This document shows, piece after piece, positions 1 to 64,000 of a stretch of 64,000 nt of DNA (position 1 is the stretch's first letter; each line of letters begins with the position of its first letter). The notes under the pieces are model-generated. The model was not told the origin of the DNA. It saw only the letters and a program-made list of their open reading frames with translations, and did no database searches. A program made the translations under genes and the position numbers. Source of the DNA: Nocardia asteroides (GTDB lineage: Bacteria > Actinomycetota > Actinomycetes > Mycobacteriales > Mycobacteriaceae); NCBI GenBank assembly GCA_019930625.1, contig CP082844.1, positions 992,001-1,056,000 on the forward strand, given 5' to 3'.

Positions 1-547
1 ACCCGGAGGTGTAGATGACATAGGCGGGATGCTCGGCGCGCAGCTGCCGCAGCCGATCCGCGTAGGTGACCGGTTCGGTCGGGTAGTGCTCCAGTTGCCG
101 GGCGCAGGTGTCCGAATCGATGACCAGCCATTCGATCTCGGTGGGCAAGTCCGCCACGACGCGCGCGACGGCGAGCCCGAGCACGGCGCCGGAGTCCTTC
201 ACCATGTGCTCGACGCGATCGGCCGGATAGTTCGGGTCGACCGGAACGAACCCCGCACCGGTCTTGGCCACCGCCCACACCGCCACCACCGACTCGATCG
301 ACCGCGGCACACCCACCGCGACCAAATCCTCCGGACCCACCCCACGATCGATCAGCAGACGCGCCAACCGCGTGGACCGTTCATCCAGCTCCGCATAGGT
401 CAGGTGTCCGCGTGAGTCGACCGCGTCGGCGAAGACAACCGCGGTGCCGGTCGGATTCGCCTCGACCGCGGTTGCCATCAGTTGCGGGAGGGTGGTGACC
501 CTGGGTCGCCGGGTGCGCGTGGGCCGCACCCGCGCGGGCCGCGTCAC
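1..547 (-). CDS. NRPS, N-terminal part of an adenylation domain (cut by window edge)
   Basis: The visible 182 residues begin an adenylation domain, the enzyme part that activates an amino acid as aminoacyl-AMP. The N-subdomain motif LTYAELDERS, the A2-like stretch KTGAGFVPVDPNYP and the start of the A3 phosphate-binding loop (YVIYTSG) are seen. The gene then leaves the window. The most upstream reasonable start is GTG at 547, behind a weak purine stretch (GAAGCGGGG). The protein begins directly with an A domain and has no condensation domain of its own, so it would have to receive the chain from the C domain of the 2446-residue NRPS encoded 200 bp upstream on the same strand. The specificity-determining residues lie outside the window, so no substrate is proposed. 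Confidence 0.85.
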   Translation of the reverse strand, partial: MTRPARVRPTRTRRPRVTTLPQLMATAVEANPTGTAVVFADAVDSRGHLTYAELDERSTRLARLLIDRGVGPEDLVAVGVPRSIESVVAVWAVAKTGAGFVPVDPNYPADRVEHMVKDSGAVLGLAVARVVADLPTEIEWLVIDSDTCARQLEHYPTEPVTYADRLRQLRAEHPAYVIYTSG

Positions 548-694
548 GCGAGCCCCGCTTCGTGTTTCCTGGTTCCCCACCCAGAGGCCGGCAGACTATT
601 CCCCGACAAGCGAAACATGAAAACTGTGCACATCCTGCCTGTTCGAACACGTCCCTGACACATTTCCAGCGGACGCCCTGATACAGCAAACCAA

Positions 695-722
695 CCAGCT
701 GTGTGCATAGTCACACAGCTGG
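695..722 (-). terminator. Perfect 11-bp inverted repeat between the two NRPS genes
   Basis: The arms CCAGCTGTGTG and CACACAGCTGG pair perfectly around a 6-base loop. The hairpin lies 27 bp past the stop codon of the large NRPS gene and about 150 bp before the start of the next one. On the minus strand it is followed by a T-rich but broken stretch (TTGGTTTG), so it is either a weak terminator or attenuator, or a protein-binding palindrome. Either way it could set the ratio of the two NRPS subunits. Confidence 0.45.
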
Positions 723-748
723 GGGCTTGCGTCTGACTGTGATTCGCT

Positions 749-3700
749 TCACTCGCTGTCGAACAGCTCGGTGAACTCGACGATAGCGGCCACATTCGTC
801 CAGGGTCCCGCGGGCACGGCGCCGACACCATTGTCGAGCACCACAGCGTGCAAATCCTCCAACGCCGTCGGGTCGAGCCTGTCCAGCCCGGTCCGATCAG
901 TCACCAGATGACTTACCCATTCGTCGGCGAGCGACTCGGTCAGCGCGCCGTCCGCGTCGACGACCAGCACCACCGACGCGCCCACCGACCCGGCGGCGAC
1001 CACCTCGACCAGCGCGGCCGCCGACTGCGGGCTGCCGTGCTGGAAGGTGCGCGACTCGAAGGTCAGCTCGGTGCGCGCACGCAGCCGTCCCGCCGCCGTG
1101 GCCAGGTCGTCGTAGCTGAACGCCTGCGCGCCGACGAACGCCGGGTCGTTGCCGCGCAATGCGCGCGTGCGGTGCGCGTAGGTGACCGGTCGCGGTGATT
1201 CGGCCGCGATCTCGGCGACGACGGTGGCATCGTCCAGTGCCAGCCAATCGACCGCACCGATCGAGCGGGAACCGCCGACCGTCAAGCCGACCTTGATTTC
1301 GAGGTGGTCCGGCAGTGACGTGTCGAGTGCGTCGACCGGGACCAGGGCTGCGCCGGTTTTGAGTACGGCCCAGGTGGCGATGACGGCTTCGAGGCCGCGG
1401 TCCAGCCGGACCGCGACGCCCGCGCCGGGTCCGCAACCCCGCGCGATGAGCACCCGCGCCAACCGCGACGAGCGCGCGTCGAGGTCCTGGTAGGACAGGG
1501 CGTTCTCACCGGAGACCACCGCGGGGCCGTCCGGGTCGTCCTCGACCGCCGCTGCCAGCGCCTGGGTCAGCGCCGTGCCCGCGGTCGCTGTGAGCGGTTC
1601 GACGCTCACCGGCTCGGCCGCGGCCGTGATTCGTTCTCGTTCGGTGTGGTCGAGGATGTCGATGTCGCCGATGGGGGTGTGGGGGTTGGTGGCGATGGTG
1701 GTGAGGATGCGGTGGAGTCGGTGGCCGAGGGTGTGGATGGTGGGTTGGTCGAATAGGTCGGTGGCGTAGGTGAGGATGGTGTCGAGGTGGGCGGGGGTGC
1801 CGTCGGGGTGGTGGTGGGGGGTGACGTTGACTTGGAGGTCGAATTTGGCGGCGACGGTGCCGGGGTCGAGGGCGGTGACGGTGAGGCCGGGGAGTTGGAG
1901 GGTGGGTTGTTCGTTGTTCTGGAATGACAGCACGACGCCGAAGAGGGGGTTGTGGGTGGTGGCGCGGGCGGGGGCGACGGTTTCGGCGACGCGTTCGAAG
2001 GGGATGTCGGCGTTGGCGAAGGCGGCGAGGTCGGTGTCGCGGGTGTGGTGGATGAGTTGGGTGAAGCTCATGGCGGGTTCGATGTGGGTGCGCAGGGTGA
2101 GGGTGTTGACGAACATGCCGACGAGGTCGTCGAGGGCGCGTTGGCCGCGTCCGGCGATGGGGGTGCCGATGGCGATGTCGTGGTGGCCGGACAGGCGGGC
2201 CAGCAGGACGGCCAGGGCGGCGTGTACGACCATGAACAGGGTGCTGTGGTGTTCGCGGGCCAGGGCGGTGAGCGCGGTGTGGGTTTGCGGTGCCAGGGTG
2301 AGGGTGGTGTTGGCGCCTTGCATGCTGGGCACGGTGGGGCGGGGGCGGTCGAGGGGGAGGTCGGGTTGGGTGGTGAGGCCGTCGAGGTGGGTGCGCCAGT
2401 AGGACAGTTGGCGGGCGGCGATGGAGTCGGGGTCGGTGTCGGTGCCGATGACGGTGCGTTGCCAGATGGCGTAGTCGGCGTATTGCACTTCCAGGGGCGC
2501 CCAGCGGGGGGAGTTGCCGCCGATGCGGGCGAGGTAGGCGGTCATCAGGTCGCGGGCCAGGGGGGCCATGGAGGCGCCGTCGGCGGCGATGTGGTGGGCG
2601 ACGAACGCCAGGAGGTGTTCCTCGGGCCCGGTTTCGGCCAGCAGGGCGCGGACGGGGACTTCTTCGGTGACGTCGAAGCCGGTGTGCATCAACTCGGTGA
2701 TCGCTGTGAGGGGGTCGTCGGTGACGGTGAGTTCCAGCCCGCCGGGTAGTGCTTGGTCCACGGTGAGGATTTGCTGGTAGGGGGTGGCGCCGGGTCCGTC
2801 GGCGGGGTAGCGGGTGCGCAGGGATTCGTGGCGTTCGAGGACGTCGGCCAGGGCGTGCCGTAACGCGGAGACATCCAGCGCGCCGCGTAGCTGGATGGCC
2901 AGGGGGATGTTGTAGGCGGGGGAGGCGGGGTCGAACTGGTTGAGTACCCACATCCGTTGCTGGGCCAGTGACAGCGGGATCGGTTCGGTGCGCGGACGGC
3001 GTTCGAGTACCGGGCGCGCGCCGCCGCCGGCGCCGGGGATCACCCGTGCGGCCAGGCCGGCGACGGTGGGTGCTTCGAACAACTCCCGTACTGCCACATC
3101 CGCGTCCAGGGCCTCGTTGATCCGGGCGATCACCCGGGTGGCCAGCAGCGAGTTGCCGCCCAACGCGAAGAAGTCGTCATCCAAACCGACCCGCTCGGCG
3201 CCGAGCAGCCCGGCGAACACCTCGGCGACGGCCTGCTGGACCGGGGAACTCGGCGCCCGGAACACCGCACCGGAGCTGAACTGCGGGGCAGGCAGCGCTT
3301 TACGGTCCAGTTTCCCGTTCGGGGTCAGCGGCAGCGCGTCCAGCACCACCACAGCATCCGGCACCATGTAGCCGGTCAAGAACCCAGCCACTTCCGCGCG
3401 GATCCGCACCGGGTCGACCTGCGCGCCGGTGTCGGCCACCACGTATCCGATCAGCCGCTGTCCGGACTGGTCGTCGGAGCGGACCGACGCGACCGCCTGC
3501 CCGATGCCCTCGCACCGCAGCAGCGCCGCCTCGATCTCGCCCAACTCGATGCGGAACCCCCGCAACTGCACCTGCTGATCACCACGCCCGGCGTACTCGA
3601 GAGCCGCGGTGTCGGCGTCCACGCGCCATCGGCCGATATCGCCGCTGCGATACATCCGCGAACCCGGCGCACCGAACGGATCGGCCACGAACCGTGTCGC

Positions 3701-6700
3701 GGTCAACCCCGGCCTGCCCAGATAGCCACGCGAGAGCTGAGCGCCGACGACGTGGATCTCCCCGGGCACACCGACCGGTGCCGGACGCAGCCGCGAATCC
3801 AGCACGAACGCATCCAGACCCGCAATCGCGCGTCCGATCACACTGGCCGCGCTGGCGGTCATCCGCTGATCCAACGCCAGGAACGACACATGCACCGTGG
3901 TCTCGGTGATGCCGTACATGTTCACCAGCCGGGTCCCGCCACCGTGGCGCTCATACCAGCGGCCCAGCTTACGCAGATCCAGCGCCTCACCACCGAACAC
4001 CACATACCGCAACGCCAGCTCACCCGCATCCGCCGCCCGATCGGCCTCCACCAGCTGATAGAACGCCGAGGGGGTCTGATTGAGCACGGTGACCCGTTCC
4101 CGGATCAGCAACTCACGCAACTGCTCCGGCGACCGCGAGGTCAGATAGTCGACCACCACCACCGTGCCGCCGTGCGCCAACGCGCACCACAACTCCCACA
4201 CCGAGAAATCGAACGCGAACGAATGGAACAACGTCCACACATCCTCGCGACCGAACCCGAACAACGGCTGGGTATTGGCGAACAACTCCACCACATTGCG
4301 ATGCGCCACCCCGACACCCTTGGGCACACCGGTGGAACCGGAGGTGTAGATGACATACGCCAGGTGGTCGGGGCGCAGCCGCGCCACTCGCTCGTGGTTG
4401 CGGACCCGCGCGTCGTCGTAGCCGCTGGTCTCCTCGAGCAGGATCACCGGAATATCGCCGACCGGCAGCGCTTCTTGCTCCTGCGTGGTGGTCAGGATGC
4501 ATACCGGTGCGGCGTCCTCGAGCATGAACTCCAACCGTTGCACCGGATAGGTGGTATCGATCGGCAGATACGCCGCCCCCGCGGTCAGCACACCCAGCAA
4601 AGCCACCGGCAATTCCTCGGTACGCGCCACCGCCACCGCCACCACCGACTCCGGACCCGCACCACGGGCGATCAACGCCCGCGCCACCCGATTCGCCCGC
4701 CGCTGCAACTCACCAAAGGTCAAGGTGGTGTCCCCGAAACGGATCGCGACCGCATCCGGGCGGTTACGCGCCTGGCTGGTGATCACATCCACCAACGTCA
4801 CCTCCGGCACCAGCGCACCCGGCGTCGACCACTCGTGCAACACCAGATCCCGCTCACCGGGCGCCAGCACATCGATATCCCCCACCACCACCGACGCATC
4901 CGCCGCGACCGCGGCCAGGATCCGGGTGAACCGATCCGCGAAATCACGCACCGTCGCCTCATCGAACAAATCGGTGGCATAAGTGAACGCCGCCGACAAA
5001 CCCCCCACCCCACCGTCACGATCGAACCTCTCCGCCACCGCCAACTGCAGATCGAACTTCGCCACCCCCACCGCCGAATCCACCCCCGACACCGACAACC
5101 CCGGCAACTCCAACTCCGGCACCACCAAATTCTGGAACGTCAACATCACCTGGAACAACGGATGCCGCGCGGGCGAACGCGGCGGATCCAGCAACTCCAC
5201 CAACCGCTCGAACGGCACATCCGCATGCCCGAACGCCTCCACATCCACCGACCGCACCCCAGCCAGCAACCCCGAAAACGACACAGCGGGATCGATCTCG
5301 GTCCGCAACACCAACGTATTGACGAACATCCCGATCACATCATCCAAAACCGCCTCACCACGCCCGGCCACCGGCGTCCCCACCGCGATATCCCGCGTCC
5401 CCGACAACCGCGCCAACAACACCGCCAACGCCGCATGCACCACCATGAACAACGTCACATCATGCGCACGCGCCACCCGCGCCAACCCCGCGGCCACCCC
5501 CGCATCCACCTCGAACCCCACCGTCGCCCCCCGATACGACGACACCGCCGCACGCGCCCGATCCGCCGGCAACTCCAACTGCTCGGGCAACCCCGCCAAA
5601 CCCGCCCGCCAAAACGCGATCTGCCCCGCCAGCACCGACTCCGGATCATCCTCCGAACCCAAAACCTCCCGCTGCCACAACGCGAAATCCGCATACTGCA
5701 CCGCCAACGGCGCCCACACCGGCCCCTCACCCCCCAACCGCCGCACATACGCAGCCATCAAATCCCGCGTCAACGGCCCCATCGAAAAACCATCACCCGC
5801 GATGTGATGCACCACACACACCAGCACATGCTCGAACTCACCCACCCGCAACAACCGCACCCGCACCGGCGGCGCCACCGTCACATCGAAACCCTCACCC
5901 ACCACCGCAGCCACCCGACCAGCCACCCCCGCAGCCTCCACCGACTCCACCACCACCGCCGGCACCGCCCGCGCGTCCCCCACCGGCAATACCACCTGAA
6001 AACCCTCCCCATCCACAGCCGGATACACCGTCCGCAACACCTCATGCCGCTCCACCACATCCCCCACCGCAGCCCGCAACGCCCCCACATCCAACCGCCC
6101 CGACAACCGCACCGCGACCGGAATATTGTTCACCCCACTACCCGGATCGAACCGGTTCAAAAACCACATCCGCTGCTGCGCATACGACAACGGCACCCGC
6201 TCCGGCCGCACACCCGCAACCAACGCCCGACCCGCCACCGACCCCGCAAGCCGCTCCACCCCAACAGCCAACCCCGCAACCGTCGACACCTCGAACAACA
6301 ACTGCACCGGCACCCGCACACCCAACGCCGCACCCACCCGCGCCGCAGCCTGCGCCGCCAACAACGAATTACCACCCAACTCGAAGAAATCATCATCCAC
6401 ACCCACACGACCACCCCCGTCCGCCACCAACAACGCAGCGAACACCTCCGCCACAACCTCCTCCGTCGGAGTCGACGGCGCACGGAAAGCACGAGCGGCG
6501 AACACCGGCTCCGGCAAAGCCGCCCGATCCAGCTTGCCCACCGGCGTCAACGGAATCTCGTCCAGCGTCATGATCGAAGCCGGAATCATATAGGCGGGCA
6601 GCGACTCCCCGAGGTAGTCGGCGAGCGCGCCGGTGTCCACATCGGCTCCCGGCCGCGGCAGCACGTAGGCCACCAGCGCGGTCGCACCCGACGGCAAGGT

Positions 6701-8089
6701 CTTGCCGAGGGTGGCCGCGAAGTCGATGTCCGGGTGGCTGGTGAGGGCGTTGTCGATTTCGCCCAGTTCGATGCGGAAACCGCGGATCTTCACCTGGAAG
6801 TCGGACCGGCCCAGGTATTCGATGACGCCGCCGTCCTGGCCCACGGATTCACTGCGGCGCACCAGGTCGCCAGTGCGATAGAGCCGCGCGCCGGGGTTGC
6901 CGGTGTCGGCGCCGAACGGGCTGGCGACGAACCGCTCCGCGGTCAGGCCCGGCCGGTTGAGGTAGCCCTGCGCCAGCGCGGGCCCGGACAGATAGAGCTC
7001 GCCGACCACCCCGGCGGGCACCGGCCGCAGCCGCGAGTCCAGCACGAAAGCCCCGACTCCCGGAATGGCCGTACCGATCGTGATGGGCTCGCCGGGCGTC
7101 ATGGCTGGCGTACTGGTGGCGAGAATCGTCGCCTCGGTGGGCCCGTAGCCGTTGTAGAACTCGCGCTCGTCCGCCCAGCGGGCGAGCAGTTCCGGGCCGA
7201 ACTTGTCACCGGCCACCACCACGGCCTGGAGGTCGTCCAGCCCTGCGGGATCCACCGATTCCAGTGCGCCCGGCGTAATGAGCATGTGGGTGACGCGCTC
7301 GCGGCGCAGCAGATCCGCCAGCTCGAAACCGCCGAAGACGGTCGGCGGCGCGATCACCAGCGTCGCGCCGGAGGAGAAGGCCAGCAGCAGTTCCAGCACC
7401 GAAACGTCGAAGTTCGGGGAGCAGACGTGCAGTACGCGCGACTCCTCCGTCACCCCGTAGTGCTCGCGCTCCGCGGCCACCAGCCCGGCCAGACCGCTGT
7501 GCGAGACGACGACGCCCTTGGGCTTGCCGGTCGAACCGGAGGTGTAGATGACGTACGCCGGGTGCCGCTCGTCCAGCGGACGGACCCGGTCGGTGTAGGA
7601 GATGGGATGCTCCGGGCGCGCCGCGATGCGCGCGGACTGCACCGGGTCGTCCAGCTCGATCCAGTACACGCCGGTGCCGAGCACCGCGCGGTGCGCCGAG
7701 GTTGTCAGGCCCACCGTCGCGCCGGAATCGGCGACGATGTGGTTGATCCGGTCGGTCGGATACGTCGGATCCACCGGCACGTAGGCCGCGCCGGTCTTGG
7801 CGATGGCCCAGACCGCGAGTACCGACTCCACGCTGCGCGAGATCCCGATGGCGACCACGTCGCCGGGCCCGACGCCACGCTCGATGAGTTCCCTGGCCAG
7901 CCGCGAGGACGCCGCGTCCAGCTCGGCGTAGGTGAGCTCCCGGTCATCGGCCGGATCTCCGGTCGGGTTGTACCGGATCGCGACCTCGGTAGCGGCGGAC
8001 TCGACCGCGGCGGTGAGCAGTTGCGCGAAGAGCGGACTGCCCGACCTGCGGCGACGGTTACCGCGAGCGGAACGACGGGCGGTTTCCAT
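749..8089 (-). CDS. Nonribosomal peptide synthetase, A-T-C-A-T-C plus degenerate A
   Basis: A 2446-residue multimodular NRPS. Order by residue: A1 about 20-525 ([19 protein letters not shown]), carrier 1 near 568 (FELGGNSLL), C1 from about 635 with active site HHIAGDG near 760, A2 about 1095-1600, carrier 2 near 1641 (FALGGNSLL), C2 from about 1710 with HHIAADG near 1831. A last stretch of about 290 residues resembles an A domain but lacks the A3 loop and everything after the A5 region. Aligning A2 to the GrsA pocket positions gives D-F-W-N-V-G-M-V-H, the threonine code. A1 gives D-V-L-L-V-A-G-I-L, which I cannot assign. Having no leading C domain, this subunit probably starts the assembly line and hands over to the NRPS at 1-547. 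There is no thioesterase or epimerase. The product is unknown. Confidence 0.95.
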
Positions 8090-8139
8090 TCGAGTGCATT
8101 CACCTCTCGCATCGAGCCAGGACCCGGACCATACCCTGC

Positions 8140-8283
8140 TCAGGGCTTGTAAACCGGGGCCAGCGCGGACCGAGCAATCATATAAGGGAGTGACCGCTGA
8201 ACCCGCGCGCTGTATTGGATTGCCGCGGCTTCCGTCCGTACGGACCGCGCCCCCTTCTTCGGTTTCGTCCTCTCGTCGGACAC
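8140..8283 (-). CDS. Small 47-residue protein or leader ORF ahead of the NRPS gene
   Basis: A 47-codon reading frame starting with GTG at 8283 behind a very strong ribosome binding site (GGGGGAGGGGACG) and ending 50 bp before the NRPS start. It is basic at the N-terminus ([15 protein letters not shown]) and ends in a short non-polar segment ([17 protein letters not shown]). It is not an MbtH-like protein: it is too short and has no MbtH motifs. Its position between the LuxR-type gene and the NRPS suggests co-transcription with the NRPS genes. It could be a small structural or accessory protein, or a translated leader. No known family was recognised. Confidence 0.5.
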
Positions 8284-8381
8284 CGTCCCCTCCCCCTGGA
8301 ATCGGTGTCTTGCCTGATGCCTGCCGTTATATCGGCGCAGGGCCCGTCTTGTTGCAGGAGTACCCGAATCGGTGAACTTGC

Positions 8382-9365
8382 TCACAGCCAGCCGCGCCGG
8401 GTGGCCTGCACCCCCGCCTGGAATCTCGTGCTCGCGCCGAGCCGCTCCAGCAGCCGTGCGGTGCGGCGGACCACCGTGCGCCGGGACATCCCGAGTCTGC
8501 GCGCGATGGTGTCGTCGGTCGCGCCGAGTCCCATCAGGGTCAGGATCGCGCGGTCGCGTTCGTCCAACGCCTCCGCGGCCGGATTGACCGAAATGGGCGC
8601 GGCCATCGCCCACAGCACGTCGAAGGTCTTGATCAACAGCTCGAGCGTGGGCGAGCCGGTGATGCGCAGCCCCATCGGGTCGGGCCTGCGTTCGTCGCCG
8701 TGCAGCACCAGGCTGGCCCGCTCGTCGTCGCTGATGATCAGCTTGAACGGCGGCTCGGGCAGCGTTCTGGCCTGCGCACCGCTGGCATTCGTCGACAGCG
8801 CGTGCCGCAGCCGGTCGGGATCCTGGTAAACGGTGTCCTGGTACAAGGTCTGATAGCGAATGCCTTCGCCGAGCCTGGCCCGTTTGAGCTCGAACAATTG
8901 ACGTTCGCGTTCCGGATCGCTGAGATACGGGCCGCGCTCGACCAGCTTGACGCAGCTGCGCGCCCCGGTCTGCAGTTCCTCGAAATCCGCCAGCATCTCC
9001 AGCCGCTCGTACACCGGCACCACCGCGCCGTTGCCGCGTGGCGAGCGACGCACCGAACGGAACGTCTCGCTCAGCCGCGCTGCGGCAGTGTGCATCTGGT
9101 TGATCTCCTGCTGCCTGCGCCGAGCCTCGGCTTCGGACAACGATTCCGGCGCGTGCGCGTCCCACAGCGGTTCGCCGTCGGGCGACTCGATGCGGACCGC
9201 GGCGCGCAATTCACACAACACATCCAACGAGTCCGCGGCGAGGTCTTCCGAAACGCCCAGGTACTGCGCGATATCGGCGAGACTCGACCGCGGATGGTGC
9301 ACCAGCACGGCGTACGCGCGGCCGTGCGGTGACCCAGGCTCGAAGATGTCGCCCAGATCGATCAC
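8382..9365 (-). CDS. LuxR-family transcriptional regulator, TrmB-like N-terminus
   Basis: A 327-residue DNA-binding regulator. The first 60 residues form a winged-helix-like segment (SSLADIAQYLGVSEDLAADSL) of the kind seen in TrmB-like sugar or signal-responsive regulators. A middle region of about 170 residues with no recognised motif may be the sensor part. The C-terminal 65 residues are a LuxR-type helix-turn-helix (LDERDRAILTLMGLGATDDT, then IARRLGMSRRTVVRRTARLL). The gene runs in the same direction as, and directly upstream of, the 47-codon ORF and the NRPS genes, so it is the obvious candidate for cluster control. That role rests on position only. The start ATG at 9365 begins the first good coding stretch. 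Confidence 0.88.
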   Translation of the reverse strand: MIDLGDIFEPGSPHGRAYAVLVHHPRSSLADIAQYLGVSEDLAADSLDVLCELRAAVRIESPDGEPLWDAHAPESLSEAEARRRQQEINQMHTAAARLSETFRSVRRSPRGNGAVVPVYERLEMLADFEELQTGARSCVKLVERGPYLSDPERERQLFELKRARLGEGIRYQTLYQDTVYQDPDRLRHALSTNASGAQARTLPEPPFKLIISDDERASLVLHGDERRPDPMGLRITGSPTLELLIKTFDVLWAMAAPISVNPAAEALDERDRAILTLMGLGATDDTIARRLGMSRRTVVRRTARLLERLGASTRFQAGVQATRRGWL

Positions 9366-9508
9366 GGCCCGAGCCTAGCGACCGATCGGTGCCCTTGGGG
9401 CGGCTCTGCGAGAGCCGGAGGCAAACCGTTTGCCGCGTCACCCGGACGCGAGGAGCTTCGCCGCGCGCAACCGAGCGCTGATCGGAATAGCAAGTTGGAT
9501 AGGGAAAG

Positions 9509-10381
9509 TCAGTGCGAAGACGGGCCCCACTGCATGGGCACCCCCTTGGCGGCCAGGTACGGCAGCGGGTCGATCTTGGTGCCGGCCTGATCCCAGATCT
9601 CCAGGTGCAGGTGTGGACCGGTGGATTGACCCCGGTTGCCGACGGTGGCGATCACGTCGCCCGCGTTCACCCGCTGGCCCTCGTGCACGAACATCTCGTT
9701 CACGTGGCCGTAGACGGCGGTGGTGCCGTCGTCCTGCAGCACGCGCACCCACAAGCCGAAGCCGGAGGCCGGCCCCGCCTCGATCACGGTGCCGTTGCTG
9801 ACCGAGTGGATCGGCGCGCCGAGCGCGTCGGCGAAGTCGACGCCGTAGTGCATGGCGCCCCAGCGGCTGCCGAACCCGGAGCTGATCGCGCCGGCCACCG
9901 GGCGCACCGCGGGCGCCGGGGCGACCTGCTGCTGCACGCCCTTCAGGACCTCTTCGGCGTGGGCCAAGGGCGCGGCGATCTCCGGAGGAAGATTGGGAAT
10001 CCCGAACGGGGCGGCGACCGGGGCCGCGATCTGGCCCGCGACGGTGGCGGGCGCCGGCGCGACCTCGGCGACCGGCTCGGCGGCGGCCTTCGCCTCGGCG
10101 ACCGGCAGTATGCTCGAGCCCTTCACGGTGGTGGGCGCGGCCTGCTTCTCGTCGGCGTCGTGTGAACCGGGCAGCAGCGGCGATGCGTAGGCCAGCGCGG
10201 GAGCGACCTGGCTCGCGGCGCCGATCAGCGCGCCCGCGGCGACTGCCGCCGTGGCGGCGGCCTTCACCCGTTCGGTGGCGGACGGCTCGGCGCGGTGCCG
10301 CGTCGGCCGACCCTTTTCGCCGCCCTCGCCCAGGAGGCTGTGGACGGTAATGGAACTGGGGCCTACACGGTGCTGCGACAA
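9509..10381 (-). CDS. Secreted M23-family peptidoglycan endopeptidase
   Basis: A 290-residue protein with a basic N-terminus, a hydrophobic Ala-rich segment at about residues 38-66 that would serve as signal peptide or anchor, an Ala/Pro-rich linker and a C-terminal LytM/M23 domain. Zinc-ligand motifs are visible: HYGVDF (HxxxD) and GPHLHLEI (HxH). The family cleaves peptide cross-links in peptidoglycan outside the membrane. GFGSRWGAMHYGVDF followed by GNRGQSTGPHLHLEIW is the classical order. It is a single gene with about 140 bp to the LuxR gene and a divergent promoter region shared with the nitronate monooxygenase. I compared the upstream region with the c-di-AMP riboswitch that precedes some actinobacterial wall hydrolases and saw no match. 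Confidence 0.93.
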   Translation of the reverse strand: MSQHRVGPSSITVHSLLGEGGEKGRPTRHRAEPSATERVKAAATAAVAAGALIGAASQVAPALAYASPLLPGSHDADEKQAAPTTVKGSSILPVAEAKAAAEPVAEVAPAPATVAGQIAAPVAAPFGIPNLPPEIAAPLAHAEEVLKGVQQQVAPAPAVRPVAGAISSGFGSRWGAMHYGVDFADALGAPIHSVSNGTVIEAGPASGFGLWVRVLQDDGTTAVYGHVNEMFVHEGQRVNAGDVIATVGNRGQSTGPHLHLEIWDQAGTKIDPLPYLAAKGVPMQWGPSSH

Positions 10382-10568
10382 AGCTGAGTCCTTGGTCGAA
10401 GAACAGGGTCCGGGATGCCGGAGCCCGAGCCGAACCGGTTCTATAACGATCCGGTGAAGTCGAGCGATAACGGTTTGGCATCCGTTGTGATGGGAACTCT
10501 ACCTCGTCGTGACCATTCCGCAACCTTCCTGCCGAAAAAGGCTGGTGAGGTCCGGGTCACACGTCCAG

Positions 10569-11648
10569 ATGAGCGAGACTCGATCCGTGACGGAGACTCG
10601 AAGCGTGATCCTGGACCATCTGGACGTTCCGATCGCGCTGGCCCCGATGGCGGGCGGCCCTTCCACTCCCGAGCTGACCGCCGCCGTGGCCGAGGCGGGC
10701 GGTTTCGGCCAGCTGGCCGCCGGTTATCTGAGCGCCGCCGACACCGCCGCGCGGATCGCGGCGACCCGCGCCGCCACCGGCAAGCCGTTCGGTGTGAATC
10801 TCTTCGTCCCCGGCCCCGCCACTCCCGCCGCCGACTTGGCGGACTACCTCGCCGAACTCGGCGCCCACCACCGACTCGGAGACCCGCGATTCGACACCGA
10901 TGACTGGGACGCCAAACTCGACCTGCTCGTCGCCGACCCGGTCGCGGCCGTGTCCTTCACCTTCGGCTGCCCGAGCGCTGCGGAGGTCGCACGGCTGCAC
11001 GCCGCCGGTTCCGAGGTCTGGGTGACCGTCACTTCCGTCGGAGAGGCGCGCCTGGCGGTCGAGGCGGGCGCCGACGTGCTCATCGCCCAGGGGGCCGAGG
11101 CGGGCGGACACCGGGCCACGTTCGTGGATCGCCCCGCCGACGACGCGACCGACCCACTCGGCCTGCTGGCGCTGCTGCAACTGCTCACCGCCGCTGTCGA
11201 CCGCCCGCTGGTGGCAACCGGGGGCATCGCGACCGGTGCTGGCATCGCCGCGGCGCTCGCGGCGGGCGCCGCCGCCGCGCAGCTGGGCACCGTGTTCCTG
11301 CGCTGCCCCGAGGCCGGGACCAATCCGGTACACCGCGCCGCGTTGGCCGGGGATACCCCGACGATGCTCACCCGCGCGTTCACCGGACGCAGGGCGCGCG
11401 GGTTGCGTAACCGATTCCTGGTGGAACACACCGCAACCGCACCGGCGGGATACCCTGAGATCCACTACGCCACCGCACCGTTGCGCGCCGAAGCACGCGC
11501 GGCGAGCAATCCTGACGAGGTCAACCTCTGGGCTGGCCAGACCCACGCGCTGACACCGGAGTTACCCGCGGGCGAACTGGTCGGGGCACTGGCCGCGGAC
11601 ACGAAAAGCGCACTGGAAAAGGCGCTTTCACGCCGAATCCGGCATTGA
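10569..11648 (+). CDS. Nitronate monooxygenase (2-nitropropane dioxygenase family)
   Basis: A 359-residue FMN-dependent TIM-barrel protein that oxidises alkyl nitronates, or acts as a related flavin oxidoreductase. Family features seen: N-terminal PIALAPMAGG, the central AQGAEAGGH motif that contacts FMN phosphate and carries the catalytic histidine, and VATGGIATGAGIAAALAAGA in the phosphate-binding region. Length is normal for the class. The frame is open upstream to 10509, but the ATG at 10569 fits the family N-terminus better and has GAGG about 18 bp upstream. It stands alone between the divergent M23 gene and the SCO5389-like gene. Confidence 0.9.
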   Translation: MSETRSVTETRSVILDHLDVPIALAPMAGGPSTPELTAAVAEAGGFGQLAAGYLSAADTAARIAATRAATGKPFGVNLFVPGPATPAADLADYLAELGAHHRLGDPRFDTDDWDAKLDLLVADPVAAVSFTFGCPSAAEVARLHAAGSEVWVTVTSVGEARLAVEAGADVLIAQGAEAGGHRATFVDRPADDATDPLGLLALLQLLTAAVDRPLVATGGIATGAGIAAALAAGAAAAQLGTVFLRCPEAGTNPVHRAALAGDTPTMLTRAFTGRRARGLRNRFLVEHTATAPAGYPEIHYATAPLRAEARAASNPDEVNLWAGQTHALTPELPAGELVGALAADTKSALEKALSRRIRH

Positions 11649-11710
11649 TGACAACGACTTTCGATTAGACTCGGGCATCGCATCGACGTCCAGCACTGGA
11701 GGAGAGCGCC

Positions 11711-12103
11711 ATGTCCCTTGATGTCCCCACCGCACTACTCGAACGCGCCGAGCGCGGCGAGGTCGACGACGCCGATTTCGTCGAGGTCGTGCGCAACTCG
11801 CTGCCCTACGCCTGGGAAGTAGTCAGCCGGGTCGCCGGTGAACTGCGTTCGGGCACCGCGGAATACGCCGACAACGTGGTTCCGCCGCCGGACGAGGTGG
11901 CTCGTGGACAACTGCTGCGCGCCATGGCCAGCGACGCCATTCGCGGTGGACTGGAACGGCACTTCGGCGTGAAGCTCGCCTTCCAGAACTGCCACCGGGT
12001 CGCGGCGTTCCCGCTCTCCGCGGTCGGCGGCGAGACCTACACCACGTTCATCGGCACCCGGGCCCAACTGCTCAACCAGAACCCCGAACTGCGCAACTGC
12101 TGA
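11711..12103 (+). CDS. SCO5389-family protein
   Basis: A 130-residue soluble protein matching a family conserved across actinobacteria. Its recognisable signatures are the opening MSLDVPTALLERAERGEVDD, then PPPDEVARGQLLRAMASD, and FQNCHRVAAFPL towards the end. Function in the family is unknown. A strong ribosome binding site (TGGAGGAGAGCGCC) precedes the ATG. A possible promoter (TTGATG, then TAGACT after about 16 bp) lies in the 60 bp after the preceding gene. The transcript very likely ends at the hairpin directly downstream, so it is probably monocistronic. Confidence 0.9.
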   Translation: MSLDVPTALLERAERGEVDDADFVEVVRNSLPYAWEVVSRVAGELRSGTAEYADNVVPPPDEVARGQLLRAMASDAIRGGLERHFGVKLAFQNCHRVAAFPLSAVGGETYTTFIGTRAQLLNQNPELRNC

Positions 12104-12116
12104 TCGGCGCGAACCG

Positions 12117-12159
12117 AACACCCGGCGCGGGCAAACTGTTTGCCCGTGCCGGGTGTTTT
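12117..12159 (+). terminator. Rho-independent terminator
   Basis: A 19-bp stem with a single G-U pair (AACACCCGGCGCGGGCAAA and TTTGCCCGTGCCGGGTGTT), a 3-base loop, and a TTTT run at its end. It lies 14 bp after the SCO5389-family stop codon and before the HD gene on the same strand. It is the clearest intrinsic terminator in the chromosomal part. Confidence 0.9.
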
Positions 12160-12221
12160 CGCGTGTGAGGTGGCGCGTCGCCGCCGTCCCCCACGGCCGC
12201 CTGCGCGTAGGGTGAACCGCC

Positions 12222-12770
12222 ATGAGCAGCAACGATCTTCGAGAAGAGGTCGAAGCCCGGCTCGCACCGTGGCAGCAACAGCTCGGGGCGGACCGCGCCG
12301 CCTACACCAATCACGTGCTGCGCGTCCTAGCGCTGTGCGACCTGCTCGCCACAGATCGGCAACCGCCACCGAGCGCCCGCGAGGAGTTCCTGACCGCGGC
12401 CGCCCTGCACGACATCGGCATCTGGTCGGCGGGCAGCTTCGATTACCTCTCCCCCTCCTGCGACCAGGCACGCGCCTGGCTGGCGAGCATCGATCGCGAC
12501 GACCTGACCGGGCTGGTGGTGTCCATGATCGACCAGCATCACAAGCTGCGCCCCGCGGGCCCGCCGCACGACCCGGTCGAGATCTTCCGGCGCGCCGACG
12601 CGATCGACGTCGAGCTGGGTCTGCTCGGCCGGTTCGGCATCTCCCGCGGTACCTACCGCGAACTGGCGAAGCGCTATCCCAACCACGGCTTCCACCGCAG
12701 GCTCGTGTCGCTGGCCGCGCGGCGGATGCGCAGCCACCCCGCGTCACCACTGCCGATGCTGAAGTGGTGA
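12222..12770 (+). CDS. HD-domain protein (predicted phosphohydrolase)
   Basis: A 182-residue protein with an HD-type metal-binding core. The first histidine is probably in AYTNHVLRVL, the signature HD pair is AALHDIGIW (about residue 66), a downstream histidine lies in MIDQHHKL (about residue 107), and a later Asp in RRADAIDVE. HD proteins hydrolyse phosphate esters of nucleotides or related molecules, but the substrate cannot be read from the sequence. The length fits small stand-alone HD proteins of actinobacteria. It is transcribed after the terminator at 12117-12159 and converges with the FadD gene, leaving only 16 bp between the two stops. Confidence 0.82.
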   Translation: MSSNDLREEVEARLAPWQQQLGADRAAYTNHVLRVLALCDLLATDRQPPPSAREEFLTAAALHDIGIWSAGSFDYLSPSCDQARAWLASIDRDDLTGLVVSMIDQHHKLRPAGPPHDPVEIFRRADAIDVELGLLGRFGISRGTYRELAKRYPNHGFHRRLVSLAARRMRSHPASPLPMLKW

Positions 12771-12786
12771 CGCGGGGGCAGCGGGT

Positions 12787-14427
12787 CTAGCCGAGCGTGG
12801 TGACTTCCAGATCGCCGTCGGCGTACTGGCCGCGCAACCGCTTCTTGTCGAACTTGCCCACGCTGGTCTTCGGGACCTCCGCGATGAACGTCCAGCGTTC
12901 CGGTAACTGCCATTTGGCGAACTTGTCGGCCAGGAAGTCGCGCAGCTCCTCCGGCCGGGCCTCGGCGCCCTCGGCGAGCACGACCGCCACCAGCGGGCGC
13001 TCGTCCCACTTCTCGTCCGGCACACCGATCACCGCCGCCTCGGCGACCGCCGGGTGCCCGATCACGGCGTTCTCCAGATCCACCGACGAGATCCACTCGC
13101 CGCCGGACTTGATCACGTCCTTGGAGCGGTCCACCAGCGTGAGGTAACCGTCCTGGCTGATCTTGCCCACGTCGCCGGTGCGCAGCCAGCCGTCGTCGAA
13201 CTTCTCCGGGTCGACCGCCGTGCCGTCGGGTGAGTAGTAGGAGCCGGTGATCCACGGACCGCGCACTTCCAGCTCGCCCAGCGACACACCGTCGTTGGGC
13301 ACCACGCTGCCGTCGTCGGCGACCAGGCGGGCCTGGACACCGGCCGGGAAGCGGCCCTGGGTCACCCGGTAGGCCCACTTGTCCTCGTCGGTGAGCGCGG
13401 TGGCCGGCGGATGCGCGACGCTGCCCAGCGGCGAGGTCTCGGTCATGCCCCACGCGTGCAGCACTCGCACGCCGTGCTTGTCCTCGAAGGTGCGCATCAT
13501 CGAGGGCGGGACGGCCGAACCGCCCACCACGACCGCGCGCAGGTGCGTGATGTCCTGCGGGTTGGCCGCCAGCCCGGCCAGCACGCCGCCCCAGATGGTA
13601 GGCACGGCGGCAGCGAAGGACGGCTTCTGCGCGGCCATGCACTCGAGCAGCGGGCCCGGCTGCAGGAACCGGTCCGGCATCAGCAGATTCGCCCCGGACA
13701 TCAGCGCCGCGTACGGCAGGCCCCAGGCGTTCGCGTGGAACAGCGGGACGATGGCCAGAATGGTGTCGGTGCCGAGCAGACCCATCCCGTTGTTCGCGCC
13801 GACCTGCATCGCGTGCAGCCAGTTGGAGCGGTGCGAATACACCACGCCTTTCGGGTCGCCCGTGGTGCCGGAGGTGTAGCACATCGCCGCGGCGGAGCGC
13901 TCGTCGATCACCGGGAAGTCGTAGGTATCCGGCTGCGCACCGAGCAACTCGGTGTAGGAGTGCACCTGAACGCCTTCGGGCGCGATGAGTGTCGCCGCGT
14001 CGCCGTTGACCACGATGACGTGGCGGACGGTCGCCAGGTGCGGCAGGATCTGGCCGAACAGCGGCACCAGCGTGCCGTCCACCAGAACCACCTGGTCCTC
14101 GGCGTGATTGGCCACGTAGACGACCTGATCGGGGAACAACCGGATGTTCAGCGCGTGCAGCACCGCGCCCATCGCGGGCACCGCGATGTAGGCGACCAGA
14201 TGCTCGTTGTTGTTCCACATGAACGTGCCGACCCGGTCGCCGACCCCGATGCCCAACCCGCGCAGCGCGTTCGCCAAACGAGCCGATTCGGCGCCGACCT
14301 CGCGGTAGGTCATGGTGCGCACGCCGGTACCGGTCCAGGTGGACACGGTCGAATCGCCGGCGAACGTCGATGCGTAGCGCAGCAACGTGGCCAGCGACAA
14401 CGGCTCGTCCTGCATGGTGCTCAACAT
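12787..14427 (-). CDS. Fatty-acid-CoA ligase / AMP-binding enzyme (FadD type)
   Basis: A 546-residue acyl-CoA synthetase that forms an acyl-AMP and then an acyl-CoA thioester. Motifs: the AMP-binding loop MCYTSGTTGDPKGVVYSHRS (about residues 190-209), VLHAWGMTETSPLG (A5), GELEVRGPWITGSYY (A7 region), DGWLRTGDVGKISQDGYL (A8) and KTSVGKFDKKRL with the catalytic lysine near the C-terminus. Length and motif order are typical of medium/long-chain FadD enzymes in mycolic-acid bacteria. Methionines at residues 1 and 5 are both possible starts; AAGGAG lies 6 bp before the first. Directly upstream is a decayed region (14458-14993). Confidence 0.93.
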   Translation of the reverse strand: MLSTMQDEPLSLATLLRYASTFAGDSTVSTWTGTGVRTMTYREVGAESARLANALRGLGIGVGDRVGTFMWNNNEHLVAYIAVPAMGAVLHALNIRLFPDQVVYVANHAEDQVVLVDGTLVPLFGQILPHLATVRHVIVVNGDAATLIAPEGVQVHSYTELLGAQPDTYDFPVIDERSAAAMCYTSGTTGDPKGVVYSHRSNWLHAMQVGANNGMGLLGTDTILAIVPLFHANAWGLPYAALMSGANLLMPDRFLQPGPLLECMAAQKPSFAAAVPTIWGGVLAGLAANPQDITHLRAVVVGGSAVPPSMMRTFEDKHGVRVLHAWGMTETSPLGSVAHPPATALTDEDKWAYRVTQGRFPAGVQARLVADDGSVVPNDGVSLGELEVRGPWITGSYYSPDGTAVDPEKFDDGWLRTGDVGKISQDGYLTLVDRSKDVIKSGGEWISSVDLENAVIGHPAVAEAAVIGVPDEKWDERPLVAVVLAEGAEARPEELRDFLADKFAKWQLPERWTFIAEVPKTSVGKFDKKRLRGQYADGDLEVTTLG

Positions 14428-14457
14428 CGGAACTCCTTTTTCTTCGGTGACTTCCCG

Positions 14458-14993
14458 TCAGAAAGCCAAGTCGGTTTCGGCCACCTTCGGGGTCTGCGAC
14501 GTGACCCCGTAGAGCGATCCCACCCAACGAATCACTTCGGGATACGGAGTCGGTTCGCCGCTGGTGAGCACCGCGCGAGACAACGCGCGCTCGGGATGGG
14601 CTCCTGCGACGGCCTCGGCGGCTGGCTCCCCACGGACCGGCGCGCGACTGTCCGCCCGATCGTGATGAATTCCGCCCCCAGGCAGGCATGTTCGGGAATG
14701 TGGCGGCCGATCGACTCGTCCCGCTCCAGCAGTCCACGCGCTATGCGCGAATGCGTGTTCGGTGCCGTCGCACTTCTGGACGCGGAGTAGGCGGCGAACG
14801 AAGGTTTCACGCCGACCGGGACCCTCGGCACGGCATGGCCGTCGCCGCGCGCCCGGTCGAAGACGACTCGCCCATGCCCGCACGGACCTACCCGGATGGC
14901 GGGACGCTCATCCCCCGCGTCGATGTTTCCCGGGATGTGACTGCTTCGTAGCAGGTCAGGCAGCTTCGAAAGGGTCGATACACGCGCCGGCAT
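14458..14993 (-). pseudogene. Possible frameshifted gene remnant
   Basis: Two overlapping minus-strand frames share this stretch. One reads plausibly as protein in its middle (NTHSRIARGLLERDESIGRH and on to EHACLGAEFITIGR). The other reads plausibly at its end (PYPEVIRWVGSLYGVTSQTP then KVAETDLAF) and stops 30 bp before the FadD start. Neither is convincing over its full length. This is what one frameshift in a real gene of about 150 residues would look like. The family is not recognised, and chance open frames in high-GC DNA remain possible. Confidence 0.3.
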
Positions 14994-15122
14994 GGTTCAG
15001 CACGCACCGACCATGAGCCACGTCACACGGCGATGCTACCCAACGGTAGGCCGCCTCGGGCAAGCCCGGCGGGAATGCCGCACGGCACCCATCCGATGGC
15101 GGACGCCCTCAGTTCCAGCCGG
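14994..15122. other. Gap without a recognised gene
   Basis: Together with the doubtful remnant at 14458-14993 this makes about 665 bp between FadD and the CDF gene. I see no terminator, repeat or RNA gene here. Several short open frames on both strands lack ribosome binding sites. Confidence 0.4.
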
Positions 15123-16133
15123 TCAATTCGGCGCCGCTACCTCGGTGTGTGCCGGATAGGCGTGCACCACCGCGGTGTCCAACTTGGGCATGACATGGGT
15201 GAGGGAGTGCTGGGCCTCGTGCGCGATGCGATGCGCGTCCGCGAGCGTGATCGTCGGGGCGACGTCCAGTTCGACGTCGGCGTGCAGACGATGACCGATC
15301 CACCGCATCCGCAGGCTGCGCACGCCTCGCACGCCCGGTTCGGCGGCCAGCGCCCGCTCGGCCGCCGTGACCAATCCGGGTTCGACGGCGTCCATCAACC
15401 GGCGCAGCACGTCGCGCGCCGCGGTGCGCAGCACCGCGAGAATCGCCAGGGTGATGAGCAGGCCGACGATGGGGTCGGCGAGGGGGAAGCCCAGCGCTAC
15501 TCCGCCCGCGCCGAGCAGGACGGCCAGTGACGTGAACCCGTCGGTGCGCGCGTGCAGGCCGTCGGCGACCAAGGCCGCCGAGCCGATCCGCCGCCCCACC
15601 CGGATCCGGTACAGCGCGACCGTCTCGTTGCCGAGGAACCCGGCCAACCCGGCTGCGGCGACCCAGCCCAGATGCTCGAGCGGCACCGGATCGAGCAATC
15701 TACGCACCGCCTCGTATCCGGCGATCAGCGCCGACAGGGCGATCATCGCGACGACGAAGAGGCCGGCCAGGTCCTCGGCCCGGCCGAATCCGTAGGTATA
15801 GCGCCGCGTCGCGGCCTTACGGCCGAGAGCGAACGCGATCCACAGCGGAACGGCGGTCAGCGCGTCGGAGAAGTTGTGCACGGTGTCCGCGGCCAAGGCC
15901 ACCGAGCCGGACGCGGCGACGATCACCAATTGCAGCACCGCGGTGCACCCGAGCACCACCAGGCTGATCTTGACCGCGCGGATGCCGACCGCGCTGGCTT
16001 CCAGTGCGTCGTCCACGCTGTCAGCGGCGTCATGGCTGTGCGGGACGAAGATTTCCCGCAAGACACCGACTGGCCCCGACCGGTGCCGGTGCTGATGCAG
16101 CGCATGGGAGTGATGGTCGTGCCGGTGGGTCAT
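15123..16133 (-). CDS. Cation diffusion facilitator (CDF) metal exporter
   Basis: A 336-residue inner-membrane transporter that exports divalent metals (Zn, Co, Ni, Cd class) in exchange for protons. The N-terminus is very rich in histidine (HRHDHHSHALHQHRHR), a cytosolic metal-binding region. About six transmembrane helices follow. The metal-site aspartates are seen in ALAADTVHNFSDAL (TM2, with the HxxxD motif) and ADGLHARTDGFTSL (TM5). The C-terminal cytoplasmic domain (PGVRGVRSLRMRWIGHRLHA) is typical. It overlaps the ArsR-type regulator gene by 4 bases (ATGA), so the two form a self-regulated metal-efflux operon. Confidence 0.95.
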   Translation of the reverse strand: MTHRHDHHSHALHQHRHRSGPVGVLREIFVPHSHDAADSVDDALEASAVGIRAVKISLVVLGCTAVLQLVIVAASGSVALAADTVHNFSDALTAVPLWIAFALGRKAATRRYTYGFGRAEDLAGLFVVAMIALSALIAGYEAVRRLLDPVPLEHLGWVAAAGLAGFLGNETVALYRIRVGRRIGSAALVADGLHARTDGFTSLAVLLGAGGVALGFPLADPIVGLLITLAILAVLRTAARDVLRRLMDAVEPGLVTAAERALAAEPGVRGVRSLRMRWIGHRLHADVELDVAPTITLADAHRIAHEAQHSLTHVMPKLDTAVVHAYPAHTEVAAPN

Positions 16134-16525
16134 GACGCGCTCGCCTCGTCTCGGCCGGGAAGCTCGCGCACCGCGCCGGCGCCGCGGTGATGCGCCGGAA
16201 CACCAGGTCCAGCGTGCTCGGCGTTGTACACCGCGTCCACGACCAACTGCCGGACGTGCTCGTTCTCCAGCCGATAGAAGATCGTCGTCCCCGATCGGCG
16301 GGTGCTCACCAACCGCGCCATCCGCAGTTTGGCCAGATGCTGCGAGACCGAAGGCGCGGGCTTGCCGACTTGTCCCGCCAAGTCGTTCACCGATAGTTCC
16401 CGGTCGACCAGCGCCCAGAGCACTTGGACCCGAGTCGGGTCGGCGAGCATGCGGAACACCTCGACAACCAGTCCGACCTGATCCTGCGCCAGCAGTGGCC
16501 GCGATTCCTGGTTATCTGCATTCAT
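16130..16525 (-). CDS. ArsR/SmtB-family metal-responsive repressor
   Basis: A 131-residue winged-helix repressor. The family core is clear: VFRMLADPTRVQVLWALVD, recognition region VNDLAGQVGKPAPSVSQHLA, wing STRRSGTTIFYRLENEHVRQ. A His-rich tail (HHRGAG, with an upstream NAEH) could supply C-terminal metal ligands of the alpha-5 type. The frame stays open to 16633, but the ATG at 16525 begins the normal family N-terminus and sits inside the palindromic operator. The gene overlaps the CDF exporter by 4 bases and would repress it until metal binds. Confidence 0.93.
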   Translation of the reverse strand: MNADNQESRPLLAQDQVGLVVEVFRMLADPTRVQVLWALVDRELSVNDLAGQVGKPAPSVSQHLAKLRMARLVSTRRSGTTIFYRLENEHVRQLVVDAVYNAEHAGPGVPAHHRGAGAVRELPGRDEASAS

Positions 16526-16534
16526 ATGCAGATA
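16513..16534 (-). promoter_or_regulatory. Operator palindrome over the ArsR start codon
   Basis: Two perfect 9-bp arms, TATCTGCAT and ATGCAGATA, flank 4 bp that contain the start codon of the ArsR-type gene. Size, AT-content and position match operators of the SmtB/NmtR class, which block their own transcription or translation start. It supports autoregulation of the efflux operon. Confidence 0.75.
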
Positions 16535-17098
16535 GTAGAACGGACGAGGGCCCGGTACCAGTGGGCTCCGGGCCAGTGTGGCGGCGGCACCCCCTGCGTC
16601 GCCGCCGACACACCGGTCGACCCCGTATCCCAACAGCCTTCTGTCTTAGTCGAGTGTGGCGTCAGTGCGCCAGACGATCGAGCGAATATCACCTGAATGA
16701 GACAGAGCAATATTGCAGGCGCACGCACGATTTCGGCTTACCCGCGACAAACCCACGGTGACCAGCACGAATGAGTCGACGCCGCAGACACGTTCACGCG
16801 CACCTGTACACACAGCTGCACGTGCAGCCCGCCGCTCCCCCGAGTGCCGCAACTCGCCCTCCAGCGGCGGAGGGCCGCTACACCGCTTCGATCGGGTCAT
16901 TCTGCACTGAAATGTGGCCACTCGCGAGGATCTCTTCCGGACCGTGATGTTCGGCTGGGCCATCCCCTGCGGATTCGTGTCGCGATCGCCAGGGCCGGAG
17001 ACCGTCTGCGGTATGCCAGGACGAGCCGGTGACCTTCGCACAGCGCCCGGCTACTGTGAATCACGAGAACGCACCGAGCGACCCGCGGAGTAGACGAC
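16535..17098. other. Intergenic region, 564 bp
   Basis: Divergent promoter region between the metal-efflux operon and the acyl-CoA dehydrogenase. It holds a perfect 14-bp palindrome, GCTGCACGTGCAGC at 16815-16828, and several short frames without ribosome binding sites. I see no RNA gene or terminator. Confidence 0.5.
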
Positions 17099-18241
17099 AT
17101 GCCAGTGGACCGAATGCTGCCCACCCCCGAGGCCAGGGATCTGCTGGAGCTCACTCGCGACATCGCCGACAAGGTGCTCGAACCCCGCGTCGCCGAGTGC
17201 GAGAAGACCGGGATCTTCCCCGACGGCGTCTTCCCCGCGCTGGGCGCCGCCGGACTGCTCAGCCTGCCGTACCCGGAGGAATACGGCGGCGGCGCGCAGC
17301 CCTACGAGGTGTACCTCCAGGTTCTCGAGGAACTCGCCGCCCGCTGGGCCGCCGTCGCGGTCGCGGTCAGCGTGCACAGCCTGTCCTGTCATCCGCTGTT
17401 CGTCTTCGGCACCGAGGAGCAGAAGCAACGCTGGCTGGCCGGAATGCTCTCCGGTGAGACCATCGGCGCCTACAGTCTGTCCGAGCCGCACGCGGGCTCC
17501 GACGCGGCCGCGCTGCGCTGCCGCGCCACCCCGGTCGAGGGCGGATACCGGATCACCGGGGCCAAAGCCTGGATCACCAACGGCGGACGCGCCGACTTCT
17601 ACACCCTGTTCGCGCGCACCGGGGAGGGCTCCCGCGGCATCTCCTGCTTCCTGGTCCCCCACGACACCGAGGGCCTCAGTTTCGGCAAGCCCGAGGAGAA
17701 AATGGGCTTGCGCGCCGTGCCCACCACGACCGCCGCCTACGACGATGCGTTCCTGCCCGCCGAACGTCGGGTGGGCGCCGAGGGCCAAGGGCTCTCGATC
17801 GCCTTCAGCGCCTTGGACTCCGGCCGTCTCGGCATCGCCGCGGTCGCCACCGGCCTGGCGCAGCGCGCCCTCGACGAAGCCGTCGCGTACGCCAAGGAGC
17901 GAGAGGCGTTCGGCCGCCACATCATCGACCATCAGGGGCTCGGTTTCGTCCTCGCCGACATGGCCGCCGCCGTCGACTCCGCCCGCGCCACCTACCTCGA
18001 CGCCGCCCGCCGCCGCGACGCGGGGCTGCCGTACTCGCGCCAGGCCAGCGTGGCCAAGCTCGTCGCCACCGACGCCGCCATGAAGGTCACCACCGACGCG
18101 GTCCAAGTCTTCGGCGGCTACGGCTACACCCAGGACTTCCCCGTCGAGCGCTACATGCGCGAGGCCAAGGTGATGCAGATCTTCGAGGGCACCAACCAGA
18201 TCCAGCGTTTGGTTATCGCGCGCCAGCTCGCCGGGAACTGA
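17099..18241 (+). CDS. Acyl-CoA dehydrogenase
   Basis: A 380-residue FAD enzyme for the first step of beta-oxidation (acyl-CoA to trans-2-enoyl-CoA). Seen: the FAD/substrate-binding segment GAYSLSEPHAGSDAAAL, ITGAKAWITNGG, the electron-transfer/FAD region ERRVGAEGQGLSIAFSALD, EREAFGRHIIDHQGL, and the C-terminal IFEGTNQIQRLVIAR with the catalytic-base glutamate of the short-chain type. Length is typical. It is followed in the same direction by a flavin monooxygenase gene 80 bp later. The two could belong to one catabolic unit, but nothing fixes the substrate. Confidence 0.95.
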   Translation: MPVDRMLPTPEARDLLELTRDIADKVLEPRVAECEKTGIFPDGVFPALGAAGLLSLPYPEEYGGGAQPYEVYLQVLEELAARWAAVAVAVSVHSLSCHPLFVFGTEEQKQRWLAGMLSGETIGAYSLSEPHAGSDAAALRCRATPVEGGYRITGAKAWITNGGRADFYTLFARTGEGSRGISCFLVPHDTEGLSFGKPEEKMGLRAVPTTTAAYDDAFLPAERRVGAEGQGLSIAFSALDSGRLGIAAVATGLAQRALDEAVAYAKEREAFGRHIIDHQGLGFVLADMAAAVDSARATYLDAARRRDAGLPYSRQASVAKLVATDAAMKVTTDAVQVFGGYGYTQDFPVERYMREAKVMQIFEGTNQIQRLVIARQLAGN

Positions 18242-18323
18242 CCAGCACCGCATGGCCGGAAATGCCGATTGATTGACCGCGGATGTCTTCGGACCTGCGG
18301 ATACTCTTCCGTACGCTCGGAGT

Positions 18324-19793
18324 ATGACGACGCCGTCCATCATCATCATCGGAGCCGGATTCGGCGGGCTCGGCATGGCGCTGGAGCTGCGGCGGGCCGG
18401 GCTGGACACCTTCACCATCCTGGAGCGCGCCACCGATCTCGGCGGCGTGTGGCGGGAGAACACCTACCCCGGCGCGGCCTGTGACGTGCCCTCCCCGCTG
18501 TACTCCTGGTCCTACGAACCCAGAGCCGATTGGCCGCGGCGCTTCTCCGAACAGCGCGACATCCACGAGTACATGCAAGACGTCGCCGACAAGCACGGCC
18601 TGCGGCGCTTCATCCGCTTCGGCACCGAGGTGATCGACGCGGAGTTCGACGAGTGCACCGGCCGATGGACCGTCCGTACGGCCGACGGCGCGCAGCTGAC
18701 CGCCGACATCCTCATCCCGGCGGTCGGCCAGCTCTCCCGCCCCGCCATGCCGAACATCCCCGGCATCGAGACCTTCACCGGTCCCGCGTTCCACTCCGCC
18801 GAGTGGAACCACGACGTCGACCTGACCGGCAAGCGCATCGCCTGCATCGGTACCGGGGCCAGCGCGATCCAGTACATCCCGCGCATTCAGCCGGGCGCTG
18901 CCCACCTCACGTTGTTCCAGCGCTCGGCCGCGTGGGTGCTGCCCAAGGCCGATGTCGAGTACAGCGCCCTGCACCATGCGCTGTTCAAGTACCTCCCGCC
19001 CACCCGCCTCGCCGAGCGCTTCGCCATCTGGTCGGTCTTCGAAGCGCTGGCCCTCGGGTTGACCGACATCCCGGCCATCAAGACCCCGGTGATCGCGCTG
19101 GCCGACCGGCACCGGCAAAAGCAGGTTCCCGACGACGAACTGCGCGCGAAACTGACGCCCGACTACGCGGCGGGATGCAAGCGCGGACTGTTCTCCAACG
19201 AGTACTTCCCCGCGCTGGCGCAGCCGAACGTCACCGTGGAGACCACCGCCATCGAGGCGATCACGCCGACCGGAGTCCGCACCGCCGACGGCGTCGAGCA
19301 CGAAGTGGACGTCATCGTCTACGGCACCGGCTTCAAGGGCACCGAGTTCCTCGCGCCGATGAACATCTACGGCCTCGGCGGGCGCAAGCTGGCCGACGTC
19401 TGGGGCGACGAAGGCGCCCGCGCCTACCTCGGCCTATCCGTGCCCCAGTTCCCGAACCTGTTCATGATGTACGGCCCGAACACCAACGTCGGCGCCGGCT
19501 CCATCATCTACATGCTCGAATCCCAGGCTCGCTACATCCGCCAGGTCGTGCAATACCTCACCGACCGCCCCGGCCGCTACCTCGCCGCCCGCCCCGCCGC
19601 CGAGCAACGCTGGGACGACTGGCTGCAGAAACGGTTGAAGGACACCCCCTGGAATTTCTGCTCCAGCTGGTACCGAAACGCCTCCGGCCGGATCACCAAC
19701 AACTGGCCCGGCGCAACCGTGCTCTATCGCTGGAAGACAAGAACTTTCGACCCCGCCGACTATGACGAGGCACAGGCTCCCGCGCCGCACTGA
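18324..19793 (+). CDS. Flavin-containing monooxygenase, Baeyer-Villiger type
   Basis: A 489-residue FAD- and NADPH-dependent monooxygenase. The N-terminal FAD Rossmann motif is GAGFGGLGMALELRRAGL, followed by DLGGVWRENTYPGAACDVPS, typical of the class. The Baeyer-Villiger fingerprint FxGxxxHxxxW is present as FTGPAFHSAEW. The NADPH Rossmann motif is CIGTGASAIQYIP, and a downstream ATG-type motif reads VIVYGTGFKGTEFL. Family members insert oxygen next to ketones or oxidise N or S atoms. The ATG at 18324 is chosen because the FAD motif should lie near the N-terminus. Its last 34 bases overlap, antisense, the end of the serine recombinase frame. Confidence 0.93.
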   Translation: MTTPSIIIIGAGFGGLGMALELRRAGLDTFTILERATDLGGVWRENTYPGAACDVPSPLYSWSYEPRADWPRRFSEQRDIHEYMQDVADKHGLRRFIRFGTEVIDAEFDECTGRWTVRTADGAQLTADILIPAVGQLSRPAMPNIPGIETFTGPAFHSAEWNHDVDLTGKRIACIGTGASAIQYIPRIQPGAAHLTLFQRSAAWVLPKADVEYSALHHALFKYLPPTRLAERFAIWSVFEALALGLTDIPAIKTPVIALADRHRQKQVPDDELRAKLTPDYAAGCKRGLFSNEYFPALAQPNVTVETTAIEAITPTGVRTADGVEHEVDVIVYGTGFKGTEFLAPMNIYGLGGRKLADVWGDEGARAYLGLSVPQFPNLFMMYGPNTNVGAGSIIYMLESQARYIRQVVQYLTDRPGRYLAARPAAEQRWDDWLQKRLKDTPWNFCSSWYRNASGRITNNWPGATVLYRWKTRTFDPADYDEAQAPAPH

Positions 19794-21877
19794 GACCGCG
19801 CCCGCGCCCTCCCCACCCCGCGGCACACCCGGCTGTCCAGGCCCTTCGGGAAGCAATGCAGCCCCCGGACCCTCGACCCGGTAGACTGCGGGACGTCCCT
19901 GGTGGGCCCCGAGCCCACCATGCCTTCGTAGCTCAGGGGATAGAGCACCGCTCTCCTAAAGCGGGTGTCGCAGGTTCGAATCCTGCCGGGGGCACGAAGA
20001 ACATGGGCAACCGTAGTAGCGGTTTCCCATGGCGTGCCGGGTTGCCCCGTACCGCCGCCCCTGTGGGCTGGTGGCGGTACGGGCCCCGTTTCGGGGGTCG
20101 TAGCAGGGGTCAGCGGCGCGGCGGCCATGGCGGCATCTGGGAGTGTTTCTTCGGTCAGGGTGGCGTAGATGGTCACGTGCTTACCGGTGTGGTCGTAAAC
20201 GATCTTGATCCCGAATGCCTCGTACAAGTCACGTTGCAGGACATCGGGGGCCCGGGTGAGATGCAGCGTCAGCCGGGGCAGGTGGTCCAGGAGAGCGGGT
20301 TCGTCGGGGCGTTGCCGGGCGACCTGTTCACGCAGCGTCTCCAGCTCGGCATTCTTGGTCCGGCGTTCCTTTTCGAGTTCTGTGTAGCGGCGTCTCAGCC
20401 GTTCGGCCCAGGCTTGGGACAACTCGTCGTCGCCGGTGATGGGACGCGATTCCAGCTCGGCGAGCACGTTGTCCTGTCGTCGGGTGATGTCGGTGAGGGT
20501 CTTCTCGATCGCGGCGGCCCGCTGTTCGATGTCGTGGCCCTTGCTCGAGGACTGCCCGCGTAGCTGGTGGCGCAGCAGGGTCGCGCGGTCGGGGCCGAAG
20601 ATGCGTTCGTTGAAGAACGTCTCGACGCAGGCGAGGAGCTTGTCTTCGCGCACGTACACCGCGCGGGGGTGGTCGGCGTATTCCTCGGGTTTGCCGACGA
20701 GGTCGAGTTTGGGTTGGCAGGTGTAGTAGCCGTAGCCCTTGCGGGTCTTGCCGAACATCCGTTTGTTGCACTGCTGGTGGTGCACGAACGAGCGCAGTAC
20801 GTAGGTGCGGTGGGTGTCGGGGTGGGTGTTCTTCACGCTCATCCGCGACCCTTGGCGGGTGGTGCGGTTCTTCTGGACCGCGTCCCACACCGCGCGGGTG
20901 ACGAGGGGTTCGTGGGTGGGCTGCGGTGACCATACCCATTTCTCGGGCGGGACGAGCGCGCCGCCTTTCTTGCTGGCGCGCCGGTTCCACACCATGTGCC
21001 CGGTATATTTTGGGTTGATCAGGATTTCGCGGACCGAGGAACCTGACCAGCGGCCCCGGGCGCGTTTGCCGCTGTTGGGTTGCGGGGGCGGGTAGCGGTC
21101 GGGGTCGGCGTTGAGCCGGTCGGCGATCACCTGGTAGGCGAGGTTCTCGTCGTGGCGCAGCTGGAAGATCCGCACCACCGCCGGTGCGCGTTCTGGGTCC
21201 ACGAGGAGCCGGGACTTGGTGCGGCCTTCCTCTCGTTTCGCCGCGACCGGGTGCGGCACTTTCTCGTTGAGGTAGCCGTGGCAGGCTTTGCCGATGTTCC
21301 AGCCTTGAAAGGTGTGTTCGCGGAACCCTTCCCAGGATTGTTCGAGGGTGTGGCGCAAGAACCATTCGGCGACACCTTGTTTCATGCGGCGCACGAGGAT
21401 CTGGGTGGCGCGTTTCTCCGACAGCGAGATCGGGCCCTCGTCGGCGGCGAACAGCGGCACCCCGACTTTCTCCAGCTCGTGTTCGAGCTGGGTGGACTGG
21501 TGGGTCCAGCGGGCGGCGCGTTCGATCTCCTCGACCACGACCGCCTCGAAGCGGCGGTTGGGGTGGCGGGCTTCGGCCATCAGGTCGGCCAAACCGCCGT
21601 CACGCGGGATCGGGATGTCGAATGCCTCGTGCGCGCTGCCCAGACCACGCATCTCGAGATCCTTGCGGGAGGACTCGACGTCGTAGAAGAACGCGACGAT
21701 CACGAACCCGTTAGGCAGCACCTTGCGGCAGTTGTCGAGCTGGCGCGGCAGCGACAACGTGGGGTCCTGCAAATCCCGGGTCGAGGTGCGCAGGAACACC
21801 GCCACCGGGACCGGGGACGACCCACCCATCCCGAGCAGATCAGGGCTGTCGGGTCCGGCGAATGCGGGCAGGCTCAT
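19760..21877 (-). CDS. Large serine recombinase (integrase of the element)
   Basis: A 705-residue recombinase. The catalytic domain holds VAVFLRTSTRDLQDP with the nucleophile Ser at about residue 32, and conserved arginines (EIERAAR). The recombinase domain follows (YQVIADRLNADPDRYP; SSVREILINPKYTGHMVWNR). The zinc-ribbon-like part is weak, with only two cysteines (QQCNKRMFG; YYTCQPK). A coiled coil (EQRAAAIEKTLTDITRRQDN) lies near the end. The start at 21877 overlaps the stop of the 91-residue gene (ATGA). The frame passes antisense through the tRNA-Arg and about 160 bp of chromosome before stopping at 19760. The last 78 codons are therefore supplied by tRNA and flanking DNA, and the native C-terminus after excision would differ. 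Confidence 0.9.
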   Translation of the reverse strand: MSLPAFAGPDSPDLLGMGGSSPVPVAVFLRTSTRDLQDPTLSLPRQLDNCRKVLPNGFVIVAFFYDVESSRKDLEMRGLGSAHEAFDIPIPRDGGLADLMAEARHPNRRFEAVVVEEIERAARWTHQSTQLEHELEKVGVPLFAADEGPISLSEKRATQILVRRMKQGVAEWFLRHTLEQSWEGFREHTFQGWNIGKACHGYLNEKVPHPVAAKREEGRTKSRLLVDPERAPAVVRIFQLRHDENLAYQVIADRLNADPDRYPPPQPNSGKRARGRWSGSSVREILINPKYTGHMVWNRRASKKGGALVPPEKWVWSPQPTHEPLVTRAVWDAVQKNRTTRQGSRMSVKNTHPDTHRTYVLRSFVHHQQCNKRMFGKTRKGYGYYTCQPKLDLVGKPEEYADHPRAVYVREDKLLACVETFFNERIFGPDRATLLRHQLRGQSSSKGHDIEQRAAAIEKTLTDITRRQDNVLAELESRPITGDDELSQAWAERLRRRYTELEKERRTKNAELETLREQVARQRPDEPALLDHLPRLTLHLTRAPDVLQRDLYEAFGIKIVYDHTGKHVTIYATLTEETLPDAAMAAAPLTPATTPETGPVPPPAHRGGGTGQPGTPWETATTVAHVLRAPGRIRTCDTRFRRAVLYPLSYEGMVGSGPTRDVPQSTGSRVRGLHCFPKGLDSRVCRGVGRARARSQCGAGACASS
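19922..19994 (+). tRNA. tRNA-Arg (anticodon CCT)
   Basis: The cloverleaf can be drawn by hand: acceptor arm GCCTTCG with CGGGGGC (two G-U pairs) and discriminator A, D arm GCTC...GAGC, anticodon stem CCGCT/AGCGG with loop CTCCTAA (anticodon CCT), variable loop GTGTC, T arm GCAGG-TTCGAAT-CCTGC. CCA is not encoded. It marks the left boundary of the mobile element: everything beyond it is element-like, and the recombinase frame runs antisense through it. I found no second copy of its 3' end in the window, so the right boundary must lie beyond 64,000 if the tRNA is the attachment site. Confidence 0.93.
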
Positions 21878-22149
21878 GCCGCCTCCTGTTCGTCGGCGGT
21901 GGTGATGGCGTCGAGATCGACCAGCTCGGCTGTGGCTGGGTCGTGGCTGTCGAGCCAGCGCAGCAGCGCCGAGATCGCGCGGGCTTGCCGTTCGGCGACG
22001 CGTTTGGCTTCGGCTCCGGTGACATAGCGGATCTGGAACGACGTGGTCATCTCGCCCACTCGAGCATCGACATGCATCGGCGAATCGGCGCGGGCCCGCC
22101 AGGGGCGCAACGGGATCACCACGGCGTCGTCGGAAAATTCCTCGTCCAT
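21874..22149 (-). CDS. Small protein co-encoded with the recombinase
   Basis: A 91-residue acidic protein with a good ribosome binding site (AGAGGAAATC before the ATG) and a 4-base overlap with the recombinase start. Its centre reads as a helical segment (TGAEAKRVAERQARAISALL) and its end is acidic (ATAELVDLDAITTADEQ). I recognise no family. The translational coupling suggests an accessory role in integration or excision, such as a directionality factor. That is inference from position and size only. Confidence 0.7.
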   Translation of the reverse strand: MDEEFSDDAVVIPLRPWRARADSPMHVDARVGEMTTSFQIRYVTGAEAKRVAERQARAISALLRWLDSHDPATAELVDLDAITTADEQEAA

Positions 22150-22465
22150 GATTTCCTCTCATGTCCTGCCACGTCGGCCCGATAGGTGGCGGAGGTGGCT
22201 GTTTCGTGGGTGGGTCGAACTGCGCGGGAACCGGGCTGGGTCCGTGCAGCGGGGTCCATGAACGCTCCGTAGCGGCCGAGGCGTCAAATGTCTTCTCGTG
22301 CAGCATTTCTGCCGAACCGGTCACCCGCGACCAACCCGGGGTGCCGATCGGCCGGAATACGGCGGCCTGCGCCGTTCTGGCGGGTCGAACGGGCGGGTCT
22401 GCGGTGTGACCGTTGCACGCCGGAACCCGATCCCGATGCGGTGGTTCGGACAGCGGCGTCCAGGG
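22150..22465. other. Intergenic region, 316 bp
   Basis: Lies between the VirB4-like gene and the recombinase operon, all on the minus strand, and should carry the promoter of the recombinase operon. The recombinase frame extends into it upstream but reads as non-protein. No repeat or hairpin of note was seen. Confidence 0.5.
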
Positions 22466-25330
22466 TCACCCCGCCCACCTGCCGTCGGCTGTTGCGGTTG
22501 AGCCGATGTCGACTTCGGTGTCGCGGTCGTCGGCGATGGCGGCCAGGAACTCCGGCGAAGTGGTGATGAGCGCGTTCTCGGTGGGCGAGGCCAAAGACCC
22601 GAACACCGCGCGGTCGGTGCCGCCGACCGCGAGCAGCCCCGAACCGCGAGCCGCGGAGAGCAGGAATTGTTGCTCGCCGTCAGAGAGGTGGAAGGCGGTA
22701 GCGACCTCGTCGATGGCCTGGGGTGCTTGGCGGAGCAAGATCTGAGTGGCGGCGTTGGAGATGATCGCTCGCCCGAGTTCGGTCGAGCAGACATCCGCGC
22801 AGTCCTGGGTAGCGACGGTGAGTCCGGCCCAGTGCTTGCGGAAGCTCTTCGCGGCCCGGAACAGGAACGCCGCCCCGGCGGGCTCGCGCAGCAGCAGCCA
22901 TGCCTCGTCCACGGTGATCATGCGGGGCCGCCGATGACCGGGGTTCGACACTTTCCGCCACGTCGCGTCCAAAACCAGCAGCGTGCCGATGGTTTTCATT
23001 TCATCGGGCAGCTCCCGTAGCGAGAACACGATCATCGCGCCCTCGGGTTCGGTGGTGGTGGGTCCGTCGATCAGCCCGGCATAGGCTCCCTCGCCGGTGT
23101 AGGGGTGCAGCCCGGCAGCCAACTCGACGGCAGCGGGCACGGCGAGCTGGTCGAGCTGGTCTCGCAGGTCGCTCAGGGTGGGCGCGGGCCGGGTCCAGGT
23201 GGCGGGGTCGTCGGTGATCCCGGCGGCGGTGTAAGCAGCGGCGAGAGCAGCGTCCAGCGCCGACCGTTGCGCGGCGGTTTGGTCCCCCAACAGCACCTGG
23301 ATCAGGGTGTGGCAGAACAGTTTGCGCCGAGTGAGCGCATCGGTCGGGGCGCTGCGGCTCCCGTCGGGTCGGGTGTGGATTTCCAGGTCGAACGGGTTGA
23401 GCCGAACTCCGGGTGCACCGAGGCGGATGTTGGTGCCGCCCACGGCCTCGCTCAGGCGCCGGTATTCGTCTTCGGGGTCGATGATGACCTGTTCGACCCC
23501 GCGATACAGCGCTCGCAGGATCTCGGTTTTCACCAGGTAGGACTTGCCTGCACCGGAGCGGCCGAGAACGACGAGGTTGTGGTTGTGGGCCTCGGGACCG
23601 AACCGGTCCACGAACAACAACCCCGACGCGGCGTCGCGGCCATAGAGAACACCCTGGGGCCGGTCGGCCTGGGCGGGTTCGGCGGCGGGGAGCTGGGGTG
23701 AGTCGAAGGGGAACGCCGCGGCGAGGGCAGTGGTATCGAAGGTCCGCTGGACCCGGATCAGGTCCAACCCGAGCGGCAGAGTCGTCACCCACGCCTGAGC
23801 TGCCCGGTAGGACAGGGTGCAGGTGTCCACGAGCAGACTCGCCGCCAACGCGCGAACGGCGGCCAACTCGTCGGCCAGCTCGGATTCCGAGGCGGCATGG
23901 ACGGTGAGATACACCCCGACGCGGAACAGCCTGGCTTCGGCCCGCGCGACGCGCGCGGACAGGTCGGCGGCGTCCTCGACGGCGACGTCGACCTGCGGGT
24001 CGGTCAGACGGCCTCGGCCGAGGTCCTGCCTGCGGGCGGATTCGAGGCGGGCTTGCTGGCGGCGCAGCCGGGTCGCGGCGGTGGCCGGGTCGACCGGCTC
24101 GACGTGCACCGCGACCTCGACTCTGCCCGGGTGAGACAGCAGAGGCGCGAGCCAGCCGGCCGTCACCTCGCGCGGGTAGCCGGTTACCGCGAGGGTCGCA
24201 CTCCAATCCGAGCCGATCTCGAGGTGCCGGGTGCCGATGGTCAGAGATTCCGGGGCGAACCGGTCGAGCCCGTCCCCGGCGAACGGATCCGGTAATCGGG
24301 TATTGGGGTCGGTGCTGACGACCGTGTCGGCGGCGGTGATGTCGGCGGCGGCAGAGACGAGGCTTTCGGGGTCGGTGCAACTGGCCAGCACGGCGGTCGC
24401 GGCGTCGTGGGCGAGGGCGGTCACCGAGATCCCCAGCGGGGACAGCACATCGGCGGCCTCGTTCATCCGGCGCAGCAGCCTGGACTCGGCCGCCCGGCGC
24501 GCACCGCCCGATAGGGTGCGCCGGGCTCGGCGCTGCCCAGGGAGACGGGCACGCAGCCCGCTGGTCGCCACGGCCTCGGTGTGTTCACGCCAGACGAGCA
24601 GCACCTGTCGGTGGACGGGGTCTTCGCGGGCGGCCAGCGCGGTGAGGTGGTCGGCGTGGTCGAGGGCTGCCGCGGCGAGGTCGGCCGACATCTGCGCGGC
24701 GGCCGTTTGCAGGCCGGTGATGTGCTCGGTCAAGTCCAGCCGCGCCGAACGGATCAGGATCTGGACGGGTTGACGCAGGGTGTGCAGCCAGCCCGCGAGC
24801 TGGCCGACCAAGCTGTCCTGTTCGGTCGGGGTCCGCAGCGACAGGTTGAGGGTTCCGGCGACGGCGATGGCGGCGAGGCCGTCGGCGCCGAGGTCGATCA
24901 CCCCGACCTCGCCGCTGCCACTGCTCGCCACCGACTCGGGCAACCGCGCCTGATCTGCCGATAGTTCCGAGGGCACCGGCGACCGAGGACGTCGTCCTGT
25001 GGTGCGCGTCGTGATCCAGTGCGGAGCCCGGGTGGCACCATGTGATCGGATGAGGTGGCGTGGACGCAGGCGGTGATGAACGGCCGCGACGAGCAGCAGG
25101 TCGGCCGACAGGCCCTCGCGGCGTGTCAGGACCGCGACTGCCACGAACACGAACATCAGGGCAGCGGTGACCGCGAATACGGGCAGCGGTAGCAGGGTTC
25201 GCGTTGCAGCCCAGGCCGCGTACAGCAGTGCCGCGGTCGTGGCCAGGACAGCGAGCTGGCGCGCGGTGAACGGCCCCAGCAGCCGATCGGAGCGGTCGAC
25301 GTCGGCGGGGATGCGCACGATGGTATTCAT
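22466..25330 (-). CDS. VirB4-type conjugation ATPase with N-terminal PrgI-like membrane domain
   Basis: A 954-residue fusion. Residues 1-100 are PrgI-like: VRIPADVDRSDRLLGPFTAR, then two membrane segments (ATTAALLYAAWAA; FAVTAALMFVFVAVAVL). The rest is a VirB4/TraE-type ATPase that powers DNA or subunit transfer through the type IV channel. Walker A is LGRSGAGKSYLVK (about 590), the Walker B-like segment is MITVDEAWLLL (about 806), and there is an arginine-rich late motif (ILLRQAPQAIDEV). The PrgI-VirB4 arrangement is usual in Gram-positive conjugative elements. It overlaps the VirB6-like gene by 4 bases and is the last gene of the leftward transfer operon. Confidence 0.93.
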   Translation of the reverse strand: MNTIVRIPADVDRSDRLLGPFTARQLAVLATTAALLYAAWAATRTLLPLPVFAVTAALMFVFVAVAVLTRREGLSADLLLVAAVHHRLRPRHLIRSHGATRAPHWITTRTTGRRPRSPVPSELSADQARLPESVASSGSGEVGVIDLGADGLAAIAVAGTLNLSLRTPTEQDSLVGQLAGWLHTLRQPVQILIRSARLDLTEHITGLQTAAAQMSADLAAAALDHADHLTALAAREDPVHRQVLLVWREHTEAVATSGLRARLPGQRRARRTLSGGARRAAESRLLRRMNEAADVLSPLGISVTALAHDAATAVLASCTDPESLVSAAADITAADTVVSTDPNTRLPDPFAGDGLDRFAPESLTIGTRHLEIGSDWSATLAVTGYPREVTAGWLAPLLSHPGRVEVAVHVEPVDPATAATRLRRQQARLESARRQDLGRGRLTDPQVDVAVEDAADLSARVARAEARLFRVGVYLTVHAASESELADELAAVRALAASLLVDTCTLSYRAAQAWVTTLPLGLDLIRVQRTFDTTALAAAFPFDSPQLPAAEPAQADRPQGVLYGRDAASGLLFVDRFGPEAHNHNLVVLGRSGAGKSYLVKTEILRALYRGVEQVIIDPEDEYRRLSEAVGGTNIRLGAPGVRLNPFDLEIHTRPDGSRSAPTDALTRRKLFCHTLIQVLLGDQTAAQRSALDAALAAAYTAAGITDDPATWTRPAPTLSDLRDQLDQLAVPAAVELAAGLHPYTGEGAYAGLIDGPTTTEPEGAMIVFSLRELPDEMKTIGTLLVLDATWRKVSNPGHRRPRMITVDEAWLLLREPAGAAFLFRAAKSFRKHWAGLTVATQDCADVCSTELGRAIISNAATQILLRQAPQAIDEVATAFHLSDGEQQFLLSAARGSGLLAVGGTDRAVFGSLASPTENALITTSPEFLAAIADDRDTEVDIGSTATADGRWAG

Positions 25331-27201
25331 TTCAGGGTTCCGCCTCTCGGGGCGCGGGGCGCTCGGCGGCGCACGGGCAGATCCGGCATGGGCAGATGCA
25401 GCTGCCGCCCCGCCGGACGCGCCGGGGCCGCTGCGGGTGGTTGTAGCGGGTTCGGCGGCGGTGCAACGGGCTTGACCCGGGCGACCGGGAACGGCAGCGG
25501 GTACTGGCCGCTACGGTTCGGGCGCACACGCGCGTACGGGTCGGGCGGGGTGGGTTCGGTGAAGTCGAAGGCGAGCTGTTGCGGTGTCGCGCGGCGACCG
25601 GGCCGCTGCGGCGGCGGCTCGGGTGGCGGGGGTGTTGGACGGACACGGCGCACCGGGATCGGGAGCGGGTACTGTCCCCCAGCCCCGGCGCGGATGCCCC
25701 GATACGGGTCCGGTGGAGTGAAGTCGAACGCGAGCTGGCGTCCCCTCGCCGACCGGTTCGAGCGCGGTGGTGGGGTGCCGGTCGCTTGGGCCGGTGCCGG
25801 GTTGGGTTGCCGAGGAACGCGGCGCACTCCTTCCAAGGGCAGCATGAGCTGCCCGTCGCGGCTCGAACGCACCCGCGCGTACGGATCGGGCGGTCCACTG
25901 CTGGAGGCGGCGCGGGGTGCTCGTGAGGCACGGACGGGTCGCGCACTCCGCCGTGCGGATGCCGCCGAGGCTGTGGTGCGGGCGCTGCTCGCAGTGGCGC
26001 CTTTGAGCATGCCGAGGGTTTTGTAGGCGATGAATCCGCGCACGATCGAGCCGAGGAAGCTGCGGCCTTGCCCGATCTTGAGCACCGACAGCAGCCACAT
26101 CGGTGTCTTGATCAACACGAACATCAACGCCAAAGCGACAGTGAGGTCGGCGATCTCGTTGGCATCGGGCCCGAACACGTACCAGCCACCGGGACGGAGC
26201 ATGACCCGCAGCACGGTCACCAACGTCAGTGATTGCACCACCTGGACTGCGAGGCAGGCGGCGAAGCTGCGCCACCACCAGCGGGCGACACCGTCGAGGC
26301 CGGGCAGCCCATGACACATCAAAGCCAGGGGTGCGCCCACGATCAGCAAGATCGTGATCGTCACCCGCACGAGGTAGCTGATGATCAGCACGAGCAGCAT
26401 CACCGACAGCGCCAGCTGCAACAGAACGAGGACACCGAGGCTCTGGGTACTGGTGAACGCCAACTCGGCCAGCGCGTCGGCGGCCGAGCCCGAGTCGACA
26501 CCATCTCCAGCGAGAGCACCGGCGAGGGCGTTGGCGAAACCGATTCCGGCGGTGGCGATCATCATGCTCAACCCCCCAGTCGCGAATCCGACGACCAGGC
26601 GGGGTGCGAGTTCGCGGATCGACCATTGGGTTTGGACGGTCTCACGCATCATCAACAGCACCCCGGCAGCCATCACGACCAGCACGTAGAGGGCGAGCAC
26701 GATCTGCCACGACTGGTTCCACAAGACCCCGATCTCGGGAATCTGCCCGGGTTCGGGTGTGGTGAGCAGGGTTTGCGACAACAGTTCCAGCAACGGGTTG
26801 AGCGAGGTCTCCACGATGCGCCGGAAGAACCCGTCGACCGCGTTCTCCACACACCCGTTGATGTTGGTCACCCCGCACTCGGCCGAGCCCGACCCGGATC
26901 CAGGTGCCGGTGCTGGCGCTGTTGTGCCGGGCGCGGTTGTCGTCGGTGGGGCGGTGGTCGAGGGTGGTGTCACCCACCGGCGCGGTGTCGTGGTCGGTGG
27001 ACTGGTGGTCGGCGCGGGTGTCGCCGGTGCCGTGGTCACCGGCGGAACCGGCGTCGGAGTGGCGGGTTGGGCGGCGGCCCCGCCGGAACCGGTGAGCACG
27101 ATCAGGACGGCGGCGAGGACCGCTGCTGCGCTAATGGCAGCGAGGCGCGCGGCCGGTGTGAACCGGGTGGGGGTGGGTGGTGCCTGGGCCGAGGTGCTCA
27201 C
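25327..27201 (-). CDS. VirB6/TrbL-like conjugation channel membrane protein with repeat tail
   Basis: A 624-residue protein starting at GTG 27201, 2 bp after the upstream stop. It has an N-terminal signal/membrane segment (LAAISAAAVLAAVLIVLTGS), a Thr/Pro-rich external stretch, six or seven hydrophobic helices between about residues 160 and 400 (for example IVLALYVLVVMAAGVLLMM), and a cytosolic tail of about 200 residues. This layout fits the VirB6/TrbL family that forms the inner-membrane part of the secretion channel. The tail carries three copies of a DPYxxxR...G-Q-hydrophobic-P repeat and two copies of LAFDFT-P, with Pro/Arg-rich spacers. Neighbours encode VirB4 and a VirB2-like protein. 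Confidence 0.88.
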   Translation of the reverse strand: MSTSAQAPPTPTRFTPAARLAAISAAAVLAAVLIVLTGSGGAAAQPATPTPVPPVTTAPATPAPTTSPPTTTPRRWVTPPSTTAPPTTTAPGTTAPAPAPGSGSGSAECGVTNINGCVENAVDGFFRRIVETSLNPLLELLSQTLLTTPEPGQIPEIGVLWNQSWQIVLALYVLVVMAAGVLLMMRETVQTQWSIRELAPRLVVGFATGGLSMMIATAGIGFANALAGALAGDGVDSGSAADALAELAFTSTQSLGVLVLLQLALSVMLLVLIISYLVRVTITILLIVGAPLALMCHGLPGLDGVARWWWRSFAACLAVQVVQSLTLVTVLRVMLRPGGWYVFGPDANEIADLTVALALMFVLIKTPMWLLSVLKIGQGRSFLGSIVRGFIAYKTLGMLKGATASSARTTASAASARRSARPVRASRAPRAASSSGPPDPYARVRSSRDGQLMLPLEGVRRVPRQPNPAPAQATGTPPPRSNRSARGRQLAFDFTPPDPYRGIRAGAGGQYPLPIPVRRVRPTPPPPEPPPQRPGRRATPQQLAFDFTEPTPPDPYARVRPNRSGQYPLPFPVARVKPVAPPPNPLQPPAAAPARPAGRQLHLPMPDLPVRRRAPRAPRGGTLK

Positions 27202-27203
27202 GG

Positions 27204-27602
27204 TCAGGCTCCGATGATGGACTTGAGCACGGCGACGATGACCGGTGCCAGCATCGCCAGCGCGTAGCCGATGCACGCGGCGCGGAAGGCGGTCTTGGCC
27301 TTCTCGATCTCGCTGGGATCACCGCCCCCGAGCAGATAGCGGGCTCCTGCGATGGTCAGGAACAGTGTCGCCAGCCCGGCCAGGATGCCGACCAGCCAGT
27401 TGCGGGCGTTGTCGATCACCTCGCCCAGCGACGAGGCGATGGCCAGCACCTCGGTGTGCGGTGGCGCCGCCGAGGCGGATCCGGCCGCGACCACCGACAC
27501 CACCACGGCGGCGACCGCGATAGCGAGGCGCCGGGGCCAGCGTCGTGCGCGGCCAGCCGAGTCCTGTACGGCCCCATCGAGAGCGTTCGTGTGCGGGTTC
27601 AT
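27204..27602 (-). CDS. VirB2/TrbC-like small membrane protein (pilin-type)
   Basis: A 132-residue protein with a basic start, a signal-like segment (LAIAVAAVVVSVVAAGSASA) and two further hydrophobic helices (WLVGILAGLATLFLTIAGAR; ACIGYALAMLAPVIVAVLK) split by a charged loop. Size and two-helix topology after the signal match VirB2/TrbC-like subunits of Gram-positive transfer systems. The loop GGGDPSEIEKAKTAFR is common in such proteins. It overlaps the preceding gene by 4 bases and sits 2 bp before the VirB6-like gene. In monoderm bacteria a pilus is not expected, so a channel subunit is the safer description. Confidence 0.85.
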   Translation of the reverse strand: MNPHTNALDGAVQDSAGRARRWPRRLAIAVAAVVVSVVAAGSASAAPPHTEVLAIASSLGEVIDNARNWLVGILAGLATLFLTIAGARYLLGGGDPSEIEKAKTAFRAACIGYALAMLAPVIVAVLKSIIGA

Positions 27603-28522
27603 GCGGCCACCCGCCCGGACTCGATGCGTGCCGGTGCCGGAGCTGACGAGAGCCGTTTCGGCCGGCGGCCTCGCCGCGGTGAGGAGACCCTCGGCGCGAG
27701 CGTGGTCACCGTCGCGGTCTCGACCGGGCCGTTGCGGACCGGGTCGAGGTCGCGGGTGCGGTCGGCCAGCCATACCAGTAGGGCACGTTCGGCACGGGAC
27801 CGCTGCTTGCGCAGTCGGCCCACAGGGACACCGCGCTCGGCGGCCAGACCGGGCAGCAGCCGGTCTTCCCACCGGGACGCGGCGATGAGTTCTGCGGCGT
27901 CGGCGGAGATCACCCCGGCACCCACGGCAGCAGCGAGCACCGTCTCGGGGTGACCCGACTCGGCTCCGAGTACCTGCGCCCGCTGCCCCCATTCGGTGAG
28001 GCCAGCTCCGAGGTCGCCGACCACCGTGAAATTGGTTCGCTGCTCGATTGCTGTTTTACGGTCAGCGCGGAAGGCAGCCCACCGTAGGCGATTCCATACG
28101 TGCGGCTGGTCAACATCGATGCACGGGAGGTGGAGCAGGAACTCAGCCAGCGCTTCGGACTCGGCATCGTGGCGCTCCGGGCTTCCCGGTGCCGTGTGCT
28201 CGCCGGTGATACGGGCCAGCATCGGCACGGCCAGCGCCGCGCTCACGAGCATTGCGGACTCGCAGCGCTGCCGGACCCGTTCGATGAGCCACACCCAGAT
28301 CGCATCGACCTCGGTCATCGGCGTGCCTGGATCCCACAGCCGCTCACGCAACTCTCCCCACGTCCGGATCCGACCGCAACCGGCCTCCGACACCGGGACC
28401 GGACGGGGGATGGTCGGCAGGTAGTGTCCGGCGATCCGGTCGAAACCCCTGTTCACCGCAGCCAGTGGCGAGGGCCGTTTGCCGATCTGTCCCGGAATGG
28501 TTTCGTCATGCGTGTTCGTCAC
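27599..28522 (-). CDS. Sigma-factor-like / HTH protein heading the transfer operon
   Basis: A 307-residue soluble protein. GTG at 28522 is chosen for its AAGGAG six bases upstream. Two parts recall sigma factors: VWNRLRWAAFRADRKTAIEQ, like a region-2 helix, and a C-terminal AAELIAASRWEDRLLPGLAA followed by ERGVPVGRLRKQRSRAERAL, like a region-4 HTH. The similarity is weak, so a promoter-recognition role is inference. It is the first gene of the leftward operon (this gene, VirB2-like, VirB6-like, VirB4-like), directly downstream of the TATCC repeat array. A regulator acting on that array is an attractive possibility. Confidence 0.75.
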   Translation of the reverse strand: MTNTHDETIPGQIGKRPSPLAAVNRGFDRIAGHYLPTIPRPVPVSEAGCGRIRTWGELRERLWDPGTPMTEVDAIWVWLIERVRQRCESAMLVSAALAVPMLARITGEHTAPGSPERHDAESEALAEFLLHLPCIDVDQPHVWNRLRWAAFRADRKTAIEQRTNFTVVGDLGAGLTEWGQRAQVLGAESGHPETVLAAAVGAGVISADAAELIAASRWEDRLLPGLAAERGVPVGRLRKQRSRAERALLVWLADRTRDLDPVRNGPVETATVTTLAPRVSSPRRGRRPKRLSSAPAPARIESGRVAA

Positions 28523-28579
28523 CACGATCTCCTTGTTCGGTCGATAGTTTTCCGACCACATCAGGACACCTCGCGGATC

Positions 28580-28656
28580 TATCCGAAACCTATCCAAACC
28601 CTATCCGCAACATATCCAAACACTATCTGAAACATATCCAAGTCATATCTTGCGCA
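28580..28656 (+). repeat. Left array: seven 11-bp repeats, TATCC family
   Basis: TATCC or TATCT starts at 28580, 28591, 28602, 28613, 28624, 28635 and 28646, exactly 11 bp apart each time. The units read close to TATCCRAAACM, for example TATCCGAAACC, TATCCAAACAC and TATCTGAAACA. One unit per helical turn places all copies on the same DNA face, as in iterons or cooperative binding sites. The first copies lie 58 bp upstream of the sigma-like gene. Confidence 0.9.
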
Positions 28657-28790
28657 GATCAGCATCCCCTCCGCTACTACGACACACCCACCCGTCGGGG
28701 GCACGGCATATCCGCGCGGATATACCCATCTACCAGCACATGTGAAGCGCAGGATAGCGCCAGGATATGACTTGGATATGTTTCAGATAG
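28623..28790. repeat. Perfect 27-bp inverted repeat bracketing a 114-bp core
   Basis: The 27 bases at 28623-28649 recur as the exact reverse complement at 28764-28790, covering units 5 and 6 of the left array plus the start of unit 7. Exact conservation over 27 bp, against drift among the other units, suggests recent duplication or strong selection. The enclosed core contains the palindrome at 28708-28723. Confidence 0.9.
28708..28723. promoter_or_regulatory. 16-bp palindrome ATATCCGCGCGGATAT
   Basis: A perfect palindrome made of one TATCC and one GGATA half-site, centred between the two oppositely oriented repeat arrays. The same 16 bp, extended to 18, occurs at 51009-51026. This suggests a dimeric element-encoded regulator that recognises both loci. 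Confidence 0.8.
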
Positions 28791-28800
28791 GTTCCGGATA
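28746..28800 (-). repeat. Right array: five inverted 11-bp repeats, GGATA family
   Basis: GGATA or AGATA at 28752, 28763, 28774, 28785 and 28796, again exactly 11 bp apart, in the orientation opposite to the left array. An AT-rich stretch follows (28830-28960, with runs such as TTCAAAAAAATTCCC). Arrays facing each other beside AT-rich DNA are typical of origins and partition sites. The divergent transfer operons also make this their shared control region. Confidence 0.88.
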
Positions 28801-29000
28801 GGCATCCGAGCACGCTGGCAAACCGTGGTGAAAATTCTTCAAAAAAATTCCCGGGACATCTCATCGATGCACCCGTTTTCTAGGTCCGGATATCGGGCTC
28901 AGGAAATTCTCAGAGAGCGGAGTTCGGAAATTACGTCCCGTTTTCGGCTTTTTGGCGGCAGTTAATGAGTAGAAGCACTCTCTCGTTCAGGAGGCCCCTC

Positions 29001-29645
29001 ATGACTGCCCCTTCCCGCCGCCCGCGCTCTGGCACCAATGCCGTGCAGATCCCCTCGACCTTGTGGCCGCTGGGACCCGACCCGCTCGATCCCGCCGATC
29101 GCTGGCCCGACCGGGCTCTGGTCCACACGATCACCGAATTCTCCGCGCCGGGCGCGCGGGTGATGCTGCTGGGCTGGCCCGCCCCCACCGCGCGGGGGAC
29201 GCTGCGGATCATCGAGTCCGACACCGCCGCCGCACTGTCGACGATCGGGGATCTGGGCCGCCACGGACTCGACGCACCCGCCGGCCGGACGTGGACAGGC
29301 GCGCCGGTGGATCTGGTCGTCGCGAGCCTGCTCGCCGATCAGCTCGACCCGATCGCCGCCGCCGAACACATCACTGCGCTCGCGACCGACGTCCTCGCGA
29401 TGGGCGGGTTGCTGGTCGTTTTCTCCCGTTGCCGACACAGCGACTCCGGAACCTTGTTCGACCCGGCCGGTTCGGTCGTGGCCGCCGCGCAGTCCGCCGA
29501 TCTGCTCTACCTCCAGCACATCATCGCCGCCCCGATCTCCGGGCACCGGATCACCGCGCCCGCCTCGCCGACGCCCTCGAGCACCGCGCGCCACACGGTC
29601 GCGCACACCGACGTCTTCGTCTTCCTCCAGCCCGCCCATGGCTGA
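29001..29645 (+). CDS. Methyltransferase-partner protein of unknown function
   Basis: A 214-residue protein with ATG at 29001 behind a perfect AGGAGG seven bases upstream. The sequence reads like a Rossmann-type fold related to class I methyltransferases: GARVMLLGWPAPTARGTL, VDLVVASLLADQL, LAMGGLLVVFSRCR. It has no clear SAM-binding glycine motif or catalytic PPY. It overlaps or immediately precedes the DNA methylase gene, so it may act with it, for example as a specificity or regulatory partner. It is the first gene of the rightward transfer operon, opposite the sigma-like gene across the repeat arrays. Confidence 0.7.
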   Translation: MTAPSRRPRSGTNAVQIPSTLWPLGPDPLDPADRWPDRALVHTITEFSAPGARVMLLGWPAPTARGTLRIIESDTAAALSTIGDLGRHGLDAPAGRTWTGAPVDLVVASLLADQLDPIAAAEHITALATDVLAMGGLLVVFSRCRHSDSGTLFDPAGSVVAAAQSADLLYLQHIIAAPISGHRITAPASPTPSSTARHTVAHTDVFVFLQPAHG

Positions 29646-29694
29646 ACCCACACGCCCTGTACCCGACCGGAACTCTCACGTGAAGGACGCCCGA

Positions 29695-30708
29695 ATGTCG
29701 CTCGAACCGACCACCCCCGCCTCCGCCGACAGCGCCTCCGGCAGCCCCGCACAGACCGCCCCGGCCGTCGCGCCGGTGTCGGTGTGGGCCACCGCGCAGA
29801 CCGCGCCCACCGCCCAGCGGCGGGGCCGCTACCACCCCGACAGCACCGCCCACCCGGCGAAGATGTTCCCCGCCATCGTCGCCCACGCCGTGAACACCTA
29901 CACCCAGCCCGGGGACCTCGTCCTGGACCCGATGTGTGGAATCGGCACCACCCTGGTCGAGTCCCTGCATTTGGGTCGCCGCGCGGTCGGGGTGGAGTAC
30001 GAGAGCCGGTGGGCGGAGCTGGCGCGCACCAACATCGAGCTCGCCCGCGAGGCCGGGATCGATCTCGCCGCGGACGTCTTCCACGGCGACGCCCGCAAGC
30101 TGGGAGAGCTGATCCCGGCCGAGCTACGCGGCCAGGCGAAGTTGGTCATCACTTCCCCGCCCTACGGCGATTCTCTGCACGGGCATGTGCGCGCCAACCG
30201 CAAAGACCCGGTAGTAAAGAAGAACCACCGCTATGGCCAGCTACTGGACCGAGGCAATTTGGCCAACGTCGGCCTCGGCCGCCTGCTGTCGGGATTCACG
30301 AAGATCCTGGCCGGGGCCGCCGACTACCTCGCTCCCGGCGGGTATGTGGTGATCACCGCCCGGCCGTGGCGTCAGCACGCCGAACTCGTGCCGCTGCCCG
30401 CCCACCTCTACACCTGCGGCGAGCTGGCCGGGCTGGTGCCGGTGGAGCGGTGCGTGGCGCTGCTCGGGCGTCTCACCGAGGGCGAACTCGTCGCCCGGTC
30501 GAGCTTCTTCCAGCGCGACTTCATCGTCAAGCAGCGCGCGGCAGGGCTGCCGATGCACCTCATCGCCCACGAGGACGTCATCATCCTGCGCAAGCCCGAA
30601 GCCACCGAGGCGACCGAACGCCGCCGCGCGGCAGGCCGGTTCCCGTTCGGCAGCGCGGCGACACTGCCGAGTGCCGATAGCACCGGCTCGGGATCGGTGG
30701 CCGCGTGA
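29695..30708 (+). CDS. DNA methyltransferase (N4-cytosine/N6-adenine type)
   Basis: A 337-residue class I methyltransferase. The SAM-binding motif is LDPMCGIGTTLVESLHLGRR, with acidic ribose contact VGVEYESRW, and the catalytic motif is SPPYGDSLHGH. In this permuted group the catalytic SPPY follows the SAM motif. No restriction enzyme gene lies nearby, so it is an orphan methylase that may protect the element during transfer or mark its own sites. The ATG at 29695 has GAAGGA at a good distance; an ATG at 29638 overlapping the previous gene is possible. Its stop overlaps the GTG of the coupling-protein gene. Confidence 0.88.
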   Translation: MSLEPTTPASADSASGSPAQTAPAVAPVSVWATAQTAPTAQRRGRYHPDSTAHPAKMFPAIVAHAVNTYTQPGDLVLDPMCGIGTTLVESLHLGRRAVGVEYESRWAELARTNIELAREAGIDLAADVFHGDARKLGELIPAELRGQAKLVITSPPYGDSLHGHVRANRKDPVVKKNHRYGQLLDRGNLANVGLGRLLSGFTKILAGAADYLAPGGYVVITARPWRQHAELVPLPAHLYTCGELAGLVPVERCVALLGRLTEGELVARSSFFQRDFIVKQRAAGLPMHLIAHEDVIILRKPEATEATERRRAAGRFPFGSAATLPSADSTGSGSVAA

Positions 30709-33158
30709 ATCCCGAGCAGGGATGGCTGGGCCGGGCGCTTCTCGCGCCCGGCCGGGCCGTGGCCGACCTCCGCGAATCCCTCGAACACGCCCTCGTGTCC
30801 ACCGATGCCCTGTTCCTGGTGGTGGCTGGTGTCGCGGTGCTCGCCGCGGTCGGGCTCGTGGGCCGGTGGCGGCGAGGCCGGCTGAGTGCGCGTGCCCGTC
30901 AGATCACCGTGCTCACCCCACCGGAGGTCGATGCCAAAGGCGCACTCTCCTTCTGGGCCCACCTCATCGGCCAGCTCCGCCCCGCGTGGGCGAGGACGCT
31001 GTTGGGGCAGCCGCATCTGGGGTTCGAGTACACCGTCACCCCCGAAGAGGGCGCGGCGATCCGGTTGTGGGTGCCCGGCGCGATCCCACCCGGGCTGATC
31101 GAGCGGGCCGTCGCCTCGGCGTGGCCCGGCGCGCACACCGACACCCTTGAGCCCGCTCGTCCGCCACTGCCGAACCCGGTCAAGGGAATCCGGCGGGTCG
31201 TGGCCGGAGGCGAGCTGCGTCTCGGGCGCCACGAGGGGCTCCCGTTGAGCACCGAGCATTCCGGTGATCTGGTGCGCAACCTGATCACCGCCGCCGACGA
31301 TCTGGGCCCCGGCCACGCCGTGTGTGTGCAGATCCTCGCCCGCCCGGTCACCGGCCGCCGCGTCGCCCGAGCCACCCGCTCCGCGGCGAGCACGGGTACC
31401 CGGGCCGGTGTCGCGGCCGGACTACTGTGCCAGGCCCTCGACCTCCTCACACCCGGCTCGAACAGCGCTCGCACCTCCCGCGCTACCGCCGGGGCAGGAA
31501 CCGGCCGGGCCAGCGACCGGCAGACCTCCCTCGAATACAGCGCCGCCGCCCGCGCGGCGGCGGCCAAAGCGCGAGGGGCGCACTGGGAAACGGTCGTGCG
31601 CTATGCCGCCTCGATCCCGGTCTCCACCGACCCCGCCGAGATCGACTCGACAGCGGCAGCGCGGGCGGTGGCGCGCGGGCGCGCCGATGCGCTCGCCACG
31701 ACATTCGGGGCGTGCACCGATCACAACTACTACCGGCGTCGCCGTCGCCCTTTGCGCCTTCAGCGGTTGATCCGGGAGCGGCGTCTCGGGCGTGGGGATG
31801 TGTTGTCGGTGCCGGAGCTGGCCACGATCGCCCATCTGCCCACCGAAGACGGGCTACCGGGACTGCAGCGTGCCGGAGCCCGCGCTCTGTCCCCGGCCCC
31901 GGAGATCCCCGTCGGTGGGGAACACACGAAGCCGTTGGGGATGTCGGACACCGGCACTCGCCGCCCGGTCGCGGTCAAAGTCAGCGACGCCCGCCACCAC
32001 CTGCACATTCTCGGTCCCACCGGCGTCGGCAAATCCACGCTGCTGGCGCGCACGATCCTCGATGACGCCGAGGCCGGGCGCGGGGTGATCGTCATCGACC
32101 CGAAGGGCGACCTGGTCACCGATGTCTTGTCGCGGCTGCCGTCGCGCATGGGTGAGCGGGTAGTGCTCTTCGACGCCGACGCTTCCAGTGCTCCGCCGTG
32201 TGTGAATCCGCTCGACATCGGCCGGATCGGGCGCGCCGGAATGGATCTCGCGGTCGACAACCTGACCACGGTGTTCCGCCGGATCTTTCACCAGTGGTGG
32301 GGGCCGCGCACCGACGACATCATGCGCGCGAGCCTGCTGACGTTATGCGCCCAACCCGGCACCGCCACCCTGGCCGACCTGCCCCGTCTGCTCACCGAGT
32401 CCGCCTTCCGTTCCCGGGTCACCCGCACCACCACCGATCCGGTCCTGCGCGGGTTCTGGGACTCCTATGAACAGCTCTCCGACACCGGGCGTGCCCAGCT
32501 CACCGGCCCGCTACTGAACAAACTGCGCGCCTTTTTGCTGCGCCCGTTCGTCCGCGCGGCCATCGCCGGTGGCCCGTCGACCGTGGACTTCGGCGATGTC
32601 CTCGACCACGGCGGCATCTGCCTCGCGCGGTTGCCGAAGGGCTCACTCGGCGAGGAAACCTCACGGCTGGTCGGGTCACTGCTGGTCGCCCGGACCTGGC
32701 AGGCGGTGACCGCCAGGGCCCGGGTGCCCGCCGCCGACCGGCCTGACGCCGCGCTCGTGCTCGACGAGGCACAGAACTTCCTCAACCTGAGCACGCCGAT
32801 CGAGGACATGCTCGCCGAAGCCCGCGGACTCCGGCTCTCTCTGCTGCTGGCGCATCAGAACTTGGGTCAGCTCTCGCGCGAACTGCGCGACGGTATCTCG
32901 GCGAATGCGCGCAACAAGATCGTCTTCGCCGTGTCCCCCGATGACGCGCGCGATCTGGCCCGGCATACCGACCCGTGGCTGTCCGAGCACGACCTGTCCC
33001 ATCTCGACGCCTTTCACGCTGCCGCGCGGCTGTTGGTCGACGGCCGCAACGCCCGCCCCTTCACCCTCACCACCCGCCCCCTGGACCCACCGATCCCCGG
33101 ACGCGCCCGCGAGATCTCCGCCGCCGCACGCGCCCACATCACCGCACCCGGCCCCTGA
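30705..33158 (+). CDS. TraD/TraG-like type IV coupling protein
   Basis: An 817-residue inner-membrane ATPase that would bring the DNA substrate to the transfer channel. One membrane segment (FLVVAGVAVLAAVGLVG, about residues 37-53), a long Arg-rich extension to about residue 400, then the ATPase: Walker A HILGPTGVGKSTLLAR (about 437) with GVIVIDPKGDLV, and Walker B ALVLDEAQNFLNL (about 684). LLLAHQNLGQL and NARNKIVFAVS are typical late motifs of this class. It starts at GTG 30705, overlapping the methylase stop by 4 bases, so it is translationally coupled. Confidence 0.93.
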   Translation: MNPEQGWLGRALLAPGRAVADLRESLEHALVSTDALFLVVAGVAVLAAVGLVGRWRRGRLSARARQITVLTPPEVDAKGALSFWAHLIGQLRPAWARTLLGQPHLGFEYTVTPEEGAAIRLWVPGAIPPGLIERAVASAWPGAHTDTLEPARPPLPNPVKGIRRVVAGGELRLGRHEGLPLSTEHSGDLVRNLITAADDLGPGHAVCVQILARPVTGRRVARATRSAASTGTRAGVAAGLLCQALDLLTPGSNSARTSRATAGAGTGRASDRQTSLEYSAAARAAAAKARGAHWETVVRYAASIPVSTDPAEIDSTAAARAVARGRADALATTFGACTDHNYYRRRRRPLRLQRLIRERRLGRGDVLSVPELATIAHLPTEDGLPGLQRAGARALSPAPEIPVGGEHTKPLGMSDTGTRRPVAVKVSDARHHLHILGPTGVGKSTLLARTILDDAEAGRGVIVIDPKGDLVTDVLSRLPSRMGERVVLFDADASSAPPCVNPLDIGRIGRAGMDLAVDNLTTVFRRIFHQWWGPRTDDIMRASLLTLCAQPGTATLADLPRLLTESAFRSRVTRTTTDPVLRGFWDSYEQLSDTGRAQLTGPLLNKLRAFLLRPFVRAAIAGGPSTVDFGDVLDHGGICLARLPKGSLGEETSRLVGSLLVARTWQAVTARARVPAADRPDAALVLDEAQNFLNLSTPIEDMLAEARGLRLSLLLAHQNLGQLSRELRDGISANARNKIVFAVSPDDARDLARHTDPWLSEHDLSHLDAFHAAARLLVDGRNARPFTLTTRPLDPPIPGRAREISAAARAHITAPGP

Positions 33159-33237
33159 CCGCGACGAGTGACCCGGTCACGCATAGCGCGCCTCACCAAC
33201 TACCACCGCCCGTCTTCTTTTCATCCTGAGAAAGGTT

Positions 33238-34272
33238 GTGCCACCGATGCTTTCCCGCCCCGCCCAGCAGGCCGACAACCGCCGACCCCGCCCCGACAAC
33301 CGGACCAGGCCCCGCCCCCTCGATCCCACCGCGCTCGTCTCCCGGCTGACCGAGCGCGACCGCTGGATCCTGCGCATGCTCTACGAACACCGCGTCTTGA
33401 CCACCAACCAGCTCACCGACCTGGCCTTCCCCACCCAGCCCATCGCCCTGCGACGGCTCAACCTGCTCCACCGCTACGGCGTCCTCGAACGGTTCCGCCC
33501 CTGGCGCGCCCGAGGCAGCGCGCCAATGCACTGGGTGCTCGCACCGGCCGGAGCCGGCGTCCTCGCCGCCGAAGCCGGAATCACGGTGCGCGAGCTTGGC
33601 TACCAGTACCAGCGCGCGCTCGCCATCGGGCACAGCCTGCACCTGACCCACACCCTCGGCGTTGTCGAGTGGTTCACCGCCCTGATCGCCCACCCCGCCC
33701 TCGATCAGCGTGGCGACCCCGCCCAAGTCCTGGCGTGGTGGTCCCAGACCCGCTGCGAGCGCCTGTGGGGAGACCTCGCCCGTCCCGACGCTTGGGGCCG
33801 CTACCGCCACGCCGAAGCCGTGCTCGACTTCTACCTCGAATACGACCTCGAATCCACCACGGCGCTGTCGCGGGTCGCGGCCAAGCTCACCGGCTACGCC
33901 GAGCTGGCGCGCACCACCGGCGTCGTCGCCCCCGTCCTGCTGTGGGTGCCTAGTAGCGCCCGCGAGACCAAAGCCCGTGCCGCGCTGCACCGAACATGGG
34001 AACGGCTGCCCGACCCCGAGGCAGTGCCGGTGGCCACCGCCGCCGCCGAACTCCTGGCCCCCACCCACGAGGCGAGCCCCGCCGACCAGGTCTGGCTACC
34101 ACTGGAGACCGACACCGACCGCAGGTCGCATCTGCACCAGCTGGCCACCATGTGGCCCCGGCGCACCCCGCCCGCCGCCGACAGCGAACTCGACCCCGGC
34201 TGGGTATCCCAGAGCGGCGTCGTCGCCTTGCCCCCACCCGCACCCCGGCCACCGACCTACGAGTCCTGGTGA
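33238..34272 (+). CDS. Replication-relaxation family protein
   Basis: A 344-residue protein matching the family found on actinobacterial plasmids and conjugative elements. The N-terminal winged helix is LTERDRWILRMLYEHRVLTT, then LAFPTQPIALRRLNLLHRYG. The middle reads QYQRALAIGHSLHLTHTLGV, and a later acidic/aromatic segment YRHAEAVLDFYLEYDLESTT resembles the nuclease-fold part of the family. The name comes from plasmid Rep/relaxation genes; biochemical activity is not established. It may stand in for the relaxase or its accessory, since no ordinary relaxase is visible. GTG 33238 and ATG 33247 are both possible starts (AAAGG lies 3 and 12 bp upstream, respectively). Confidence 0.85.
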   Translation: MPPMLSRPAQQADNRRPRPDNRTRPRPLDPTALVSRLTERDRWILRMLYEHRVLTTNQLTDLAFPTQPIALRRLNLLHRYGVLERFRPWRARGSAPMHWVLAPAGAGVLAAEAGITVRELGYQYQRALAIGHSLHLTHTLGVVEWFTALIAHPALDQRGDPAQVLAWWSQTRCERLWGDLARPDAWGRYRHAEAVLDFYLEYDLESTTALSRVAAKLTGYAELARTTGVVAPVLLWVPSSARETKARAALHRTWERLPDPEAVPVATAAAELLAPTHEASPADQVWLPLETDTDRRSHLHQLATMWPRRTPPAADSELDPGWVSQSGVVALPPPAPRPPTYESW

Positions 34273-34279
34273 GCTGACG

Positions 34280-35287
34280 ATGCTGGTCAAGGCACTCGGG
34301 GCAGGATTCGCCGGGTTCGTGTTCCTCACCGTCGTCATCGCGACCGTGGTCACCACGGTCATCGTGTTCGACCAAGCGCTCACAGCACCCGCCCCGGGAG
34401 CTTCGACCGGCACCGGCTCCACCCCGAGCCCCGAAGCACAGCAAGACATCCCAGCCGAGACGCTCGTGCTCTACCAGGACGCCGCCGGGGACTGCCCCGG
34501 CCTGAACTGGTCGGTGCTCGCCGCGATCGGCAAGATCGAAACCGACCACGGCCGCTCCACCCTGCCCGGCGTGTCCTCCGGCGAGAACAGCTCCGGGGCC
34601 GGTGGGCCGATGCAATTCCTGGCTCCCACCTTCGACTCCGTTGTCTCGCGACACCCGTTGCCCGCCGGTGGAGCGAACCCGCCCTCACGCTACAACCCCT
34701 CCGACGCCATCCACGCCGCCGCGTTCTACCTGTGCGACTCCGGCGCACCCGATGACCTGCGCGCCGCGATCTGGGCTTACAACCACGCCGACTGGTACGT
34801 CGACCAGGTCCTCGACCAGGCCGCCCGCTACCGCGCCACCGACACCTCAGGCGGCGACTGCCAGACCGCCTCGCCGCCGACCCCTGCTGCTGCACAGGTG
34901 GTCTCGTTCGCTTGTGCCCAGCTCGGCTTGCCCTACGTGTGGGGCGGCAACGGGCCTGAGGTGAATGGCGGCTGGGACTGCTCGGGACTGACCCAGGCCG
35001 CCTACCGCGCCGCCGGGATCTCGATCCCGCGCACTACCTACGACCAGGTCCACACCGGCACGCCGGTATCCGAAGACCAGCTCGCCCCCGGCGACCTCGT
35101 CTTCTACGGCACCGCCGCCGACGTCCACCACGTCGGGATCTACCTCGGCGCAGGCCAGATGGTGCACGCACCCACCTTCAACGAACGCGTCCAAGTCTCG
35201 CCCTACCGGTGGAAAAGCGACGACTTCTACGCCGCTAGGAGACCCACACCCACCCACGACGATGGTGTAGGTTCGCATGTTAGCTGA
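34280..35287 (+). CDS. Cell-wall hydrolase: transglycosylase plus NlpC/P60 domains
   Basis: A 335-residue protein with an N-terminal membrane anchor or signal (GFAGFVFLTVVIATVVTTVI), a lytic-transglycosylase-like domain (LAAIGKIETDHGRS with the catalytic Glu, then GGPMQFLAPTFDSV) and an NlpC/P60 domain (GGWDCSGLTQAAYRAAG with catalytic Cys, VHHVGIYLGAGQMVHAP with His). This two-domain enzyme class (VirB1-like) opens the peptidoglycan for the transfer apparatus. It starts 7 bp after the preceding stop and is the last gene of the rightward transfer run before the transposition operon. Confidence 0.93.
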   Translation: MLVKALGAGFAGFVFLTVVIATVVTTVIVFDQALTAPAPGASTGTGSTPSPEAQQDIPAETLVLYQDAAGDCPGLNWSVLAAIGKIETDHGRSTLPGVSSGENSSGAGGPMQFLAPTFDSVVSRHPLPAGGANPPSRYNPSDAIHAAAFYLCDSGAPDDLRAAIWAYNHADWYVDQVLDQAARYRATDTSGGDCQTASPPTPAAAQVVSFACAQLGLPYVWGGNGPEVNGGWDCSGLTQAAYRAAGISIPRTTYDQVHTGTPVSEDQLAPGDLVFYGTAADVHHVGIYLGAGQMVHAPTFNERVQVSPYRWKSDDFYAARRPTPTHDDGVGSHVS

Positions 35288-35395
35288 CATCTTCTCAATC
35301 ATTTGGCATCGACCTGGCGAATGCGTCAGATCGGTGAGAATTCCGTGCGGCGTGTCGGCCGATTGCTTCTGCTGGACAGCGGGAGTGTGGTCGGC

Positions 35396-36163
35396 ATGAA
35401 TGAAACACGTTATATACCAACCGGTTTCGGCGCTTCTCGGTCGGATGATGTGCTGGTTCGGTACCGGAATTCTGATGGTCGTTTCGTGGACGCGACTATG
35501 GCTCAATTGCCGGTCGAGGATGTGCTGGCCGGTCTGCCGGTGCGCGAGTTCCGTTCGTATAAGGGGCGTCGGCATTATTCGGGCTGGTATTGGTCATCGA
35601 CTACCGGGACGCATCTTGTGTACGAGAGCCGTCTGGAATTGGCGAGACTGCTTGTAGCGGATCAGGATTCGACGGTCGTTGCGATCGCGGCTCAGCCGTT
35701 TCTGCTGGAGGGGTCCGATGGCGTGCGGGTCCGGCGGCATGTGCCGGACCTGTTGCTGGCCCGTGCGGACGGCACGGTGACGGTGGTCGATGTGAAGGCG
35801 CCTTCGCGTGTGGCCGATCCGAAGGTGGCGGCGCAGTTCGCGTGGACCGAGAAGCTTTGTGCTTTGCGAGGTTTCGGTTTCGAGGTGTGGACCGGAATGG
35901 ATGCCGTCGAGCTGGAGAACCTGCGATTCCTGGCCGGATATCGCCGCGAGTCGACGGTATGTCGGGAGTTGATCGCGCCGGTGCTGGAATCGGCGGCCGA
36001 ACCGGTGAGCCTTGCGGTGTTGGAGCGCGGCCTGGCGGGGCTGGCCGTTTCGTCGTTGGTGCGGCCGGTCGCGCTGCACTTGCTGTGGCGGTCGCGGATG
36101 CGGGCGGATCTGAGGTGTCCGCTTGATGCCGACACCGTCGTTTCGGTGGGAGCGGCGGCATGA
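35396..36163 (+). CDS. tnsA: TnsA-like transposase endonuclease subunit
   Basis: A 255-residue PD-(D/E)xK nuclease. Active-site residues are seen in order: Glu77 in THLVYESRLE, Asp118 in RRHVPDLL, and Asp132/Lys134 in VTVVDVKAPS, with Gln100 (IAAQPF) as in TnsA-type enzymes. In Tn7 this subunit cuts the 5' ends so the element moves by cut-and-paste rather than replication. ATG 35396 is preferred over upstream methionines (GGGAG about 10 bp before). Codons here use more T at third positions than in the transfer genes. It overlaps tnsB by 4 bases. No member of this family acts alone, and its TnsB partner is next to it. Confidence 0.92.
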   Translation: MNETRYIPTGFGASRSDDVLVRYRNSDGRFVDATMAQLPVEDVLAGLPVREFRSYKGRRHYSGWYWSSTTGTHLVYESRLELARLLVADQDSTVVAIAAQPFLLEGSDGVRVRRHVPDLLLARADGTVTVVDVKAPSRVADPKVAAQFAWTEKLCALRGFGFEVWTGMDAVELENLRFLAGYRRESTVCRELIAPVLESAAEPVSLAVLERGLAGLAVSSLVRPVALHLLWRSRMRADLRCPLDADTVVSVGAAA

Positions 36164-38187
36164 GCGCGCGCACGGTCACGATCGCGGTGGGGATGACGTT
36201 GCTGTTCGACGGGGAATCGGTGCGGATCGTCGAGTTCGACGGTCGCCGAGTCACTCTGCGTCACAGTGACGATCGGTTCAGCAGTGTTGCGGTGTCGGAG
36301 TTCGTCACTCGCGCCCGCGGCACCGAGATCGCCGAGGCCGGCGCGGATGTCGATCCCGGCCTGGTGCTGGCCGGGTTGTCGCAGGCCGAGCGTGAGAGGG
36401 TCGCCGAGCGCGCCGGGCATGTGCGCGAGGTGTTGACCGGCTATCGGGCCGGTCACCGTGACGCTGCGGCCGATGGTGAGCCCCGTGCCGAGTACGCGCA
36501 GACGGTGGCGCTGATCGAGCGCTATCGGGCCAAGGCCGCCGAACTCGGCATCGGGTTGCGCACGATCCAGCGGTGGGCTGCGGCCTATCGCGCCTGCGGC
36601 GAGGCCGGGCTGGTCGACGACCGCTCCCGCAAGGGGCGTTGGACTTCGGTGGATCCACGTTGGGACGCGGCACTGCGGGCGGAAATCGTCGAGGGCGTGG
36701 CCAAGTCGACTCCTTCGCGCGCTGCGCTGTTGATGCGGGTCACGCAGCGGATCGAACGCGAACACGGCGCCGGTGTGGTGCCGATGCCGTCGACGGCGAC
36801 CGCGTATCGACGGCTGGAGGTGCTGGCCAAAGGCACCAATGCGGTCAATGGATCAGCGCGGGGACGTCGCTCGATCGCCGATCGCCCGCACGGGGTTTAC
36901 GGTCGGCTGCGCGCGACGCGGCCGGGCGAGTATGTGGTGCTCGATACCCAGGATCTGGATGTGTTCGCGATGGAGCCGGTTACCTGCCGGTGGTTGAGAG
37001 CACAGTTGACCGTCGCGCAGGACCTGTTCGACCGCCAGATCGTGGGGTTGAAGGTCACGGCCGTGTCGACGAAGTCCGTCGATGTCGCGGGAGTGTTGTT
37101 CGAGGCGGTCACCGGGCAGAGTTCGGGACGGCCGGCGCTGGGGTCGGTGCACGGGTTGCCGGATCGGCTGGTGTTCACCGAGTTCGGTGAACACACCTTG
37201 CAGTCGTGGTGCCCGCCGGAAACGTTGGTGGTCGATCACGGGAAGGCGTTCCTGTCGGCCCATGTGATCGGGGTGTGTTCGCGCCTGGGTATCTCGATTC
37301 AGCCCGCGCAGCCACGCAAGCCCACCGACAAACCGACGGTCGAGCGGTTCTTCCGGTCTCTGCGCGAAGGGCTGATCCAGCATCTTCCCGCCTACAAGGG
37401 CCCGGACCTGCACAGCCGCGGCGAGGCAGTGGCCGAGCAAGCGTTCTTGTTCCTGCATGAGCTCGAGGACATCATCCGGGACTGGGTCACCACGGTCTAT
37501 CACCGGTGCGCCCATGACGGACTGGTGGTGGCGCAGTGGCCGGATCTGGCGCTCTCGCCCAATGACATGTTCGCGCTCGGTCTGGCCAAGGCCGGGGTGT
37601 TGCGTATTCCGGCCTCCCCGGATCTGGTGCTCGAGTTCTTGCGAGTCGAGTGGCGCACGATTCAGCACTACGGGGTCGAGATCGAGGGCCGCCGCTACAA
37701 CGGTGCCGCGTTGGACCCCTACCGCAACGCACGCAGCCCCTACGGCGGAGTCGCTGCGGGCAAGTGGCCCTTGCGCGTCAACGACGACGACGTCCGCGTG
37801 GTGTTCTTCCAGGATCCCGAGGATTCGACCTGGCACCGACTGGTCTGGGAACACGCCCCGATGCTGGGCACCCCGTTCTCCTCCGAAGCCGCCCGCTACG
37901 CGCGCGTCCTGGCAACACGCGATGACCGGTTCGCAGACCCCGTGCAGGCGTTGAGCGAGGTGCTGGGCCGGTGGAACGCCGGGGAGGTGATCGATCGGCG
38001 CGAGCGGCGCATGGCCGCACGGCTGTCGGCCGAACGCAGCGGCGTCCAGGCGATCGCCGATCTCGGTGAAACCGTCGCCGGAGCATCGCTGGGCGCGGTC
38101 GAGCCGAGCGCGGAGATCCGCGGCGACGACGACACCGACGAACTCGATGAGAGCTACTGGGCGGATGCGTTGGAGGTGCTGGAATGA
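36160..38187 (+). CDS. tnsB: TnsB-like DDE transposase (Mu/Tn7 type)
   Basis: A 675-residue transposase. N-terminal HTH segments (RYRAKAAELGIGLRTIQRWA) bind the transposon ends. The RNase-H-like catalytic core has Asp261 in YVVLDTQDLD, Asp359 in TLVVDHGKAF and Glu395 in PTVERFFRSL; the second D to E spacing of 35 residues is canonical. A Mu-type C-terminal beta-barrel follows (HYGVEIEGRRYNGAALDPYR), and an acidic tail (IRGDDDTDELDESYWADA) probably contacts TnsC. It overlaps both tnsA and tnsC by 4 bases. All catalytic residues are intact, so the enzyme should be active. Confidence 0.95.
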   Translation: MSARTVTIAVGMTLLFDGESVRIVEFDGRRVTLRHSDDRFSSVAVSEFVTRARGTEIAEAGADVDPGLVLAGLSQAERERVAERAGHVREVLTGYRAGHRDAAADGEPRAEYAQTVALIERYRAKAAELGIGLRTIQRWAAAYRACGEAGLVDDRSRKGRWTSVDPRWDAALRAEIVEGVAKSTPSRAALLMRVTQRIEREHGAGVVPMPSTATAYRRLEVLAKGTNAVNGSARGRRSIADRPHGVYGRLRATRPGEYVVLDTQDLDVFAMEPVTCRWLRAQLTVAQDLFDRQIVGLKVTAVSTKSVDVAGVLFEAVTGQSSGRPALGSVHGLPDRLVFTEFGEHTLQSWCPPETLVVDHGKAFLSAHVIGVCSRLGISIQPAQPRKPTDKPTVERFFRSLREGLIQHLPAYKGPDLHSRGEAVAEQAFLFLHELEDIIRDWVTTVYHRCAHDGLVVAQWPDLALSPNDMFALGLAKAGVLRIPASPDLVLEFLRVEWRTIQHYGVEIEGRRYNGAALDPYRNARSPYGGVAAGKWPLRVNDDDVRVVFFQDPEDSTWHRLVWEHAPMLGTPFSSEAARYARVLATRDDRFADPVQALSEVLGRWNAGEVIDRRERRMAARLSAERSGVQAIADLGETVAGASLGAVEPSAEIRGDDDTDELDESYWADALEVLE

Positions 38188-39230
38188 GCAGCGCCTACAG
38201 CTTGTCTCGCAAGCAGGGGTGGCGTCGATTCGTCGACACCAAACCCCGAACCCGTCCCGACGCTCTCACCGCGGAGGCGCTGGCGCGCCTCGGTGAAGAC
38301 GCGTTGTTGGACTACAACGATGCCCGTTGTGACTGGCACGCGAACTTCGGCACGATCGCCACACCTCAGCTGACCGCGGTCCGCGACGAGCTCGAGCTGA
38401 TCGTGGCGTCGAATCGCCAAGATCCCGACCGGGTGCGCGGGGCGGCGGTGCTCGACGGCTACCCCGGCCTGGGCAAGACGACGATCGTGAATCTGTTCGG
38501 CCGCGACTTCCACCGCTCGGCGATCCACCGGGTCGGGGATCTGACCGGTGAAGGCCACGAACACATTCCGGTGTTCCGGGTCGGCCTGACCTCCAACACC
38601 ACCTTGCGCACGTTGAACAAGATGATCTGCCAGTTCTACGGCCATCCGGCCGCCGACCGTGGCAGCGCCGCGCAGCTGGCCACCTACGCGCTCGATTGCG
38701 TGCTCTCGTGTGAGACGCGGGTCGGGATCATCGACGACATCCACTTCATCCGTCACGACTCTCGCGACGGGCTGGCAGTCAGCAACCACCTGAAATGGCT
38801 GGCCAACGAGCTGCCCGTGACGTTCATCTACGCGGGAGTGGGACTGGGCGAGCGCCGGTTCTTCGAGGAAGGACTCACCGGCCGCCATGCCGCGTTCGCT
38901 CAGAGCGGCCGACGTTGGACCCGCTTGAGTGTCGAGTTGTTCGACCGCGACGAACACTGGCGCGCGCTGGTCAAGGCCGTCGATCGCCAGGTCGTATTGG
39001 CTCGATCGCGTCCAGGCCAGCTGAGCAGGCAGGCCGACTACCTGTTCAGCCGAACCGGCGGGCACATCGGTTCGCTGATGACCCTGATCAACAGGGGCTG
39101 CTTCAAGGCTATCCGGACAGGCACCGAGGCCCTGTCCAGGGACCTTCTGGACAGCGTCCGCATCGACGAGACCGCCGAAAAAAGCTCGCGCCGAACAATA
39201 TCGGCATCGGTCAAGGCGGTGACTCGATGA
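38184..39230 (+). CDS. tnsC: TnsC/TniB-like AAA+ target-selection regulator
   Basis: A 348-residue AAA+ ATPase. Walker A is LDGYPGLGKTTIVN (residues 90-103), Walker B is VGIIDDIHFI (about 180), and a sensor-like segment reads LPVTFIYAGVGLGE. Late arginines (FSRTGGHIGSLMTLINR) fit the TniB/TnsC group. In Tn7-like systems it links the target-binding TniQ to the TnsAB transposase. It overlaps tnsB and tniQ by 4 bases each, so the four genes form one translationally coupled operon. Confidence 0.94.
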   Translation: MSSAYSLSRKQGWRRFVDTKPRTRPDALTAEALARLGEDALLDYNDARCDWHANFGTIATPQLTAVRDELELIVASNRQDPDRVRGAAVLDGYPGLGKTTIVNLFGRDFHRSAIHRVGDLTGEGHEHIPVFRVGLTSNTTLRTLNKMICQFYGHPAADRGSAAQLATYALDCVLSCETRVGIIDDIHFIRHDSRDGLAVSNHLKWLANELPVTFIYAGVGLGERRFFEEGLTGRHAAFAQSGRRWTRLSVELFDRDEHWRALVKAVDRQVVLARSRPGQLSRQADYLFSRTGGHIGSLMTLINRGCFKAIRTGTEALSRDLLDSVRIDETAEKSSRRTISASVKAVTR

Positions 39231-42200
39231 GCGCGGCCATGACCCTGCCGCTGCGGGTCGCGATCGGCGAGGGCGAGGCAGTCGACTCCTGGATCGAGGC
39301 GCTGGCCCGCCGCAACGGCACCTCCCCACTGGCGGTGCTGCAAGCCCTCGGCGCCCGCCCCGGTCTGCGCAACACTCGACAGCTACTGGGAACCACCGCC
39401 GACGAAGCGATCCTGCGACGCCTCGAACATGCCGCGGGCCTGCCCGAGAACAGACTCGACGCGGCAGCGGCACGCGAATGTGACTGGGCGACACAGCTGT
39501 TGGTTTCGGGCCGGTCCCGTTTCTGCCCACAGTGCTTGGCCGAGGGCGGTGGCCGCTGGCCGCTGATCTGGCGGTGGAAGTGGCAGCTCGTCTGCGGTGA
39601 GCACAACCTCTTGCTACACGACAGCTGCCCGGTCTGCGCCGACACCCCACGTCGGCTCCTACTCGGCGGGCGAGACCCTATCCCGCCCGCGGCCTGCGGC
39701 TACGGTCCCTCACGCGGAAACCGCTGCGGCAACGACCTGACCGCGGGATCGACGCGGCGAGCACCCCGAGAAGTGCTCGACACCCAACAGTGGATCCACG
39801 ACCACAACACCGAGAACCCCGCGACCACAGCCTCCACCGGGTCGCCGCGGGAGTCCGAATTGACGCTGGTCTCGGACTGGCTGCGGGGCATCGACCTCGA
39901 CAGCGTGACCGCCGAAGCACACGCGATCAATCCCGACCGCGAACCGACGACCTATCACCCCGACGGCAACCCGCGATATCTCGATGCCGCTCTGACCGCC
40001 GCGCTACTGGGCCGCGCGAAGAACATCCTCGGCACCCACGACGAACCCGCGATCGCCTTCATCGGCGACATTCACGCGAAAAACCCCGCACCGAACCGGT
40101 TCCCACCCCGACGGATCGAGTTGAGGCGATGGCAGAACGCATCCGGGCGCTTTCCCAACAGATATGTGCGCGCGATCGATCCCGATCTGGGCGCGTTGAC
40201 CCGCCTGCGGCTCAAGAGCCCGACAGCGACTGCGATCCACGTCGGCGGCCAGACCACCGCCCGGCAGCGGGCGCTACCGCAACTGCTCTGGCCGGAATGG
40301 TCGGCCCGACTGCTGCCCGCGAGCGGATTCCACGCCGAACGGTTCCGCGCCACATTAGCCACACTGCTACTGGTCCCCGGCAGCGCTGTCGGCCGCGCTC
40401 ACCGCACAACGCTGAATCCGAGAGTCAACCCGGGCAACTGCACCGCTCTGCTGCAAGGCATGGCGAAACTACCCGGCGGGTCAGCGGTCACCGACGTGAT
40501 CACCGTGCTCTGCCGAATCGCGGACTACCTCGACAGCGCCACCGTCCCGATCGACTACCAGCGCCGCCGTGAGGTGGTTCCGGCCGAAGCGATCACCTGG
40601 CAACGATGGCGGGACCTGGCCTGCGAGATCGGAGCCCACCCGGGCGAACAAGGCAAAGGCCTGGGGCGCATCCACGTCGTCCAACGCCACCTACACGAAA
40701 TACTCACCGGCGCAGATCTATCCGACCCAAATCACCCGCTGGTATTCCGCAGCCCGCAAGACCGCGGCACCTACACGACCGCCCTGGGACAGTTCACCCC
40801 CCACTTGCGCCGCGCCCTGCGCGACTACGGCCAGCAGTTGCTCGCCGAACTCGGCATCGAGGAGCCGATCATCTGGTCGCCACCGGCCGAGCTCGCCGAC
40901 GGGCTGACCCTGCCGGGCATCGACCCCACCGACCTCGACACCGACAAGATCCGCCGACTCGTCCTCGACGAGAAGCGCGCCCCGAGCGCGGTCGCCGACC
41001 TTCTCGGGGTTCACATCGAACACGTTCGCCTCGCGCTGGAAGGACTCGACCGGCCTGTCCGGCAATGGTCCAAACACACCGCTCCGGTCTCCTGGAAACT
41101 CGACCGCGACGCCGAACGGACGCTGACCCGGGAATTCTTCGAGCGCGAGTACATCCAGAACAAACGCACCCTCGCCGACATCGGTGAGGCAACAGGATTC
41201 GGCAAACCACGCGTCAGCCGCATCGCCAAAGGACTGGGCGTCACGTTGCGCAAAGGCGCAGACGCTCACCCGATCGACCAGGCATGGCTTCGACAGCAAT
41301 ATTGCGACAAGCTGCGCTCCACGGCAGACATCGCCGCCGAACTCGATGTCGATCAGATGGTCGTCAACAACGCGCTTCACCGTTTCGCCATCCCCACCCG
41401 GCCGCAAGGAGTTTTCAGCCGAACCGAATTCCTCGCCTCCCTTCCGGACATGGTGCCCACACGAGTCCGCACCACCGTCGAAGGTCGGCTACACGGATGG
41501 CTGCGTCTGCACCGGTTCCGGATCGCGATGCAATTCCCCAACCTGCTCACCGCCCAGAAATACCTCGGCCGATCCGTCGCCTTGATCACCCAACTCCAGC
41601 AACTGGAGAAACATATCGGCGGCCCTCTCTTCGACCGATCCGAACTCGGCAGGCACCAACACCCCACCGCTCTCGGCCGGGCGTTGCTCGAGGATCTGGA
41701 AGACGACAACGTTGCACAGCTGATGATCCAAGCACTCGGCGCCAAGGCCCTGCCAATGCCCGATGCCGAGACCATCGCAGCAGCTGAGGCAGCGGTCTCC
41801 AAACTCGCACGGCAAACAGACCCCACATCACCACAGAGCCGATCAGCAGCAGAACTCGCGAGACAGACCGCACAACAACGCAAAAGCGACTACCAGCAGA
41901 TCTTCGCCGACCTCCAAGTCGAACCGGTGTCCATCAGAGCCGAAAGCAGCCTGATCATCCTCCAGGACCTGCTCGGCGCTGCCAGCGATGAATCGCACGG
42001 ACTCGCAGTCCTGCAACGCACAGGATTCACCGAGGGCCCCGTCTATCAGGCCCTCAACAGATTCCGCAAAGCGGGCTGGCTGACCGTTCATCTCGAAACC
42101 CACGCAGCCCGCCGCGCCCGCATGGGCGGCTCCACCCAAACATCCCGGCGCAGAACCTTCTTCCGCCTCACCCGAGACGGCCGCAAAGCCGCCGAACGAG

Positions 42201-42295
42201 TACTGGCAAACGCCCAACTCCGAGAAAACGTCAAACCAGTGAGAAGAAAACCCCGCCAAACACATGAGACACAACAGCATTCGAGCCGGTCATGA
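39227..42295 (+). CDS. tniQ: TniQ/TnsD-like target selector with long multi-HTH C-terminus
   Basis: A 1022-residue protein. The N-terminal TniQ domain has the usual zinc ligands: Cys100/Cys103 (FCPQCLAEGG), Cys123/His126, Cys134/Cys137 (SCPVC) and further cysteines near 157 and 167. From about residue 570 on there are at least five DNA-binding-like segments: APSAVADLLGVHIEHVRLAL; TLADIGEATGFGKPRVSRIA; STADIAAELDVDQMVVNNAL; a LysR-like segment (VALITQLQQLEKHIGGPLFD) around 780-800; and a PadR-like winged helix at about 910-1000 (VYQALNRFRKAGWLTVHLET). TnsD proteins are usually around 500 residues, so this one is unusually long and probably reads a long specific target. The start is fixed by ATGA overlap with tnsC. 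Confidence 0.92.
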   Translation: MSAAMTLPLRVAIGEGEAVDSWIEALARRNGTSPLAVLQALGARPGLRNTRQLLGTTADEAILRRLEHAAGLPENRLDAAAARECDWATQLLVSGRSRFCPQCLAEGGGRWPLIWRWKWQLVCGEHNLLLHDSCPVCADTPRRLLLGGRDPIPPAACGYGPSRGNRCGNDLTAGSTRRAPREVLDTQQWIHDHNTENPATTASTGSPRESELTLVSDWLRGIDLDSVTAEAHAINPDREPTTYHPDGNPRYLDAALTAALLGRAKNILGTHDEPAIAFIGDIHAKNPAPNRFPPRRIELRRWQNASGRFPNRYVRAIDPDLGALTRLRLKSPTATAIHVGGQTTARQRALPQLLWPEWSARLLPASGFHAERFRATLATLLLVPGSAVGRAHRTTLNPRVNPGNCTALLQGMAKLPGGSAVTDVITVLCRIADYLDSATVPIDYQRRREVVPAEAITWQRWRDLACEIGAHPGEQGKGLGRIHVVQRHLHEILTGADLSDPNHPLVFRSPQDRGTYTTALGQFTPHLRRALRDYGQQLLAELGIEEPIIWSPPAELADGLTLPGIDPTDLDTDKIRRLVLDEKRAPSAVADLLGVHIEHVRLALEGLDRPVRQWSKHTAPVSWKLDRDAERTLTREFFEREYIQNKRTLADIGEATGFGKPRVSRIAKGLGVTLRKGADAHPIDQAWLRQQYCDKLRSTADIAAELDVDQMVVNNALHRFAIPTRPQGVFSRTEFLASLPDMVPTRVRTTVEGRLHGWLRLHRFRIAMQFPNLLTAQKYLGRSVALITQLQQLEKHIGGPLFDRSELGRHQHPTALGRALLEDLEDDNVAQLMIQALGAKALPMPDAETIAAAEAAVSKLARQTDPTSPQSRSAAELARQTAQQRKSDYQQIFADLQVEPVSIRAESSLIILQDLLGAASDESHGLAVLQRTGFTEGPVYQALNRFRKAGWLTVHLETHAARRARMGGSTQTSRRRTFFRLTRDGRKAAERVLANAQLRENVKPVRRKPRQTHETQQHSSRS

Positions 42296-42387
42296 GGAGC
42301 AGCGATGCCAGCTATCACGCGAACCTACAACAACCACAACTCCCCCGCCGCGCCCTGAACACCACCACCTTCGAACGGAGAAACTCC

Positions 42388-43818
42388 ATGCGCCACCACC
42401 ACTCTCGAACCATCCGCGTCGCGCTGTGCGCGGCCGTCGCCGCGACCACCATGACCGCCGGTGTCGCCGCCGCAGAACCCACACCCGACCGCACCGGTAC
42501 CCAGTGCCCGCGTTGGACCGCGCTGCTGGCATTGGGCACCTACGAAACAACCACCAACGGACAGACCACACCGGGGGAAATCCTCACCCAGCTCGGGGAA
42601 TCGCTCACCGCCCGCTACGGCACCGATATCGAGGTCCGCACGCTCGCGCCCACCGCTGGTGCGGGGTCGGTGAGCAGAGCCGACCTCACCGCGGCGGTGA
42701 AAGGGCTGTGCTCGGACACCCGAGCCGTTTTGGCCGGCTACGGCCAAGGCGCCGAGGTCACCGGCGACCTCGCCACCACCCTCGGCAACAAAGGCGGCCC
42801 GATCCCGGCCTCCCGCGTCATCGCCGTCGCGCTCGTCTCGGACCCGCGCCGCGATGCGACCACCGCCCAGCTCGGCACCCCGGTCTCCGGGCAGGGCGTC
42901 ACCGGGCCACGCGCGCAGGGCTTCGGCGAACTGACCGACCGGGTCCGCACCCTGTGCCTCGACGGAGACAGCTACTGCTCGACCACCGCCGAGTCCTCGC
43001 CTGTCCTCGCCGCGGTGAGCCGCGCCCTCACCACCGCCACCACGACCACTCCGGCTCCTACCAGCACCACCGCGCCCACCACCACGACGAAAGCCCCGAC
43101 CACGACGACGAGCACACCGACCATCAGCATCGGGTCGGGCTCAACCGGGCAGATCAGCGTGTCCCAGGTCCTCGCCCAGGTCGTCACCGTCCTCAGCGGG
43201 CTCGCCAGTTTCACTGCGAACGTGCCCGCGATCGTGGCCGACCTCGCCCAGCTGCCCGGGCTGGTCACCGCTGGAGACGTGCGCGGCGTGCACCGCGTCT
43301 CCGGGGACCTGAACAACCAGTTCGCCCCGCTGATCGAGCTTGCCGATGGACTCGACCTGCGCCTGGTAGCGCGGGCGCTGGCGTTGGCCGCGCCGCTGGA
43401 CACCACCGGGGTCGCCACGATCGCCGCCGAGATCGTCGGTGTCCTGGCCGGACTCGACATCTCCCGCATCGCCACCGATGTCGGCCGGGCACAGGAGATC
43501 GCCTGGACCGCCGTGGAATTCCTCGCCGATGGCGACCCGGTCGCGGCGGTGCTGACGCTGACCGGGCTGGCACCGGTCGCCGCCGATCTCGTCTCGGCCA
43601 CCGCCGCAGCGTTCACCGGCGGGCAGTTCCCCACCCTGACCAACACCTACACCGCCACCACCGGCGGCACGGACACGACGGGCAGCGCCACCGGCACGGA
43701 TGCCGGTGTTCCGGCTGCCCAGGACGGCCACACGGCCACGTTCGACGCCACCGGCTACAACACCGCCGCGCCCATGCTGACCGACTGGATCGCCCAGGCC
43801 ATCGACCGCAGCAAGTAG
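42388..43818 (+). CDS. Secreted cutinase-like protein without the catalytic serine
   Basis: A 476-residue exported protein with signal peptide (RVALCAAVAATTMTAGVAAA). It has a cutinase-type alpha/beta-hydrolase fold (CPRWTALLALGTYETTTNGQ; DTRAVLAGYGQGAEVTGDLA), then a long Thr/Pro linker (TTTTTPAPTSTTAP) and a C-terminal helical region of about 220 residues. The nucleophile elbow reads GYGQG, where active cutinases have GYSQG, so the serine at about residue 118 is replaced by glycine. It is probably a binding or structural surface protein rather than an esterase. A good ribosome binding site (CGGAGAAACTCC) precedes ATG 42388. It may follow the transposition operon as separate element cargo. 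Confidence 0.85.
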   Translation: MRHHHSRTIRVALCAAVAATTMTAGVAAAEPTPDRTGTQCPRWTALLALGTYETTTNGQTTPGEILTQLGESLTARYGTDIEVRTLAPTAGAGSVSRADLTAAVKGLCSDTRAVLAGYGQGAEVTGDLATTLGNKGGPIPASRVIAVALVSDPRRDATTAQLGTPVSGQGVTGPRAQGFGELTDRVRTLCLDGDSYCSTTAESSPVLAAVSRALTTATTTTPAPTSTTAPTTTTKAPTTTTSTPTISIGSGSTGQISVSQVLAQVVTVLSGLASFTANVPAIVADLAQLPGLVTAGDVRGVHRVSGDLNNQFAPLIELADGLDLRLVARALALAAPLDTTGVATIAAEIVGVLAGLDISRIATDVGRAQEIAWTAVEFLADGDPVAAVLTLTGLAPVAADLVSATAAAFTGGQFPTLTNTYTATTGGTDTTGSATGTDAGVPAAQDGHTATFDATGYNTAAPMLTDWIAQAIDRSK

Positions 43819-43847
43819 CCCGAGCCCGCCTGCACAGCGCATATAAG

Positions 43848-43890
43848 ACGGCCCGTGGTGCCGAGCGGAATGCTCGGCACCACGGGCCGT
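43848..43890. terminator. Bidirectional terminator, perfect 19-bp stem
   Basis: The arms ACGGCCCGTGGTGCCGAGC and GCTCGGCACCACGGGCCGT pair perfectly around a 5-base loop (GGAAT), between the convergent cutinase-like gene and the 160-residue gene. U-runs are short on both sides, but stem length and position mark it as the shared transcription end. Confidence 0.85.
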
Positions 43891-43907
43891 TTCAGCGGGC
43901 AGGCGGG

Positions 43908-44390
43908 TCAGGAGATGAGTGGCGGCACCGCGCGCAGACCCGGCGCGGCCGGGCCCCTGTCGTGGCGGAACCGCCACGACGGCAACGCCCTGTACATGGT
44001 CACGGTCTGCTCGTCACCGTCATTGCCGCTGCCACTGCCGCCGTCGCTGGTGTCCCCGCTGTCCTGTTCGGGCAGCTGGTCCAGGGTTGCCACGACCACC
44101 TCGCGGGCGGCTGTTTCGAGGTCGCCGTACAGGGTTCCGGTCAACGGGCCGGTCATGACACGCACCGCACCGCTGTGTGGGAAGAACTCACCGTCGGTGG
44201 TCACCTGCTCGTAGCGCAACGCGATCGGCACCCACGGCACCAACGAGGCCAGCACGGGCATCTGCAGCTCCCGCACAGCCGTCTCGGCGATGGCGATCCA
44301 CAGCTCGAGGCTGTCGGGGGCGTGGCTGGAGTCGGCGTACACCTGGTACAGGGCCGAGGCGAGGACCTTGGGGGTTGGGGTGGAGTACAT
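43908..44390 (-). CDS. Conserved element protein of unknown function
   Basis: A 160-residue protein with no signal peptide. The N-terminal 100 residues look folded (MYSTPTPKVLASALYQVYAD; LELWIAIAETAVRELQMPVL). A Gly/Ser/Asp linker and a short basic end follow. ATG 44390 has AAAGG at suitable spacing. It is the last gene of the leftward MoxR/VWA operon and ends at the terminator hairpin. I recognise no family. Confidence 0.65.
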   Translation of the reverse strand: MYSTPTPKVLASALYQVYADSSHAPDSLELWIAIAETAVRELQMPVLASLVPWVPIALRYEQVTTDGEFFPHSGAVRVMTGPLTGTLYGDLETAAREVVVATLDQLPEQDSGDTSDGGSGSGNDGDEQTVTMYRALPSWRFRHDRGPAAPGLRAVPPLIS

Positions 44391-44481
44391 AGTCGAGCAC
44401 CTTTCTCAGGGGGTTAGATTGAGAGGGCGGTGTCGGACTCCCCGGAGATACGAGCTCCGGGGATTCCGGCATCGCCCAGTT

Positions 44482-45636
44482 TCAGGACGCGAGGGTGAAT
44501 TTCTTGGGGGCCGTGCTGGTCTGGCGCGCGGTCCCGCCATCGGTCAACTTGACCAGGGCGTTGTGGACCGCGCCGCTGGAGCGGGCCAGGGCTTTGCCGA
44601 TCTGGTGTGGGGTGAACTCCTTTCCGGGGTTTTCGTGCAGGAAGTCCTCGACCTGTCCCCGCAGCGCACCGGCGGGCAGGCGTTCGACCGTCGACTCCGC
44701 GTCGCCCGCAGCGCCGTTGTGGGCCGCCGCCGGGGGTTCCGGGGCCACGGTGGCGGGATCGTCCCCTGTGGGGGCGGCTACCGCCGTCTCCGGCGTGGTG
44801 TCGGGCGCGGGGTCGGCCGGGGCCGCCTGTTCGGCGGGGGTGGCCGGTTCGGGCCCGGTGGGTTCGGCCACAACGGGTTCCGGGGTCACGGGGTCGGCCG
44901 GTGCGGACTCCGGTTCGGCGGGTGTGGTGGCCACCGCTTCCGGCGCGGCCGGGGCCGGGGCCGGTTCGGGTTTCGCTCCGGCGGTCCAGCTCTTCCCGGC
45001 CCGAGGCTTGCCCGGATCGGTGGCCGCCCACACGGCCCCGGCGAGTTCCCATTCCGTCAGCAGATGCCGCGCCGCAATGGTCCCGATGGCCGCAATTTCC
45101 GCCAGATCGGCGGTGGTGCTGCCGGGGTGGGTTTCCAGCGCCTTCCACAGTGCCCGAGCTTCGGCGCTGTGCAACGCGGGCACCCCCGCCGCCGACACCG
45201 TCGCGGATTCGGTTGCAGGCTCGCCGGTTTCGGGCGTCGATCCGACCGGTTCGGCCGTCTCAGGAGACACCGCGCCCGGATCGGTGGGTTCGGCCGGGCA
45301 CGGATCGGCGGGCGTGGTGGGGGCCGGGTCCGGTTCGATGGTGGCGGGTGTGCCCGTGCCCTGGGTCCAGGTCTTGGCCGCGCGGGGGGATGCGGGGTCG
45401 GTGTGCGACTTTGCGCACCCGGCGGTTTCCCACTGGGTCAGCAGACGCCGCGCGGTGGACTGGCCGATCCCGGCGATGTCGGCCAGTGCGGCGGTGGTGT
45501 TGTCAGGGTGGGCGCGCAGCGCCGCCCACAACGCCCGGGTGTTGTCTCGGCGCGGCACCGGCACCGACCGCGAACCGTTTTCCGGGGTGGGTGCGGCCGT
45601 TTCCGTGGCCACGGCGGCGTTCTTGGTTTTCGACAT
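44482..45636 (-). CDS. Triple winged-helix protein with Pro/Ala-rich linkers
   Basis: A 384-residue protein starting at ATG 45636 behind GGAAGGAACCCCC. It has two copies of the same helix-turn-helix module (RALWAALRAHPDNTTAALAD...GQSTARRLL, and RALWKALETHPGSTTADLAE...GTIAARHLL) near residues 30-90 and 155-220, a long Pro/Ala/Glu linker, and a third module at the C-terminus (KEFTPHQIGKALARSSGAVH, NALVKLTDGGTARQ). The third module resembles the N-terminus of the MoxR-type ATPase encoded in the same operon. It is probably a DNA-binding or scaffold protein. Function is unknown. Confidence 0.75.
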   Translation of the reverse strand: MSKTKNAAVATETAAPTPENGSRSVPVPRRDNTRALWAALRAHPDNTTAALADIAGIGQSTARRLLTQWETAGCAKSHTDPASPRAAKTWTQGTGTPATIEPDPAPTTPADPCPAEPTDPGAVSPETAEPVGSTPETGEPATESATVSAAGVPALHSAEARALWKALETHPGSTTADLAEIAAIGTIAARHLLTEWELAGAVWAATDPGKPRAGKSWTAGAKPEPAPAPAAPEAVATTPAEPESAPADPVTPEPVVAEPTGPEPATPAEQAAPADPAPDTTPETAVAAPTGDDPATVAPEPPAAAHNGAAGDAESTVERLPAGALRGQVEDFLHENPGKEFTPHQIGKALARSSGAVHNALVKLTDGGTARQTSTAPKKFTLAS

Positions 45637-45955
45637 GGGGGTTCCTTCCAACAAATGGGTGTGGTGAATTCGGTGATGTCCCCGGGTGGGGGACGGAATG
45701 CGCACCGATCGGGGCAAATTCCCCGGGCGGTCGGTGCCGTTCCGGTTTCCATGACCGCTCGATAGGGCCTGTGATGTCAAGCGGAATGTGGAAATTGAAT
45801 CCGGTCGCGAATTCCTCTCGTCTCATTCCGTAATAGCCTCGGCGCGAGCGGAATTCGAGTCGCCAGTGTTGACTCGGGGATGGCGAGGCGCCTCACGCCG
45901 GCGGCCTCGCCGCGGGCGCGTGGCACGCGAGCCGCGGACTCGACGTACGACCCGG
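45637..45955. other. Intergenic region, 319 bp
   Basis: No convincing gene is present. It separates the 384-residue gene from the upstream members of the operon and contains GC-rich repeats of GGTGGGGGA type, plus a less GC-rich stretch at 45770-45850 that could hold a promoter for the 384-residue gene. Confidence 0.45.
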
Positions 45956-46300
45956 TCACGGGTGCGCCGGTGACGAGTCGGCCGTGTCGGTGCCGGGCTC
46001 GCCGGAGTCGGCCTCAGCAGGTTCTGTGTTGCCGGTGGCGGGTTGGGTGTCGAGGGCCTCGCGAAGTCGTCGCCCGCCGCCGGTCAGCTCGTAGTCCACA
46101 TGGTGGTCGAGTTCCCAGCTTTCAGCGCACTCGACGCAGATGGTGCAGCCGTGCGCGCAGCGCCACGTCCTGCCTACCAACAGGATTCGGCCGGGCGGGT
46201 CGTCGCTGTCGCGCAGCCTCACCACGACGTAGGCGTTGCCGCTGAGTTTGGCTCCCGGTTTGATGACACCGTCCTCGTCGTGGGTGCGAGTGTCTTTCAC
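45956..46300 (-). CDS. Small protein with a four-cysteine cluster
   Basis: A 114-residue protein from GTG 46300, with AGGAG seven bases before. It has a beta-rich start (AKLSGNAYVVVRLRDSDD) and then a tight cysteine cluster, CAHGCTICVEC (C-x3-C-x2-C-x2-C), that could bind zinc or an Fe-S cluster. The C-terminal tail is disordered and acidic. It belongs to the MoxR/VWA operon. No family was recognised. Confidence 0.65.
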   Translation of the reverse strand: MKDTRTHDEDGVIKPGAKLSGNAYVVVRLRDSDDPPGRILLVGRTWRCAHGCTICVECAESWELDHHVDYELTGGGRRLREALDTQPATGNTEPAEADSGEPGTDTADSSPAHP

Positions 46301-46340
46301 GGAGTGCTCCTGTTCGGGTTCGGTTGGGGCGCTGGCGGGT

Positions 46341-46652
46341 TCACCGGGCGAGGCGGGTGTGCAGGGGGCCGGTGGTGCGGTCGAGCCACACCGTCGCCGC
46401 GTGCCCGTGCGAGCCCCGACGCAACCTCTCGGCGGCCCCGGCGGCGTAGGCGGCGATGTCGTCGGGGTGCACGAGGTGGATACGCGGGGCGGCATAGCCG
46501 CCCGTGCCGCCGGTCACGTGCGCGACGGTGAACATGCCGCGCTCGTCGTGCGTGCCCGAGGCGTAGATGACGAACTGGTCGCCGGTGACGGCGTTGGCGA
46601 TCACGTAGATCGCGTCGAGTGCGGTTGTGGTGGGAATGGCGGGATCGGTCAC
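46341..46652 (-). CDS. Small conserved protein of the MoxR/VWA operon
   Basis: A 103-residue protein from GTG 46652 behind AAGGAGACACC. The body looks like a compact alpha/beta domain (ALDAIYVIANAVTGDQFVIY; IHLVHPDDIAAYAAGAAERL). The ORF is open upstream, but the ribosome binding site decides the start. Function is not recognised. Confidence 0.65.
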   Translation of the reverse strand: MTDPAIPTTTALDAIYVIANAVTGDQFVIYASGTHDERGMFTVAHVTGGTGGYAAPRIHLVHPDDIAAYAAGAAERLRRGSHGHAATVWLDRTTGPLHTRLAR

Positions 46653-46854
46653 GGTGTCTCCTTGGTTGCCGCCCCGGGTGCGGGGCGGGGTGGGTGGGTG
46701 ATGGTTGGGCCGAACCGGTGGCCGATGTCGGCCCGGTCCGGGTACCCCTGGGCGTGCTGCACACCCGGGGCACCCGGTGTTCAGGCGGCGGGTTCGAGTG
46801 GACTCAGCGGGTCGACTCGCCCGCGCTTGTGCCATCCGTCAACCTCTGACCGGT

Positions 46855-47022
46855 TCAGTCAAAGGCGAGGTACTGCCGGATTTCCGGGGCTGAGAGCCGA
46901 CCGCTGTCGATGAGGTGCTGCCGGGTTTCGGCGAGGTGCCCGAGACCGTCATCGATGTCGGTTCCCTCGTGCTCGATGGGGTCCTCGGCGTCAGGGTCGC
47001 GGAAACGGCCCGCGCGCAGCAT
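46855..47022 (-). CDS. Small protein, 55 residues
   Basis: A short reading frame with good coding character (DPIEHEGTDIDDGLGHLAET; RLSAPEIRQYLAFD). It begins at ATG 47022, 15 bp after the stop of the 117-residue gene. The frame continues upstream inside that gene without a better start. It is acidic and helical. Function is unknown. Confidence 0.5.
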   Translation of the reverse strand: MLRAGRFRDPDAEDPIEHEGTDIDDGLGHLAETRQHLIDSGRLSAPEIRQYLAFD

Positions 47023-47036
47023 GGCCGCGATCTCGG

Positions 47037-47390
47037 TCAGGCGCTGGGCGAGGGTTTCCGCCGTTTCGGCGGTTCTTCCTGGTCGCTGCGCAGCTGGGCG
47101 AGTGCTTCGTCGCGTTTGGCATCCCGGTAGGCGCGCATCCGGTCGAGCCACTGTGCCGAGGGGTCCTGGTGTGCGGGAACGAGCAGCCACGGGGCGGCGA
47201 AACCTCGCCCGCCGGTAGCGGTTTCGATCACGCACTCGGGAACGTGGTGGTCGAACACCTGGAGCACGACGCCGCGCCAGGTGCGGTTGTGGAGGCCGGT
47301 GACCTCGTCGCCGACCTCGATCGGGCAAACCACCTCGCCGCGGGTGTCGGTGTCGGCGGGGGTCTGGTCGATAGCGGTGGTGTCGGTCAT
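47037..47390 (-). CDS. Small protein with a beta-barrel-like core
   Basis: A 117-residue protein from ATG 47390 (GGAG nine bases upstream). The core EVVCPIEVGDEVTGLHNRTW then RGVVLQVFDHHVPECVIETA resembles small SH3- or KOW-like barrels that bind nucleic acid or protein; this is a guess from pattern. The tail is helical and charged (WLDRMRAYRDAKRDEALAQL). It is the third gene of the MoxR/VWA operon. Confidence 0.65.
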   Translation of the reverse strand: MTDTTAIDQTPADTDTRGEVVCPIEVGDEVTGLHNRTWRGVVLQVFDHHVPECVIETATGGRGFAAPWLLVPAHQDPSAQWLDRMRAYRDAKRDEALAQLRSDQEEPPKRRKPSPSA

Positions 47391-47517
47391 GGTGAGTGTC
47401 TCCTGTCGTTGCCGCCCCGGGCCGGGGCGGGTGGGGTGTTGGTGGGTGATGGCAGGGCCGCGCCGGTGACCGGTAGCGGCCCGGTCCCGGGCGCGGTGTG
47501 CGCCCGGGGCCCGGGGG

Positions 47518-49335
47518 CTAGGCGGCGCGCACGGCGGCAGTGATGGCGCGGGCGATCGCGGTGGCGGTGGTGGCCGGGTCGGTCACCACGTGCACGGTCG
47601 CCCCGTTCAGCGGAGTCGGGGCCCCGGGCCGACCGGGGCGTCTGCCCGTGTTCGGGGCCAGCCACAGCACCGCGCACCCGGCCGCGCGTACGGCGTCGAG
47701 TCGGCGCTGGGCGGCGGCGCGTTCGTGGGGTCGGTAGATGCCGTCGGAGATGATGACCAGCAGCCGCGTCGCGCCGGGCCGTGACAGGCCGAGGGCCCCG
47801 TCGAGGGCGACCGTCGCGGCAGCGAGGGCGTGGTATTTGTCCGGGCAACCGAACTCGGCGACCTGGGCGGGGGCGGTGCCCGGGTAGGTGACCGGGGTGA
47901 CCTTCGCGCCGAAGGTCACGGTCGCGGTGGTGGCGGGCATCGCGGCCAGCTCGGCGGCGCGGGCGATGATCCACGCGGCCGAGGACACCGGCGCGGCGAA
48001 CGCACTCATCGAAGAGGACACGTCGCACGCGATGCCGACCTGCAGCGGCGGGTACGGGCTCGTTCTGCGGGAGGTGCGGGTGAACGGTTCGGCGGTCGGG
48101 ATGGCACCGGCCGCGAGCTGGGCTTGCCGGGCCAGCACACCCCGCATCCGCACCCGCCCCGGCGGGACCACCGAGGTCGTTTTCACCGTGGAGCGTTCGC
48201 GGGCGGCGGCGGTGTCCAGCGCGCGGGCCAGCACCCGCGCGGCGGTCTGTTCCGTGGTTAGCGGGGTACGGGTGCGGGCTACGGTGCGCGAGCGCCCCGG
48301 TGTCTCACCGTCGCCGAACACGTGCTCGGCCATCAGCTGTGCCTGTTCGGCAGTGGCGGCGGCGGCCTCGCGCGCGGCGGCGGCGGACTCGGCCGGGTCG
48401 GCGGGCACCGGGTTCGCCGCGACCTCGGCAGCGATGGCGGCGGCGGTGGCCTCGATGGCCGCGCCCAACAGCGAGGCCGGTATCGGTGTGGCGTGCGGTT
48501 CGGGGCCCACGATGTCGAACCAGCGCCGCCCGAGTTCGAGCATGGCGGCGGTGTCGATATCGGCCACGGTGTGGGCCTCGCGCCATATCGCACGCAACTT
48601 GGTGAGGGTGTCGGTGCCGAGGATGGACTCGATCTCGCGCACCAGCGGCGCGCATTCGGACTCGGTCAGTACCCCGGCGTCGATCCGGCCGAGCACGAGG
48701 GCGGCGTTGTGGGCGGCGGCGTAGGCGGTGCGTGGGAGGTGGGCGGCGGCGGTTTGGCCGCCGTTGTCGCCGATCACGATCTCGGTGGCGCTGGCGCGCA
48801 ACCAATGCCGGTCATCGGGGCGGCGGCGAATCTGGGCGGCCTCGATGCGCGACTCTTCCAGCAGTTTCGCCGCCTTCACCACCTCCGGGTGTGCCAGCAG
48901 CGGGGCCCGCCACACCGAGTGTTTGGCGTGCGCGCACTCGTGCACCAACGCACCCCACACCGCCGGGTAGTTGTTGCGGTCACTGTTGCGGGCCGGGCGC
49001 GCGGCGGCCGGGTCGATCTTGAGTCGGGACCCGTCGAGTTCGATGGCGGCCAGCGCTGGCACGAACACCGCCGGGTGACCGAACGCGGCACCGGGCGCGA
49101 TGCTCACCGTCAGGTCGTCACGGTCGGCGATCGGCGGAACCTCGGCGGTCATGGCGGCCGACAGGGTGGCCCATCCCCCGGTCACCGGCACAGACGTCGG
49201 GGCGGAGGTGGCAGGCGTGGCGGCGGGGGCCGCCCCCGCCCCGGCGGCGGCCGGGGCGGAAGCGGTGCCGGTGCCCGGGGTGGCGGGCGCGGCGGGGCTA
49301 GCGGGGGCAGGGGCGGCGATCACGTGGCCGGTCAT
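47518..49335 (-). CDS. Metallopeptidase-like/VWA-domain protein, partner of the MoxR ATPase
   Basis: A 605-residue protein. After an Ala/Pro-rich start (ATG 49335), a putative metallopeptidase domain carries HECAH (about residue 128, in ALVHECAHAKHS). A helical middle leads to a C-terminal VWA domain with the MIDAS motif CDVSSSMS (DxSxS, about residue 436) and RLLVIISDG. The combination of a DUF2201-type metallopeptidase-like domain with a VWA domain next to a MoxR AAA gene is a known chaperone-like pairing. The ATPase remodels targets that the VWA protein binds. The target here is unknown. Confidence 0.85.
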   Translation of the reverse strand: MTGHVIAAPAPASPAAPATPGTGTASAPAAAGAGAAPAATPATSAPTSVPVTGGWATLSAAMTAEVPPIADRDDLTVSIAPGAAFGHPAVFVPALAAIELDGSRLKIDPAAARPARNSDRNNYPAVWGALVHECAHAKHSVWRAPLLAHPEVVKAAKLLEESRIEAAQIRRRPDDRHWLRASATEIVIGDNGGQTAAAHLPRTAYAAAHNAALVLGRIDAGVLTESECAPLVREIESILGTDTLTKLRAIWREAHTVADIDTAAMLELGRRWFDIVGPEPHATPIPASLLGAAIEATAAAIAAEVAANPVPADPAESAAAAREAAAATAEQAQLMAEHVFGDGETPGRSRTVARTRTPLTTEQTAARVLARALDTAAARERSTVKTTSVVPPGRVRMRGVLARQAQLAAGAIPTAEPFTRTSRRTSPYPPLQVGIACDVSSSMSAFAAPVSSAAWIIARAAELAAMPATTATVTFGAKVTPVTYPGTAPAQVAEFGCPDKYHALAAATVALDGALGLSRPGATRLLVIISDGIYRPHERAAAQRRLDAVRAAGCAVLWLAPNTGRRPGRPGAPTPLNGATVHVVTDPATTATAIARAITAAVRAA

Positions 49336-49376
49336 GGCAGGCAATACCTTTCGGGCGTGCGGGCGGCGGGTAGTAG

Positions 49377-50588
49377 TTAGAGGCGGGGGCCGAGGGCGAG
49401 CGGGGTGTGGGTGGTGCCGCACACGGTTTTCATCACGGCGGCCACCACGTCGCGGTCCTCTTCGGGGGCGGCCCCGAGGAGGTTGGCCATCGCGGTGTCG
49501 GGGTCGGTGGCGGCGGCGATCTTGCGGAACGCCAGCAGCTCGCGCAGTTGCGGGGCCCACCCGACCTCGCCCTTGGCCTGCCGGGCGGCCAGCTCGCGCG
49601 CCACTTTCACCGCGCGTCGTTCCACCCCGAGCTGGGCGGCGAGGTCGAGGTCGGACACCACGCGCACCTGGAACGCGAACCGGGAACTCAGCGCGTCGGA
49701 CAGGATGGCCCCGTGCACGCCGGGGTTGTGCCCGGCCACCACGAAGAACCCGGGCTCGGCCTTCACCACCGTGCCGGTTGCTTTGACCACCAGCTCTTTT
49801 CGCCCGTCCATCGCCGGATACACCGCCGCCAGCACGGTCGGCGAGATCAGGGTCGCGTCGTCGATGAACAGCACCCGGCCCTCTTTCATCGCCCGAACGA
49901 GGGGCCCGTCCACGAAAATGAAACGGCCGTCGGGGGTTTGGGTGTACTCGCCCACGAAATCGGCGACCGTAGTGTCCCCGTCGCCCTGCACCGTCAACAG
50001 GTCGCCGTAGGCGGCCTCGATGAGCGAGGTCTTCCCGGTGCCGGGCGGACCGTACAGCAGCACCGGAACCTCGGCCGCGCGCATGGTCTGCAACACCTCC
50101 ACATCGGCGCGCCCGGCGAGCTGGCGCAGGTGGTAGTCCTGCCCGTTCGGCCGGGCCACCGTGTTACCCGTGCGGGCCGGGGCCGCCGGGGCGGCGGGCG
50201 CGGCCGGGGCCGGGGTGGCGGATTTCTTGGTGCGGCGGGCCGGTTTCGGCTTGCTGGGGGCCGGGGCCGCCGGGGTGGCAGGCGCGGCCGGGGCCGGGGC
50301 GGTAGCGGCCGGGGCGGCCGGGGTGGCGGCGGTAGTCGTGGTGGCGGTGGCGCGGTAGCGGCGGGGCGCGGCCGAGGTGCGTTCGGCGTGCCCGGCGGCG
50401 GTCAACGCCTCGAGAGCGTTGCCGACCGCGCCGGAAGACCGGCCGAGCCCCGTGGCGATTTCGCGGGGCGACTGTTCGCGGACGGGGTCGGCGGCCAGCG
50501 CAGCGGCCACCATGCGGCGCAGTTCACCGTTGGGCAGGCGACCGGCGGCCGGTGCAGCGGTAGCGGCGGGGGCGGGTGTGGTGGGCAT
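49377..50588 (-). CDS. MoxR/dynein-type AAA ATPase with N-terminal HTH module
   Basis: A 403-residue ATPase. Residues 1-80 hold a winged-helix module (QSPREIATGLGRSSGAVGNA then LEALTAAGHAERTSAAPRR), followed by an Ala/Pro/Lys linker to about residue 135. The AAA domain has Walker A VLLYGPPGTGKTSL (about 175), Walker B RVLFIDDATLI (about 237) and sensor-1-like FFVVAGHNPG. AGGAG lies six bases before ATG 50588. It heads the leftward operon and acts with the VWA protein just downstream. HTH fused to MoxR is unusual and may tether the ATPase to DNA. Confidence 0.88.
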   Translation of the reverse strand: MPTTPAPAATAAPAAGRLPNGELRRMVAAALAADPVREQSPREIATGLGRSSGAVGNALEALTAAGHAERTSAAPRRYRATATTTTAATPAAPAATAPAPAAPATPAAPAPSKPKPARRTKKSATPAPAAPAAPAAPARTGNTVARPNGQDYHLRQLAGRADVEVLQTMRAAEVPVLLYGPPGTGKTSLIEAAYGDLLTVQGDGDTTVADFVGEYTQTPDGRFIFVDGPLVRAMKEGRVLFIDDATLISPTVLAAVYPAMDGRKELVVKATGTVVKAEPGFFVVAGHNPGVHGAILSDALSSRFAFQVRVVSDLDLAAQLGVERRAVKVARELAARQAKGEVGWAPQLRELLAFRKIAAATDPDTAMANLLGAAPEEDRDVVAAVMKTVCGTTHTPLALGPRL

Positions 50589-50973
50589 TGCGACTCCTGC
50601 AATTCCGGTTCCGAATTCGTGGCCGTTTTCGGCATACGTGCGGCGTGGCCGCCATTCGGATTTCTGCGAATTTCCCGGCGAATTCCGGGAACGTGGTCGA
50701 CGCTAGCTCGACCTCGAACAGCCTCACAACCCCGAAAACAGCTCAATTTTCCGGAATTTTTCCGGACAACCGCGAGCCCGACTACGCAATTCCGGAATGC
50801 GCCATGCAAGCAGCCTCACCAGCGCACACCACACCTCGGCCGACAAAGACCCAAAAAAGACAATAAAATTACAAATTGGAGGAGCGGGGAAGATCGCGGA
50901 AGATGGAGATACAGCAGCGGGAAGCGAGTCATTCGAGAGCACGGCCAACCACGCGAGAGAGCCCGCACGAGCA

Positions 50974-50999
50974 TGTCTATCCATCTTTGTGGATAGACA
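50974..50999. promoter_or_regulatory. Inverted repeat TGTCTATCCA-N6-TGGATAGACA
   Basis: Perfect 10-bp arms around TCTTTG. Each arm contains the TATCC/GGATA half-site found in the 28.6-kb arrays. It lies 9 bp from the 18-bp palindrome, about 390 bp upstream of the MoxR start. Confidence 0.7.
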
Positions 51000-51008
51000 A
51001 TCCCCGAT

Positions 51009-51026
51009 GATATCCGCGCGGATATC
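51009..51026. promoter_or_regulatory. 18-bp palindrome GATATCCGCGCGGATATC
   Basis: Perfect palindrome whose inner 16 bp are identical to the one at 28708-28723. A further TATCC follows at 51023. It is the second site for what appears to be the same regulator. Confidence 0.8.
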
Positions 51027-51334
51027 CGCCGCCCGACCTGCCTATATGACTCGCAGAGGGTGCGTCGTTCCAATCTTCGCACCGAATCGCGCATCGAAAC
51101 CCACCATGGAACGACGCACCGATCTTTTTTCATCGAGCCACTCAGGCTCACCGCAGCTACACCCACAGCCGAGCACGGAGTGTTCAGCGGCGAGGAAACC
51201 GTCCCGAATACAATTCGATTAGACATTCCACTACCCCTGGCACGCATTTTCAGTCAGTGCCAGAACAACCGGAATTCCGGCTTCTACATTAATTGACATG
51301 CCGCGCGAGCGGTAATGGACGCCAGCATTCAACT

Positions 51335-53119
51335 CTATTTCTGGGCGCTGCGGAGCTGTTCGAGGAGTTGGCGGGTTTCTGGACTCGGACGCTGCCCAAT
51401 CTCGGAAAGCCGCCGGGTCAGGAGTCGGTAGGTGCGGGTGAGTGCGGCGGTTTCCCCGCGACGGGCGTGCAGGCGTAGGAGGTCGTGCCAGACCGCCTCG
51501 TTGTAGGGGTCGTTTTCCACGGCGGTCTCGAGCATTCCCAAGGTCGCGTCGAGGTCGGTGCTGCTACGGGTCGCCAGCCAGCTCAAGGCGTTGAGCGAGG
51601 TCCGCCGGGCCGATTCGCGCAGGGATTGAACCCAGGTGTCGGTGAGGTCGCTGGCCAGCTCGCTTGTGGCCAGCGCCGCGATACAGCGGGCGGCATCCGC
51701 CTGCTCGGAGTCGCTGCGCGCGTGGCGACGTTGAGCCACCGCTGCGTTGAAGTCCCAGTAGTCCACCCCCACCTGGCTCGACAGCCGGACCTGGGTGCGG
51801 TCCTCGGCGAGTACTTCGCTGACCTGTCCGCCGGTGGCGGTGCCCAGCGCGGCACGCAAGCGGCTCAGGGTGTTCGCCAAGGCGCTGCTGCCCCGGGTGC
51901 CGGGCCGCTCACCCCACAGCCGCTCGATCAGCTGCTGGCGTGGCAAACCCTCGGGATGCAGGGCGAGCACAGCCACCAGTTCGCGGGCACGCGGTTGTAG
52001 TTGGGTGGTGATTTCCACGCTCTCACCGGTTTCGGCGTCGTTCCAGAAGATGCGGGTGGGCCCGAACACCCGCACTGCCAGCGCGGGCGCGCCGTCGGCC
52101 GGTGTCGGCCCCGGTGCAGGCTCAGTGGTCTCGAGGTGCGGGCTCGGCTCGGGCACCGCGGCGAGGTCACCTTCTGCGGGTTGGCCGGCATCCTCGGCCG
52201 CCACCGCGAGCACCGGTTCAGAGGCCGGTGTTTCGGTGGTATCGACCACGACGGGCTCACGCGGGCGAAGGCGCGGCGTCGGCACGGTGGCGGGGTCGAT
52301 GGCATAGATCCTGGGCGCGTCCTCGCCGCGGCGAGTGCGCCGCACCGGACGGCCTTGGTGGCGGGCAGATTGTCCGATGTGGGGTGGGTCGAACTGGCCG
52401 GTGCGTTCGTAGCGGCGCAGTTCGATCTCGACGGCGGTGATGGTGCCGCGTGCGGGCGGGATGAGGTGCTGGCGGGAGCGGCGGCCGGTCAGCAGGGCAC
52501 GGGCACCGGAGCGGGAGACCGGCAGCTCGCCGACGACGGGGAATCCGATCGCGTCGATGTAAGCGCGGCTGCCGCCGATCACCACTAGGCCCCGGGGGCG
52601 CCGACGGCGGGTGAGGTCGAGGACCCGCTGGGCGGCGGTCTCGGGGTCGATGTGCTCGGCGCGGACCACGAACAGGGCGGAGTCGGCGGCAGCGATGACC
52701 GGGTGCGCGGGCGCACCCGGCTCGGGGACACCGCAATCGGCGAACACCACCGCGCCGAACCCACGCCAACCCCGGTCCAGATCCGTCAGTAGCGCAGCAG
52801 CCGGGACCGGGTCGTCGGGGGCATGCCCGGGCGGGGCTGCCAGGAACGCCTGCCCGCCAGGCAGATACTGCACGTGCTGGCCCAGCAGCTCCCCTGTCAT
52901 GGGCACACCGAGGGCGGTTCGGCGGGCCAGGCTCGCCGAACCCAGATAGGGGTCCGCGCCGACCATGTCGGCGAGCTGGCCGCCTGCGGGGTCGGCCTCG
53001 ACGATGAGGGCGGTTTCGGGTCCGGGCCAGGTGTGGGCGAGCGCGACGGTGGTCGTGGTGGTTCCCGCGCGCGAGCTCAGTCCTGCGACGGCGATCAGGT
53101 AGGGCGCCTGCGGCCTCAT
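51335..53119 (-). CDS. MinD/ParA-like domain fused to a BTAD (SARP-type) domain
   Basis: A 594-residue fusion. Residues 1-210 look like a MinD/ParA ATPase fold (LIAVAGLSSRAGTTTTTVAL; ALIVEADPAGGQLADMVGAD; GAVVFADCGVP). The nucleotide loop reads SRAGTTT, where MinD proteins have GKT, so the key lysine is missing. After a Pro-rich linker, residues 345-594 hold an OmpR-type winged helix (LAVRVFGPTRIFWN; LVAVLALHPEGLPRQQLIER) and a helical bacterial transcriptional activation domain. It is probably a regulator or anchoring protein of the element. It heads, or joins, the surface operon: the next gene upstream ends 10 bp away. Confidence 0.85.
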   Translation of the reverse strand: MRPQAPYLIAVAGLSSRAGTTTTTVALAHTWPGPETALIVEADPAGGQLADMVGADPYLGSASLARRTALGVPMTGELLGQHVQYLPGGQAFLAAPPGHAPDDPVPAAALLTDLDRGWRGFGAVVFADCGVPEPGAPAHPVIAAADSALFVVRAEHIDPETAAQRVLDLTRRRRPRGLVVIGGSRAYIDAIGFPVVGELPVSRSGARALLTGRRSRQHLIPPARGTITAVEIELRRYERTGQFDPPHIGQSARHQGRPVRRTRRGEDAPRIYAIDPATVPTPRLRPREPVVVDTTETPASEPVLAVAAEDAGQPAEGDLAAVPEPSPHLETTEPAPGPTPADGAPALAVRVFGPTRIFWNDAETGESVEITTQLQPRARELVAVLALHPEGLPRQQLIERLWGERPGTRGSSALANTLSRLRAALGTATGGQVSEVLAEDRTQVRLSSQVGVDYWDFNAAVAQRRHARSDSEQADAARCIAALATSELASDLTDTWVQSLRESARRTSLNALSWLATRSSTDLDATLGMLETAVENDPYNEAVWHDLLRLHARRGETAALTRTYRLLTRRLSEIGQRPSPETRQLLEQLRSAQK

Positions 53120-53129
53120 CGGTGGGCTC

Positions 53130-53879
53130 CTATCCCTGCTTCTGGACGTTGGAGATCAGCAACGCGCCCCCGCTGTCGGCGGGTCGGGTGTTGATCAGTT
53201 GGAGGTAGTCGGTCCGGGTGCGGTCCGGGCGGATCTCGGCGATGTGAACGTTGGCGGTGGTCGGGGCGATCGGGGTGATCGCGACGCAGTGGCGGGTACC
53301 GGGCGGGATCGAGGCGATTCCCGCGGCGAGTCCCTCGAAGGTGATGCCGCTCTCGGGCGCGAGCAACGGCATCGCCTTCCCGGCGTCGCGGTGGATGTAG
53401 TAGGCGGCCTCGAAGGAGGCGATCACCCCGGCCAAGGTCGTCGGGTCACCGGCCTGCTCGGTGACCACCTCGCCGGTGAGCCCGGTGCACGGGCCCTGCA
53501 CTGGCGTGGTCGAGGTGGGTGGTGCGGCCGTGGCCGGTACTTGCGCTCCGCTGTCGCCGGTCTTCCCGGGCGATGCGAGCAGCACCCCGGCCAGGACGGC
53601 GATCGTGGCCGCCAGCGCGGCCCAGGCTCCGCGCGGCAGCCGCTCCCCTAGCCCGGTCCCCCAACGGGGAATCCCGGGGGTGTCGGCCGCGCTGGGAGTG
53701 TCGCGTATCCGGTGGTACCAGAACTGCTCCGGCAGGAGCGGCTCGTCGGGCTCACCGAGATCATGGTCGGTGCCGGTGTCGGCGACGAGGCGCAGGTCCA
53801 CAACAGCCGGGGGCAGCTCGACCCAGGCGTCGACCTCGTCGTCCTCGTTCTCAGGTGGGTTGCGCGGGTACCTCGGCAT
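53130..53879 (-). CDS. Single-pass membrane protein, VirB8-like layout
   Basis: A 249-residue protein. An acidic cytosolic N-terminus of about 80 residues (PENEDDEVDAWVELPP) precedes one membrane helix (WAALAATIAVLAGVLLA), a Thr/Pro stretch, then an external domain of about 120 residues (LAGVIASFEAAYYIHRDAGK; RTRTDYLQLINT) that recalls the NTF2-like fold of VirB8/TraM-type proteins. That assignment is inferred from topology only. A Cys pair (GPCTGL; RHCVAI) could form a disulfide. Its place among secretion genes supports a channel role. Confidence 0.65.
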   Translation of the reverse strand: MPRYPRNPPENEDDEVDAWVELPPAVVDLRLVADTGTDHDLGEPDEPLLPEQFWYHRIRDTPSAADTPGIPRWGTGLGERLPRGAWAALAATIAVLAGVLLASPGKTGDSGAQVPATAAPPTSTTPVQGPCTGLTGEVVTEQAGDPTTLAGVIASFEAAYYIHRDAGKAMPLLAPESGITFEGLAAGIASIPPGTRHCVAITPIAPTTANVHIAEIRPDRTRTDYLQLINTRPADSGGALLISNVQKQG

Positions 53880-53995
53880 TCATCTCGCCTCGACTCGGAT
53901 CAGTGGTGTCTCCGGGGGCCTGCCCGCACCCCGGTGGTGGGGGAAGTGGGGTGCCCGGGTGCGGGCAGGTTCCCCCGGAGGGGTTCAGGGGCGGC

Positions 53996-55138
53996 TCACG
54001 CGCCTCGCCTCGCCTCGGCCTCGTCTTGAGCCGGGATCGGCTGGGACACCGGACCGTTGGCGATGTCGGTGGTGAGCCGGGCCAGGACATCGGAGATCGC
54101 CCAGTGCGCGGTGGAGCGGTGGTCGCCGTCGTATTCGCGCCAGTCAACGTTCGTGCCGCGCTGCCGGTAGGCGATCATGGCGCGCCGCCCTGATCGCACC
54201 GGCACGACCAGGTCCAGCTCGCCGTGGTAGAGGTGCAGCGGCACAGACGATTTCACGTGTGCCAGCGACTCCAGTGCGAGGACTCGTCGCCACCAGTGGT
54301 CGTTCCACGGGTCACGGTCGCGGCACCAGTGCGCCAAGGGTTGAGGGAAGCGTTGCAGCAGTTCGACGACGGTGAGGTGACGGGCCTCGGCGGCGGCGGC
54401 GAGCCCGTCCTCGTTGAGCACGTGCCGCAGCGGGAGCTGGTTGTAGGCGTGAGACAACCCGATCAGCCCGGCGAACGCCAACCCCGCGATACCTCTGCGG
54501 GTGCCCCGGCTGATCAACGGGGCCAGGACCGCCAGATCGGAGAAGACCGCTCCGGCGGCGACACCGCGCAGGTCGATCTCGGGCGCGTACCACGGTTGCA
54601 ACTCGCCCGCGACGGCCGCGACCCGACCGCCGTCGGCGTACCCCCAGGCAACTACCGGGGCGACGGGCAGGTCCAGATCCGAGGCGCGGTAGACCGCGCG
54701 GGCCAGGTCGAGGACCGGTTTGGCACCGGCGGCGCGGGCGGCGAGGAAGGTGTGCGGGCCGGTGCCCGCGCCGAGTCCTTGCCCGTCAGGGATGGCGACG
54801 ACCCAGCCTCGCTTGAGAGTGGATTCGATGCCGGCGAGGTCGTACTCGGCGCCGGTCGCGAGCAGTTGCGAGGGCGCGCAATGCCCGCCGAGTCCGCGGA
54901 AAGGTGGGCAGTAGAGCAGGATCGCACCGGTCCCTGGTTTCGGCTTGGTCTCAGGGATGAGGACGATCGCCGAGGCCGCGATCGGCTGGGAGCGGGAATC
55001 GCTGGAGACGTAGACGAGTTGCCACGCCCCGGCCGCGTCCGCCAGCTGCGGGACGAAAACCGGTCGCAGGCGCACGATGTCGCCCGGACGCGCCCCTTCG
55101 GGGAGAACGGGGGTGGTGTAGAAGTCGCTGATGGTCAT
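53996..55138 (-). CDS. Secretory-lipase-like protein without the catalytic serine
   Basis: A 380-residue alpha/beta-hydrolase resembling the secretory lipase (LIP) family of nocardiae and mycobacteria: FYTTPVLPEGARPGDIVRLR, VVAIPDGQGLGAG, and the acid/base motifs HGELDLVVP and YDGDHRSTAHWA. The nucleophile elbow is VAWGYADGGR where active members have GYSxGG; Ser is replaced by Ala at about residue 167, while the Asp and His remain. No signal peptide is visible with the ATG 55138 start, which overlaps the upstream cutinase stop by 4 bases. It is probably not a lipase in function. Confidence 0.82.
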   Translation of the reverse strand: MTISDFYTTPVLPEGARPGDIVRLRPVFVPQLADAAGAWQLVYVSSDSRSQPIAASAIVLIPETKPKPGTGAILLYCPPFRGLGGHCAPSQLLATGAEYDLAGIESTLKRGWVVAIPDGQGLGAGTGPHTFLAARAAGAKPVLDLARAVYRASDLDLPVAPVVAWGYADGGRVAAVAGELQPWYAPEIDLRGVAAGAVFSDLAVLAPLISRGTRRGIAGLAFAGLIGLSHAYNQLPLRHVLNEDGLAAAAEARHLTVVELLQRFPQPLAHWCRDRDPWNDHWWRRVLALESLAHVKSSVPLHLYHGELDLVVPVRSGRRAMIAYRQRGTNVDWREYDGDHRSTAHWAISDVLARLTTDIANGPVSQPIPAQDEAEARRGA

Positions 55139-56385
55139 TGGTTGCCTCCGGCGAGGTCGTGGGCAGCGGCGGTCAGCCACGCGGCCCCGCTGGCGATGTG
55201 CCCTGACGCGGCATAGCCGGTGTGGCGGGCAGGAATGTCGGTGTAGCGCAACAACACCGCAGGATTGACCAAGTCGGCGTTGTCGGAGACGAGCTGGCCC
55301 CACGCCGCCGACAGTCCCGCCGTCAGCGGCGGCAGCGTGGCCAACGGGTTGGCGGCGACCGTGGCCGTGATCTCGGCCCACCGCGCGGTCGCGGCGGCGG
55401 TCTCGTCCGGGCCCGGTGCCGGGGTACGCGAGTCTGCGGCCTCGGTGAGACGCTCGGCCAGACTCGCCGCGGGCACGTAAGCCACCGTGCTGGGCCCGAC
55501 ATGGAAGTCGTTGAGCACCACCGTGGTCCAGGCATCCCCGATTGCACCTGACAACAACGACTGGATCGAGCCGACTGCGGCGATTGGGTCACGCAGGTCG
55601 GCCTGGGCGGCGATCTGCGCGGCGACCCGCAGCAAGGCGGCCCGGTCGGGTGCCGCGCAGCTGAGGTCACCCTCGACACAGATGTTGGCAACCCGGCCCG
55701 TCAACTCGCCGTAGTCGACCCCGGACGTGGTGGCGATCCCGCCACCGGAAGCGACAGCCGAACTCAAGCTCACCCGCGACACCGCCGCCCCGCTCGTCCC
55801 GGGGGGCGCGTCCGGAATCGTCTGCCCGGGGCGTCCCGCGATGACCGGTGAACCGGGGGCACGGTCGGGGTCGGAGTACAGGATCACCGCGGCGACTCGC
55901 GCAGGCGCCACAGGGCCTTCCCCGGCCCCGACCATCTGCGCGAACCCGGACACGACTTGTGCGCCTTGGGAATAACCGACAATGGCCTGCGAGGTCCCCG
56001 GGCAGATCCCCGCAACACGCTCGGACTCGGCCAGCAGCGTGTTCAGTCCCGCGCTGGCCGAGGCCGCATACGGATCGGTGCCACCACCGGTGCCCGGTGC
56101 GCCACCGAACGATGCCGGATAGCTGATGTAGGAACGTGCGATCAGACTCGGATCGGCGGCGGCCACCGGGCCGAGCAGGTGACCCAGCATCCCCGAGTCC
56201 GCGGTCGTCGAAGCGCTCGGCGAAGACTCTGAGGTCCCCTGCACACCGAGGACCCACAGAGCCGGGCAGCCTTGGCCGGCGACCTCGGGCTGCGCACTCG
56301 CAGGGCCCGCGCTCGTGGGGCCGAGGACAGCGGCGACGGTCGCGGCGGCGACGGTCGCGGTGGTGAGCAGGCGTAGCCCGGTCAT
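55135..56385 (-). CDS. Secreted cutinase-family esterase
   Basis: A 416-residue exported protein with signal peptide (LLTTATVAAATVAAVLGPTS). The cutinase domain begins CPALWVLGVQGTSESSPSAS, and the nucleophile elbow is IVGYSQGAQV with Ser at about residue 139. Later features include a cysteine pair (ANICVEGDLSC) and an extended C-terminal region of about 150 residues. Cutinases hydrolyse lipid or polyester bonds at the cell envelope. It overlaps both neighbours by 4 bases, so it is in a coupled operon with the glycine-zipper protein and the lipase-like protein. Confidence 0.88.
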   Translation of the reverse strand: MTGLRLLTTATVAAATVAAVLGPTSAGPASAQPEVAGQGCPALWVLGVQGTSESSPSASTTADSGMLGHLLGPVAAADPSLIARSYISYPASFGGAPGTGGGTDPYAASASAGLNTLLAESERVAGICPGTSQAIVGYSQGAQVVSGFAQMVGAGEGPVAPARVAAVILYSDPDRAPGSPVIAGRPGQTIPDAPPGTSGAAVSRVSLSSAVASGGGIATTSGVDYGELTGRVANICVEGDLSCAAPDRAALLRVAAQIAAQADLRDPIAAVGSIQSLLSGAIGDAWTTVVLNDFHVGPSTVAYVPAASLAERLTEAADSRTPAPGPDETAAATARWAEITATVAANPLATLPPLTAGLSAAWGQLVSDNADLVNPAVLLRYTDIPARHTGYAASGHIASGAAWLTAAAHDLAGGNQ

Positions 56386-57290
56386 GGCTGCCCGACCCCC
56401 ACCCCGGCACCGAACCCCGCACCGACCGTGCCACCGACCAACGCCCCTAGCGCGGCGGCAGGCACACCAGCGACGGCGGCCCCGGCTGCTGCCCCGGCCG
56501 CCGCTCCCAACGCGGTACCGGCGACACCGGAGGTGACGGTGCCGATCACCGGGATCGCGATCACGGTGCCGATGGCGGCTCCGGCGATTCCGCCGATCGT
56601 GCCTCCCGCGAGCCCTCCCACGACAGCACCGACCGCTGCCGCCGGGGCACCGGTGAGCGCGCCGCCGATCGCGCCACCCGCTCCGGCTCCGGCGACGGTG
56701 GCACCGGCGACGCGGTCCGAGCGCCCGGCAGGCAGCCCGACCGAGTCGAGGAACGTCGCGGCCTGGGCTTCCAGGTCGGCGCTGACGGTGTTGATCGTGT
56801 CGCCGACCTCCGGGGGCAACCATTCGGGGTCGGGGAACACCGCCGTCCCGATCCGGATCGTGTCCGGGGGCGGTTCGATCGGCGCGACCGGCTCCACCGG
56901 TTCCGGCGAGTGCAGTTCCATCAGATACACCGGCGGGGCGGGCGCGGGTGAGGGTTCCGGGCGCGGTTCCGGTCCGTTGCGGATCTCGGGCGGCTGTTCG
57001 ACATACACCGGCGGTTCCGGTTCGACGGGGGCCGGAGGCGGTGCGGGAGTATCGGTTCCGGGTTGGGCCGGGGCGGTGACGCCGGGCTGGTCCGCGATCG
57101 GGGCCAACGGCGCCATCGCACTCGCGGGCTGGGCGGCCAACACCATCAGCACAGGCACCGCACCCGCAGCGACCGCACGGCCACCCCACAGCATCCAGCC
57201 CTCATGGCCTCGGCGAATGCACCGGCCTCCGGCACCGTAGAGCGGCCCGACGGACACGACCGTTGACGATGTAGCACCGTTTTTGGACAT
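56382..57290 (-). CDS. Exported Pro-rich/glycine-zipper protein
   Basis: A 302-residue protein with a signal segment (AVAAGAVPVLMVLAAQPASA), a Pro/Glu-rich region to about residue 130, an acidic middle and a C-terminal 120 residues made of Gly/Ala runs (GAGAGGAIGGALTGAPAAAV; GIAGAAIGTVIAIPVIG). Glycine zippers of this type span or coat membranes. AAGGAG lies nine bases before ATG 57290. It is the first large gene of the surface operon, downstream of the 31-residue peptide. It is probably an envelope component of the mating apparatus, inferred from context. Confidence 0.78.
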   Translation of the reverse strand: MSKNGATSSTVVSVGPLYGAGGRCIRRGHEGWMLWGGRAVAAGAVPVLMVLAAQPASAMAPLAPIADQPGVTAPAQPGTDTPAPPPAPVEPEPPVYVEQPPEIRNGPEPRPEPSPAPAPPVYLMELHSPEPVEPVAPIEPPPDTIRIGTAVFPDPEWLPPEVGDTINTVSADLEAQAATFLDSVGLPAGRSDRVAGATVAGAGAGGAIGGALTGAPAAAVGAVVGGLAGGTIGGIAGAAIGTVIAIPVIGTVTSGVAGTALGAAAGAAAGAAVAGVPAAALGALVGGTVGAGFGAGVGVGQP

Positions 57291-57429
57291 GACAAATGAC
57301 TCCTTTCAGGTAAAGGAAGGAATGAAGGAATGAAGCAGAGAAGCAATAGGAAGTTTTGAGGCGAATGAAGCCGCCGGTCCCCGCCGGGAGATTCCCGGCT
57401 CCCGGCGGGGATCGCAGCCGGGAGGCTTA

Positions 57430-57465
57430 GCTGATCATCTTTTGAGTAGTCAAAAAATGATCAGC
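57430..57465. terminator. 16-bp hairpin after the small peptide gene
   Basis: The arms GCTGATCATCTTTTGA and TCAAAAAATGATCAGC pair with one mismatch around GTAG. The hairpin sits 5 bp after the stop of the 31-residue gene and 140 bp before the glycine-zipper gene on the same strand. It probably gives partial termination, so the peptide would be made in excess of the downstream proteins. Confidence 0.65.
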
Positions 57466-57470
57466 CTAGA

Positions 57471-57566
57471 TCAGAAGAACGGCAGCACCTGCGTGGCGAT
57501 TGCCAGCACGTTCGAGACCAGTGACGCACCGGCGCTGAGAACCGACAGGATAGTGTAGAGGTCCAT
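57471..57566 (-). CDS. 31-residue hydrophobic peptide
   Basis: ATG 57566 behind a strong site (GAAAGGGAAGTC), then MDLYTILSVLSAGASL and a second half ending in QVLPFF. One membrane-spanning or amphipathic helix is the only structure possible. It is encoded just ahead of the surface operon and followed by a hairpin, so it should be highly expressed. It could be a small membrane component, a toxin-like or modulin-like peptide, or a signal precursor. It has no recognised family. Confidence 0.6.
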   Translation of the reverse strand: MDLYTILSVLSAGASLVSNVLAIATQVLPFF

Positions 57567-57956
57567 GACTTCCCTTTCAGAGGAGGAGCGATTGCCTCAC
57601 CATCACAACCCCGAAAACCACTGGTGCGCCACCCTTTTGACGGGGACAAAAATCGGTACCATTTTCCGTCCCCCCATGCACACACACGGTGGCCTGCAAC
57701 GATCAGCGAAACAGGTACAAAAAGTGTCACCAAAGAAATTTTCCGGCGGGTGTCCCGCACCGGGGAAAGGGTGCCCTGAACACTCCGCGCGCCCCGCGCG
57801 GAGGTCCGTAGCTAATTGTCAGCCAGGTCACAGTGAATGATCGGTGGCCGGGCTGTTCCCTTTCTGGTAGAAGTTAATCAACTCGGGGGAGTTAACCCTT
57901 CAACCTATCGCGTGGTGAAGGGGCGACGGAAGACTCAAATAGGAGGGGCTTGACAC
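57567..57956. other. Divergent intergenic region, 390 bp
   Basis: Shared control region of the leftward peptide/surface operon and the rightward MmyB-like genes. It holds an imperfect palindrome at 57642-57673 (GGGGAC...GGTACC...GTCCCC) and an inverted motif near 57872-57896 (GTTAATCAACTC then GAGTTAAC) about 60-80 bp before the MmyB-like start. No gene was seen. Confidence 0.5.
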
Positions 57957-58793
57957 ATGAACCGGCGGACCGGCTCGACCCGGCGACCGCGGCGAGGCAA
58001 GGCCCGCCGCCCCACATCCGAGCTACCCGACCTGCGCCGATGGGTCCGACAAGTCCGCGAGGCCCGCGGCCTGACCCGAGCCGAGGCCGCCGGCCGACTC
58101 CAGATCAGCGAGGACCTGATCAAGAAGATCGAACGCGGCGAACGTTCGGCCTCGCCGACAGTGCTCGAGCAGTTCATCACCGGGCTCGGCATGAACGAGT
58201 CCCAGGCCCGCTACACCCGCGAACTCGCCGGGCCACCGCTACCGCTGCCCTCGATCGAGGAGCTACGAGCCCGCCCCGTCGCCTGCGAGCACCACACGAC
58301 GTTGCGCCGTCTCGATGAGCGAGGTTTGGTCGGTGCGTATCTCGACCCTTTGTGGAACGTGGTCTACGCCAGCGAGCGCTTCCGCAGCGAGCTGCCTGAG
58401 CTTGCCGACTACGACGACAACCTCAGCCAGTGGTTCTTCCACCCCGGCAGCACCGCACCCACGGCCGAGCCTCTCCTTGTGCACTGGGACGCCGCCGCGA
58501 CTTACATGGTCGCGTCTCTGCGCGCGAAGTTCGGCATCTACCGCCACAGTCCCCGCGCACGAACGCTGCACGAGAAACTCAGCGCGGCAACCACTTTCCG
58601 GCAGTTGTGGACCGACAGCATCGAGGTCGCCTACGGCCACAAAACCGTGCACCCGCTGCAGGTACGTGATCCCGACACCGGCGAGAAACGCACCATCCGC
58701 ATACACCTCGGCGTCGGAGCAGAAGGCCCTCCCGACCTGCGATTCTGCTTCGTCTACCCCGACCCGTGCAAGCCGCCGAGCAGCGGCACCTGA
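57957..58793 (+). CDS. MmyB-like HTH transcriptional regulator
   Basis: A 278-residue protein. It has a basic N-terminus, an XRE-type helix-turn-helix (REARGLTRAEAAGRLQISED then LIKKIERGERSASPTVLEQF), and a C-terminal MmyB-like ligand-binding domain of PAS type (RGLVGAYLDPLWNVVYASER; DNLSQWFFHPGS; SLRAKFGIYRHSPRA). Such regulators bind fatty-acid-like ligands and control antibiotic or mobile-element genes. AGGAGG lies 10 bp before ATG 57957. It probably regulates the divergent surface operon. Confidence 0.88.
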   Translation: MNRRTGSTRRPRRGKARRPTSELPDLRRWVRQVREARGLTRAEAAGRLQISEDLIKKIERGERSASPTVLEQFITGLGMNESQARYTRELAGPPLPLPSIEELRARPVACEHHTTLRRLDERGLVGAYLDPLWNVVYASERFRSELPELADYDDNLSQWFFHPGSTAPTAEPLLVHWDAAATYMVASLRAKFGIYRHSPRARTLHEKLSAATTFRQLWTDSIEVAYGHKTVHPLQVRDPDTGEKRTIRIHLGVGAEGPPDLRFCFVYPDPCKPPSSGT

Positions 58794-58858
58794 CCCTCCA
58801 CCGCCCCACGACCACCCGGAAGCCCCGGGCGGAGACATCCGAACGAAGGAGCCCGACC

Positions 58859-58987
58859 ATGACCAGCAATCCCCAGCACACCCGCCATCGCGGAGCCAAT
58901 CCCGACGTCGCCAACCAGCCACCGGCACCGCGTGCTGCGCTCGCCGTCGACATCGTCCTCATCCCGCCGCAGAAGCGAGACCACTGA
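58859..58987 (+). CDS. 42-residue peptide between the MmyB-like genes
   Basis: ATG 58859 with AAGGAG eight bases upstream; stop 1 bp before the next start. The sequence is hydrophilic at first (NPQHTRHRGANPDVANQP) and non-polar at the end (RAALAVDIVLIPPQKRDH). It is possibly a small signal or a coupling ORF. No family was recognised. Confidence 0.5.
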   Translation: MTSNPQHTRHRGANPDVANQPPAPRAALAVDIVLIPPQKRDH

Positions 58988-58988
58988 C

Positions 58989-59759
58989 ATGCCCCTCGTG
59001 CTCTCCGGGATGCCCGACTTCCACGACACCCTGGAATTCCTGCGCCACAAGCGCCAGCTATCCCGCGAATCCACCGCCAACAAAGCAGGATTCGGCATCT
59101 CCCGCCTCAACCAGATCATTCAGACCCGCACCAAACCAGGACCCAAGGTACAGAAGGGTCTGTTCACCTTCTTCGACGACCTCACCCCCGACCAACAGCG
59201 ACACCTGCACGAACTGCTGCACCCCGCCCCCGAGCTAGCCCCGATCACCGGCCTACGCCGCTACCTCACCAACGACGGCGTCCACCACCACCTCGACTAC
59301 CTCGACCGCTGCGAGGTCATGGGCGCCTACCTCGACCCACTCCAGAACGTCCTGCACGGCAACAAGGTCTTCTACCGGATCATGCCCGGCCTCGATGACG
59401 CCGACCACAACATCGTGCGATGGATGTTCACACCCACCGCCCGCGACCTCATCGAGGACTGGCACGAACACCTGCCCTACAACATCCGCAACCTACGCGC
59501 CGCGCTCGGCCGCTACCGCGACGCGCCCCGAGCACAAGCACTGTTCCGGACGCTGCGCGACAACCCCGGGTTCCAGCAAGCATGGGACACCACACCCCTG
59601 CAGGTCAGCTACAACTGGCACCGCGCGATCCCACTCCGACTCCACCCACCCGGCAACGCGCACCCGATCCAACTGAACCTCGAAATCGACCAGTACGGAG
59701 CATGTTTCGAGATCTTGTCCGTCCACGGCCTCTACAACACAAACGCCATCGCCTGCTGA
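58989..59759 (+). CDS. Second MmyB-like regulator
   Basis: A 256-residue homologue of the protein encoded at 57957. The HTH is less canonical (KRQLSRESTANKAGFGISRL then NQIIQTRTKPGPKVQKG), followed by the same ligand domain (CEVMGAYLDPLQNVLHGNKV; HNIVRWMFTPTA; NLRAALGRYRDAPRA). The tandem copies share the order helix-turn-helix, YLDP, aromatic R/Q-W-F/M-F motif. The pair may form heterodimers or respond to different ligands. The 42-residue ORF ends just before it. Confidence 0.85.
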   Translation: MPLVLSGMPDFHDTLEFLRHKRQLSRESTANKAGFGISRLNQIIQTRTKPGPKVQKGLFTFFDDLTPDQQRHLHELLHPAPELAPITGLRRYLTNDGVHHHLDYLDRCEVMGAYLDPLQNVLHGNKVFYRIMPGLDDADHNIVRWMFTPTARDLIEDWHEHLPYNIRNLRAALGRYRDAPRAQALFRTLRDNPGFQQAWDTTPLQVSYNWHRAIPLRLHPPGNAHPIQLNLEIDQYGACFEILSVHGLYNTNAIAC

Positions 59760-59867
59760 GGTTCACCTCGACCGTTCCAACAAACCGACACCGCCGGTGA
59801 GGCCCCTCGGTTCTGGGCCCCGCCGCGCGGTGGGACATGTCGTTTGCAATCTCGCGGCGTGTCCGTG

Positions 59868-60752
59868 TTAGGCGATCGGGTGCCATCCCGACCACGGTCG
59901 TGGGCCATAGGTGCCGCGTAGGCAGTCAACTCGATGTTGCGCTTGAGCAGCGTGGTTAGCCTTCGTTCCTGCTGCTTGGGCCGCCATACAGGTCATCCGC
60001 AGCTCGCGAATGTCTCTCAACAGTGAGAAGCCCTCCCAAGTCGTGACGTCGTGGCCGTATGCGTCACAGAAGGCACGGTAGCGTTCGGCCGAGATCCAGC
60101 CGAAGGAGCTTTGTTTGATCGCGGTAGAGACGAGGTCCCACTCGGGTGGGCCGACCGAGGCTCGCTCGAGGTCGAGGAACGTGGTCACTCCGGCGTCGGT
60201 GGTGACCACGTTGCCTTCCCAGGCGTCGCCGTGGATCGGTGACCACGGCATGCCGGTGGGCAAATTTTCCCAGCCTGCGCGCAGGTCCGCGAGCCGCTGG
60301 TACAGCCACTGCCGATCTGCGTGGCTCAGCGATGACGCGCTGTCGATGCGCTGCTCGAGCCGGACGAACGGTTGGACTTCGGGCAGGAACGGCGGCGCGG
60401 CCAGCTGGTGCAAGGCGCGCAGCGCCCTCCCGATCTCGTGCTCGCTGCCGTTGTGGTGCGGCGGCAGCTCTTTCCACAGAGTCACCGGCCGCGAGTCGAT
60501 CACCGCAAAGTCGGCGCGAGTGCCCATCGGCTGCACAGCCGAAATATGCTGTTCTCGAAGCCATTCCGCGATATCCACCTCGCGGCGTGCAGCTTCGGTC
60601 TGGCCCGCCCGCGCAACGCGGATGACCATGTGTTGATCAGGTACTCGGAAGATCGCATTCTCCGCGAGTTTGATCGGGACCATCCCGTCTGGGTCGACGC
60701 CAGCATCTGCGCATGCCGTGCGAGCGATACGTTCGACCTGCGAGGTGTTCAT
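59868..60752 (-). CDS. Aminoglycoside-phosphotransferase-fold kinase
   Basis: A 294-residue APH/choline-kinase-like protein. Brenner motif SPIHGDAWEGNVV holds the catalytic Asp (about residue 174) and Asn; the metal-binding motif is TTFLDLERASVGPPEWDL. The ATP-binding N-lobe is short (IKLAENAIFRVPDQHMVIRV). Such kinases act on aminoglycosides, but also on many metabolites. Its 4-base overlap with the upstream HTH gene suggests a regulatory or conditional role rather than a resistance gene cassette. The substrate cannot be named. Confidence 0.87.
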   Translation of the reverse strand: MNTSQVERIARTACADAGVDPDGMVPIKLAENAIFRVPDQHMVIRVARAGQTEAARREVDIAEWLREQHISAVQPMGTRADFAVIDSRPVTLWKELPPHHNGSEHEIGRALRALHQLAAPPFLPEVQPFVRLEQRIDSASSLSHADRQWLYQRLADLRAGWENLPTGMPWSPIHGDAWEGNVVTTDAGVTTFLDLERASVGPPEWDLVSTAIKQSSFGWISAERYRAFCDAYGHDVTTWEGFSLLRDIRELRMTCMAAQAAGTKANHAAQAQHRVDCLRGTYGPRPWSGWHPIA

Positions 60753-62152
60753 GTGGTGGTAGCAGGAGTCGGTATCTGAACTTTGGCGCGGTGGGCGTAG
60801 CGGCGTAGTTCGGCGATGTCCTCGTTCGCGCGCTGGGACTTGAGGTCACGCGCGCGGCCGAGGGCTTGGTTCGCGATGGTGGTTGCCTCGTCCGGGTCAC
60901 CGGTGGCCATGACCAGCGATGCGAGTTTGATGGTCGACATCGTCCGGGACCGTGCGGCGGTGTCGGCGTGGCCGTCGACGGCTGCGGTCAGCCGGTCGCG
61001 TGCCTCACCGATGAAGCTGCCGTGCACGGCGATGTCGAACAGGGCGTGGCCGGTGTCACCCGCGTGCTGCGCGCTGTCGTAGTACCGCATCCACGCTGGG
61101 TCGTTGCCGGGTACACACCTGCTGAAGTCACGGTCGGCGTTGGCGACGGACGTCAGCGTTGCGGGAACGTCACCCAGCTTGGCGTGCACGCGCGCTTCGG
61201 TGGTGTGCAGCATTGCGCGTTCGGTGGCGGTGAGCTTGTCTGCCTCGGTGAACGCCCTGCGGACGTATCCGAGTCCGTCGTGGTTGCGGCCGGTCCAGAT
61301 CGCGTGGCGTGCCATCGACGACAGGATCTTTGCTCGCAGGTTCACCGCCCCGGACTCTTCGGCGCAGTCGAGGGCCAGTGCAAACATCGAGTTCGCGTCG
61401 TCGTGTGCGCAGGCGTCGAAGGCCATGAACGCCGCCGTGTGCGCGAGTGACCCGACAGCCATCTGCAGGGCCGCGCGGTCGCGCGCGGAACAGTTGGCTT
61501 TCAGGTAGGCGACCGCGACTCGTAGTTGCGCGACAACGACATCGCGGACCAGGCCGCCGCCATAGGTGGCGTCCCACCGGGCGAATAGCTGGGCGGCTTC
61601 GTGAATCTGTTTGATCTCCACTGCGCCCACTCGCGTCGGGTTGACGGTGGTGCGGGCTTGGCTGAGCATCTGGGTGAGGCGGTCCGGTGACACGATGACC
61701 GTCGCAGCGGTAGCTGCGGCCACACGCAGGAATCCTTGTCGGTCCACGGGCTCCACGGTAGCCACGTTCGGCAGCTTGAACCACAGTAGATCCGGCGGGA
61801 TGCGCAGGACGGTTGCCCACTTGACCAGCTTGGAGAGCGTCTCGGGCGCCGGACCGTTCTCGATCCTGCTCAGCTGTGCCTGGCTCAGATCCAGCCACTG
61901 CCCTACCTGGATCTGGCTCAATGGCTGCCCGTGAGCGGGGTGGTTGCGGTATGCCTCGATGACCGCGCCTATATGCCAGTTCGCCAGCCCCTCACGCAGT
62001 GGGCCGTGATCCCAGAACTCGGCTGGCATCTCGGGCGGCCCGTCCGCCGAGGCGATGGGCGAGCAGTTCGCACACCACGGTCCGATGTTGAATCGACTCA
62101 ACGCGCTCCCACACGTCGCGCATGTGCGCCCATTGCCGGCGCTTTCCGCCAT
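60749..62152 (-). CDS. HTH regulator with TPR-like helical repeats
   Basis: A 467-residue protein. The N-terminus has a zinc-ribbon-like Cys set (RTCATCGSALS; WCANCSPI). An XRE-type HTH follows at about 80-130 (SQIQVGQWLDLSQAQLSRIE). The remaining 300 residues are helical repeats of TPR type (ARHAIWTGRNHDGLGYVRRA; ANADRDFSRC; TIANQALGRARDLKSQ). This resembles the Gram-positive peptide- or metabolite-sensing HTH-TPR regulators common in actinobacteria. ATG 62152 is preferred over 62182 because of GGGAGCG just upstream. It is coupled to the kinase gene. Confidence 0.83.
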   Translation of the reverse strand: MAESAGNGRTCATCGSALSRFNIGPWCANCSPIASADGPPEMPAEFWDHGPLREGLANWHIGAVIEAYRNHPAHGQPLSQIQVGQWLDLSQAQLSRIENGPAPETLSKLVKWATVLRIPPDLLWFKLPNVATVEPVDRQGFLRVAAATAATVIVSPDRLTQMLSQARTTVNPTRVGAVEIKQIHEAAQLFARWDATYGGGLVRDVVVAQLRVAVAYLKANCSARDRAALQMAVGSLAHTAAFMAFDACAHDDANSMFALALDCAEESGAVNLRAKILSSMARHAIWTGRNHDGLGYVRRAFTEADKLTATERAMLHTTEARVHAKLGDVPATLTSVANADRDFSRCVPGNDPAWMRYYDSAQHAGDTGHALFDIAVHGSFIGEARDRLTAAVDGHADTAARSRTMSTIKLASLVMATGDPDEATTIANQALGRARDLKSQRANEDIAELRRYAHRAKVQIPTPATTT

Positions 62153-62354
62153 CGCTTCGCTCCCGTCGCTCCGACCCCACACAACGCGAATATTTCGACG
62201 CTATCACCAGCTCACGCGACTGGCATACGTCCGGCGCATATCGGTTATGCCTTGTGCGCGTTGCCCATAACCCGCGGGGGAGCGACTGTCAGTTAGTCCG
62301 AATTAGCACCGATACGGACTCCGCGACTACTGGCAAAGCCGACCGAGGTGACCA

Positions 62355-62570
62355 ATGACCACCACCCTCGAAAACGATGTGTTCGCCGTCCCCGAGCCCG
62401 GGGAACCGATGACCGTAGAGACGATCGCGCACGACCTGAGGGTGGCGCGGTGGACCGTGGCACGAGCATTCAACGCGCTACGTCACAACGGCGATGCCTT
62501 CCGGAACCGGAACGCGCAGTCGCAGATTTCGGCGGACAAGCGCCGCCCGGCTCGACAGGCGACCCGATGA
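62355..62570 (+). CDS. Small helix-turn-helix protein
   Basis: A 71-residue protein. The segment PMTVETIAHDLRVARWTVAR followed by AFNALRHNGDAFRNRN is a short winged-helix-like motif. GAGGTG lies five bases before ATG 62355. It is the first of four genes chained by ATGA overlaps. It may regulate that small operon. Confidence 0.65.
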   Translation: MTTTLENDVFAVPEPGEPMTVETIAHDLRVARWTVARAFNALRHNGDAFRNRNAQSQISADKRRPARQATR

Positions 62571-62740
62571 GTGGCCACGCCCTGCCGGACCCGACGTCTC
62601 CGCCGACCTGGGAAGAGCTGCACACGACCCTGGAAGCGATGCGCACCGACGGGTGGCTCACGAGCATAGCCGCTTCTTCGAACTCGGTCGGAACTTCTAC
62701 TGATGACCGGACCGAGCCACTACCGCGAGGGACACGATGA
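62567..62740 (+). CDS. Small protein, 57 residues
   Basis: It starts by ATGA overlap with the preceding gene and ends by ATGA overlap with the next. It has one helical segment (TWEELHTTLEAMRTDGWLTS) and a polar tail. Function is unknown. The double overlap is the main reason to accept it. Confidence 0.6.
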   Translation: MSGHALPDPTSPPTWEELHTTLEAMRTDGWLTSIAASSNSVGTSTDDRTEPLPRGTR

Positions 62741-63216
62741 CCTCGACCATCCCAGCCACGCTGGCTTTCTCCGAGACGCCGCGCTCCCGGTGCGAGTTCT
62801 ACCGGCGGGTGTGTTCGCTGCCCACCGTGGTCGAACCCACCACTGGGCGAATCACGATGCAGACCAGACAAGTCGGCGCGATCATGATGCCCACCAACCT
62901 CGCCCGTCAGGTGAAGTCCAGCCTCGACGCGCGAGGTGTCGCGCCGTTGTCGATCATCGGCCACCCACGCGCCGATATGTGGACCTTCCTCGTGCGTTCG
63001 GACATGCGCCCCATCGGCGACCCCACCGTCATCGCGCAACTCTGGCGCGCGCGGGTCGTGGTGATCCGCGAGGGCGACAATGCCTTACCCTCCCCCGCAC
63101 CCGACCCGCTGATGGTTCGCACCTGGGTCTCACCGGCTACCGGGACATTCCGCCCCTCCGGCGCAGTGGTCATCGAGTGCGCCCGGGCGTGCCTATCGCA
63201 GCAGGCCGGGCGATGA
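62737..63216 (+). CDS. Conserved actinobacterial protein of unknown function
   Basis: A 159-residue soluble alpha/beta protein (RQVGAIMMPTNLARQVKSSL; PLSIIGHPRADMWTFLVRSD; LWRARVVVIREGDNALPSPA). Proteins with this pattern occur next to DUF5753-type regulators in actinobacteria, as here. They vaguely recall prim-pol-like proteins, but I see no catalytic motif. Overlaps with both neighbours suggest a shared transcript. Confidence 0.65.
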   Translation: MTSTIPATLAFSETPRSRCEFYRRVCSLPTVVEPTTGRITMQTRQVGAIMMPTNLARQVKSSLDARGVAPLSIIGHPRADMWTFLVRSDMRPIGDPTVIAQLWRARVVVIREGDNALPSPAPDPLMVRTWVSPATGTFRPSGAVVIECARACLSQQAGR

Positions 63217-63434
63217 ACAACGACAGTAGGCAGTCACCGTGTCCTGACGAGTCCGACGTTTGTCTCTCGGTCCTGATTTCCAGCGTTCGAATGGAATTCG
63301 CTTCCTGCGTTACCGCCGCGCTGGTTTTCGTTTGTGACGTGGCCGCCCGGCGCCCCGGAACTGTCGCCGTCTACCCCGGCCAATGCACCGGCCTGCCCCG
63401 CCTGCCCAACGAACGGCTCTACCTTCTGCCCTGA
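63213..63434 (+). CDS. Small protein, 73 residues
   Basis: It begins by ATGA overlap with the preceding gene. The middle is hydrophobic (EFASCVTAALVFVCDVAARR) and four cysteines are present (SPCPDE, DVCLS, SCVTA, VFVCD). Function is unknown. It is the last of the overlapping set before the DUF5753-type gene. Confidence 0.5.
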   Translation: MNNDSRQSPCPDESDVCLSVLISSVRMEFASCVTAALVFVCDVAARRPGTVAVYPGQCTGLPRLPNERLYLLP

Positions 63435-63538
63435 TCACACCCTTGCGCCTCCGGGAGCGCTCCCCCACGCCCAGCGACCACACCCGGTGGATCCCCACCA
63501 GATTCTTCAACCGCCGAAATTGGATGAAAGGTTAGATT

Positions 63539-64000
63539 ATGTCCTACTCCAGCTGGTACGCCGTGGCCGATGGCGGCCTGGAGACGTTGCAGCGCAGCCT
63601 GATCGACATCGAGTCCACGACCAAGCATCAGCGCGGCTACAGTCCCGAAATCCTGCCTGGCCTCGTCCAGACCCTCGACTACGCCCGCGCGATCCTGTCC
63701 AGGTGCACGACCGTGCTCGGCGTGCCTGACGACAGCGAGGCGACCGCGGCGGTGCGGATGCAGCGCCAGGCCGTGCTTGACGCCCCCGGGCACCGCTTCC
63801 ACCTGCTGATCGGTGAAGCCGCATTGCGGCGCACCGTGGGCAGTCACGCGATCATGGCCGCACAGATCCGCCGGCTCGGTGACATCCTCACCCAACGCGA
63901 CAACGTCGATATCGGCGTCATCCCTCTCGATGCCGAGTTCATCGGCCAGGCTGAGAATTTCGTCATCCGCGACGAGTCCGGCGTCGATATCGAGACCGTC
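63539..64000 (+). CDS. DUF5753-type regulator domain protein (cut by window end)
   Basis: The 154 visible residues match the DUF5753 (Scr1-type, antitoxin-like) domain: STTKHQRGYSPEILPGLVQT, YARAILSRCTTVLGVP, RMQRQAVLDAPGHRFHLLIG, EAALRRTVGSHAIMAAQIRR, DIGVIPLDAEFIGQAENF. The usual N-terminal XRE HTH is missing; the protein begins directly with the sensor part. In actinobacteria this domain normally pairs with a small DUF397 partner, which may lie beyond the window. The ATG at 63539 is fixed by frame, with AAAGG upstream. Confidence 0.82.
   Translation, partial: MSYSSWYAVADGGLETLQRSLIDIESTTKHQRGYSPEILPGLVQTLDYARAILSRCTTVLGVPDDSEATAAVRMQRQAVLDAPGHRFHLLIGEAALRRTVGSHAIMAAQIRRLGDILTQRDNVDIGVIPLDAEFIGQAENFVIRDESGVDIETV

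Follow-up and report, generated by a model that had tools for sequence, protein, structure and literature searches.

A candidate SARP-type operator of seven and five facing 11-bp units between the divergent transfer operons of a Nocardia conjugative element

We analyzed a stretch of 64,000 nucleotides from Nocardia asteroides (contig CP082844.1, positions 992,001 to 1,056,000), here called the window, whose own coordinates are used throughout. The host genome comprises 7.4 Mb in two contigs. The window carries an integrated conjugative element with a serine recombinase beside a tRNA-Arg, a VirB4-type ATPase and a type IV coupling protein. An array of short repeats (28579-28800) lies in the intergenic region of two divergent type IV secretion operons, so that a previous reading of the sequence alone was right on both sides in placing the site between divergent transfer operons. 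The features relevant here are the following.

19760..22324, minus strand: large serine recombinase (family search) at the left end of the element; its open frame overlaps the tRNA-Arg (19922-19995)
22466..25330, minus strand: PrgI and VirB4-type ATPase (family search)
25327..27276, minus strand: polytopic membrane protein, called VirB6-like by position only (inferred name, no Pfam match)
27204..27992, minus strand: T4SS pilin open reading frame; the true gene is probably shorter because the pilin domain sits at residues 187-256
27599..28522, minus strand: sigma-like protein of 307 aa, first gene of the leftward operon, with predicted folds resembling sigma region 2 and region 4
28563..28571, minus strand: conserved box (GGACA on the plus strand, TGTCC on the minus strand) plus the -10-like hexamer AGGTGT, from locus comparison
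28579..28655, plus strand: left arm, seven 11-bp units TATCC/T-R-AAAC-N (sequence, positions, repeat search)
28708..28723, no strand: perfect 16-bp palindrome of the same half-sites, ATATCCGCGCGGATAT (sequence check)
28728..28744, plus strand: inter-arm core ATCTACCAGCACATGTG (motif count across loci)
28746..28800, minus strand: right arm, five inverted 11-bp units (sequence, positions)
about 28830..28860, no strand: AT-rich stretch to the right of the right arm (sequence)
28934..28940, plus strand: CGTCCCG at a distance of about 134 bp from the right arm, counterpart of the TGTCC box on that side
29001..29645, plus strand: protein of 214 aa, first gene of the rightward operon, no family match
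29638..30708, plus strand: DNA methyltransferase-like protein (family search)
30705..33158, plus strand: VirD4/TraG-type coupling protein (family search)
33238..34272, plus strand: Replic_Relax protein (PF13814; family search)
51335..53119, minus strand: protein of 594 aa with a MinD/ParA-like N-terminal domain (degenerate P-loop) and a SARP domain (winged HTH and BTAD)

A search at the element ends detected neither att repeats nor the right end; a serine integrase may leave just a short att core. A phosphotransferase gene of the APH family (59868-60752) is located close to the likely right end. The same genome harbors a second copy of the element at 6.639 Mb, which is collinear with the window from 22508 to about 59761 and shows 67-90% identity in the main blocks. 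Its array follows the same design, with some units decayed, and the right-hand counterpart of the TGTCC box reads GTGTCCCG. This second copy adjoins a tRNA-Pro and carries a different integrase gene; the same transfer backbone is thus combined with two integrases, the serine recombinase by tRNA-Arg and one that, judged by eye, looks tyrosine-type. Within both copies, a block of about 7.5 kb with homologues of TnsA, TnsB, TnsC (TniB) and TniQ (34.6-42.2 kb of the window) is 100% identical, while its flanks are 80-94% identical. By sequence, this block looks like a Tn7-like transposon that occupies one and the same site in the two elements, or else like the product of recent gene conversion. The alignment between the copies is broken at 43.4-45.9 kb of the window, a low-complexity, repeat-rich part beside a cutinase-like gene.

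The sequence-only reading had described seven plus five phased 11-bp units, a perfect 16-bp palindrome between them, a perfect inverted copy of 27 bp and AT-rich DNA after the array, and all four descriptions were borne out. On the plus strand, TATCC/TATCT units start at 28580, 28591, 28602, 28613, 28624, 28635 and 28646 (n = 7), and units of the opposite orientation (GGATA/AGATA) start at 28752, 28763, 28774, 28785 and 28796 (n = 5), with a spacing of 11 bp in both arms. Positions 28623-28649 are the reverse complement of 28764-28790, and the repeat search yielded broader inverted arms of 40 nt with 88% complementarity. The two-unit pattern TATCY-N6-TATCY matched ten times in the window, every time inside the array, against a mean expectation of 0.01 per window (100 dinucleotide shuffles). 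An Rfam search of 28300-29200 gave no structured RNA match near the gathering score.

To place the array in a wider context, we used the 307-aa sigma-like protein, which had 67 matches in 44 of 150 Nocardia genomes. A total of 62 of these matches were examined as loci (60 relatives and two in the window genome); the five unused ones were G153:C48:56439, G130:C16, G004:C198, G170:C238 and G153:C19, the first four of which resemble L108 and L109 by score and frame length. In L108, L109 and L132, the sigma-like gene lies inside a longer open frame (519 aa; 479 aa in L132) with an extra C-terminal region, and the coupling-protein gene, where found, is on the other side. Using a motif-free scan for period 11 with a cut above the 99th percentile of shuffles, we found an array in 61 of the 62 loci, just upstream of the sigma-like gene and within 330 bp of it. 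The median score at period 11 was 27.7 as compared to 0.7 in shuffles, whereas seven other periods (8-10 and 12-15) passed in 0 to 11 of the 62 loci. None of the control coding stretches, two per locus, scored above 8 at period 11. The earlier reading had proposed to search related elements for the phased repeats and had named their absence as a refutation of its inference; with an array in 61 of the 62 loci, this check did not refute it. Across the intergenic region from the sigma-like gene, all 62 loci have the 214-aa gene and, after it, the methyltransferase gene. The methyltransferase-like protein might modify the DNA of the array or of the core.

The wide occurrence of the array also bears on the Tns genes, whose homologues (TnsA, TnsB, TnsC, TniQ) start about 6.5 kb to the right of it and could suggest that the units are TnsB-type end repeats of a nearby Tn7-like transposon. 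tnsA and tnsB were matched in just 2 of the 62 loci in the stretches examined, namely in both copies of the window genome, and the array lies about 6 kb outside the block identical between these copies. TnsB ends were rejected, given that arrays are present at loci without Tns genes in the examined stretch, and we assign this explanation practically no probability.

The sequence of the unit varies between elements and includes TATCC, CACCC, CTCTCC, CCTCC and others. Right arms could be fitted independently (score above 6) in 48 of the 62 loci and were inverted in 47 of these 48. In the 48 loci, the right arm resembled the left arm of its own element more than the left arms of other elements (permutation p = 0.0005). 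These comparisons indicate that both arms of an element share one unit and change in concert. The palindrome, in the form ATATCCGNNCGGATA, occurred in 11 of the 62 loci including that of the window, all of them with mainly TATCC arrays; it is not a general feature of the arrays.

A different behavior was seen for the core. In 38 of the 62 loci, the motif CTACC[A/T]G lies between the arms or close to them and was kept while the units changed; none of 62 coding stretches of the same length contained it. For this reason, the region could be an origin of transfer alongside its role as an operator, with arms that organise the relaxosome and a nick site in the inter-arm core. The location between transfer operons, the adjoining AT-rich DNA and the Replic_Relax protein encoded in the rightward operon fit this reading, which the earlier reading had also named. 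Neither a nic site nor a catalytic relaxase was identified in the element, however, the core was present in just 1 of 41 loci outside the genus, and the rigid coupling of the left arm to the adjacent box (see below) is better explained by transcription control. In our estimation, an oriT function is rather unlikely.

To the left of the array, the GGACA box was located in 52 of the 62 loci and, in 47 of these 52, stood in one fixed phase to the units. This phase was constant although the unit sequence changes between elements. In the window, the -10-like hexamer AGGTGT (28566-28571, minus strand) lies 8 bp from the outermost left unit. Of the 62 loci, 46 have a hexamer ending in TGT at this distance from the last left unit, a count that is not independent of the phase result, as the box containing TGT was used to place the unit. 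At the right arm, which was placed without a guiding box, a TGT hexamer at the matching distance was found in 0 of 47 loci.

This geometry resembles that of SARP operators. At the targets of AfsR (afsS) and PimR (pimM), direct repeats with a period of 11 bp line one helix face and are bound cooperatively by proteins with a winged HTH and BTAD, and the last repeat lies about 8 bp from a weak -10 element (PMC5930380, PMC10936776). For afsS, repeats 11 bp apart, the last of them 8 bp from the -10 element CACTGT, are reported (PMC10936776), and the AfsR box has the consensus CGTTYATCGNN (PMC10972967). Our frame aligning the units with the AfsR box was chosen after the AfsR publication was known. 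The previous claim that no described actinobacterial element has this geometry was too strong, because direct repeats of 11 bp are the classical form of a SARP operator (PMC5930380, PMC10936776). In contrast to the two to three repeats described in those accounts, the array has seven plus five in facing arms around a core. What is unusual is how many units there are and that the arms face each other; operators of this kind are already known. A further difference is that the SARP considered here is encoded on a conjugative element and has a MinD-like domain fused to it.

A candidate binder is encoded by the element itself, 23 kb from the array. The protein at 51335-53119 scored 42.4 bits for BTAD (cut-off 22.1) and 24 bits for Trans_reg_C, just under the cut-off of 26.2. 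A Foldseek search with its structural model retrieved AfsR (E = 5 × 10−9) as well as EmbR and MinD-type ATPases, and a profile match to AfsR was obtained at 1.8 × 10−5. By these matches, the protein has the layout of a SARP of the AfsR/EmbR family, with a winged HTH followed by BTAD.

We next compared single alignment columns with array class. Of the 37 loci with YAYCC arrays, 25 (15 TATCC and 10 CACCC/CATCC) were scanned, as 11 had no unambiguous or retrieved SARP partner and L098 lacked one of the genes. Near-identical loci were kept (L073, L074 and L075 are alike) and broken SARP copies were excluded. With a limit of at most four residue types, 2 of the 591 SARP columns split TATCC from CACCC/CATCC arrays without error in the 25 loci, and none of the 3,411 columns of six other proteins of the element did so. 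The column count alone corresponds to a Fisher p of 0.02, and the residue had been noticed by eye before the scan was run. Under a looser limit, the best four columns of each protein included further, more variable error-free ones, two in the SARP, one in the VirB6-like protein (5 letters including the gap) and one in the sigma-like protein (8 letters).

The two SARP columns correspond to residues 415 and 423, both within a helix of the model (410-429). Residue 415 is A or S with TATCC arrays and T with CACCC/CATCC arrays; outside the scan, L098 combines the residue T with an array of the C class, in agreement. L104, with 0.56 T and the residue A, and L095, with 0.40 T and the residue T, were borderline. 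Residues 415 and 423 align opposite R87 and K95 of AfsR, which are described as touching DNA phosphates, not bases, beside the base-reading T88 and R92 (PMC10936776). By this alignment and the model, the two residues are placed in the recognition helix of the SARP. Because their SARP partners were ambiguous, nine loci from five multi-copy genomes did not enter the scan. G130 and G061 each have one A and one T SARP together with one TATCC and one CACCC array, and G090 has A and S SARPs with two TATCC arrays, all in agreement; G102 also agrees for its likely pair, L103 having a CACCC array and the probable SARP partner a T, and G072 is mixed. The clearest case is the recombinant locus L091. Its transfer proteins are 81-93% identical to those of the window, but its array is CACCC, as in L101. 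The DNA-binding domain of its SARP shows 70% identity to that of the window and 91% to that of L101, indicating that array class follows the SARP gene here.

The sequence-only reading had instead named the sigma-like protein (27599-28522) as a candidate binder. In this alternative, the protein would contact the units through its region-4-like HTH and autoregulate both operons, the SARP acting elsewhere or through it. This protein was also our first favored binder. The gene adjoins the array at all 62 loci, which were themselves found through it. By predicted fold, the protein has the sigma region 2 and region 4 folds of an ECF-like factor, its region 4 matching those of sigmaE and SigR, while a profile search against PDB sequences gave a best E value of 0.42. 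On whole-protein distances, its divergence tracked array distance best (0.754 over 48 loci, as compared to 0.64-0.73 for others). After removal of near-identical loci (56 to 48 and 37 to 33 for the two Mantel sets), the values over 33 loci were 0.649 (that is, 0.65) for the sigma-like protein, 0.64 for VirB4 and 0.63 for the VirB6-like protein, with the SARP domain lowest of the proteins compared (0.51). When the SARP domain and five other proteins were controlled for, the correlation of the sigma-like protein was still significant (0.195, p = 0.01), whereas the SARP domain added nothing once the sigma-like protein was given (partial Mantel 0.03, p = 0.32). Among 97 close-backbone pairs, which are not independent of each other, the rank correlation was -0.64 for the sigma-like protein and -0.13 for VirB4; four other proteins had values from -0.36 to -0.47.

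At the level of residues, the picture is reversed. None of 328 sigma-like columns with at most four residue types predicts array class. The sigma-like proteins of L087 and L089 are 86% identical, yet their arrays are CACCC and TATCC, and L091 groups with TATCC elements on the sigma-like tree, yet has CACCC. Tandem 11-bp binding is documented for SARPs, and we know of none for sigma region 4. Trees gave three changes of array class for the SARP, the 214-aa protein, the methyltransferase and the coupling protein, and four for the sigma-like protein, VirB4 and the VirB6-like protein; with three against four, trees alone decide nothing and do not single out the SARP. In these sequence comparisons, residue-level evidence favors the SARP and whole-protein distance favors the sigma-like protein. 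Because of the column scan and the recombinant L091, the sigma-like protein was demoted; of the earlier proposal, the sigma-like nature (by predicted fold) and the support from whole-protein distances are retained. Direct binding by this protein appears somewhat unlikely but is still the chief alternative to the SARP.

Outside the genus, 41 loci were analyzed (40 of the 72 matches listed and one Streptomyces locus), of which 16 passed the same period-11 test. When whole loci were scanned, 15 of 21 had their best period-11 match at a distance of 24-93 bp from the start of the gene; these were the Streptomyces locus and 14 of the 20 loci of family f14. In 20 loci of families f15, f12, f5 and f7, no array exceeded the threshold of 8.7 at the expected place (best 8.5, in L196), and a few period-11 scores of 9-10 elsewhere in these loci had no control. 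Relatives in these four families have the sigma-like gene while an array above threshold is absent there. SARP-domain matches were found in 7 of 7 genomes searched from these families; in 4 genomes, the distance to the sigma-like gene was 20-32 kb. For f14, 14 of 19 loci checked had a SARP-domain match on the same contig 9-31 kb away; for the others, it was at 54 kb (one locus), on another contig (three) or absent (one). In f14 genomes such as G369, G285 and G258, MinD-like and SARP matches are separate and about 8 kb apart, which suggests that the protein of the window is a fusion of two proteins working together.

The MinD/ParA-like domain of the SARP protein also raises the question of a partition or replication site, i.e. 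parC-like iterons or an iteron oriV, both of which had been suggested before. In plasmid R1, parC has 11-bp iterons in two groups, and the arrays of R1 parC and of the omega operator-centromere consist of groups of short repeats serving as operator and centromere. Unlike in those systems, no ParM/ParR or omega partner occurs in the open reading frames scanned, and the MinD-like domain is degenerate. The P-loop window of this domain has no lysine in 70 of 71 aligned proteins. Partition is unlikely for this reason, and type I (ParA) partition was rejected on the deviant Walker A lysines, a lysine being present in that window in 1 of 71. A Pfam search of a subset of window open reading frames gave no replication initiator, actin-like or ribbon-helix-helix protein. 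Furthermore, a sigma-like homologue was detected in just 1 of 72,556 plasmid records, with 30% identity, which makes an autonomous replicon unlikely and led us to reject plasmid iterons. Neither the oriV nor the partition idea thus found support, and we regard this alternative as very improbable.

Taken together, we consider it probable from the sequence comparisons that the array is an extended SARP-type operator, bound by the element's own MinD-like/SARP protein and controlling transfer. The comparisons establish its geometry, its conservation, the concerted change of the arms, the phasing of box and array and the covariation with the recognition helix of the SARP, whereas we infer that the protein binds and activates and what the right arm does. 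Along a single face of the DNA, the protein encoded at 51335-53119 would occupy the 11-bp units head to tail, seven to the left and five mirrored to the right. The left arm, at fixed phase and 8 bp from the -10-like box, would act upstream of the leftward operon, which comprises the genes for the sigma-like protein, the pilin, the VirB6-like protein and VirB4. A bound row of SARP molecules would recruit RNA polymerase and activate these transfer genes, in the manner of AfsR at afsS. Relative to the rightward operon (methyltransferase, coupling protein), the right arm has the same orientation but no such box at that distance, and it would more likely act from afar or by bringing both arms together. 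The sigma-like protein may be the partner of the SARP, which would explain its divergence in parallel with the array. The array is most likely a master operator and probably a master switch of transfer. Cooperative binding on one face and a master operator, both put forward in the sequence-only reading, are its best-supported ideas given the SARP-operator geometry and the covariation with the recognition helix, and that reading as a whole is partly supported. A more elaborate version, to which we attach a low probability, would have the MinD-SARP and the sigma-like protein as a pair whose joint assembly bridges both arms and switches both operons, with the core as transfer origin and the unit code insulating co-resident elements from each other.

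Similar arrangements are known from other regulators. Streptomyces BldC forms a head-to-tail filament at smeA-sffA on repeats one helical turn apart (PMC5859096, PMC11963761); the sites described for this MerR-like protein differ in having 9 bp, and no such gene was among the window open reading frames scanned. RdfS of ICEMlSymR7A is likewise an oligomeric HTH regulator controlling an ICE, but in the account given it lacks an apparent consensus motif and acts on excision at attP (PMC11963761). T4SS-type ICEs of Actinobacteria share the integrase, the VirB4-like protein and the coupling protein with the present element, whereas the survey, in the part available, covers MOBF relaxases only and does not describe a control array (PMC3218068). 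Our literature search on SARPs in conjugative elements returned no publication on such an array or protein, and descriptions of the array size, the facing arms, the conjugative setting, the MinD-SARP fusion or the regulation of T4SS-type conjugative elements in Actinomycetes were not found in it.

The analysis offers a concrete candidate for the master switch, together with its likely binding protein, common to dozens of elements. The series of arrays forms a natural set of paired protein and DNA specificities, with a one-residue hypothesis (A/S versus T) for the difference between classes. SARPs are known mostly as activators of antibiotic clusters, and ActII-ORF4 and RedD also have SARP operators. 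If the proposed reading is true, the row of seven plus five units would be an extreme case of a SARP operator, showing SARPs at work in conjugation.
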